Source: a virus
Length of the DNA: 32,658 nucleotides
Virus record (IMG/VR): IMGVR_UViG_3300025472_000013
Location: 1-32,658 of that record
Direction: 5' to 3' (one strand)
Part shown: positions 1 through 32,658 of the stretch, in pieces
How positions within the stretch are numbered: position 1 is the first letter of the stretch
Layout of the letters: each line of letters starts with the position of its first letter
The notes under the pieces: model-generated
Told to the model about the DNA's origin: nothing
The model's input: the letters and a program-made list of their open reading frames with translations, nothing else
The model's database searches: none
Made by a program: the position numbers and the translations under genes

Positions 1-198
1 CATATTACTGCTAGTGATGAATTTAAAGAAGAAAATTTATCAGAAGCAGAAAATATTACTGATACTATTTTAATTAAAATTTTAGAAAATAAAGCGCGCT
101 TAGCGTTATTAGAAAATGGCTTTTTCACTTCTAATAACAAATCAGGAATGCATAAAAGCAATGAATGTGTTGATTTTACTGCGGTTTTAGGAGAATAA
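1..198 (+). CDS. C-terminal fragment of an unrecognised protein upstream of ssb
   Basis: An open frame runs in from the left edge and stops with TAA at 196-198, leaving 65 residues with no start in the window. The visible part is acidic and rich in Leu, Ile and Asn. It ends in Gly-Glu, which is encoded by the GGAGAA that also serves as the ribosome site of ssb one base downstream, so the two genes are very likely translationally coupled. Genes next to phage ssb are often recombination proteins (RecT, Erf, exonuclease), but nothing in this fragment identifies such a family, so I give no function. Confidence 0.7.
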   Translation, partial: HITASDEFKEENLSEAENITDTILIKILENKARLALLENGFFTSNNKSGMHKSNECVDFTAVLGE

Positions 199-199
199 A

Positions 200-625
200 A
201 TGTCAAAGAGTCTAAATAAAGTATGTCTGATAGGTAATATCGGAAACGATATAGAGTTAAAGTCTGGTAATGATTGGTATCTATGCAATGTATCTCTTGC
301 AACGTCAGAAGAATGGAAGGACAAAACAACTGGAGAAAGAAAACAAACTGTCGAATGGCATAAAGTAGTTTTCTATAACAAACTAGCGCAAGTAGTTGCT
401 GAATATCTTAAGAAAGGATCTAAAATTTACATTGAAGGTAAGTTAAAAACCAAAAAATACACTGATAAAGCTGGTGTAGATAAATATACAACCGAAATTA
501 TAGCAGATCAAATGATTATGCTTGACTCTAGGCCAGAATCAAAACAAGAATCTAAAGAAGATATGAGAACGCCGTCAAAACAGATTGAAGACGCGCCGTT
601 TCAAGATGATGATATACCATTTTAG
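200..625 (+). CDS. ssb: Single-stranded DNA-binding protein (SSB)
   Basis: This 141-residue protein has the OB-fold layout of bacterial and phage SSB. It opens with the LNKVCLIGNIGNDIE type of N-terminus (about 5-19), continues through VEWHKVVFYNKLA (about 51-63) and GSKIYIEGKL (about 73-82), has a Lys/Glu-rich linker, and ends in the acidic tail DDDIPF, the partner-docking tip of the family. It should coat single-stranded DNA during replication and recombination and recruit partners through that tip. The start is firm: GGAGAATAAAATG gives ideal spacing and ATG follows the previous stop by one base. The stop codon TAG (623-625) shares its last G with the first base of the downstream tRNA, so processing of the tRNA would cut the mRNA exactly at the end of ssb. 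Confidence 0.95.
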   Translation: MSKSLNKVCLIGNIGNDIELKSGNDWYLCNVSLATSEEWKDKTTGERKQTVEWHKVVFYNKLAQVVAEYLKKGSKIYIEGKLKTKKYTDKAGVDKYTTEIIADQMIMLDSRPESKQESKEDMRTPSKQIEDAPFQDDDIPF

Positions 626-709
626 GAAAGGTAGTTCAAGTGGTTAAAAACGGAAGACTGTAAATCTTTTGCTTAGGCTTCGTAGGTTCGAATCCTACCC
701 TTTCCACCA
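625..709 (+). tRNA. tRNA-Tyr (anticodon GTA), CCA encoded
   Basis: A full class II tRNA can be folded by eye. The acceptor GGAAAGG (625-631) pairs with CCTTTCC (699-705), followed by discriminator A and an encoded CCA (707-709). The anticodon arm is GAAGA-CTGTAAA-TCTTT with anticodon GTA. The T arm is GTAGG-TTCGAAT-CCTAC (682-698). The D loop carries GG. The longer variable region (about TGCTTAGGCTTC) fits the type II variable arm of bacterial tRNA-Tyr. The D and variable stems are the weakest parts. The gene lies inside the early operon between ssb and a small zinc-finger-like gene, and its first base is the last base of the ssb stop codon. TAT and TAC codons are frequent in the AT-rich late genes, which could explain why the phage carries it. 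Confidence 0.93.
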
Positions 710-736
710 TTTTAATAATAAATAGGAGAAAAATAA

Positions 737-895
737 ATGTCATACGATACTAGGATTTTTAAATGTCCAAAATGCGGATATGAATGCAAAGGAGAGCAGT
801 TAAAATATTATTTATTAAAAGAATATTGTATTAAATGTTTCAGCAAATGGGTTGAAGAAAATATTCCAAAAATGTTTGAAAAAAAAGGAGAATAA
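737..895 (+). CDS. 52-residue protein with CxxC pairs (possible zinc ribbon)
   Basis: The gene starts after AGGAGAAAAATAAATG and stops TAA at 893-895, one base before the csrA start. Its 52 residues hold CPKC at 10-13, Cys17, then CIKC at 32-35, a spacing that fits a small zinc ribbon. The C-terminus is basic and again ends in Gly-Glu encoded by the next ribosome site. No family is recognised; a structural zinc site with nucleic-acid or protein binding is the reasonable guess. The intact frame, the strong ribosome site and the tight packing support it as a real gene. Confidence 0.75.
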
Positions 896-896
896 A

Positions 897-1091
897 ATGT
901 TAATTTTAACAAGACGTATTGGCGAATCGATAATAATAAGTGACAATATTTCTATAACTGTATGCGGTATTAAAAGCAATCAAGTTAGAATAGGAATTAA
1001 TGCACCAAAAGATATTTCTGTTCATCGTGAAGAGATTTATCGTAGAATTTTAAGAGAAAGTAGTAACGAGGAGAATGTAGGCAATGTGTGA
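897..1091 (+). CDS. csrA: CsrA-family post-transcriptional regulator
   Basis: These 64 residues match CsrA/RsmA along their whole length. The N-terminus is [14 protein letters not shown] with the conserved first-strand RNA-binding residues (Leu4, Arg6, Arg7). The middle has VRIGINAP, followed by [10 protein letters not shown], which contains the key Arg of the second RNA-binding site (VHRE). CsrA dimers bind GGA motifs in mRNA leaders and block or stabilise translation. I chose the ATG at 897 over a TTG at 852 because the ribosome site (GGAGAATAAAATG) is ideal, it keeps the canonical CsrA N-terminus, and the longer form would run through the previous gene. The last 8 bases overlap the next gene. 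A CsrA copy on a phage-type element suggests control of host or phage translation; the ribosome sites of neighbouring genes carry GGA cores. Confidence 0.95.
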
Positions 1092-1272
1092 TGAAAGACA
1101 TTTTTATGTTTATACAATAGAGGATTCCAGCGGTAAAATATACGTTCAATCTTCATCAAGAGAAGGTATTAAAGAAAAAATTAAGCAAAAGACTGGAAAA
1201 TATCTATCAAATATGGATTTAGACTTGATTGAATTTAATTCTAAATATGGTTATTCAACAACTTTGGAGTAA
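1084..1272 (+). CDS. 62-residue hypothetical protein overlapping csrA
   Basis: The start ATG lies within the last codons of csrA, preceded by GAGGAGAATGTAGGCA, so translation is probably coupled. The protein has a short strand-like N-terminus ([18 protein letters not shown]), a Lys-rich helix ([14 protein letters not shown]) and an acidic C-terminal part. No family is recognised. The stop TAA at 1270-1272 sits inside the ribosome site of the next small frame. Confidence 0.6.
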
Positions 1273-1274
1273 AA

Positions 1275-1379
1275 ATGAATCATAATTTAAAATTTTGGTC
1301 TAGATATGGGGCTTGGTCTGGGTCTGGGTCTGGATCTGGATCTGGATATAGGTCTAGGTTTGGGTCTTGGTCTTGTTAA
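1275..1379 (+). CDS. 34-residue low-complexity Ser-Gly repeat peptide
   Basis: ATG at 1275 follows TTGGAGTAAAA, a well spaced ribosome site, and opens a frame of 34 codons ending TAA at 1377-1379. After a short lead (MNHNLKFWSRYGAW) it reads as alternating Ser-Gly, then Arg/Trp variants, because the DNA is a run of hexamers. I recall similar tiny Gly/Ser-repeat frames annotated in other phage genomes, without knowing a function. A second frame of the same DNA (ATG 1306 to TAG 1393-1395) is also open and reads as Gly-Leu/Asp-Leu repeats. Its stop falls just before the next start in the pattern used by neighbouring genes, but its ATG lacks a clear ribosome site. Which frame is used is undecided. 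Confidence 0.4.
   Translation: MNHNLKFWSRYGAWSGSGSGSGSGYRSRFGSWSC
1308..1373 (+). repeat. Hexanucleotide tandem repeat, 11 imperfect units of NGGTCT
   Basis: Eleven consecutive hexamers can be read from 1308: GGGGCT, TGGTCT, GGGTCT twice, GGATCT twice, GGATAT, AGGTCT, AGGTTT, GGGTCT, TGGTCT. The length is a multiple of three, so gain or loss of units changes peptide length without shifting frame. It is GC-richer than its surroundings. Slipped-strand expansion is the likely origin. Confidence 0.85.
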
Positions 1380-1399
1380 TAATAAATTGGAGTAGAAAA

Positions 1400-1564
1400 A
1401 TGACTGAACAATTTTGTATTTTAAGTGAATTGATAAAATCTTTAAAAGAACATGGAAAAGATAGCAAAGATATTATTAAACTTGGGGTTCAAACTGAAAA
1501 TCATTGTTATCATTTATCTGATGATAAACAGAAAATATTAGCAGACAAAATAACAAGAAAATGA
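1400..1564 (+). CDS. 54-residue hypothetical protein
   Basis: I take ATG 1400 (MTEQFCIL...) rather than the upstream GTG at 1367, because GGAGTAGAAAAATG matches the ribosome-site pattern of the neighbours. The protein is mostly helical and charged, with two Cys residues and a basic C-terminus (ADKITRK). Its stop TGA overlaps the next ATG (ATGA at 1561-1564). No family is recognised. Confidence 0.6.
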   Translation: MTEQFCILSELIKSLKEHGKDSKDIIKLGVQTENHCYHLSDDKQKILADKITRK

Positions 1565-1695
1565 ATAAAAACATCAAAACAATAGCGATATTCTTCGCAA
1601 TACCATTTTTAATAATGGGATTTTCAGTTGAATATGCTTTATGTTATGAGCTATTTTCTTTGATTACTTTATTTTTAATTAATATATGCGATTAA
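1561..1695 (+). CDS. 44-residue hydrophobic membrane peptide
   Basis: The start is an ATGA overlap with the preceding gene. The 44 residues begin with a short basic tip (MNKNIK) and then form two hydrophobic stretches (about 7-22 and 31-42) separated by EYALCYE, so it is probably a one- or two-pass inner-membrane peptide. The last 10 bases overlap the next gene. Function unknown. Confidence 0.5.
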   Translation: MNKNIKTIAIFFAIPFLIMGFSVEYALCYELFSLITLFLINICD

Positions 1696-1892
1696 AATAT
1701 TATCTTCAAAAAGAAACGATGATAACCATGCTTAATTCGCTTAAAAACAAATTAGGCATGGATTTCTTGGCTAAGGAGCTTAAATTACCTTTACGCGTCT
1801 TAAAACACGTTAAAGCTAAGCATTTTTATGATCGATATGCTAGAGTAATAAATTATCGTTTGATTGAACTTTATACTAGAAATTGTAAATAG
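1686..1892 (+). CDS. 68-residue basic protein, possible helix-turn-helix
   Basis: ATG 1686 overlaps the end of the previous frame; an internal Met12 is an alternative start. The sequence is basic and helical. Residues about 22-42 (KLGMDFLAKELKLPLRVLKH) have the look of a helix-turn-helix, with a Leu-Ala-Lys-Glu-Leu helix and a turn before a second helix. A DNA-binding role is therefore possible but unproven. A structured gap follows it. Confidence 0.55.
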   Translation: MRLKYYLQKETMITMLNSLKNKLGMDFLAKELKLPLRVLKHVKAKHFYDRYARVINYRLIELYTRNCK

Positions 1893-1894
1893 CG

Positions 1895-1966
1895 AAGATA
1901 ATCACAAAAACTGTTTATATTTGCAGTTTTTCTGCAAAAAACCATGATTTATGGTAAAGATAATCA
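1895..1966 (+). promoter_or_regulatory. Cluster of three hairpins flanked by a direct repeat
   Basis: This 89-base non-coding gap holds inverted repeats that compete with each other. AAAAACTG (1906-1913) pairs with CAGTTTTT (1924-1931). TTTGCAG (1920-1926) pairs with CTGCAAA (1932-1938). ACCAT (1941-1945) pairs with ATGGT (1951-1955). The first two share CAG and cannot form together, which is the layout of an attenuator. The decamer AAGATAATCA occurs on both sides (1895-1904 and 1957-1966). The second hairpin is followed by a run of A rather than T, so on this strand it is not a classical terminator. Confidence 0.5.
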
Positions 1967-1981
1967 AAAATTTGAGATCAT

Positions 1982-2134
1982 ATGATGAATTATAAAAGAC
2001 CAGACATGACAATTAAAAGAGTTATTGTACATACTACGATAGTATGCTTAGGGGTTTCGCTACTAACATTAGATATTAATCTTTATTTATCAATGTTAGG
2101 TAGTGCAATAATTGGCTTTATTTCAGTACAATAG
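1982..2134 (+). CDS. 50-residue small membrane protein
   Basis: The frame starts at tandem ATGs (1982 and 1985) and stops TAG at 2132-2134, directly before AGGAGAAAACAATG of the next gene. After a basic head (NYKRPDMTIKR) there are two hydrophobic segments, about 14-29 and 34-49, giving a short hairpin membrane protein. No strong ribosome site precedes it (GAGATCATATG). Function unknown; a holin or superinfection role cannot be told from sequence. Confidence 0.5.
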   Translation: MMNYKRPDMTIKRVIVHTTIVCLGVSLLTLDINLYLSMLGSAIIGFISVQ

Positions 2135-2143
2135 GAGAAAACA

Positions 2144-2590
2144 ATGACAGATAAAACATGTAAGGAATATTCCTGTGATGGTTGCTCTAAATATGATTTT
2201 TGTCATGTTAGTGGTAGTCTGATAGTTAATGGCGTAAATAATAGTCAATGTACTGGTTACGAAGAATCTAATTTAGAGAAAAGATTATGCAAAATAGAAG
2301 AAATCATCGGACAAGACACTTACTCACTAGATGAAAGACTAGATAAGATAGAAGACGACATCTTTGAATTATATTTAAAAATAACTTCTCATTTGGATCC
2401 CCAAATTGAACAACTTGGAAAACAACAAAAAGACATCCAAAAGATACAGCCAGATTGGAACTATTTAGAAATTAAAGAAGGAAAATGTTTAAAATGTGGT
2501 AATAAATTGGATGTATCAATTGGTCCTATATGTTGGAATTGTTGCAAACAATTTACTTCAAATCAATACAGCTTAAAAACAGGAGAATAG
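2144..2590 (+). CDS. 148-residue Cys-rich protein with central coiled coil
   Basis: Three parts are visible. The N-terminus (about 6-36) carries several Cys residues in a CxxxxCxxCxxxxxC arrangement. The middle (about 43-104) is charged and heptad-like, suiting a coiled coil. The C-terminus (about 114-134) has CLKCG and CWNCC, a probable zinc ribbon. The layout suggests a zinc-stabilised dimer or adaptor. The start follows AGGAGAAAACAATG. It ends in Gly-Glu encoded by the next ribosome site. No named family is recognised. Confidence 0.75.
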   Translation: MTDKTCKEYSCDGCSKYDFCHVSGSLIVNGVNNSQCTGYEESNLEKRLCKIEEIIGQDTYSLDERLDKIEDDIFELYLKITSHLDPQIEQLGKQQKDIQKIQPDWNYLEIKEGKCLKCGNKLDVSIGPICWNCCKQFTSNQYSLKTGE

Positions 2591-2593
2591 AAA

Positions 2594-2746
2594 ATGATTG
2601 ATTTTTTAAAATATGCGTTGTCATCTTTGCCGATATTATTGTTATGCTTATGTGTTTATAATTTATTTAAAAGAATTGAGATAGAAAGCAAGAGACTAGA
2701 TATTGTTTGTTTTAACTTAAATAAATTAAAGGAGAATAGAAAATGA
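2594..2746 (+). CDS. 50-residue single-pass membrane protein
   Basis: ATG 2594 follows GGAGAATAGAAA, the same 15-base start region used by the next two genes. A hydrophobic segment at about 7-23 is followed by a charged helix (about 26-37) and a basic tail, so it is probably anchored in the inner membrane. The stop TGA overlaps the next ATG (2743-2746). Function unknown. Confidence 0.6.
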   Translation: MIDFLKYALSSLPILLLCLCVYNLFKRIEIESKRLDIVCFNLNKLKENRK

Positions 2747-2949
2747 AATATGAATGGTTAAACAACCATACAATTGTAACAAATCCAGAAGAGACAGAAA
2801 AACCATGTTATGAATGCGGATATTGCCCATATGGCCAACTTGTAGAAGAATTTCCTTTAAGAGAAGAAAGAGACAAATTCTCTTGCAAAGTATTTGGGCA
2901 TGACTGTCCGGTTTTTTATCATTATGAACCAATAACAGAAGGAGAATAG
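2743..2949 (+). CDS. 68-residue conserved-type Cys-rich phage protein
   Basis: The sequence has the pattern CYECGYCPYGQLVEEFP followed by SC, then FGHDCPVFY. I recall this arrangement from small cysteine-rich proteins in phages and plasmids, but know no assigned function. Five or more Cys residues suggest binding of zinc or an iron-sulfur group. The start follows the repeated GGAGAATAGAAAATG unit, and the C-terminal Gly-Glu again comes from the next ribosome site. A minus-strand frame over the same bases is rejected because this strand has both the ribosome site and the motif. Confidence 0.8.
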   Translation: MKYEWLNNHTIVTNPEETEKPCYECGYCPYGQLVEEFPLREERDKFSCKVFGHDCPVFYHYEPITEGE

Positions 2950-2952
2950 AAA

Positions 2953-3318
2953 ATGAAGAAAATAATATTAAGCATCCCATTGATAGCTTGTCTATCAGGA
3001 TGTTCTGTGTTTATGGCTGCAAATAAAAGTGGAGTTGATCCAGAACAGATTATTAACTGCTCCACTAGAAGTTGTTTAATAGCTTCTGGAGCAACACCAA
3101 TTAGAAAGATATCAAATAACGAAGAATCTTTTAAAGCTCAGTTACCTAAAGGATCTACTTCTAGAGCTGTTTTAAACGGTACTCTTGACGTATTTACTTT
3201 AGGATTATGGGAAGTTGCAGGAACGCCTATCGAGGGCTCTATTGATAATAATAAATTCTTTACTTTTAAGGTTAAGTACAAATCAAATGGTGAAGATATA
3301 GAAAGTTTGGTTAAATAA
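2953..3318 (+). CDS. Small lipoprotein, 121 residues
   Basis: The N-terminus is a textbook lipoprotein signal: basic MKK, hydrophobic core IILSIPLIACL, lipobox LSGC with the acylated Cys at 17. The mature part contains SVFMAANKSG and, later, a LNGTLDVFTLGLWEVAGTPIEG stretch that I recall from small lipoproteins in gammaproteobacterial genomes and mobile elements. It should sit in the periplasm, attached to the outer membrane. Phage-borne lipoproteins can block superinfection or alter the envelope, but nothing here proves such a role. It closes the first run of early genes and overlaps a predicted promoter at its 3' end. Confidence 0.8.
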   Translation: MKKIILSIPLIACLSGCSVFMAANKSGVDPEQIINCSTRSCLIASGATPIRKISNNEESFKAQLPKGSTSRAVLNGTLDVFTLGLWEVAGTPIEGSIDNNKFFTFKVKYKSNGEDIESLVK

Positions 3319-3327
3319 TGTTATAAT
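3319..3327 (+). promoter_or_regulatory. Extended -10 promoter candidate (TGTTATAAT)
   Basis: TG-T-TATAAT at 3319-3327 is a perfect extended -10 element right after the lipoprotein stop codon. No good -35 hexamer is seen 16-18 bases upstream, which extended -10 promoters can tolerate. Transcription would start near 3334 and run into the hairpin-rich gap before the gene at 3475. Confidence 0.5.
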
Positions 3328-3333
3328 TAAAGA

Positions 3334-3440
3334 ACATCCTCTTATTTGTTAACTTTAAGAGAACCCAGTTACTCGTGCGCTGGGTTATACTCATCTACCT
3401 TTAGTGTAGAAAGAATATTCGAGATCGTTGCTGCGGTCTC
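3334..3440 (+). ncRNA. Candidate structured RNA or leader (three hairpins)
   Basis: The 156-base gap 3319-3474 has no plausible gene but holds three successive inverted repeats: AACCCAG/CTGGGTT (3362-3368 with 3380-3386), TCTAC/GTAGA (3394-3398 with 3406-3410) and GAGATC/GGTCTC (3421-3426 with 3435-3440, one G-U pair). With the extended -10 element upstream, this could be a short RNA or a long 5' leader of the Cys-rich gene at 3475. It has no T-run, no tRNA arm and only one GGA (in the downstream ribosome site), so it is not an obvious CsrA-titrating RNA. Confidence 0.4.
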
Positions 3441-3474
3441 AGCTTTAAACTATTTCAGGCTAGGAGAATAAAAA

Positions 3475-3612
3475 ATGACATTATGTAGAAATTGTACATG
3501 GTGGAAAGATGCATTAGGAAATATTTGTTGCCTTGCTTTAAATAAAAAGTTTATGGAAACGACATGTTTAGCATTCAGTTCTATATATTATAACAAGTCT
3601 AATTATACCTAA
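3475..3612 (+). CDS. 45-residue Cys-rich mini-protein
   Basis: ATG 3475 follows TAGGAGAATAAAAA, the strong early ribosome-site pattern. The protein begins MTLCRNCTWWKDALGNICC and has a further Cys31. CxxC followed by WW and a Cys pair resembles a single zinc-binding knuckle. No family is recognised. An imperfect stem (GTCTAAT/ATTAGAC) spans the stop codon. Confidence 0.65.
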   Translation: MTLCRNCTWWKDALGNICCLALNKKFMETTCLAFSSIYYNKSNYT

Positions 3613-3618
3613 ATTAGA
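3597..3618 (+). terminator. Weak hairpin over a stop codon
   Basis: GTCTAAT (3597-3603) pairs with ATTAGAC (3612-3618) around the TAA of the preceding gene. No clean T-run follows (CTATTCTATACTT), so it may be an mRNA 3'-end stabiliser rather than an intrinsic terminator. Confidence 0.3.
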
Positions 3619-3644
3619 CCTATTCTATACTTAACTATTTTATT

Positions 3645-3887
3645 ATGAAAAGATTCATATATTTAAAAGACGAAATTTGTTCAGATGTTTATGAATTTGC
3701 TTTTTATTGTACTGTAAAGGATGAATTTGAAGAATTTAACGGTTGTCAAACATGGGATGACATTAAAGTTTTTGAACAAGATATGAGAAAATCAGGAGAA
3801 CCAGAAGAACAAATCCAACGTAGATTAAATTTGATCCCTAAAGGAATACGTCTTGGGGTATGGGAAGAATCAACAATATATGAATAA
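3645..3887 (+). CDS. 80-residue hypothetical acidic protein
   Basis: The frame opens at ATG 3645 without a clear ribosome site (upstream bases are T/A-rich), unlike the genes before it. The protein is acidic, with a Tyr/Phe-rich N-terminal half and a Glu-rich helix (about 40-60, KVFEQDMRKSGEPEEQIQRR). No family is recognised. It overlaps the next gene by 8 bases. Confidence 0.6.
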   Translation: MKRFIYLKDEICSDVYEFAFYCTVKDEFEEFNGCQTWDDIKVFEQDMRKSGEPEEQIQRRLNLIPKGIRLGVWEESTIYE

Positions 3888-4095
3888 AATAAATAGCGAC
3901 CATAAATTTGAATGGGCGGATTATGAATTAAAAGAATTTATGGATAATATCGATACTTTAGATGTAGAAAAAATGACTAACGAACAGAGAGATTTTTGGG
4001 AAAAACGCATAAAAGTTGATGATGAATATACTCAAGCTATGTTTGAGATTCATAAATCTGGGGTATGGAGAGATTTATTTAAACATACTCTGTAA
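3880..4095 (+). CDS. 71-residue hypothetical acidic protein
   Basis: I take ATG 3880, which overlaps the previous stop, over ATG 3853. The later start gives MNKINSDHKFEW..., and the earlier one would share 35 bases with its neighbour and has a ribosome site too close. The protein is acidic and helical with Trp/Phe patches and ends in WRDLFKHTL. It is the last plus-strand gene of the operon and its 3' end overlaps the convergent VRR-NUC gene by 17 bases, with no terminator visible between them. No family is recognised. Confidence 0.6.
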   Translation: MNKINSDHKFEWADYELKEFMDNIDTLDVEKMTNEQRDFWEKRIKVDDEYTQAMFEIHKSGVWRDLFKHTL

Positions 4096-4459
4096 CAATC
4101 TTAATAGCATCATCTAAACTCTTTGCTATTTTATACTGATAACCGCGCGATAATGCCGTTTTTTCGAACTCTTTTTGTTCAGGTGACTGTTTCCCTTTCT
4201 CAGATTTGAATTCCAGCCAAAGACCGTGAAATTGCCTATTAGGAACCATTAAGAATATATCTGCTACTCCGGATTTGGCCCCCATTTTCTTTAACTTATT
4301 TCCCTCAGGACAATACCATTCTCCACGCTTATTTTTTACTTTAAATCTAGAACCACCATTCGGAACGTGAAATATCGAATCAGCTAACGTAGGTTTAAAT
4401 AGATTAAACCAAACAATAAATGATGCCTGAATATCTGCTTCTGATGGATTTATTTTCAT
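4079..4459 (-). CDS. VRR-NUC domain nuclease
   Basis: This 126-residue protein has the PD-(D/E)xK layout of stand-alone phage VRR-NUC nucleases: Glu7 in the first helix, a PNGG turn (33-36), KKMGAKSGVADIFL with Asp67, then LEFKSEKGKQSPEQ with Glu83 and Lys85 as the ExK pair. The family cuts DNA structures such as branched or flapped ends; in phages a role in recombination or packaging-intermediate processing is assumed. The start is set by CGGATAAAAGAATG. It is the final gene of the minus-strand region and runs head-on into the early operon. Confidence 0.88.
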   Translation of the reverse strand: MKINPSEADIQASFIVWFNLFKPTLADSIFHVPNGGSRFKVKNKRGEWYCPEGNKLKKMGAKSGVADIFLMVPNRQFHGLWLEFKSEKGKQSPEQKEFEKTALSRGYQYKIAKSLDDAIKIVTEYV

Positions 4460-4471
4460 TCTTTTATCCGA

Positions 4472-4753
4472 TCAATTGACATTTGAGAAACTCTGCTTCT
4501 TGCATCCAATACAATCTCTTAATTTATCTATTTTATCGTTAATCCTTGCATTACTTTCGATATTTTCTCTATGCTCACGATCAAATCTTAGATCAACACC
4601 TTCAAATCGTTTTTGAATATCAGTTCTCATCGCAGTTAGATCTAATCTAAGTAAATCAAAGTTTTTTTGATACGGGCGTAAAATTAAGTACATTAAAGAA
4701 ATCAATGATATTATTCCGCCAATAACTTCTAATATTTTATCCCAAGTTATCAT
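4472..4753 (-). CDS. 93-residue membrane-anchored coiled-coil protein
   Basis: A single hydrophobic segment at about 8-26 is followed by a long charged helix (about 28-80) rich in Asp, Arg and Glu, and then CIGC near the C-terminus. This resembles small phage proteins encoded near lysis genes, such as accessory spanin or holin partners, but the family is not certain. Its ATG overlaps the stop of the upstream membrane gene (ATGA), so the two are coupled. Confidence 0.6.
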   Translation of the reverse strand: MITWDKILEVIGGIISLISLMYLILRPYQKNFDLLRLDLTAMRTDIQKRFEGVDLRFDREHRENIESNARINDKIDKLRDCIGCKKQSFSNVN

Positions 4754-5124
4754 TTAACTAATAACCTACTAATAAAGTTTTTAACTGGCTTATATATTTG
4801 GCTTAATAAACCAACAAAAATTAGAATTAACGCCGTATCGCACCATAGCATTGATCCTAGTTGATTTAAATTTATGTTAAAGAATATCGACATTCCATAT
4901 TCAACCAGCAAAACCACGGAACCGATAGCTAAGCACAAAGAACTTTTTGTCTTTAACCAGATTGACATAATTGTAAAAATAATGCACAAATACATCACCA
5001 TATGACCAGTTATATTTAAAACATGTTCAATTAATCCGGGATAGATTAACGCTAAAACATACTCGCCATAAATAATTGCAGCTGATACGGCAAATAAAAT
5101 TGCTAAAAATTTTTTTGTTGTCAT
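4750..5124 (-). CDS. 124-residue multi-pass membrane protein
   Basis: Hydrophobic segments fall at about 6-28, 38-57, 62-82 and 92-112, so three or four membrane passes are likely. A basic tail (KPVKNFISRLLVK) should face the cytoplasm. The start follows TAAAGGTAAATATG. It lies downstream of the spanin genes across a hairpin terminator and is coupled to a membrane-anchored coiled-coil gene. A second holin, an antiholin or a superinfection-exclusion protein are possible; none is proven. Confidence 0.6.
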   Translation of the reverse strand: MTTKKFLAILFAVSAAIIYGEYVLALIYPGLIEHVLNITGHMVMYLCIIFTIMSIWLKTKSSLCLAIGSVVLLVEYGMSIFFNINLNQLGSMLWCDTALILIFVGLLSQIYKPVKNFISRLLVK

Positions 5125-5243
5125 ATTTACCTTTACATTTTTTATCTTTGTAGTATAATTACCTCAATATCTTTCTTACTCTCCTATTAGAATTGATATT
5201 ATTTTTGGCGGTAAAAACCCAAAATTTCTATGAGAAATAAATT

Positions 5244-5277
5244 AAAATAGCTTAATAAGTAATTATTAGGCTATTTT
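5244..5277. terminator. Bidirectional hairpin terminator
   Basis: AAAATAGC-TTAATAA (5244-5258) pairs with TTATTAG-GCTATTTT (5263-5277) in a 15-bp stem with one G-U pair and a GTAA loop. On the plus strand it runs into TTTTTTT; on the minus strand it is followed by TTTTAATTTATTT. It begins two bases after the stop of the Rz1-like gene, so its main job is probably to end the lysis transcript, with the genes from 5124 downward served by readthrough or another promoter. The rest of the 154-base gap holds a GGTAAAAACC decamer (5210-5219) also found at 14351-14360. Confidence 0.7.
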
Positions 5278-5278
5278 T

Positions 5279-5527
5279 TTATCCGTTATTAATGCATTTT
5301 TTAACATAAGTTTGATCGTAATTATCTATTTGTCTTAGTGTCTCTTCAGACATGCAATAATTTACTTCATCATCTGTTACTTTCTGAGAACAATCTAATT
5401 CAGCATTAGTTATTGTTATTGGTGTTGCCCACAAACAAAAACTATCAGCTACGGGTGAAGCGACGCAAGCGATCACGAATCGTGCTAATATTATCACTAC
5501 GACGCAATACATTATCTTTTTTAACAT
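5279..5527 (-). CDS. Rz1-like outer-membrane spanin (lipoprotein)
   Basis: The 82-residue frame starts inside the Rz-like gene in another reading frame, the nested arrangement typical of Rz/Rz1 pairs. Its N-terminus is a signal sequence with a VIAC lipobox (Cys21), although an Arg16 interrupts the core. The mature part has FCLWATPITIT, an acidic middle and RQIDNYDQTYVKKC near the end, resembling Rz1-type proteins I recall from other Gram-negative phages. It should sit in the outer membrane and pair with the inner-membrane spanin to fuse the membranes at lysis. The gene runs up to the terminator. Confidence 0.7.
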   Translation of the reverse strand: MLKKIMYCVVVIILARFVIACVASPVADSFCLWATPITITNAELDCSQKVTDDEVNYCMSEETLRQIDNYDQTYVKKCINNG

Positions 5528-5672
5528 CTAAAGCCTCTTTTACGCTATTATTAAGTTGTTCTGTTTTTTCTTTCTCTTTACCTTTATGTATTCCCATAGT
5601 ATAAAGAAAAATCACCGCAGTAATTAAACATAATAAAATCAAGCCACCGCCGATTAAATAATTAGCTATCAT
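5445..5672 (-). CDS. Rz-like inner-membrane spanin
   Basis: This 75-residue protein has one N-terminal membrane segment (about 5-26) followed by a charged periplasmic helix (HKGKEKEKTEQLNNSVKEAL) and an Arg-rich end (RDRLRRFTRS). That is the layout of short phage i-spanins. The start follows a strong GGGAGAATGAATAAAAATG and overlaps the end of the holin candidate by 11 bases. The Rz1-like frame is nested in its 3' half. Confidence 0.72.
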   Translation of the reverse strand: MIANYLIGGGLILLCLITAVIFLYTMGIHKGKEKEKTEQLNNSVKEALDVKKDNVLRRSDNISTIRDRLRRFTRS

Positions 5673-5937
5673 TTTTATTCATTCTCCCATGTTTCCAATA
5701 CAAAACATTTTCAACAGTTGTCATTACACCATTAGCACCAGTCAAACCGCCAATGATTGCCGCGGCAACTAATGCCGTATCTGGATCTGCTATTTTATAA
5801 AAAAAAGAAGTAACATATAAAGCAAGAATACAAATAGTAAAAATCCACGAGTGACGATTAAGCCAGAGTCTTTTGCTACTCGGATTACCAGCAGCATCAT
5901 TTAAATACTGACTATCAGGTAATTTTGTTTTTTTCAT
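5662..5937 (-). CDS. Holin candidate, 91 residues
   Basis: Two hydrophobic segments (about 29-46 and 53-71, the second Ala/Gly-rich) are separated by a short polar turn with KIADPD, and both ends are charged. Size, topology and position between endolysin and spanin genes fit a two-pass holin, which would open the inner membrane to release the endolysin. Its ATG overlaps the stop of the Cys-rich gene upstream (ATGA). The exact holin family is not assigned. Confidence 0.65.
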   Translation of the reverse strand: MKKTKLPDSQYLNDAAGNPSSKRLWLNRHSWIFTICILALYVTSFFYKIADPDTALVAAAIIGGLTGANGVMTTVENVLYWKHGRMNKNDS

Positions 5938-6095
5938 AATAATTCCATAATAAAACGATTCTTTGCTTTTTCAAAAGATACTTTTTCAACATCTTGATAA
6001 CATTTAATCATAAATAAACAAGAACTTTCACAAGCATCTTTTGCTTGTTTTGTCTTACATTCTCGACCGCAATATTGGCAAATAAACTCTTTCAT
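5934..6095 (-). CDS. 53-residue Cys-rich mini-protein in lysis cassette
   Basis: This frame overlaps the endolysin stop and the holin start by four bases each (ATGA both times), which strongly supports translation. It begins MKEFICQYCGRECK and has further Cys at about 22, 26 and 32, giving a CxxC plus CxxxC zinc-knuckle look. Its role in or near lysis is unknown; it might be a regulator or a passenger gene. Confidence 0.65.
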   Translation of the reverse strand: MKEFICQYCGRECKTKQAKDACESSCLFMIKCYQDVEKVSFEKAKNRFIMELL

Positions 6096-6562
6096 GAATA
6101 TAGTCTACTTAACCATCCTTTTAAATATCGAGGATTATTTAAAGATTCATAGTATTTTTCAACTTCTTCGCGAAATTTATGCAATAAAATTGTCGCGTCA
6201 TAATTATTTGTGTAAAAAATAGTTTTTTCACCCATTTTCCCGTCAATATTAAACTCATTTCCAAGATCATATAAAGCCATTTGCAGACATTTAATACTAT
6301 GAAAACAACCAATATTAACAGCTACGTCAAAAACCTTATTAGCGAGATCTTGAGAATCTATTTCATCGCCTTTTATGGGAACCCAATAACCGTTTCGATA
6401 AATCTCTTTAGCTTGATCCAGAGTTAGATTTTTTATATCTAATTCTGGATAACTTCTTTTAGAAATACCATATTTTGTTTCGCCTCCACTGTCATGAGGA
6501 TCATTTACAAAACCCCCTTCGTTTTTTAATGTAATTTTTAAAGCAATATCAAAGGAACTCAT
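6092..6562 (-). CDS. Endolysin, glycoside hydrolase 108 type
   Basis: The N-terminus carries the GH108 signature: KNEGGFVNDPHDSGGETKYGIS, with catalytic Glu15 in the EGG motif and the GG-T-YGIS strand. The middle has the Asp-Val-Ala-Val-Asn-Gly helix (about 79-87), and the C-terminal half (about 90-156) fits the predicted peptidoglycan-binding domain that usually follows. It should cut the glycan backbone of peptidoglycan as an N-acetylmuramidase. No signal peptide is seen, so it depends on the holin. The start follows AAGAGGTAAATCATG. Confidence 0.92.
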   Translation of the reverse strand: MSSFDIALKITLKNEGGFVNDPHDSGGETKYGISKRSYPELDIKNLTLDQAKEIYRNGYWVPIKGDEIDSQDLANKVFDVAVNIGCFHSIKCLQMALYDLGNEFNIDGKMGEKTIFYTNNYDATILLHKFREEVEKYYESLNNPRYLKGWLSRLYS

Positions 6563-6576
6563 GATTTACCTCTTAC

Positions 6577-9500
6577 TTATTGTGCAGTGTTCCATTGGAT
6601 CGTACTATTATAAAAACCAAAATTATTAGTACCAGGATTCCAATCGCCGGTTATCGGATAAGCGGCAGTTTTCATGATTGATATATTGCCGCTAGTATCT
6701 ATAACCGCAGAACCCCAAGAACCTATGTCAGAATAAATGCCAGAAGTATCAAAAGCTGCAATAGCACCAATGACAGATACAACAGTGGGTCTAAAAGCGG
6801 CTGGTATAACGCCAGTTGCTGCTATAGATCCTGCCGTTGAACTATTTCCAGCAGCTACCCAATACCTTAAGGACATTGTCACTGTATTTGTAGCCATATC
6901 TTTGCTTAAAAGAATAATAGTTGTTGGAACACTATTAGTCGCAGCACAAACCCATGTACTGACTGATACCGATTGAATTAGTTTATTGTTTAAATAAATA
7001 GTTCCGGCGCCACCAATTGTAATACTACTAGCAATTGTAGACGTGCAATATATAGTACCTGAATTAGCATATAATTCACCTCGCATTCTATTGGCATTAA
7101 CCCAAACAGAACCACCATTGCTATAAATGGTGTAATCCGTGGTATTAGTATTTCTAATTGTATTTGCTATTACTGTTAGAGTTCCGGCAGTTATACTAAA
7201 CATCTTAGTCGGTGACCCTGAACTTAACGGGATAGCTGAATTACATTGTACGTAAGCATCACCGCTTCCTGACATTAATATACCACCCGACCCGAAACCA
7301 TCACTCGGAGTAGTGGTCATCTTATCAAAATACAAACTTAAACTTGTGGTTGTAGTAATAATTTGATAACCCGTACTATTAAGCGTTGCCAAAGGCGCAT
7401 GAAGACTACCATAAAAAGTAAATTGATCTACGAAATTATAAGTGGCGGCGTCTAGACATACCATTCCATAAGTAGCGCCATAGTAATAATTAAGATAAGA
7501 AGCTACCGCGATACTGCAAATTGGATCTTGTATAGTTTTGCCAGTTCTTCTAATCCATTTGGTATTTGTAGCGTCCCAACTTATTTGTAAGGGGCCAGTA
7601 AATGACATTCCAGTATTAGTTTTTGTGGCATCATTATCGGTTATGGTTACTCCGCTTGGGACAACATAACAACCTTTATCTACAACAGCGGCAAGAGTTG
7701 GGAAATCTGCGGCCACATTTATCCAACCTGTACCTGTAGTGTTTAAATAATTAGTTACATGAGCTTCAGTATTATCAGTGCCAAATCTAGTAACGAATAT
7801 TGAATTATAAGTTTGCTGTTCTTTCCATGTTGGAGCCGCGCCGTTAGTACCGTCACCAACCATTTGTAAAAACTTAGGAATGATAGTTGTATTTGGAGCA
7901 AGCTTTTTTGTAACTCCAGCGCTATTGTAATAATCTAGTTCATATTTTTGTCCTGCATCATAACCACATCTTATAGATAGCGTAGTACTTGGGTTAACAA
8001 TTGGATTTGTCGATCTACCTATAATAAGATCACCCACCATTCTTGCCGTTATAGTTGAAGCATTGAGCACTCCTATTCTTCCGTAAACTTCTGGGTTTGC
8101 ACCTCCTGTACCATCAGTAAAGTTGCCTAAATAATCTAAATCTACATAATACACACAATAATAGCCTATTGGAAAAACTAAAGTACCAAGCGAATTGGCT
8201 TTAATATAATATGTTGAGCCATTAAATACACCGATCTGATCTAAACTACGAACATTAATCCAAGAGGTAATGAGCAATGCAGTACTTATTATTTGCCCAG
8301 AAAAGTGAGCATTTGGAGCATTCAAATAAACATATCCCGCCGGAACAATAAAATCGCCTAAGGCATATTCTCCAGCATCATAGCAACATAATGTTATAAC
8401 ATTTGTCGATGACGGCGTTCCAAAAGCTGTAGCCGCTAAAGTCCAAGCTGCTGTTACAGTCAATAATCTTGTTTCCCAACTTAAACCATTATTGCTATCA
8501 TTGCCGCCTTTGCCAAAATAAATACATTGAGAACTTGCTAAATAAGGAGCGCGACTAGTATCGCTTGGGTGTATATGATCTGCTCTAGCAATAGTGCTTA
8601 AAGCTCCTACGCTTACTGAACCATCCATCTTTATATTAGATGTAGACGTCTCAAAACTTTGATTAAACGCTGTATTTGTCGAAACATCCGAAACATTAGC
8701 CGTTGATCCAGTAGCATTGCCTTTATATGTATTTGCGCCTACTTGAGCAGCTTTAGCATTAGTAACAGCATTATTTGCTATAGTTATAGCGCCTGTACTT
8801 GCTAATGTTGCATCAGAACTCATGCTTACTGGGGCATATGCTGTGCCGCCTGCATTGCCTACTAATATTTGACCTGCTGTTGGAAGTGTATTTGGGACAA
8901 TTGCTGCTTTAGTTTGTGTATCATTTGTTACATTACTTAGTCCAACATCGGTAGATGTTACCGTTCCCCAAGCTGGCGCACCAGAAGAAGTTTGCGATAA
9001 AAACATTTTAGTTACTGTGCTATTAGGAGCAATACGAGTTAAAAGAGCAGTCGCAGCACGATAATACATATCTCCCGTAGCATCAGAACCCAATGCCATG
9101 ATGTTACCAGCTCCTGTAATATCCGTGTTAACTGGCATATATCCTGTGCCAGTCGGAGAAACAGTAACAGTATTTTTACTATAAATAGTTTTAGATGTTC
9201 CTGTCGCAACTGAAACTCCAGATGCAGTAGCGATAAAATTATTAGCAACAATATTTACTCTAGTTGTTCCGTCAGCACCATTATCACAAGAAATTGCTCC
9301 GCCAGTACCGCCATTTGTAATCAAACAATTAGCAACTGCTAAAGTTCCGCCAATTGTCGAAGTAACTAAATACCCTGATTTACTGGTATTCATATTAATA
9401 TCTTCCAAGAAGATAATACCACTACCTGTAATCGTACTTGTGACTGTACATGCTATCAATAATAACTGTGCTGCTGCATTTACAGTTATGACACCACTTA

Positions 9501-11865
9501 ATAGTGATATACTCTTGGCATCAACTAGACTTCCGTTTAATGTTAAATTACCAGTTATCGAGCCACCTTGAAATATAATACGACCTACCGAAGTAGATGA
9601 GAAAACCACATTGCCGATAGTGTTTAAATCATAACGAGAATAATTAGCGTTAGGAAATGTTATACCGGCGGCAAAAGTTATTGTTGAATTGTTACCATAA
9701 AGAGTAATAGGAACATTCGGCATTGTAACCGCCGAAGCTTCTGAGTATGTTCCTGTAGCTAAATATAATGCGAAACCAACTGTAGGCGATCCCATTGCCG
9801 CTACAGCATCAGATAATGTCTTGTACGGCATTATCTCAGTTCCATTAGGGATATAAGTATCAGTTCTATTGCCGTCTACATATATCATATGTCCAGATTT
9901 TACATAATTAGGGCAAAATATTGTACAAGCAATATTTCCATTAGCTGTAATGGTTGGATTATTATTACAATAAATGCTTCCGACTGTAACAGGACTTAAA
10001 GTAATTGAACCGACATATTCAAATCGAGCATAAACATAGGCTATACTCGAACTATTGTTATCTCTAAAAGAATCGCAATTTTTTACATCGATATAAAGCG
10101 TTGGTTGTGCAGAACCTGTAATTGATATACCAAAATATGAGGGGTTTGCAATAATTCTTTCTGCGGTTATATAGATTTGATTACTATTGTTAAAATAAAT
10201 TGTATGCGTAGTTAAATCAGAAGCACCAATAATTTTAGCATTAATAGAACGATTTCCCGAGGGATCAAAAATACTATACGCTAAAGTCGCCTCAGGAGCA
10301 TATATATCAATGTATTGAGTTAAACCTAGATTAATTGCTGAACTTCCACCCGAACCATAATAACCAGCGTCAAAACAAATACATGCAACTCTATTAGTGG
10401 AACTTGGAGTTCCAAATGCTGTTTGAGATAAGGTGTAAGCGGATGGAAATGTTAATCGTCTTGTTCCCCACGTCAACCCATTATTATTATCATTACCACC
10501 TTCACCCCAGTAAATAGCATTTGAACCAGCTAAATATGGAGCTTTTGTATCTACATATGCTGTAGTAGCTAGTTTAGTTGAATTATCTCCGGGGCTCTGA
10601 GTTGTAGTAGTAGTACCATTTGGTAGCGGAATAATTATTAATTGAGCAGAAGTTGCGCCATTCGTATAAACAATTGATGAAAACCCAGAAAGAGAAATTA
10701 CATCGGTCGTTAAGGTGCTATGTATGCCGTCTATAGTTAACGTACCTGATGTCTCACAACAAGATAAAGTAGTAGAATTTATAACCCCTGAAGTATTACC
10801 CGATACAGTTAAATTATTTATCGAAGCAGTATCAAATGAAGCATTTGTATTCGCAACTGTAGCATTTAAAATAAGTCCACCTTGAAAAATAGCATCATCT
10901 GAATTAACTGCGCCACCATCAATAGTTACTAATCCAAAATAAACCCCATCCCAAAAATCAAACTCGTCTGCTCCTGCCGCACTTCCGCCATAAGTTCTGC
11001 CGGTACAATTAACGGCACCATTTACCCAACAAATACTAAAATCAAATACTGCTGATTGGGAACCAGAGTAACCGCTAAGAACTCGTAAGTCTAAATTTAT
11101 GCCAGTAGACCCACTTAAATAAAAATTCTCAAAACCAGTACGACTGTTATTTGTCGACATAGAAACATCAGGTACTACATGACCTGAAGATATAGTAACT
11201 CTTGTTGTTTGTACCATATCACCAGCAGCAAATATATAAGGTTTTAATACCAATGTTGTTTCTGTATGCTGCCCAGGAGAATAATACATTAAATAACGAT
11301 TAGAATTTGTACCTGTTAAAGTAGATGATGCTCCATCATATGTTGCAAATGGCATCGCTATACTTCCTATAATACCTGTAGTATCATTTCCTGCTTCATC
11401 AATCCATGCTTTGTTTGATTCACCAATCGTAGATTGTCCTAATTGTCCTAAACCATTAGCTACAGGGATAGTGCCAGTAGTATAAGCGCCTTTAGGATAA
11501 AATTTACCATCCGCATAATTTTCAGCATTAGATTGCGCAGCAGATGCTTCTGCTTTTCCTAAAATTTCCCACGTTATACCATTCCAGTAACTTTCATCAC
11601 CAACAATAAATGATAATCCTGTATTTGTTTTAGTAACATCATTATCAGTAACCGCAGCAGAAAATCTATATAACCAACCAACTTTTACATTAACAAGTGT
11701 TGGAAAATCAGCAGCAATAGCAATAACTCCTCGATCATTCAATATTTTTTTTAAAGAATTTACATTTTGAATTCTTTTATTAATTCCACCTTGAACAATT
11801 GTATCAAGATCGGAATCATTTACGCCTGTTGTTTCTGGTAAACCAGAAATTTTAGAATCAGTCAT
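6577..11865 (-). CDS. Giant tail fibre or receptor-binding protein, 1762 residues
   Basis: The N-terminus (MTDSKISGLPETTGVNDSD...) resembles phage fibre N-termini that attach to the baseplate. The long body is rich in Gly, Ser, Thr, Asn and short hydrophobic strands, the composition of a right-handed beta-helix. Internal duplications are clear: an ADFPTL...TDNDxTKTNTG unit at about 50-105 and again near 1383-1440, and a GGNDxNNGLxW...AFGTPSSTN unit near 445 and 1107. A linker at about 940-1100 (LSNVTNDTQTKAA, TAGQILVG, ANTYKGNATGS) is typical of tail fibres. The C-terminus looks like a globular tip. It is the last structural gene before lysis. Host binding, perhaps with polysaccharide-degrading activity, is inferred; no catalytic residues could be assigned. 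Confidence 0.85.
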   Translation of the reverse strand: MTDSKISGLPETTGVNDSDLDTIVQGGINKRIQNVNSLKKILNDRGVIAIAADFPTLVNVKVGWLYRFSAAVTDNDVTKTNTGLSFIVGDESYWNGITWEILGKAEASAAQSNAENYADGKFYPKGAYTTGTIPVANGLGQLGQSTIGESNKAWIDEAGNDTTGIIGSIAMPFATYDGASSTLTGTNSNRYLMYYSPGQHTETTLVLKPYIFAAGDMVQTTRVTISSGHVVPDVSMSTNNSRTGFENFYLSGSTGINLDLRVLSGYSGSQSAVFDFSICWVNGAVNCTGRTYGGSAAGADEFDFWDGVYFGLVTIDGGAVNSDDAIFQGGLILNATVANTNASFDTASINNLTVSGNTSGVINSTTLSCCETSGTLTIDGIHSTLTTDVISLSGFSSIVYTNGATSAQLIIIPLPNGTTTTTQSPGDNSTKLATTAYVDTKAPYLAGSNAIYWGEGGNDNNNGLTWGTRRLTFPSAYTLSQTAFGTPSSTNRVACICFDAGYYGSGGSSAINLGLTQYIDIYAPEATLAYSIFDPSGNRSINAKIIGASDLTTHTIYFNNSNQIYITAERIIANPSYFGISITGSAQPTLYIDVKNCDSFRDNNSSSIAYVYARFEYVGSITLSPVTVGSIYCNNNPTITANGNIACTIFCPNYVKSGHMIYVDGNRTDTYIPNGTEIMPYKTLSDAVAAMGSPTVGFALYLATGTYSEASAVTMPNVPITLYGNNSTITFAAGITFPNANYSRYDLNTIGNVVFSSTSVGRIIFQGGSITGNLTLNGSLVDAKSISLLSGVITVNAAAQLLLIACTVTSTITGSGIIFLEDINMNTSKSGYLVTSTIGGTLAVANCLITNGGTGGAISCDNGADGTTRVNIVANNFIATASGVSVATGTSKTIYSKNTVTVSPTGTGYMPVNTDITGAGNIMALGSDATGDMYYRAATALLTRIAPNSTVTKMFLSQTSSGAPAWGTVTSTDVGLSNVTNDTQTKAAIVPNTLPTAGQILVGNAGGTAYAPVSMSSDATLASTGAITIANNAVTNAKAAQVGANTYKGNATGSTANVSDVSTNTAFNQSFETSTSNIKMDGSVSVGALSTIARADHIHPSDTSRAPYLASSQCIYFGKGGNDSNNGLSWETRLLTVTAAWTLAATAFGTPSSTNVITLCCYDAGEYALGDFIVPAGYVYLNAPNAHFSGQIISTALLITSWINVRSLDQIGVFNGSTYYIKANSLGTLVFPIGYYCVYYVDLDYLGNFTDGTGGANPEVYGRIGVLNASTITARMVGDLIIGRSTNPIVNPSTTLSIRCGYDAGQKYELDYYNSAGVTKKLAPNTTIIPKFLQMVGDGTNGAAPTWKEQQTYNSIFVTRFGTDNTEAHVTNYLNTTGTGWINVAADFPTLAAVVDKGCYVVPSGVTITDNDATKTNTGMSFTGPLQISWDATNTKWIRRTGKTIQDPICSIAVASYLNYYYGATYGMVCLDAATYNFVDQFTFYGSLHAPLATLNSTGYQIITTTTSLSLYFDKMTTTPSDGFGSGGILMSGSGDAYVQCNSAIPLSSGSPTKMFSITAGTLTVIANTIRNTNTTDYTIYSNGGSVWVNANRMRGELYANSGTIYCTSTIASSITIGGAGTIYLNNKLIQSVSVSTWVCAATNSVPTTIILLSKDMATNTVTMSLRYWVAAGNSSTAGSIAATGVIPAAFRPTVVSVIGAIAAFDTSGIYSDIGSWGSAVIDTSGNISIMKTAAYPITGDWNPGTNNFGFYNSTIQWNTAQ

Positions 11866-11870
11866 TTTAA

Positions 11871-12047
11871 TTACTCCAATAAAATATATCCACCATCTTC
11901 TAGTAGAAAATTATCACCAGTTTCTAGCAATAAATTAGATACTTGATCTGATGGATTCCCAATAAATAAATCATTTAATTTAACATTATCCATCAAATCA
12001 AATAATGTAATGGGATTTAATAAATTTAAATTATGTATTGTTGCCAT
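11871..12047 (-). CDS. 58-residue fibre-associated small protein
   Basis: The frame opens at ATG 12047, three bases after the stop of the preceding gene, and closes with TAA that lies inside the ribosome site of the giant fibre gene (GGAGTAATTAAAATG). The C-terminal half has near-repeats LLLETGDNFLLEDGGYILLE, a motif I recall from small proteins and fibre domains in other phage tail modules. It is probably a virion or fibre-assembly component. Confidence 0.6.
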   Translation of the reverse strand: MATIHNLNLLNPITLFDLMDNVKLNDLFIGNPSDQVSNLLLETGDNFLLEDGGYILLE

Positions 12048-12049
12048 TT

Positions 12050-12367
12050 TTATACTTGATAAATATCTGCATTTACATTTACAGGATTAGTTGATCCACT
12101 AAATACAGCTCTTAATAACCAACCATGACATAATGGATAAATCCCCACATTAGCATTTGCAGTAAATGCAGATGGCGAACCATTGTAAGGAACATTAATC
12201 CACGTAGTTCCAGCGTCTGGGGAAACTTCTATTGCAATTGAACCACCGCCAAAATTACTACCCCAAATAGAAATACCTTTAACTCCGCCGTCGCAAACAT
12301 AACCATTGCTTGTTGTATCAACATTTACATTATTTAATAATCTATTAGAATTACTTGGAATTGTCAT
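12050..12367 (-). CDS. 105-residue beta-rich virion protein
   Basis: The sequence is rich in Asn, Gly, Ser and short strands (GISIWGSNFGGGSIAIEVSPDAGTTW), as expected for a small beta-sandwich carbohydrate-binding-like or decoration domain. It starts after AGAGGTATTTATG and lies within the fibre module. Likely a fibre accessory or tip protein; no specific family is assigned. Confidence 0.6.
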   Translation of the reverse strand: MTIPSNSNRLLNNVNVDTTSNGYVCDGGVKGISIWGSNFGGGSIAIEVSPDAGTTWINVPYNGSPSAFTANANVGIYPLCHGWLLRAVFSGSTNPVNVNADIYQV

Positions 12368-12384
12368 AAATACCTCTTAAAAAT

Positions 12385-13314
12385 TTATGGGCTAAATGGA
12401 ACAGTAGGCCATCCGGTTGTAAAATTATAATGCTGCACATCATAAATAGTTGTTAATGCTTGTATGGCTTCATAATGTGTGTCATATACTAATCTACATT
12501 CATAATGCAATTCTTCGATTAATGGAACTAAAGCTTGTAAATCAGATAAAACTAATGATCGATGAATGCCGTTGATATCTTTTACATAATATCCACTTGG
12601 TACGGCAGTTAAATAAGTTGAATAATCGAATTCACTTTCCAATTGAACATAAGATTCTTGGTCTGAAGGATAAGTATTAGCAGAATAAATAACTCCACCA
12701 TTTCGTTTAGTAAAAAAATAATTTAACAATTGAATTGATGCAGTTTCTTTTGCCGCATCTAATGTTGGTGGCGTATTTAAATATGCAGCATAAGCAACAT
12801 CATAAGTAGTTTTGTTGGCTATATATAAATTGCCAGCCGTCCAAGGGATTGATAATTTATATTCGTTTACACCATCATATAAATTATGAAATTCTCCAGG
12901 TTTATACCATTGCCAAGTTAAATTAGGCGGATTAATCGGCAATGAATAAGCTGATTCTTCAGTTTGAAACCATGCCAACGGAAATGCGGACATACTTCCT
13001 ATTAATGTCCAATATTCTCCGATAGTATGACCTGTAGTTGCGGCAAATCTTATCGAAATTCCATTTGATAATAATTGATTGCCACCTGTAATAACAATAC
13101 CAGTTGCAACCCAGGTTGAACCTCCATCGGCAGACCATTTAAAAGAATCTGGCGTAGTAGTTGTATCTATTTGAATTTTAAAATTTAATGGATCTACTAA
13201 ATATCCATTTATAGCCATATCATTTAATCCAGTTCCTATAAATGCAAGCGCATAATCATTAATATAAATTATATTATCGGGACTATGTCTAAATTCTTTG
13301 TAATATATTGTCAT
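12385..13314 (-). CDS. Tail fibre module protein with inserted beta module A
   Basis: Residues about 24-108 hold a copy of the module found also in the sheath and in the head-closure protein. Its signature is an IDxxxTPDSFKWSxDGGSTW strand pair, then LLSNGISIRF and TTGHTIGEYW. The rest (about 110-309) has Trp/Tyr-rich beta stretches and a helical C-terminal part ending FTTGWPTVPFSP, and probably serves in fibre assembly or as a fibre subunit. The start follows AAGAAGAATAAAAATG. A 24-base run of DNA at 13054-13077 is identical to 26027-26050 in the head-closure gene, so these two module copies share recent history. Confidence 0.6.
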   Translation of the reverse strand: MTIYYKEFRHSPDNIIYINDYALAFIGTGLNDMAINGYLVDPLNFKIQIDTTTTPDSFKWSADGGSTWVATGIVITGGNQLLSNGISIRFAATTGHTIGEYWTLIGSMSAFPLAWFQTEESAYSLPINPPNLTWQWYKPGEFHNLYDGVNEYKLSIPWTAGNLYIANKTTYDVAYAAYLNTPPTLDAAKETASIQLLNYFFTKRNGGVIYSANTYPSDQESYVQLESEFDYSTYLTAVPSGYYVKDINGIHRSLVLSDLQALVPLIEELHYECRLVYDTHYEAIQALTTIYDVQHYNFTTGWPTVPFSP

Positions 13315-13325
13315 TTTTATTCTTC

Positions 13326-14309
13326 TTATAATTTTGCGTGAAAATAAAGGGATATTGTCGGTTGTACAATACTAAAAGATGTTCCACTTCCAGAACTACT
13401 AGTTGAAGGAGTTCCAGATACGGAGGAGTTAGATGATCCGGGTGTTGCCTGATTGTTTACATAACCGCTATGAACTGAAAATGTATGTGTATGCGGCCCA
13501 TTATTAGCGCTATTTAATGATGCAGTGTTTGATCCTAATGGAGCACCTATAGTATTCATTTGATTAGCTAATACTTTTCCTACGGTATATAATAATTGAA
13601 TATTTTTATGAGCTTCCCAATCAGATTCAGCTGAACCACCTCTGCCAATAGGAGACACAGGTGCATAAGCATCTGATATATTATTCCATACTGTTATAAA
13701 TAAATTTTGACAAGCAGCGCTAGCATATGTCGCTCCAGAAGAAGCATCCCCTATAGTCTCATCCGTCATGACTACCCATCCTGGCATTGAAGGAGCTATT
13801 GAAGCCACAATTGTACCAGTTGGTATTTGCGATGTTGCTATTATTTGCGTGTAATTCGCTGGATTTAATATGAAATATGATGTAGGCAAAGAAGCAATAT
13901 AAATAACTTCGGTAAGATAACCAGGTAAAATATCATTAGGTGCCAAATCTATTGGTGAATACATGTTGCCTTTCCATAATGGCAATGATGCCAATCCATT
14001 GATAGATAAAGTCGATGCCCCTGTATTATAATTACTAGGAAAAAAACTAAATTTAGATCCAGTAATATAATTAACGGGAGCTTTCATGCTGGCTTGAGGA
14101 TTTAAAATAAAATTATTTATAACGCCTGAATCATAAAAATAAGAACCAGCAACAGCATACATGCTAGCAGCTTTTGATAATTGATAATTATCTGAAGCGT
14201 TTAACGTTTGGCCTGTATCTGTTACAATATTTTCACATTCTGCTTGACTAGGGTTCCATTCAGATGCATCAACTGTATCACCATCGACTTTTGTCGCAAT
14301 ATCTTTCAT
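13326..14309 (-). CDS. Tail fibre with collar-like C-terminus
   Basis: I start at ATG 14309 (MKDIATKVDGDTVDASEWNP...), giving 327 residues, because the 32-residue upstream extension runs through a structured leader and is Ile/Leu-rich without tail features. The N-terminal part resembles short phage tail fibres. A GRGG patch lies in the middle, and NNGPHTHTFSVHSG near residue 275 is the HxH motif of phage collar or short-fibre domains, which bind metal along a trimer axis. A Ser/Gly-rich segment precedes the end, LYFHAKL. The gene begins the fibre module and has its own hairpin-rich leader. Confidence 0.75.
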   Translation of the reverse strand: MKDIATKVDGDTVDASEWNPSQAECENIVTDTGQTLNASDNYQLSKAASMYAVAGSYFYDSGVINNFILNPQASMKAPVNYITGSKFSFFPSNYNTGASTLSINGLASLPLWKGNMYSPIDLAPNDILPGYLTEVIYIASLPTSYFILNPANYTQIIATSQIPTGTIVASIAPSMPGWVVMTDETIGDASSGATYASAACQNLFITVWNNISDAYAPVSPIGRGGSAESDWEAHKNIQLLYTVGKVLANQMNTIGAPLGSNTASLNSANNGPHTHTFSVHSGYVNNQATPGSSNSSVSGTPSTSSSGSGTSFSIVQPTISLYFHAKL

Positions 14310-14431
14310 GTTTTTTACCAAAAAAATTATTAAAATAATTAATTTTTTGTGGTAAAAACCACTAAAAGACAACGGAAATTCCGTCTTATTGATACAGTTT
14401 TTCAAAGGAAAAAAAACTGTTTTGAATAAAT
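14310..14431 (-). promoter_or_regulatory. Structured leader element, copy 2 (fibre module)
   Basis: This gap on the late strand holds several inverted repeats: ACAGTTTTT/AAAAACTGT (14394-14420), ACGGAA/TTCCGT (14372-14384) and GTGGT/ACCAC with an AAAA loop (14349-14362). The plus-strand decamer GACAACGGAA (14368-14377) and the adjoining small hairpin recur before the capsid gene (29847-29878) in the same order. The repeat of the same arrangement in two leaders suggests a cis-acting element such as a late promoter, RNA stability element or protein-binding site. In the transcribed direction no hairpin is followed by a T-run, so it does not look like an intrinsic terminator. Confidence 0.55.
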
Positions 14432-15043
14432 TTAACCTAAAAATTTATAAAGAATTTTTACATTTGCGGGTTTTAAATGTTCGTATAAACATTGTATTAA
14501 ATTAACTCCGGCTCCCAATGTAAATGGCAACGTTAAAGGAAATACATTTGATGGTTTTGGCAAATCTAAAAATACTATTATAATTGTAAATCTAGATGTT
14601 TTTCCAGTTCCTAAAATAAAAGGAAGTGTAAAAGGCAAAACCATATATTTATCGCCATGTTCAATAGCAATATTATAACCGAAAAATCTTGCTAAATCTA
14701 TCCAATCTTTTTCAGTAGCTATATTCATTTTGGCAAATTTAGCAACACATTGCAATTGTCGTTGTGTTATTGATACTGTATTTGAAAAACAATCATCTGG
14801 AATACCTAAAGCGTTTTCCCATTCTTCAATAAGATTATTTGTTTTACTTATATTATATTCTTGTGATAATTCATATAAAATAGATTGATCTCTCCCAAAT
14901 TCAACCGCTAAAGCGCGCATCAATTTATTAAAATTAGAATTAAAAATATCTTTCGCATTAAATGCTTGACCTAAAGGTAAATAAGAAGCCATTACTTTTG
15001 TATTAGTATTTAAATTATTTGGTATAAAAGTATTTTTAATCAT
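14432..15043 (-). CDS. Mu gp48-like baseplate or tail protein (YmfQ/DUF2313 type)
   Basis: The 203-residue length, the position directly after the gp47-like gene, and an N-terminal helix set with YLPLGQAFNA and EWENALGIPDDC fit the Mu gp48/YmfQ family, whose members join the baseplate wedge to fibres. ITQRQLQCVAKF and DWIDLARFFGYN are typical middle motifs. The C-terminal part has an internal duplication, LPFTLPFILGTG and LPLTLPFTLGAG, about 35 residues apart. Ribosome site is weak. Confidence 0.75.
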   Translation of the reverse strand: MIKNTFIPNNLNTNTKVMASYLPLGQAFNAKDIFNSNFNKLMRALAVEFGRDQSILYELSQEYNISKTNNLIEEWENALGIPDDCFSNTVSITQRQLQCVAKFAKMNIATEKDWIDLARFFGYNIAIEHGDKYMVLPFTLPFILGTGKTSRFTIIIVFLDLPKPSNVFPLTLPFTLGAGVNLIQCLYEHLKPANVKILYKFLG

Positions 15044-15059
15044 AATTATCTATTATAAA

Positions 15060-16394
15060 TTATGGATATGTAGGTCGTCCATTTAATACTGCTAATTGAC
15101 CTGTACCAATAATAATATCTCCTATTGGAGAACTTAAAGTAAAACTGCTCACTTTTTCACCATTTAACGGATTTATAGTTTGATAAATAGCACTTTCATA
15201 AGCATATTGCGGGAAATTTTCTCCCACCTCCGCTTTTTCTCCAAAAACTTGTTGTAAACTATTATAAATAGCATTTTGCATAGATTCATCATTAGGAGTT
15301 AATGTAGTAAAAGTAAATGTAACAGGAATAGGAGTAGGAGCAGAAACTATAATATCAGCTGGATCAGTATTAGCTGGTTTAATGCCCGTATTATAATCGA
15401 TAATTTGTTTTTTAATAGTAGTAACTTGTAAAGGTGAAGGAATAGCACTAAAACCATTATTATCAAGAACGGTAAAATATATAGTGACTTGTCCAACATT
15501 TGGTGTTATATCAAATATCCAAATTTTTAATACATAATTATTTTGTTTAATAAATGATTCTATTGATGAATCGTTAAATAACGAAAAAGGATGTTGATAA
15601 GCAATTAAATATCTTTGACGATAACTAGCATCACTTTCCGCATTTGTACCGCCAATTAAACCATTGGCAGTAACATGTGCAACGGAATTAACGCCGGCGA
15701 TTGTTGTACTAAAAGATAACGCTGCGCCATTACTTAAATTCGTTACTTCTCCCGTGGAATTACAAATAATTTCAGCAATAGCATTAGTTGTTATTCCTAT
15801 TATTACACCTGTTGCTGGACTTGCCGGAGTTCCTGTTATTGAATAAGAAAAATGAGTATCATCAATAACAAGTACAGTCGCGGTTATATTATATTCTATT
15901 TGAACAGCCCCAGAAATTGTTACGCTATCACCTGATCCTAAATTATGGGCGCTATATGTAGTAACTGTCGCTATTGAACTATCGCGAATAATGCTAGAAA
16001 TGTTAATTGTTCTCTGTGTTATTGTTACATCATCTTGTCCTTGATATATTATTCCCGTTGAATTTTGTAAAACAATATTAGATGCAGCAATAGTTATTCC
16101 GGCATTACCAGTTATAGATATATATCCAGTAGAAGCTTGCGCGGGATTGAATGTAATATTTTTTAATGTCCCCCAACGTTGTGCATATTCACCGTCGGCT
16201 GTATTTGGGAATAATTCTTTTTGCAAATTTTGCTGATTTACATTTAAATCATAACTGGCGCCACCATAACCCACGCAAATAGCGGAAATAGCAGAATTTC
16301 TAATAAATGGATCAGCTGTTGGCAATTCTGTTTGAACATCTGTTTTTATTCGGTCAATGACTTCTTGTCTGTTTGCTGGATATGTGATTGGCAT
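15060..16394 (-). CDS. Baseplate J-like wedge protein (Mu gp47) with inserted module B
   Basis: Both ends match the baseplate J / Mu gp47 family: an N-terminal MPITYPANRQEVIDRIKTDVQTELP, a GEYAQRWGTLKNI stretch (about 68-80), SDASYRQRYLIAYQHP (about 253-270) and a C-terminal part ending in LAVLNGRP. Between them, residues about 130-200 hold an extra beta module with TTYSAHNLGSGDSVTISGA, YN, IDDTHFSYSITGTPASPATG, also present in the tail-terminator candidate at 24182. The protein should form the wedge ring of the baseplate. ATG overlaps the previous gene's stop (TAATG). Confidence 0.85.
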   Translation of the reverse strand: MPITYPANRQEVIDRIKTDVQTELPTADPFIRNSAISAICVGYGGASYDLNVNQQNLQKELFPNTADGEYAQRWGTLKNITFNPAQASTGYISITGNAGITIAASNIVLQNSTGIIYQGQDDVTITQRTINISSIIRDSSIATVTTYSAHNLGSGDSVTISGAVQIEYNITATVLVIDDTHFSYSITGTPASPATGVIIGITTNAIAEIICNSTGEVTNLSNGAALSFSTTIAGVNSVAHVTANGLIGGTNAESDASYRQRYLIAYQHPFSLFNDSSIESFIKQNNYVLKIWIFDITPNVGQVTIYFTVLDNNGFSAIPSPLQVTTIKKQIIDYNTGIKPANTDPADIIVSAPTPIPVTFTFTTLTPNDESMQNAIYNSLQQVFGEKAEVGENFPQYAYESAIYQTINPLNGEKVSSFTLSSPIGDIIIGTGQLAVLNGRPTYP

Positions 16395-16843
16395 TAGTTA
16401 ATCTCCAAAGTATTATTCCAAAGAATATAAGAATTTGAATATATAATATTTAATCCTTTGTAAATTTTTACATTTAAAATCAATGTGTTATTTAAATAAC
16501 TGGTCGTAACTTCAATACGATTAGCATATTGGTCATCAATTAACCATTGCAAACAATCGTAAGCATATGTTTTTGCATTATTAAGCGTATTATTGTTTTT
16601 TCTAGCTTGTGATAATAGCCATAATTTTGATCCGATTTGATAATTAATATAATCGCCTACTAAATTACCCCACCAACCACGCCTAGTTGCCGGTGCTGGC
16701 ATTTCGCTTGCTTCTGCGCGTTTATCAACATAAACGGACATTAATAATGCCGTATCTAAACCTTCAGTTAATACAAAATCTCCATTTGAAAATGAAAAAT
16801 CATAATAATCAGCGGAATTATTAAAATGTATATCAACAGCCAT
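16394..16843 (-). CDS. Mu gp46-like baseplate protein
   Basis: Its 149 residues follow the gp46 pattern: an N-terminal D-F-x-NGDFVLTEGLDTALLMSVYVDKRA, then a WWGNLVG motif (about 57-63), GSKLWLL and a C-terminal strand set. The family belongs to the baseplate wedge, related to T4 gp25 in position. It lies between gp45- and gp47-like genes, exactly as in Mu. Confidence 0.85.
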   Translation of the reverse strand: MAVDIHFNNSADYYDFSFSNGDFVLTEGLDTALLMSVYVDKRAEASEMPAPATRRGWWGNLVGDYINYQIGSKLWLLSQARKNNNTLNNAKTYAYDCLQWLIDDQYANRIEVTTSYLNNTLILNVKIYKGLNIIYSNSYILWNNTLEIN

Positions 16844-16845
16844 AT

Positions 16846-17448
16846 TTATGCACTAGTATTATTACTAGATCCTCCGGTTATTGTTCCTGTATTTCCACCG
16901 ACTGTAACTTCGTCACCTTTTCTTGCAATAGCTTCACCACCTGCGCCAAGATCAACCTTAGCATTAGTTTTAAATGTATTTCCAATTTGTTCAATATCAG
17001 CACTTATTGTCACTTTATTAGCATTTATATTTAAATTTCCCGTTGTTGTGATATTTATATCACTTGCCGCAGTTATAATCACTTTATTTTTAGAAGAAAT
17101 TTCAATATCGCCATTTGCGAGAAATTTCACATAACTTCCTATTGCTGGACTTCCAAAAACAACTTCTCCAGATTTTAAATTTTTAAATCTTTCTTTAGCG
17201 GCATAAGGAATTACCATTAAATTTTCTTCTTGACCGCTAAGATTAAAAGATAATCCTAAAGTATTGGACGGGGCATTTGCGCTTATCCCATACGGATAAA
17301 GCGTTTGTGAATATGTAGTTTTACCATAATACGTAATTTGCGCATTAGAATAATCGCCAGAATCTTGGCCAGATAACGATACATAAACTTTTTTAATATA
17401 ATTTGAAACTCGATTATGTATTTTATGAAATTGAGGTTTTATATTCAT
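16846..17448 (-). CDS. Baseplate spike protein (Mu gp45 / gpV type)
   Basis: The 200-residue protein has an N-terminal OB-like part (KVYVSLSGQDSGDYSNAQI... and MVIPYAAKERFKNLKSGEVVFG) followed by a beta-helical region of regular strands (NGDIEISSKNKVIITAASDI, then NITTTGNLNINANKVTI) and a Gly-rich end. This is the architecture of the central membrane-piercing spike. The C-terminal tip has no obvious HxH iron site. Position between gp44- and gp46-like genes supports the call. Confidence 0.85.
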   Translation of the reverse strand: MNIKPQFHKIHNRVSNYIKKVYVSLSGQDSGDYSNAQITYYGKTTYSQTLYPYGISANAPSNTLGLSFNLSGQEENLMVIPYAAKERFKNLKSGEVVFGSPAIGSYVKFLANGDIEISSKNKVIITAASDINITTTGNLNINANKVTISADIEQIGNTFKTNAKVDLGAGGEAIARKGDEVTVGGNTGTITGGSSNNTSA

Positions 17449-17450
17449 AA

Positions 17451-18659
17451 TTAATTTTCTCCCTCAGTATCATTTTCAATATCACTGTTATCTTCAGATT
17501 CTTGCTCTTGATAATCATCAGCAATTTTTTTGCTTTTTTTATCTTTTTTAGTTTTCTTTTGTGTTTGAACTTTAAAAGCATCAGGAGTTGTCAAAACTAA
17601 TTTAGTTTTTGTTCCGCCGTCCAAATCCATTATAAATTCTGTTGATAAGATTAACAAATTAGCATAAACATCATTTACAGAATCATTGACATTTAATAAC
17701 ATATTTGGACGCCAAATTTCACCATTAGTATTTTTAAATCCTTGCATGATTAAAGAATAAGAAAAACCATTAGCTTTTCTTACATTTTTTTCCCAATCCG
17801 CCCTATCCTGTCTTGATTGTTGATCTTCATGTGTAGTATCTGAAATAAAATTAAATATACGAACAACTCTTATTTCACTATCAGTTGATGTTGCTGTTGT
17901 ATATGTTTCACTTTCGACAGGTGGTTGTTTTAATTGGTTAAAATCAGTAACAACACCTGACGCTGATGAATTTGTTTGTGATATTAATATATATTTATTA
18001 AATCTTTTACTATCATCAACACTCATATCAACCGATAAAACGCCATTTTTATTAGCATTAACATTAATATTGATAAAATCTCTTACAACATCATCATGCG
18101 CACGTGTATATACAATATTTCCGCTACCATCAGTAGTTAAAATTACTTGTCGTTTTTTTGCATATTTTTCTAAAAAATCAAATACAGTCTCACCAACTTC
18201 AGCAGCAATAACATCATTAGCAGAAAATATAGATAAATTATCAACTTCAACAGTTACATTAATATTATTTAATCCATATAATGATAATACTTTTTTAGTA
18301 ATGTCTATTATTGAAATTGGAGTGCTAAAATTTAATTTTGCAGGTAAAGTATTATCAATTACATCACATGTTTTATCGCGCCCGCTTATTGATATGCTAT
18401 GAGATTGATAATCAAAATGTGTATCAATTTTATTAACAAATCCTGTAATAATGGCATTTCCATAAATCAAAATTCGACATTCATCGCCGCGCTTAATCGG
18501 GAAAGTTCCAGATTGTGGATAACTAACATCACAAGTAAATTCATTGCTTAAACTTTCCATAGAAATGCTAGCGCTTCCATTTAGCAAGCCTTGATATTGC
18601 ACGCCTTTTACTTCTAAAATAAAAGGATCTATATTTGCTGAAGAATTAAATATTGCCAT
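17451..18659 (-). CDS. Baseplate hub protein (Mu gp44 / gpD type)
   Basis: I use ATG 18659 (MAIFNSSANIDPF...; 402 residues), because CGGAGAATTAAGATG is an ideal ribosome site and the longer form would overlap its neighbour. The body has GDECRILIYGNAIITGFVN and ISISGRDKTCDVIDNT, followed by GETVFDFLEKYAKKRQVIL, all typical of hub proteins of the gp27 type. The C-terminus is a highly charged Lys/Glu/Asp tail (about 370-402), an unusual extension. It should form the hub ring under the tube and hold the spike. Confidence 0.85.
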   Translation of the reverse strand: MAIFNSSANIDPFILEVKGVQYQGLLNGSASISMESLSNEFTCDVSYPQSGTFPIKRGDECRILIYGNAIITGFVNKIDTHFDYQSHSISISGRDKTCDVIDNTLPAKLNFSTPISIIDITKKVLSLYGLNNINVTVEVDNLSIFSANDVIAAEVGETVFDFLEKYAKKRQVILTTDGSGNIVYTRAHDDVVRDFININVNANKNGVLSVDMSVDDSKRFNKYILISQTNSSASGVVTDFNQLKQPPVESETYTTATSTDSEIRVVRIFNFISDTTHEDQQSRQDRADWEKNVRKANGFSYSLIMQGFKNTNGEIWRPNMLLNVNDSVNDVYANLLILSTEFIMDLDGGTKTKLVLTTPDAFKVQTQKKTKKDKKSKKIADDYQEQESEDNSDIENDTEGEN

Positions 18660-18660
18660 C

Positions 18661-19860
18661 TTAATTCTCCGTAACCATATTAATATTGCCATTAATTACA
18701 GAAACATCCTTAAGAGAATTTAATCTTACAATTTCGCTTTCATAATCAAAATTAGCATAATATTTATACAATAATACTGTTAAAGGAGCTTGCAATACAT
18801 CGACTTGAACAACTTTATTCGTATCTACTCTAACAGAATTAAGATATTGTTTTGTAGCGGTTCTTAATCTTTCAAAAGTTCTTAATAAAATACTTGGCAA
18901 ATTATTATTGCTAAGAAAATATTGATATCTAGTTTCTAAATCGTTTACTATATAATCCAATTCGTTAGTATCGTCATATGTTATCATACAAGCATTCTGA
19001 TACATGTTTATTAATAATGCGCCATTTGAAGTGCTATTTATCACTTGTGCGTTATTTATTTCTTCATCACTTACCAATGTATTATAATCAATATATCTAT
19101 CATCAGAACCAAATTCATATACGCGCACGCACAAAGCATAAGATTGCTCAAAAGTCGTTCCAATATCGTTATAATCATTAATCAATCCGGTTATTGCTGC
19201 GCCTAATAAAGTTGGATCTTGAACATTGGCATAAACATTTTTTAAATAATTAGTACTGCTAATTGAAAAATCATTCAATGATGAAGTAGTAATATTGCTA
19301 GACGCCGTTATAGCATTTTTTAAAGTGTCATTTAAGGTTATGCATTTAGTGGCGGAATCATTAATGTTTTCTGGGTAATTGATTGTATATTGTGAAGAGA
19401 CATTATTATTTAAATCTTTTATTAATGATGTCGCCAAACTAGTAACAGTTGAAATAGTCGTGCCAATTGAGGAAGGGAAAATACCTAATAAACTTTCTTC
19501 AAAATTTATATCAAATTTAGCCATTCCCAATTCGGTTGTAGAATGATCAATAGTAAATCCAGTACATATTACTGTAACCATTCCGTAAAAAGGATGAATT
19601 AAAATTCCCGTTCCTTTTATACGTAATGCAAGAGCTAAAGCATCTCTTCGAATATCATAATCATCACCAGCAACAATTGCTTTCATCGAAAAACTACGTA
19701 ATTTTTGCCCTAATTCTTCGGTGTATGAATATGTTTTAAATGGGTATAAATGAGTGGTGGTCATCTTCCCTGTTTGCGTAGAATCACTTTCATACAGGAA
19801 TTGAATCCCATTGAAAGATGCTTCATATAAACCATTTAAATAATCTTGTAATTGTGCCAT
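18661..19860 (-). CDS. Mu gp43-like protein (DNA circularisation N-terminal domain)
   Basis: The first half matches the DNA-circularisation-protein N-terminal family of Mu-like phages: LNGLYEASFNGIQFLYESDS, HLYPFKTYSYTEELGQK, then RDALALALRIKGTGILIHPFYG. Despite the name, the family is found in tail and baseplate modules and probably joins the tube to the hub. The second half is helical and Asn-rich. It sits between tape measure and hub genes, as expected. Confidence 0.82.
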   Translation of the reverse strand: MAQLQDYLNGLYEASFNGIQFLYESDSTQTGKMTTTHLYPFKTYSYTEELGQKLRSFSMKAIVAGDDYDIRRDALALALRIKGTGILIHPFYGMVTVICTGFTIDHSTTELGMAKFDINFEESLLGIFPSSIGTTISTVTSLATSLIKDLNNNVSSQYTINYPENINDSATKCITLNDTLKNAITASSNITTSSLNDFSISSTNYLKNVYANVQDPTLLGAAITGLINDYNDIGTTFEQSYALCVRVYEFGSDDRYIDYNTLVSDEEINNAQVINSTSNGALLINMYQNACMITYDDTNELDYIVNDLETRYQYFLSNNNLPSILLRTFERLRTATKQYLNSVRVDTNKVVQVDVLQAPLTVLLYKYYANFDYESEIVRLNSLKDVSVINGNINMVTEN

Positions 19861-19863
19861 TTT

Positions 19864-21243
19864 TTATCTCGATGGAGCCATGTACGCGCCACGATTCAAA
19901 GAGCTAACTTTTGTTGATGCATCAGATGATGATACTTTCCCAACAATGCCTTTAGGATCGTTAATATTTAAATTAACCGTACTTGTTGCATTAACATTAT
20001 GTGTTTGCGCGATTCCCTTAGCTCCCATTGGCGTTATAGAAGTTTTTGGAGATTCTTTACCAGCAGGTGTTTCAGTAAACATTTTGTGATATACCCACCC
20101 AGCAGCTTTGACTACTTTACTACCAATAATTTTATACCAAAATTCGGCTATTTTTTTAATTATTTCCCATATTGCATTACAAAAATCCCTAAACGGTTTT
20201 AATTGTTTATAAGCTTTATAAATTCCAAATCCTATAGCTGCTATTCCGACTACTATCAATCCAATGGGACTAAAAATAGCAGCAAATACACCTAATAATA
20301 ATCCGCCAATATATAATATTGGTGCCATTACTGCCGCTATTGCTAAAAATATAGCTACGTATTTAACTAAAGTCGCATGATGCCCAACAAAATCTCTAAA
20401 AGTATCTTCTGCTTTAGATAAAGTTGCTCTAAAACTATCTACCGCTGCCTTTGCATCAGTAGTACCCGAAATAGATTCTCCTATATCTTCAGCAAATAAC
20501 TGGAAAATATGATGGACTTTTGTTAAAGATTCTTCCATAGTATCAGTAGCTTTATTTTTAGATACTCGCATTAATGCTTCATCTAATAAACTAACTCCAA
20601 CTTTCCCTCTCACAAATGCTTTATAAGCATTTTCTCCCGATATCCCTGCTTGTTCTCCCATTTTTCTAATTTCAACACTTAATGCCGGAATAGTTCTTAA
20701 TAATCTCTGAGCAGACATAGGATCAATAAAACCGCCTTTATTTTTTTTGGCACGCATTTCTGCTCGAATAATTGTATTAGAAACCGCTTCAAATCCTGCG
20801 CTTGTTCCTTCTGCAATTTCAGCAAACATTTTGGTTTGCTGATTTGCTTTTTCAACGCTATATCCAAATCCCAACAAAGCCATAGTTGTTTTTCCCAACT
20901 GATCTAACGGGACTTCTGTCTCTTTAAATGTTTTTCTTATGCCTTCCAAGGCTTGATTTGCTGTTGTTGCCGATCCGGTGGTAAGTAATAATCTTTTATG
21001 TAATTCATCAAAATCATTTACTTGCTTGAAGATATACGCTCCTCCTGCTAAAATTGGCGCAGTTACGCGTATAGCTAAACTCTTACTTAAACTTTTCATT
21101 TTAGCGCCAAATTTCCCTATTTTAGAAGTTGTTCTTTCCAACCCTCTTTCAATTTCACTAAAACTTTTTTCTAATTTTTTGAATGTAGGACTAAAATCAT
21201 CAAATGCTTTAATCGCTATACCAACATCATAATTTCCAGCCAT
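19864..21243 (-). CDS. Tail tape measure protein, 459 residues
   Basis: The N-terminal 70 residues form charged heptads (FDDFSPTFKKLEKSFSEIE...), followed by a typical tape-measure core and a strongly hydrophobic double segment at about 293-345 that includes AIFLAIAAVMAPILYIGG. The C-terminus is Thr/Asn-rich. It starts one base after the stop of the frameshifted chaperone frame. Tape measures fix tail length at roughly 1.5 angstrom per residue, so about 70 nm is expected (inference). It is short for a myovirus. Confidence 0.88.
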   Translation of the reverse strand: MAGNYDVGIAIKAFDDFSPTFKKLEKSFSEIERGLERTTSKIGKFGAKMKSLSKSLAIRVTAPILAGGAYIFKQVNDFDELHKRLLLTTGSATTANQALEGIRKTFKETEVPLDQLGKTTMALLGFGYSVEKANQQTKMFAEIAEGTSAGFEAVSNTIIRAEMRAKKNKGGFIDPMSAQRLLRTIPALSVEIRKMGEQAGISGENAYKAFVRGKVGVSLLDEALMRVSKNKATDTMEESLTKVHHIFQLFAEDIGESISGTTDAKAAVDSFRATLSKAEDTFRDFVGHHATLVKYVAIFLAIAAVMAPILYIGGLLLGVFAAIFSPIGLIVVGIAAIGFGIYKAYKQLKPFRDFCNAIWEIIKKIAEFWYKIIGSKVVKAAGWVYHKMFTETPAGKESPKTSITPMGAKGIAQTHNVNATSTVNLNINDPKGIVGKVSSSDASTKVSSLNRGAYMAPSR

Positions 21244-21244
21244 A

Positions 21245-21918
21245 TTAGTGTCTCTGTTTTTCTAAACGCGCCATTTCTTTATTATATTCATCAGTAATTT
21301 GCTTAGCTCTTTCTTGCCATTCTAAAATCTCACTAATGGGCATATTAATAATATCTTGATAAGTAATAGCCCCTTTATAAAATCTCATCAATTCAGCACT
21401 TAAAAGCCCAATATTATCTTTGAAATTAGGTTCGCTAAAAGATATTAGGGCTTCAAAAAATTTGCGATATATTCTCCCATCAACCGATTAAATTCTTTAT
21501 AACCAATAAATTCAAAATGGCTTTGAGTTATTGATATTTGTCCATCAAGCAAACAGATATTTTTTTCGGTTAATAATTTAATAAATTTATCGCGGAATTT
21601 ATCCATATCAATAGATTTGCTCATGAACAAAATATTTATAATATCTTGAGCTTTCCATGGTTCATCTGCTTGATTTTCAAGTTGTTTTTGCTCTTCTGGT
21701 TTTTTAGAATTATCTTTATCATCTTGTTTTTTATTAGAAAATTCTAAAGCACCCTCTTTTAGAGCGCGCATAACGTCTTGGGAAATCACAGGCGCATAAT
21801 GAGAAATCATTGAAGGAGCTTTTAAAGTTAAACTATTGGTTTGAACAGTAATACCTTGTGTGTGATAGCTGATTTCATCTTCACAAGTAAAAATAAATTC
21901 TTTATTTGGTTTAAGCAT
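21245..21918 (-). CDS. Frameshifted tail assembly chaperone (long form, -1 shift)
   Basis: A second frame without its own good start continues from the end of the tail chaperone gene to a TAA at 21245-21247, one base before the tape measure ATG. A -1 slip on A AAT TTT (minus strand, 21463 to 21457) joins the two frames into a protein of about 224 residues. The added 70 residues include EALISFSEPNFKDN, AELMRFYKGAITYQDIINMP and a charged helix (EWQERAKQITDEYNKE). Programmed -1 shifts at this place are known for lambda G/GT and P2 E/E' chaperones, which coat the tape measure during tail assembly. Confidence 0.8.
21445..21918 (-). CDS. Tail assembly chaperone (short form)
   Basis: I start at ATG 21918 (MLKPNKEFIF...), preceded by GTAGGAGTTAATAAAATG; an earlier start would overlap the tube gene. 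The 157-residue protein has a beta-strand N-terminus, a charged Lys/Asp/Glu-rich linker (about 62-85) and a helical C-terminus. Size and location between tube and tape measure genes identify it as the short chaperone, made when ribosomes do not shift at the slippery site near its end. Confidence 0.8.
   Translation of the reverse strand: MLKPNKEFIFTCEDEISYHTQGITVQTNSLTLKAPSMISHYAPVISQDVMRALKEGALEFSNKKQDDKDNSKKPEEQKQLENQADEPWKAQDIINILFMSKSIDMDKFRDKFIKLLTEKNICLLDGQISITQSHFEFIGYKEFNRLMGEYIANFLKP
21457..21463 (-). other. -1 programmed frameshift site A AAT TTT
   Basis: Read on the minus strand the zero-frame codons are GCA AAT TTT TTG, giving the X XXY YYZ heptamer A AAT TTT. It lies four codons before the zero-frame stop at 21445-21447 and at the point where the second frame is open. 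A further T run (six T in all) adds slipperiness. I did not find an obvious strong pseudoknot just downstream. Confidence 0.78.
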
Positions 21919-21929
21919 TTTATTAACTC

Positions 21930-22334
21930 CTACACTGCGGCATCGCTTGCGCATTCACAATCGATTTTACCGTCGGCGCCAAGCGTTACTTCATAATTAT
22001 TATTAATTGATAAATGATTGAAACTACGAGTAAAATAAATACTCTGATCAGTTTGGCCACTTAAACTCGCGGCATTATTATTACCACCTGCTTTCCATGA
22101 TCTTGCTAATGCGACATTATCAACAGTAGGGAAAATACTAAATTTCAAAGTAGAAAATTTACTTTCAGCGTTATCAATCCAAACTGTTTGCACCGCGCCG
22201 CCACCCAACGATTGAGTTTTAGTTTGTTGTTCGCCAAATCCTTCCGTATATGTAACAGAATTTGGAATAACGGGCACAACTTGATTATTTATTACAAGCG
22301 TAGGAGTCGATAAAACTTTTGTGCTTATTGCCAT
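21930..22334 (-). CDS. Tail tube protein (Mu gpM type)
   Basis: At 134 residues and directly after the sheath gene, it fits the contractile-tail tube family. Visible features are VVPVIPNSVTYTEGFGEQQT, then QTVWIDNAESKFSTLKFSIFP and a strand-rich end EVTLGADGKIDCECASD. Hexamers of this protein stack to form the DNA channel inside the sheath. The ribosome site is AAAGAGGTAAATAAACATG. Confidence 0.83.
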   Translation of the reverse strand: MAISTKVLSTPTLVINNQVVPVIPNSVTYTEGFGEQQTKTQSLGGGAVQTVWIDNAESKFSTLKFSIFPTVDNVALARSWKAGGNNNAASLSGQTDQSIYFTRSFNHLSINNNYEVTLGADGKIDCECASDAAV

Positions 22335-22357
22335 GTTTATTTACCTCTTTTTAATCA

Positions 22358-24166
22358 TTATTGGTTAAAATTAAATCCGATTTGCATTTCTGCATAAATC
22401 TCACGCAATTGAGTAACTATCGGGACAATCATTGTTACGGTTGCCATTCCTGTTGCGATATCAACAGTTACAGTTTTATTTGCTTTAAAATAAGCTAAAG
22501 CGTCTTCACCCGCTTGAGTTAATACATAATTAGCGCTCGCCAATTGGGAATAAAGAGTATCAAAATAAGCACTGATTAAAGCGGCGTTAGCCATATTCTC
22601 GCGGATAATATCGCCAGCAGTTAAACGACATTGAGCAAATTTAGCGCGTACATTGTTGTAAAAATATTCGCGAATTTGACTTTCTGTCTCGACATATTCC
22701 AAATATTTGAAAGTGACATCGGCATTACCAGCAGAATCATTTTTATAAGTAGTAACTGTTTCGCCAAAAATAATTTCATCGTTAGTAGGATTATTGCCTA
22801 ATACAAAACCACCGGCAGTTTTTAAATCATCCATTTCATCATCAGTCCATTCATTGCTATTATCTACAAGTGGTAAATTAACAACTGGAGTATTAAAAAA
22901 TGGTAAACTTGCAATTGCGGGACCACCTAAAGCATCTAAACCACGCGCACTTGTATTATAAGAAGATAAATTTGAATTTTGTGTTAAACGCAATGCATTA
23001 ATAGCGCCAATTTGAGAAGCAATTACATAATCTAATTCAACAATTGCCGAGCCTTTTAAATTTGATGCAGTAATTTTTTTATTACAGTGAATAGCGATAT
23101 TATGATCATTTAAAGCGTTCAAAATTGTAATTAAATTAACAGCGGTATCTGTTTTACTTAAAACACCAATACCATCCATAACTTTATTATTAACATTCCA
23201 TCGTGGATCTAATAAATCTGTTAATACGCTTAAATCCCAAGATGATGGATAAATAATCGTTTGATAACGTAATTGTGCTATTGGAGTAAATAAAGTCGTT
23301 AAAATTGGATTAGTAGCACCTCCAGTCATAGCAGTAATAGTTGCTAAATAATTGGAAATAGAACTAGTATAAGCAATGCTAATGAAATTGCCTTCTGTGC
23401 CTTTATTAATAGCGGTTAAAGCTAAAACATTAGCAGTAGCATGTACAGTCCAGAGATCATGTAAAGTATGTCCTGTAGTATGTCCAAAAGTAATAGATAC
23501 GCCATTAGAAAGAGTTTGTGATAAACCTGTAATTGCTACTCCAGTTGTCCAAGTAGAACCATTATCATCTGACCATTCAAAAGTATCTGGTGTATCAACT
23601 GCATCTATTTTAATTATATATATTTTATTTGATGTCGCTGTATATGTACCTGAAACCGTTAAATCATCTAATCCTGAACCAGTAAATATTGGACTACTTA
23701 AACTTGTTGGTGCAGTTGCGATAACTGGACTTGTAGTATCTGCATTAATTAATGCGGCTACAGCAATTGCAATATTTCCAATTGTTTCTGAGACTGTTAC
23801 AGGGACAGTATAAGTATTATTTTTACTTGATCCCACTATTACATTAATAGTGCCTGCAGAAGTTGGCGAAGTAAAAACTATTGAACCCACAGCAGGTTGT
23901 CCAGAAACATTATCTGTTAATGCTATAGCATCAAGTCTACTATCATTATTTATTAATTTAGCGGATCTAATCATTGCTGCAATCATGGAATTACGACCAA
24001 ATAAAGTATCCCATGAAGCATCATTTAAAATATTTTGATATAATTGTCCGCTTGTAGCTGTTCCAGTAGTCATTTGCCCAACAAATAACATTTTTTGTGG
24101 TTGATTAGTCACAGGCTGTTGAGCTGATAAAATATTTATAGTAGTTTTTGGTAATCTTATTGTCAT
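22358..24166 (-). CDS. Tail sheath protein with inserted module A
   Basis: The 602-residue protein has sheath hallmarks: an N-terminal QKMLFVGQMTTGTAT, SAKLINNDSRLDAIAL, then LTAINKGTEGNFISI, RYQTIIYPSSWDLSVLTDLLD, and a C-terminal half with VETESQIREYFYNNVRAKFAQ. The inserted module (about 157-246) splits the usual sheath protrusion domain between SPVIATAP and VLALTAINKG. It has the same signature as in two other virion genes: KIDAVDTPDTFEWSDDNGSTW, LSNGVSITF, TTGHTLHDLW. The sheath contracts to drive the tube into the host. The ribosome site is AAAAGAGGATTAAAAAATG. Confidence 0.87.
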   Translation of the reverse strand: MTIRLPKTTINILSAQQPVTNQPQKMLFVGQMTTGTATSGQLYQNILNDASWDTLFGRNSMIAAMIRSAKLINNDSRLDAIALTDNVSGQPAVGSIVFTSPTSAGTINVIVGSSKNNTYTVPVTVSETIGNIAIAVAALINADTTSPVIATAPTSLSSPIFTGSGLDDLTVSGTYTATSNKIYIIKIDAVDTPDTFEWSDDNGSTWTTGVAITGLSQTLSNGVSITFGHTTGHTLHDLWTVHATANVLALTAINKGTEGNFISIAYTSSISNYLATITAMTGGATNPILTTLFTPIAQLRYQTIIYPSSWDLSVLTDLLDPRWNVNNKVMDGIGVLSKTDTAVNLITILNALNDHNIAIHCNKKITASNLKGSAIVELDYVIASQIGAINALRLTQNSNLSSYNTSARGLDALGGPAIASLPFFNTPVVNLPLVDNSNEWTDDEMDDLKTAGGFVLGNNPTNDEIIFGETVTTYKNDSAGNADVTFKYLEYVETESQIREYFYNNVRAKFAQCRLTAGDIIRENMANAALISAYFDTLYSQLASANYVLTQAGEDALAYFKANKTVTVDIATGMATVTMIVPIVTQLREIYAEMQIGFNFNQ

Positions 24167-24181
24167 TTTTTAATCCTCTTT

Positions 24182-25267
24182 TTAAGTGGTTAAAGGCACA
24201 TCATCTAAATTGGTATTTGTTTGCATAACATTCGTTTCAAAATCATTTAAAAATCCAAAATTCAAATCTCTAAACGCTACGCTCGTATCTTCATCAACGG
24301 TATCTTCATAAATTACGTCATAAATAACTTCGAATTTAAATTCGTGGACATAATAAGCATATGAATAAACATAAGGAGAATGCCCGGTAGTAATGCATCC
24401 AAAAGAAGTTTGATCGTTGTAAGGAGAAACAAATTTATAATTTAAAATTGTTTTAAATATAAGTTGATTTACATAGTCCATTTCGTCTCTTATCGACATT
24501 GCTCCTAATTCACTGGAACATGGAGCAGCTACATAAACGCTAAAAGGTGCAATTACTCTTTGTCGATAATCTTGTCCACTAACGCGTGAATAAGTAGCAT
24601 CTGATTGTGTAAATCTATCTTTCGAAGTAGTTACATCACCTAAAACAACCCACATCCAGAATTTATTAATAGTTTGTTTTGTATAACTTTCAATTATCCT
24701 GTCAATAGAAACGGCGCCAGAAATTCGGGCATTGCATTGTATTGTAATTGTTCCCTGCGCTGGACTTTCGGGCGTACTAGTAATTGGATAAGTAAAAGTA
24801 GTATCATCAATTCTGGTTATTACATGTGAACCGTTATAACCGGCGGCATAATTACAAAGCGTGTAAATATGCGTGCCTGTTGCGGGAGTAACGGGGTTTC
24901 CCGTGACTTCGAATTCGAAAGTACGTCTATTTGGTTGGTGAATAAAAGTATGCGTGCCATTATATGCGGCTTGTGTTGCGCCAATTATATCGACTGTAGT
25001 AGTATAATTATCGGTAAAATCATGATTGCTAGCGGTAATAGCTGTAGCTACATTATCAATTTGCGTTAAACTGGTTATTGTTATAGGTGTTAATGCTCCG
25101 TTGATATAAACAATATCTCCTGTTATTAATCCATGCGGGGTAGTTGTCACACATGTAACAATACCCGCAGAATATGAAAGCGAAGTAACGGCTACCGTAT
25201 CACTAAATAAATTAGTATATCTCGGTATTACATTTCTTAACTGTGTTACTATATCGGCGGCTTTCAT
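24182..25267 (-). CDS. Tail terminator candidate with two inserted beta repeats (module B)
   Basis: Position just upstream of the sheath gene fits a tail terminator (Mu gp37 position). The native parts appear to be residues 1-25 (MKAADIVTQLRNVIPRYTNLF) and about 178-361, which includes SELGAMSIRDEMDYV and a strand-rich end (HEFKFEVIYDVIYED). Between them sit two copies of a beta module: TTTPHGLITGDIVYINGA...AYNGTHTF...TFEFEVTGNPVTPATG (about 26-135), then a shorter GYNGSHVITRIDDTTFTYPI repeat (about 143-177). The gene overlaps its upstream neighbour (ATGA). Confidence 0.6.
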   Translation of the reverse strand: MKAADIVTQLRNVIPRYTNLFSDTVAVTSLSYSAGIVTCVTTTPHGLITGDIVYINGALTPITITSLTQIDNVATAITASNHDFTDNYTTTVDIIGATQAAYNGTHTFIHQPNRRTFEFEVTGNPVTPATGTHIYTLCNYAAGYNGSHVITRIDDTTFTYPITSTPESPAQGTITIQCNARISGAVSIDRIIESYTKQTINKFWMWVVLGDVTTSKDRFTQSDATYSRVSGQDYRQRVIAPFSVYVAAPCSSELGAMSIRDEMDYVNQLIFKTILNYKFVSPYNDQTSFGCITTGHSPYVYSYAYYVHEFKFEVIYDVIYEDTVDEDTSVAFRDLNFGFLNDFETNVMQTNTNLDDVPLTT

Positions 25268-25791
25268 TTGTTTTTCACTGATTGTTGAAATGCTTGTTGT
25301 ATTCTATTTATAAGTTTTGTTCTGTTTTCTTTGTAGGATCTACTTATAAATGGACGTGGCGCTATTTTTTTAGAACCATTACCCGTCATTGCTATTAAAT
25401 CTTTATATTCTAAATATTGTGCGTAATCACATCCCCAACGATTTTGATCTACACCAAAATTTAATTGTTCTGTTCCTGTAACTTTAAAATCTATAGAATT
25501 TCTTAATTTTCCAGTCCATTTTGCAGGAGCTTCGCCAGCAGCAGAGGCAACATGTCCTCGTGATTGTTTTAAAACATTTGATGTAATTCCAGATTTTTTA
25601 AATTTAGATTGTCCTTTTCTTGTTAAATAAATTCGCCCGTGTTTTGGTTCATCAATATATTTTTTCGCATCAGCAACCAAATCTTTGCCAACTTCGTAAA
25701 AAGCTGTTCTTATCGCTTTAGGCGTAACCTGCTTAAGCGCTTTCGCTTTTAATACGACTTCATTTACATTATTTTTTATTGATAAAGTCAT
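25264..25791 (-). CDS. HK97 gp10-like tail completion protein
   Basis: I start at ATG 25791 (MTLSIKNNVNEVV..., 175 residues), four bases after the previous stop; a GTG at 25827 would overlap the head-closure gene. Features of the family are AFYEVGKDLVADAKKYI, then HVASAAGEAPAKWTGKLRNSI, YAQYLEYKD and the Pro-rich IAPRPFISRSY. It should act at the head-tail junction, as a minor tail or tail-completion protein. Confidence 0.75.
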   Translation of the reverse strand: MTLSIKNNVNEVVLKAKALKQVTPKAIRTAFYEVGKDLVADAKKYIDEPKHGRIYLTRKGQSKFKKSGITSNVLKQSRGHVASAAGEAPAKWTGKLRNSIDFKVTGTEQLNFGVDQNRWGCDYAQYLEYKDLIAMTGNGSKKIAPRPFISRSYKENRTKLINRIQQAFQQSVKNK

Positions 25792-25795
25792 AAAA

Positions 25796-26500
25796 TTATG
25801 CGTAGTTTGCTGGGATACCTTGATCACCAGTTAAGGTTGTTAATAAATTCAAATAACGTCCTTCTTCGTCTAATATTTCAGCCGATAAAATGTCATAAAT
25901 ATTTTGAATGTTCATAAATTGGTTTTGATAAAATATCCAATCCTGAGAACTGATTTTTATTCCTGCGGTTGCGACAATATCCCAATAAGTATTTAAAGTG
26001 TGTCCGGTAACATGACCGAAAATAACCGAAATTCCATTTGATAATAATTGCGCCGCGCCAGTAATTGATATTCCAGATGCAATCCAAGTTACGCCGCCAT
26101 CGCTAGACCATTTGAAAGTATCTACCGTGCCAACAGAATCAATTTGTACTCTGTAAATGAGTTTTGATGTAAATGTATAAGCACCAGAAGTGGTTAAATC
26201 GTTTAAATTAGTACTTATTCCGCTAAAAACAGGAGTATTTACTAATGATGTTGGCGGGATATTTCTAATTATAAATCTATGAGTAATAACTCTTTCTGTA
26301 TTGGATTGATCAAATATAGACACACCTTTTGGAGTATCTATCAATGCCCAACATGCTAATTTAGCAGTAAAAGTTTCTGTGAAATTTAAATCACTCCCGA
26401 CAGGATGTTTAATATCGCGATCATAAATAAAAATTCTGCTATTCATTGATCCGATATCAGGACGTCTATATTTTTTAACTGTAGTAATTAATTCAGCCAT
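25796..26500 (-). CDS. Head-tail joining (head-closure) protein with inserted module A
   Basis: I start at ATG 26500 (MAELITTVKKYRRP...), three bases after the previous stop, over an upstream GTG. Both ends match SPP1 gp16-type head-closure proteins: GSMNSRIFIYDR, CWALIDTPKG, VITHRFIIR and, after the insert, ISSQDWIFYQNQFMNIQNIYDI and GRYLNLLTTL. Counting from the start used, residues about 89-179 are the inserted module, with VQIDSVGTVDTFKWSSDGGVTW, LLSNGISVIF and VTGHTLNTYW. The insertion falls in a loop between core strands. It should close the portal after packaging and dock the tail. Confidence 0.78.
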   Translation of the reverse strand: MAELITTVKKYRRPDIGSMNSRIFIYDRDIKHPVGSDLNFTETFTAKLACWALIDTPKGVSIFDQSNTERVITHRFIIRNIPPTSLVNTPVFSGISTNLNDLTTSGAYTFTSKLIYRVQIDSVGTVDTFKWSSDGGVTWIASGISITGAAQLLSNGISVIFGHVTGHTLNTYWDIVATAGIKISSQDWIFYQNQFMNIQNIYDILSAEILDEEGRYLNLLTTLTGDQGIPANYA

Positions 26501-26502
26501 TT

Positions 26503-27195
26503 CTACCACCCGTTAAAAATAGTGCCGCTAAATATTGAAGGTGCTTTATATCGATCATAAACATCTAAAATCATTTGCGGCAAAACACTAGTAGTATCTT
26601 TCATCATTGACGCTGTATCATTTCCTCTATTCTCATAAATAAAAGTACAGTGTTGTAATAAAGCCATTTTCAAATCAGGATATTGCGCTAAAAAATCACT
26701 AGGATTTGCCGACATTCCTGCTGTAAATTCTATATTTATTGCATTATCTTCTTGTTTTATATTATTAAATGGAAATTGATATCCTTGTAATAATAGAATT
26801 TGTGCGTAATAGGATTTATCAGCTATTTGGTAAATAGTCGGGTCAACAGTGACATATAATCCTGTTGTAACGTCAATATATTGAAATTTTTCTAGTGAAA
26901 CGAAATATCCTTTTCGTAATTCAAAAGCATTTGCATCAAAATTATCTCTAGTTGTTTGCCATTGGGTATTAATCAATGATAAATTCATATATTCTTCAGC
27001 ATATCTAATCGCAGAAGCTATAATTAAATTTAAATATGATGCCTGTTCCAATAACACATCAACGCGAATTTGATTTTGCATATCTTGCGCAGTAATAGGT
27101 AAAACCGGTAATGTCCCGATTCTCTTATATTTAAAAGAATCGGATTCATTAACGAATTTACTTTGCTGATAACTTGCAAGATATGTACTTTGCAT
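26503..27195 (-). CDS. Head-tail connector (HK97 gp6-like adaptor)
   Basis: The 230-residue protein follows the gp6-like adaptor layout: LLEQASYLNLIIASAIRYAEEYMN helices, LINTQWQTTRD, a beta stretch around YIDVTTGLYV, then a C-terminal helix with DLKMALLQHCTFIYENRG. Rings of this protein sit beneath the portal. It comes after a short structural gene and just before the head-closure gene, the usual order. Confidence 0.78.
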   Translation of the reverse strand: MQSTYLASYQQSKFVNESDSFKYKRIGTLPVLPITAQDMQNQIRVDVLLEQASYLNLIIASAIRYAEEYMNLSLINTQWQTTRDNFDANAFELRKGYFVSLEKFQYIDVTTGLYVTVDPTIYQIADKSYYAQILLLQGYQFPFNNIKQEDNAINIEFTAGMSANPSDFLAQYPDLKMALLQHCTFIYENRGNDTASMMKDTTSVLPQMILDVYDRYKAPSIFSGTIFNGW

Positions 27196-27197
27196 CG

Positions 27198-27698
27198 CTA
27201 TACCAAGCTCAAAACAACACTGTTATTTAAAAATATTTCCCATTGTGTTGCTGATTTATAACCAATAGTTAAACGATCATTTACTGCATTAAATGTTGCA
27301 GTATTATTTGTCCCATCAAAAGTTACTCCGGCCGCACATGTAAAAACAACATCACCAGATGTTCTGCTAACAATATTTATATCGCAAATACCATATGGAA
27401 CAGGAGCGGCTAAAGTCATTGCTGCCAATCCAGTGCCGGCCGCTATCGCAGCTTTACCAGCAACAGCAATGGCGCCATTTGCACTATATGCAGTTACTAC
27501 TTGATTTAAAATTACGGTGCCATTACCAGAACCAGATAAAACAGCATTAATCTGTGTACCTGTATATGCAACGCCAGCAAATTCACCTGTACCCGTAGCA
27601 CTTATGACAAATTGATTATCATCTGGCGTGCCGCTTGTTGAAGCAGAAGGCGATCTAAACCCATTCAAAACATCGGATTCATTAGGATAAAAAGCCAT
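27198..27698 (-). CDS. 166-residue Ala/Gly-rich virion protein
   Basis: The sequence is beta-rich and dominated by Ala, Gly, Thr and Asn. The N-terminus is FYPNESDVLNGFRS, and strands such as DINIVSRTSGDVVFTCAAGV and RLTIGYKSATQWEIFLNNSV follow. It looks like a decoration or head-fibre protein, possibly trimeric. The ribosome site AGAGGGTATTAATATG is strong. No specific family is recognised. Confidence 0.6.
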   Translation of the reverse strand: MAFYPNESDVLNGFRSPSASTSGTPDDNQFVISATGTGEFAGVAYTGTQINAVLSGSGNGTVILNQVVTAYSANGAIAVAGKAAIAAGTGLAAMTLAAPVPYGICDINIVSRTSGDVVFTCAAGVTFDGTNNTATFNAVNDRLTIGYKSATQWEIFLNNSVVLSLV

Positions 27699-27718
27699 AT
27701 TAATACCCTCTATTTAAT

Positions 27719-27952
27719 TTAATTTTTATAATTTAATTTGACCATTTTGTTTTCAAAATCACTTTTAAATTCATTTTTAACATCATCTGAATTAATGATT
27801 TTCGCAACTTTATTAAACGTCAAATAATCGGCAATAAATTTTTCAACCATATACTTATTACCTTGTTGATAATTTTTATTGCGAAAAGAAAATGATGTAA
27901 GCATTAAAACCCACATCATTTCTATTTTTTTTCTGCATTTATCACAAGACAT
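27719..27952 (-). CDS. 77-residue non-structural-looking gene in head operon
   Basis: This short basic, Lys/Asn-rich protein starts MSCDKCRKKIEMMW and has one CxxC pair, then a helical body (VEKFIADYLTFNKVAKI). Its composition is unlike the Gly/Ala/Thr-rich virion proteins around it and closer to the small early genes. It might be a passenger (moron) gene or a small head accessory. The start lies just after the stop of the decoration gene. Confidence 0.5.
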   Translation of the reverse strand: MSCDKCRKKIEMMWVLMLTSFSFRNKNYQQGNKYMVEKFIADYLTFNKVAKIINSDDVKNEFKSDFENKMVKLNYKN

Positions 27953-27956
27953 GCGT

Positions 27957-28433
27957 TTATTTATCCTTTGGAGTTACATTGTGATGTGGATCGCTTAATA
28001 TCGCTACAGCACTTAATACACCGCCGCTTGACGTTCCTGTTGAAACAAAACTTAAGCGAACATATCTATGTTTATTTAAAACACCAATTCGCGCTGTCTT
28101 ATTATCATCAGGAGCGGTAAAAGTAGCATCAGCATAAGGATTTACTGTGCCTGCTATTGGGCTTGGCGGTGTGGTTGGATCAGTAATAGGAATAGTTCCT
28201 ATTAGAAAATCTGCTGGGGTAGCAATTGGACTAGCCAATCCTGAATCGTCACTTTCGTAAACTACTGGAACAAAAGTTCCATCAGTAATAGTTCCTGAAA
28301 GTATTACAAATTCGACTGATTCGTACCCTAAAGTATCGATAATCGCACCATTAGTAGTCGTATTAGTACCAATAGTTTGAATAGTTAAAGCTGGATAAGT
28401 TTTAACCTTATTATGTAAATCTAATTGAGCCAT
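27957..28433 (-). CDS. Head decoration-like protein
   Basis: The 158-residue protein directly follows the capsid gene and is beta-rich: GYESVEFVILSGTITDGTFVP, then ESDDSGL, a Pro-rich linker (about 85-97) and KTARIGVLNKHRYVRLSFVST. It resembles phage proteins I recall encoded next to capsid genes and thought to decorate or stabilise the shell. Strong ribosome site (AATAGGAGAAAAAAAATG). Confidence 0.6.
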   Translation of the reverse strand: MAQLDLHNKVKTYPALTIQTIGTNTTTNGAIIDTLGYESVEFVILSGTITDGTFVPVVYESDDSGLASPIATPADFLIGTIPITDPTTPPSPIAGTVNPYADATFTAPDDNKTARIGVLNKHRYVRLSFVSTGTSSGGVLSAVAILSDPHHNVTPKDK

Positions 28434-28446
28434 TTTTTTTCTCCTA

Positions 28447-29790
28447 TTAACCGATTAAACATTTAACTAAAGCTTCGCCCATTACTACCTTGCCGCCTAA
28501 GCGTCTGATAAAGGTAAATTTGACTTTGCCAGGGAAAGTTAATTCATCACGAATCATATACATTTGCATACGATCAACGATGGTATAACCACGCTTTAAA
28601 TCGCCCATAACGATAGGAGTTGCGCCCGATCCGATGTTTGGCATATCAGGAGCTATAATGTATTTCTCGCCGCAAATAGTGGCTGGTTGACCGGCTGATA
28701 ACTCGCCTTTATCGAACATGTAACGACCTTGACCGTCTTTTAATTCCCAAATAGTCAAAAAGGTAAATTTGTTCATAATGAAAGTTTTTTCATATGCTGG
28801 CTGACCGTAAATGTTCCATTTAATAGATTTCATCATTTCTTTCAAATCGTCCGCAGTAATTACGCCAGTTTTTTTCGAGTTATAAACAATTACATTTGGA
28901 TTAACTAAAATACCTTCGACTTGATTGACGCCAGTACCATTGATAAATCCATTACCTTCTGCTTGTGCAAAAGATTCTGTTACATCGGCACTAATTAAAG
29001 ATGGCATATCAAAAGGACTATCTTGTAGGTCTTCTAAAGTAACGACTGATTGCACAGAAAGACGTTTCATATGAATGTCTTCACGGGCATATAAAGAATT
29101 AGATACGCCAGTAGTTACATCCGCGGCTTCATATTCCCAATATGATGTAGTCAAAACATTACGAACTGGGAATTGAATTACATTTGAGTATGTCTGCATG
29201 ACATTGGCATATTGACGAATCGGTGAATATTCAGTACCACGCTTGAATATTTGCATGGTCATTTCTGGTGCAATTAATAAACCGCCAGAATCGGCTTGAT
29301 CGGTACGTAAATACTTGGTATCAATTACTTGACGACCATATTGCTTAGCGATTGGATTGTACTTATAGCCATAAATTTGAACATCGTCTTTCAAAGCCAT
29401 ATGCTTCATAAATATAGGATCGCTTTGTTTTAAAACATTTTGATCGCGACATTTAATCAATTTTTCAAAAGATTCTTGTAAATCTTTATTTAATACTTCT
29501 TCGCCATCGGCAGTTTTAACACCACCTTTGCTAGAAGCGAATCGTTCAAAAGCCTTGATGACTTTATCTTGTTCTTCTTGTTTTGATTTTTGTTCTGCAA
29601 GTTTTAATTGCAAATCATTATTTGCTTTTAGACAGACATCTAAGTCTTTAGAGACTTTGTCCATCAATTCTTTTTTAGAAGCTTCACTATCTCTAAATGT
29701 TTTTTGCATCTCTCGCGCTATTTCAGCAAGATTTGAATCCATTTGTTGCAATTCAGTTTTAGTTGCTTCTTGTTTAATTTCTTCGGACAT
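28447..29790 (-). CDS. HK97-type major capsid protein
   Basis: I start at ATG 29790 (MSEEIKQEATKTEL..., 447 residues), after GAGGATAATC; a GTG at 29802 is less likely. Residues 1-90 form a charged coiled coil, the delta scaffolding domain removed by the prohead protease. The rest is the HK97 fold, with SGGLLIAPEMTMQIFKRGTEYSPIRQYANV, then VVTLEDLQDSPFDMPSLI, GQPATICGEKYIIAPDMPNI and VMGDLKRGYTIVDRM. The family forms the icosahedral shell. It has a long structured leader shared in part with the fibre module. Confidence 0.93.
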   Translation of the reverse strand: MSEEIKQEATKTELQQMDSNLAEIAREMQKTFRDSEASKKELMDKVSKDLDVCLKANNDLQLKLAEQKSKQEEQDKVIKAFERFASSKGGVKTADGEEVLNKDLQESFEKLIKCRDQNVLKQSDPIFMKHMALKDDVQIYGYKYNPIAKQYGRQVIDTKYLRTDQADSGGLLIAPEMTMQIFKRGTEYSPIRQYANVMQTYSNVIQFPVRNVLTTSYWEYEAADVTTGVSNSLYAREDIHMKRLSVQSVVTLEDLQDSPFDMPSLISADVTESFAQAEGNGFINGTGVNQVEGILVNPNVIVYNSKKTGVITADDLKEMMKSIKWNIYGQPAYEKTFIMNKFTFLTIWELKDGQGRYMFDKGELSAGQPATICGEKYIIAPDMPNIGSGATPIVMGDLKRGYTIVDRMQMYMIRDELTFPGKVKFTFIRRLGGKVVMGEALVKCLIG

Positions 29791-29802
29791 GATTATCCTC
29801 AC

Positions 29803-29912
29803 ATAATGTTTAGTTGATAAAAAAATAAAATAAATACAATTTTTTTAATGGAAAACCATTTATGGAATGACAACGGAATGCCCGTTTGAATAAGATACGC
29901 GTAATTTACGCG
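29803..29912 (-). promoter_or_regulatory. Structured leader element, copy 1 (capsid gene)
   Basis: The gap between protease and capsid genes holds AATGG/CCATT with an AAAA loop (29847-29860), AACGG/CCGTT (29872-29886) overlapping the shared decamer GACAACGGAA (29869-29878), and a perfect ACGCGTAA/TTACGCGT repeat (29897-29913) that reaches the protease stop codon. Order and spacing of the hairpin and decamer match 14349-14377. In the late direction the shared sequence contains TTGTC(A), near a -35 hexamer, but no good -10 follows. An A/T-rich stretch then leads to GAGGATAATCATG. Confidence 0.55.
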
Positions 29913-30986
29913 TTATTTTTGAATTGATTTAAGAATATTGATTGATTCTTTAATCTGCATTACATTTTTATAATTATGTAATGTTTCTGTTAAAATTGAT
30001 TCGGCAGATTTAAGTTGATTCTCTTTATTAAAATAAGAATCTGTTTTTGTTTTAATGTTTAACTTTGGTACAACTGCTTCTGCTAAAAATAGAGCTGTTT
30101 TTTTAGAGCAAATTCCATTATGAAGCAATTTAGAAATTAAATATGATTTTGTTCCTTGTTCTAATTCTTCACTTTTAATAATGTGTAATAATTCATTGAT
30201 TTGTACTGTATTTATTTCATCTTCACTGGATTTAACATCATTAATGCGCGCTAATGGATTCATAGGTATACCAACTGCACTAATTTCCCAAAGATTAAGT
30301 TGTTTTAATTTCCTAATCATGGAGCCGTCATCATCACCAGAAGGTTCAAAATCGTAATCATCAGATGTATAACCAATAGACATTGAATCGATAACGCCTT
30401 GTTTAGTTAATGCATAAACGTCCTTACCACGCCCAACATCTAAATTAATAGCACCTTCACAATATAATCCTTTTTCATCTTCACGCATCGTTTGAGGATC
30501 AAAACCGCCAATCATATCCATCATAGAATGCTGAAAACACATTGGGATCTTTTTTCCTTGTACTCTATAATCTTCAATGGATTTTACAAAAGCACCACGC
30601 ATAACAATGTCACCGCCTCGATCTACATTGCCGAAAGTAGAAGCATAACCTTTTATATAGCCAAAATTTTGATCTTTAACTGCTTTAGTTTCAGTAGAAA
30701 GCAAATTAAATCTAAAAGTTTTATATTCTATAGTATTAGACATATTTTTTCCTGTGGCTGGCTCAAACTCTATTGGTTTATAATCGTGATCTTTTAGCCA
30801 TTTTCTCGCTTCATCAGCGGTGAATTTTGACGAATCAAATCTGATGGCTTGTACTTCAGTTTTACCATCATCTAAAATTCCCCATATAACATCGATTCCA
30901 GAACCAAATTTATCATTTTCACGACGAATTTTTTTATATTTATCGGGCGAGTTTATTCGAGCTGCATGTTCGTGTTTTTCAGGCAT
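29913..30986 (-). CDS. Prohead protease fused to an N-terminal accessory domain
   Basis: Residues about 1-78 form a separate domain (HAARINSPDKYKKIRREN, then IDVIWGILDDGKTEVQAIRF and DEARKWLKDHDYKP). Residues about 82-255 are an HK97-type prohead protease: GYASTFGNVDRGGDIVMRGAF, FQH with His153, DSMSIGY with Ser203, and LWEISAVGIP with Glu234, the expected catalytic set. The helical tail (260-357) may be removed on maturation. Met82 is preceded by ACAGGAAAAAAT, a good ribosome site, so a shorter protease may also be made from 30743. It cuts the capsid delta domain. Unusually, it is the first gene of the visible late operon. Confidence 0.9.
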   Translation of the reverse strand: MPEKHEHAARINSPDKYKKIRRENDKFGSGIDVIWGILDDGKTEVQAIRFDSSKFTADEARKWLKDHDYKPIEFEPATGKNMSNTIEYKTFRFNLLSTETKAVKDQNFGYIKGYASTFGNVDRGGDIVMRGAFVKSIEDYRVQGKKIPMCFQHSMMDMIGGFDPQTMREDEKGLYCEGAINLDVGRGKDVYALTKQGVIDSMSIGYTSDDYDFEPSGDDDGSMIRKLKQLNLWEISAVGIPMNPLARINDVKSSEDEINTVQINELLHIIKSEELEQGTKSYLISKLLHNGICSKKTALFLAEAVVPKLNIKTKTDSYFNKENQLKSAESILTETLHNYKNVMQIKESINILKSIQK

Positions 30987-31042
30987 AAATTTTAACTATC
31001 TTAAGATCATAATTTATTTATTATCCATATTAACAGGTTAAA

Positions 31043-31146
31043 ATATCAAATGGAAGCAAATTTATTAAAAATATCAATGATTTAAGCCATTATGTTTTTT
31101 ATCCCATATTGATTTATTTACATTTTTATCGCGTCATATTGATTTT
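31043..31146. promoter_or_regulatory. Putative operator array of four ATATTGA-type boxes
   Basis: Between the divergent protease and AlpA-like genes are two direct 11-base CATATTGATTT boxes (31105-31115 and 31135-31145), exactly 30 bases apart, and two inverted, looser copies, ATATCAAATG (31043-31052) and ATATCAATGA (31071-31080). The last direct box ends just before a -35 hexamer. The 30-base spacing, three helical turns, suits cooperative binding. The AlpA-like protein encoded downstream is the natural candidate binder (inference). Confidence 0.5.
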
Positions 31147-31151
31147 TATAA

Positions 31152-31180
31152 TTGACTTAATCGTTAATTTATGGTTAAAT
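31152..31180 (+). promoter_or_regulatory. Sigma70-like promoter for the AlpA-like operon
   Basis: TTGACT (31152-31157) and TTAAAT (31175-31180) are separated by 17 bases. The -35 is five of six to consensus and the -10 is four of six. Transcription would begin near 31187, just before the 13-bp inverted repeat and 80 bases ahead of the AlpA-like start codon. Confidence 0.55.
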
Positions 31181-31196
31181 TTTAGATTAAATAGCC

Positions 31197-31237
31197 ATAG
31201 GACATAACCTCTTGTTTTTATCTTGGTTATGTCCTAT
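31197..31237. promoter_or_regulatory. Perfect 13-bp inverted repeat in the 5' leader
   Basis: ATAGGACATAACC (31197-31209) and GGTTATGTCCTAT (31225-31237) are exact reverse complements with a 15-base T-rich loop. No T-run follows on either strand, so it is not a plain terminator. It lies just downstream of the predicted start site, so it may be an operator for a dimeric repressor or a leader hairpin controlling translation of the regulator. Confidence 0.7.
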
Positions 31238-31266
31238 AGAAATAAATATTTTAGGTAAAAATATAA

Positions 31267-31452
31267 ATGACAAATGAAGATAAGCGCTTTCTTCGCATAG
31301 GAGAAGTCAAAAGATTAACAACATTAAGTAAAACAACTATAAGAAGACTTGAAATACAAGGTAAATTTCCCAAACGCTATAAATTAGCGCAGAAAGTTGC
31401 TGCTTGGGATTATGAAGAAATATTATTGTGGATGGAAGATAAGAAAAAATGA
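31267..31452 (+). CDS. AlpA-family transcriptional regulator
   Basis: The 61-residue protein has the AlpA/MerR-like winged helix-turn-helix: FLRIGEVKRLTTLSKTTIRRLE (helix-turn-helix, about 8-29), then GKFPKRYKLAQKVAAWDYEEILLWM, which is the typical wing and C-terminal helix. Phage and prophage AlpA proteins regulate excision or late genes. It is encoded divergently from the structural operon, behind repeated boxes. The start lacks a strong ribosome site (TTAGGTAAAAATATAAATG). Confidence 0.88.
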   Translation: MTNEDKRFLRIGEVKRLTTLSKTTIRRLEIQGKFPKRYKLAQKVAAWDYEEILLWMEDKKK

Positions 31453-31697
31453 CCATTAAAACAATTAAAGTATTTTATTTACGTGAAAACATAAAAAGTA
31501 TTGAGGTTTATAATGTTATAAAAAAAGAAAAAACAATTAATTTTGGCATTTTAATTCATTGTATAGGTGGTGTTATACACAAAAATTATTATCTTTATCC
31601 AACTGAATCCGCAAGAGACTTAATTTATGAAAAAATAAAAGAAAGTCTTCATAATTGTCATTGCATTGAAATAACCGCTGAAGGAGAATTAATTTAA
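31449..31697 (+). CDS. 82-residue hypothetical protein
   Basis: ATG overlaps the AlpA-like stop (ATGA), so the two are coupled. The protein has beta-like segments (IKVFYLREN, INFGILIHCIGGVI) and a helix (ESARDLIYEKIKESLHN). No family is recognised. The helix and the preceding strand resemble parts of the two following genes, which may be distant relatives. Confidence 0.6.
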   Translation: MTIKTIKVFYLRENIKSIEVYNVIKKEKTINFGILIHCIGGVIHKNYYLYPTESARDLIYEKIKESLHNCHCIEITAEGELI

Positions 31698-32299
31698 TGA
31701 TCACAGAAATAACTGAAATGCAGGAAAAAATAAAAGTTGAAAGTATAACAATCAATACATCCCTTTATGATTTTATATCAAAAATAAGATATGATAACGG
31801 AGAATTAGCTTTTGATAAAGAAAATCAAAAATTTTTAAATGTTCCGTTGCTCTATTGTGACAACGAGATGTCTATTTTATATTTTGATTCAGTTGGGGAT
31901 AACAACTCAAACGATCCTATAATTTCGATTTCATATTTATATAAAAATTGCGCGTTTAATATTAGGATAAAAATTAACTCAGATGAATATATTCCCGTAG
32001 AAACTGGAAGTTATAAAACAGCTTCTAGTTTATTGTCTGAAATACAAAACACTATCCTCGAAAAAATCAAAATCAACAGAGAACAATATATAGAAAGGCA
32101 AAAGGAAAAAGAAAAAGAAGTAACCATAAATTTACCTTCTGTTGTTAATTGTTCAAACGATAAATTAGAACCTACAATAAAAAACCTCCGCACATTATTT
32201 GATCAAATTTATGATATTAACATCAAAAAAGTAAATCTAGATCCTTATAAAGACGCTTATGAGATAACTATTAACGGTATTATCGATAATAAGAGATAA
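31697..32299 (+). CDS. 200-residue hypothetical protein
   Basis: It starts at TAATG, overlapping the previous stop by one base, with GAAGGAGAATTAATTTA upstream. The first 120 residues alternate beta strands and include YDFISKIRYDNGELAF and IISISYLYKNCAFNIRIKIN. A charged helix with EIQNTILEKIKINREQYIERQKEKEKE follows, then a C-terminal alpha/beta part with LRTLFDQIYDI. No family is recognised. Its place behind the AlpA-like gene suggests an early or regulatory function. Confidence 0.65.
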   Translation: MITEITEMQEKIKVESITINTSLYDFISKIRYDNGELAFDKENQKFLNVPLLYCDNEMSILYFDSVGDNNSNDPIISISYLYKNCAFNIRIKINSDEYIPVETGSYKTASSLLSEIQNTILEKIKINREQYIERQKEKEKEVTINLPSVVNCSNDKLEPTIKNLRTLFDQIYDINIKKVNLDPYKDAYEITINGIIDNKR

Positions 32300-32302
32300 T
32301 TT

Positions 32303-32658
32303 ATGAAAATAGAAAAAGAAATTCTTCATTTTAAACTATTTTGCAATCATAAAACCATTGGATATATTTTAGAATATAAAGATGCTGAGGGAAAAAATCT
32401 TTTTGATATAAAGGACAATACCATTCATGGCATACAAATAGCTTTAAATGAATCTCTAAATGACAATGAAGTTTCTCTTATTAGCTATAAAGTTTTTGAA
32501 GATTCTTATAATGGAATAATTAATATGAATATTTTTTCTCCTTTCGTATCTCTAAAACTCAATCATGAAAATAAATTTCTTGTTAACCTAAAGCATGATT
32601 TTCATCCCTCTTCTACATTTTTAAATAAATTGAAGGATAGCATAAGAGAGCATTATCG
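32303..32658 (+). CDS. Hypothetical protein, cut by the right edge
   Basis: ATG 32303 opens three bases after the previous stop and stays open to the window end, giving at least 118 residues. Visible parts are a strand-rich N-terminus (HFKLFCNHKTIGYILEYKD) and, later, MNIFSPFVSLKLNHENKFLV followed by SSTFLNKLKDSIREHY. That last strand-then-helix pattern resembles the two genes before it. No family is recognised. Confidence 0.6.
   Translation, partial: MKIEKEILHFKLFCNHKTIGYILEYKDAEGKNLFDIKDNTIHGIQIALNESLNDNEVSLISYKVFEDSYNGIINMNIFSPFVSLKLNHENKFLVNLKHDFHPSSTFLNKLKDSIREHY

Follow-up and report, generated by a model that had tools for sequence, protein, structure and literature searches.

A repeated late-strand element before the capsid and tail-fibre genes of an uncultured Mu/P2-like phage, and its candidate role at late-operon starts

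Two short sequence signals from well-studied phages provide a starting point for judging repeated non-coding elements in phage genomes. The C site of phage Mu is a TTAT-N6/7-ATAA tetranucleotide repeat that lies just upstream of the -35 region, and in the nut sites of phage lambda (boxA-boxB) a small hairpin of 5 bp comes after a short linear box. In Mu, the late promoters Plys, PI, PP and Pmom are activated by the C protein, and a 10-bp match between two of these late promoters is accompanied by a T-stretch in the spacer (PMC4461284). The late promoters PP, PO, PV and PF of phage P2 are activated by Ogr, which acts at TGT-N12-ACA (PMC3931495). Mu and P2, which share their tail type with the phage described here, each rely on one activator and four repeated late sites (PMC4461284; PMC3931495). 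A repeated element can also act as RNA: the put RNA of phage HK022 is ~70 nt long, forms two stem-loops and occurs as a phage leader in two copies, downstream of the early promoters (PMC9378689).

The window analysed here, meaning the whole stretch of DNA, is a genome fragment of 32.7 kb from an IMG/VR virus whose tail genes are Mu/P2-like and whose head is of the HK97 type. Its late genes lie on the minus strand and include the protease gene (29913-30986), the major capsid gene (28447-29802), the sheath gene (22358-24166) and the baseplate wedge genes (16394-16843, 15060-16394 and 14432-15043). The capsid protein likely starts at the ATG at 29790, which has AGGA ahead of it, rather than at the GTG at 29802. 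Because the apparent late-strand gaps at 11866-12049 and 21244-21444 are coding, only two large non-coding gaps are present in the structural region, and these are the two that had been singled out in the initial annotation. Gap A (14310-14431) is a non-coding leader that runs from the baseplate gene at 14432-15043 to the ATG of a tail gene at 14309, and gap B (29803-29912) separates the protease gene from the major capsid gene. Two further IMG/VR data sets hold exact copies of this phage. Another contig, L003, is identical to the window over 4.2 kb and carries a further 4.6 kb in which portal and Mu F-like genes are found.

Gaps A and B share one element of ~65 nt on the late (minus) strand. 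Its parts are, in order, the dyad RACGG-N5-CCGTT followed by GTC (the decamer lies inside this portion), a U4-loop hairpin TGGTTTT(TA)CCA and then an A-run that leads into a T-rich stretch, and the portion common to both copies extends from ACGG through the T-run. On the late strand, copy B, before the capsid gene, reads ACGCGTAAATTACGCGT-ATCTTATTCA-AACGGGCATTCCGTTGTC-ATTCCATA-AATGGTTTTCCATT-AAAAAAATTG...TTTTTTT...ATG, and copy A, before the tail-fibre gene, reads ACAGTTTTTTTTCCTTTGAAAAACTGT-ATCAATAA-GACGGAATTTCCGTTGTC-TTTTA-GTGGTTTTTACCAC-AAAAAATT...TTTTTTT...ATG. All sequences and coordinates initially given for the two gaps are present, including the identical decamer, TTCCGTTGTC on the minus strand, at 14368-14377 and 29869-29878; its plus-strand form, GACAACGGAA, occurs exactly twice in the window. 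The TTG of the decamer is ~60 and ~80 nt ahead of the likely ATG codons in the two copies.

Three hairpins can be drawn, termed H1, H2 (the dyad) and H3. The decamer had been described as part of a second hairpin, and this hairpin corresponds to H2, which is GACGG-AATTT-CCGTT in copy A (14371-14385, paired in the minimum free energy (MFE) fold) and AACGG-GCATT-CCGTT in copy B (29872-29886, recovered by both the dyad scan and the fold). The small hairpin of the initial annotation is also present as H3, GTGGT-TTTT-ACCAC in copy A (14349-14362) and AATGG-TTTT-CCATT in copy B (29847-29860, absent from the MFE fold of the whole leader). Its loop is U4 and not A4 as first described, since the minus strand is the appropriate one on which to read the element. 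To these we add H1, located 5′ of the element in both gaps. H1 of copy A (ACAGTTTTT...AAAAACTGT, 14394-14420) is not conserved in sequence relative to that of copy B (ACGCGTAAATTACGCGT, 29897-29913), which has 7 bp, is weakly terminator-like and adjoins the protease stop codon. Downstream of H3, the A-run and T-rich leader of copy A (14310-14348) extend to the ATG at 14309, and those of copy B, together with an AGGA ribosome site (29791-29846), extend to the capsid ATG. The phage encodes CsrA; regulation by this protein was considered and rejected, since the copy B dyad carries no GGA on the mRNA strand.

The similarity between copies A and B is beyond chance. Among 2000 dinucleotide-shuffled pairs only 1 reached their weighted local alignment score, and among 4000 pairs drawn at random from real late-strand stretches 4 did so. 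A scan of the whole 27-kb late strand returned A and B as reciprocal best matches. Zero-mismatch matches to the dyad RACGG-N5-CCGTTGTC occur on the late strand only at A and B, and 10 matches were found at up to three mismatches versus 2.85 expected. A common 10-mer is not significant on its own, because 488 of 2000 shuffled pairs have some 10-mer in common. This is the one result that favours a chance resemblance of two A/T-rich gaps, an explanation that the full alignment makes very improbable. The repeat noted initially is therefore real and is strengthened by the full alignment, although the bare 10-mers are weaker evidence than had been assumed.

A partial third copy (copy C, GGTTTTTACCGCCAAAAAT, 5201-5219, minus strand) that had been proposed in the lysis region is likewise real. 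It matches copy A at 17 of 19 positions, and the match between the gaps extends to GGTTTTTACCRCMAAAAAT (A bases 14342-14360), a result reached in 0 of 500 shuffles; as a bare 10-mer it is weak, with five matches at no more than one mismatch versus 2.5 expected. Copy C is without the decamer. A terminator-like hairpin lies on its 5′ side, and the open reading frame (ORF) at 4750-5124 starts ~80 nt downstream of the copy.

Scans of viral contigs with the capsid, the baseplate, alignments and DNA patterns yielded only contigs that are 99.98-100% identical to the window or relatives at ~30-44% protein identity, with the nearest syntenic phages beyond the exact copies at 35-40%. A joint pattern of decamer plus hairpin gave 47 matches, convincing only for the phage's own copies, and a scan for GGTTTTTACCRCMAAAAA found no relative besides the phage's own contig L005. 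A scan of genome contigs for relatives returned nothing, and when both gaps were compared with phages by blastn, all matches were A/T-rich and insignificant. In the syntenic relatives (~36% protein identity) no similar element is present at the A and B boundaries, which is half of what the initial annotation had named as speaking against its proposal. The genes there almost touch, save for one 73-nt gap, and the element is thus not ancestral to these boundaries.

That single gap, at the A boundary of relative L068, carries a terminator-like hairpin, as does the region upstream of copy C, and H1 of copy B was called terminator-like on both strands. These findings fit an insulator with H1 as a weak terminator for the preceding gene and spacer DNA making up the remainder; the gaps would then mark operon ends rather than starts. 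However, H1 of copy A has no U-tract, and the conserved part of the element lies 3′ of H1, in a region without any GC-rich stem that leads into a terminator-like U-tract. We consider the insulator explanation unlikely.

The syntenic relatives do repeat a 20-mer, AATCATRGTTTTTNNNRTTG, at other late-strand boundaries. A scan of 2.9 million viral contigs identified 72 stretches. Within the phage group, the 20-mer is found at only three boundaries: before the protease gene (62-63 nt to the ATG), upstream of a small gene that itself precedes the sheath gene (52-53 nt) and before a baseplate wedge gene (50 nt). The remaining matches are scattered chance occurrences, mostly within genes of unrelated viruses. 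In contig G002, three of the four such boundaries, among them that of the portal, show a related core, TCATAGTTTTTTCTA, and the pre-sheath site has TGAC in place of TCTA. At both the baseplate and the protease boundary, a gene on the opposite strand has its start codon within the 20-mer. The gene at the baseplate boundary encodes 159 amino acids and has only a marginal match (E 0.016) to the window ORF at 16846-17448.

The four bases that follow GTTTTT in this 20-mer, which we call the address, vary as AGGG, CACA, CCCG, AGTG or TCTA. At least four address types exist, and copies within one contig nearly always agree. Two sites of contig G001 carry AGGG, CACA is found twice in G006 and twice in the near-identical G007, and three of the four G002 sites carry TCTA; these are the multi-site contigs, and the independent cases are therefore few. 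G003, from the same metagenome as G006 and G007, has CACA at one site. The strongest single observation comes from the baseplate boundary of L223 and L156, where the flanks are 99% identical upstream and 97% downstream but the 20-mer differs at four adjacent positions. At the same boundary the addresses of L201 and L240 differ between flanks that are 94% identical upstream and 100% downstream. The addresses of G001 and G006 also differ, even though these contigs have 95.3% DNA identity over 5.3 kb.

Because the address changes when its flanks do not, and because the sites of one genome agree, a specific trans factor, changing together with its sites, accounts best for the pattern. As a more speculative reading, each of these phages may have a private late-operon address that one trans factor recognises, and all starts may be able to change address together within lineages otherwise ~95% identical. 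Such a system would constitute a rapidly evolving, swappable code for late transcription, of which the window element might be a structurally elaborated version. The differing late-operon addresses of otherwise near-identical relatives are a more interesting finding than the window element itself. Such phages represent a natural experiment. If the proposal is true, a joint change in the specificity of an activator and all its sites becomes directly testable.

The relatives' 20-mer, at up to three mismatches, has no match in the late-strand gaps of the window or L003, and direct alignments of A and B to it are not significant. Hence the window element resembles the 20-mer by position and behaviour and not by demonstrated sequence homology.

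Could the two leaders instead act as RNA? The late mRNAs for the capsid and tail-fibre genes would then carry three small hairpins in a structured 5′ leader, which may serve in processing, stability, translation control or cis antitermination like that of HK022 put RNA. Gap A folds far better than its shuffled versions (z -6.0, 0 of 200) and gap B modestly so (z -2.2, 7 of 200). In addition, both copies can accommodate H1, H2 and H3 in the same order, the pairing of H2 is kept through a G-U to A-U change, and H3 keeps a 5-bp stem and a 4-nt loop despite differing sequence. On the other hand, two copies are too few for covariation, H3 is outside the MFE fold of both whole leaders, and the fold of gap A is largely A-U pairing with the leader. 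Among Rfam covariance models only tRNA-Tyr matched the window and none matched at the element, which also agrees with the initial view that it is not a recognised RNA family. Furthermore, no H3-like hairpin is possible with the relatives' addresses AGGG, CACA or AGTG, and since this holds for most relatives' 20-mers, the hairpin is not the common feature. The folding of gap A leaves room for a role at the RNA level, but we regard the structured leader as doubtful.

A different alternative is that the element is bound by a phage repressor or by another DNA-acting protein, for example one involved in replication, packaging or recombination, and is not a promoter. The dyad RACGG-N5-CCGTT could be an operator, and only position argues otherwise. 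Even so, the strand of the element, its spacing to the ATG and the fact that three or four late-operon starts carry sites in the relatives all point to gene expression, and we judge this alternative improbable.

We therefore favour, short of proof, a late promoter or regulator site over other readings, because the relatives place a genome-specific 20-mer at late-operon starts. Of the three roles initially offered, the late promoter and the regulator site gain from these repeated 20-mers and the RNA element less so, most of the 20-mers being unable to form the hairpin. Specifically, we estimate a probability of roughly 0.5 that the element is a late-operon start region, comprising a phage-specific late promoter and a predicted site for a sequence-specific trans factor. 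The promoter reading draws on the late-strand position, the decamer TTG 60 or 80 nt before the likely starts, the lack of a consensus sigma-70 promoter and the repetition before the capsid and tail-fibre operons. A search upstream of the leader for TTGACA-N16-18-TATAAT with at least 9 of 12 matches found none in gap A, and the sole match in gap B overlaps the start codon. Two offsets fit a -10 box equally well in A/T-rich sequence, and its position could not be fixed. By contrast with the gaps, the opposite-strand block of the window contains TTGACT-N18-TAAATT, and that of a relative contains TTGACA-N17-TAATAT.

The promoter nature, the factor that reads the element and the positions of transcript starts are what we infer from the repeat, its strand, its location and the relatives' analogous element. 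The factor would probably be a phage activator, although it might instead be a sigma factor or polymerase of the phage. It is predicted to read the dyad and decamer, RACGG-N5-CCGTTGTC, together with the T-rich block TGGTTTT(T)ACC, with transcription then expected to begin in the A/T-rich stretch and yield a short leader before the ATG. Repetition of the element suggests that a single factor may turn on the capsid operon through copy B, the tail-fibre operon through copy A and, perhaps, the lysis-end genes through the partial copy C. Counting against this promoter reading are the relatives that lack the element at the A and B boundaries, the lack of a match to the 20-mer, the -10 box whose position could not be fixed, the RNA folding of gap A and the failure to find Mor/C or Ogr in the available fragments.

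The window resembles Mu in having Mu-like tail genes, several late operons and one repeated site per operon start, here copies A, B and the partial C. Mu PI, before the protease gene, and PP, at the baseplate genes, sit where the relatives' 20-mer sites sit; the window copies differ in that they precede the capsid and tail-fibre genes, not the protease and baseplate genes. The Mu C site, TTAT-N6/7-ATAA, does not occur within copies A, B or C of the element; its one match in gap B overlaps the ribosome site. No match to the Mor/C family (PF08765) was found in the window, L003 or the tested relatives, all of which are genome fragments. P2 is similar in that an activator site is repeated before several late operons. 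However, TGT-N12-ACA is absent from A, B, C and four sites tested in relatives, and in these fragmentary genomes nothing exceeded the cut-off for the Ogr/Delta zinc finger (PF04606). The window does contain a 52-amino-acid zinc-ribbon-like ORF (737-895), which differs from Ogr in that it is without the CX2CX22CX4C spacing.

Like HK022 put RNA, the window element is a short stem-loop leader in two copies, but its hairpins have 5-9 bp and are A/U-rich. Like the lambda nut sites, it combines a linear box with a 5-bp hairpin, although its loop is U4 and not GNRA-like, and it shows neither a boxA consensus nor an Rfam match. Judged by its sequence, the element is neither a Mu C site nor a P2 Ogr site. 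If the late-promoter reading is true, these elements supply candidate phage-specific promoters, and uncultured Mu/P2-like myophages start late transcription at a repeated, genome-specific signal unlike the sites used by Mu C and P2 Ogr.

An opposite-strand block, which spans position 31267 to the end of the window, and positions 2724-5972 of L003 (an overlapping contig that extends the window), encodes an AlpA-like regulator, a phospholipase-D nuclease and a TM2 protein. The late genes are split by this block, with the Mu F-like gene on one side of it and the protease on the other, and a relative (contig G006) likewise carries an opposite-strand block directly before its protease. The DNA directly upstream of the AlpA-like gene (31267-31452) carries an inverted repeat that is long and looks perfect (CATAGGACATAACC...GGTTATGTCCTATAG; about 31190-31240), and close to it is a promoter-like TTGACT-N18-TAAATT.

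Opposite-strand genes are also present in the distant syntenic relatives that carry a repeated 20-mer at the starts of their late operons. The ATG of these genes (159 and about 106 aa; stretches L156 10131-10610, L158 3151-3630 and L163 7528-7848) falls within the 20-mer, and therefore this element may be a divergent promoter. One such relative (contig G003, L158 5205-8869) has a moron-like cassette inserted at the baseplate boundary, with genes for DUF3440/PAPS reductase, a ParB-like protein and an SNF2 helicase. The contig of a relative, G005, contains a DUF3800-VII RNA match (L162 6567-6659; 37.4 bits against a gathering threshold of 36.2).

At the left end of the window lies a phage gene for a full CsrA homologue (897-1091, plus strand; NCBIfam NF002469, 104 bits, above cut-off), adjoined by a 52-aa zinc-ribbon-like ORF (737-895). 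The gap that follows ORF 1084-1272 holds a short run of GGTCTG/GGATCTG-type repeats (about 1310-1366).

Two structural genes share a 120-nt stretch that is 73% alike (13054-13173 versus 26027-26146). Separately from this DNA likeness, the protein encoded at 12385-13314 is similar to a sheath segment (aa 153-247) and to another head-tail protein. These likenesses probably reflect a repeated surface domain.

Near the end of ORF 21445-21954 (minus strand) is a slippery TTTTTTG (about 21440-21480), after which the -1 frame stays open down to 21244. This arrangement looks like a tail chaperone frameshift of the P2 E/E′ type.
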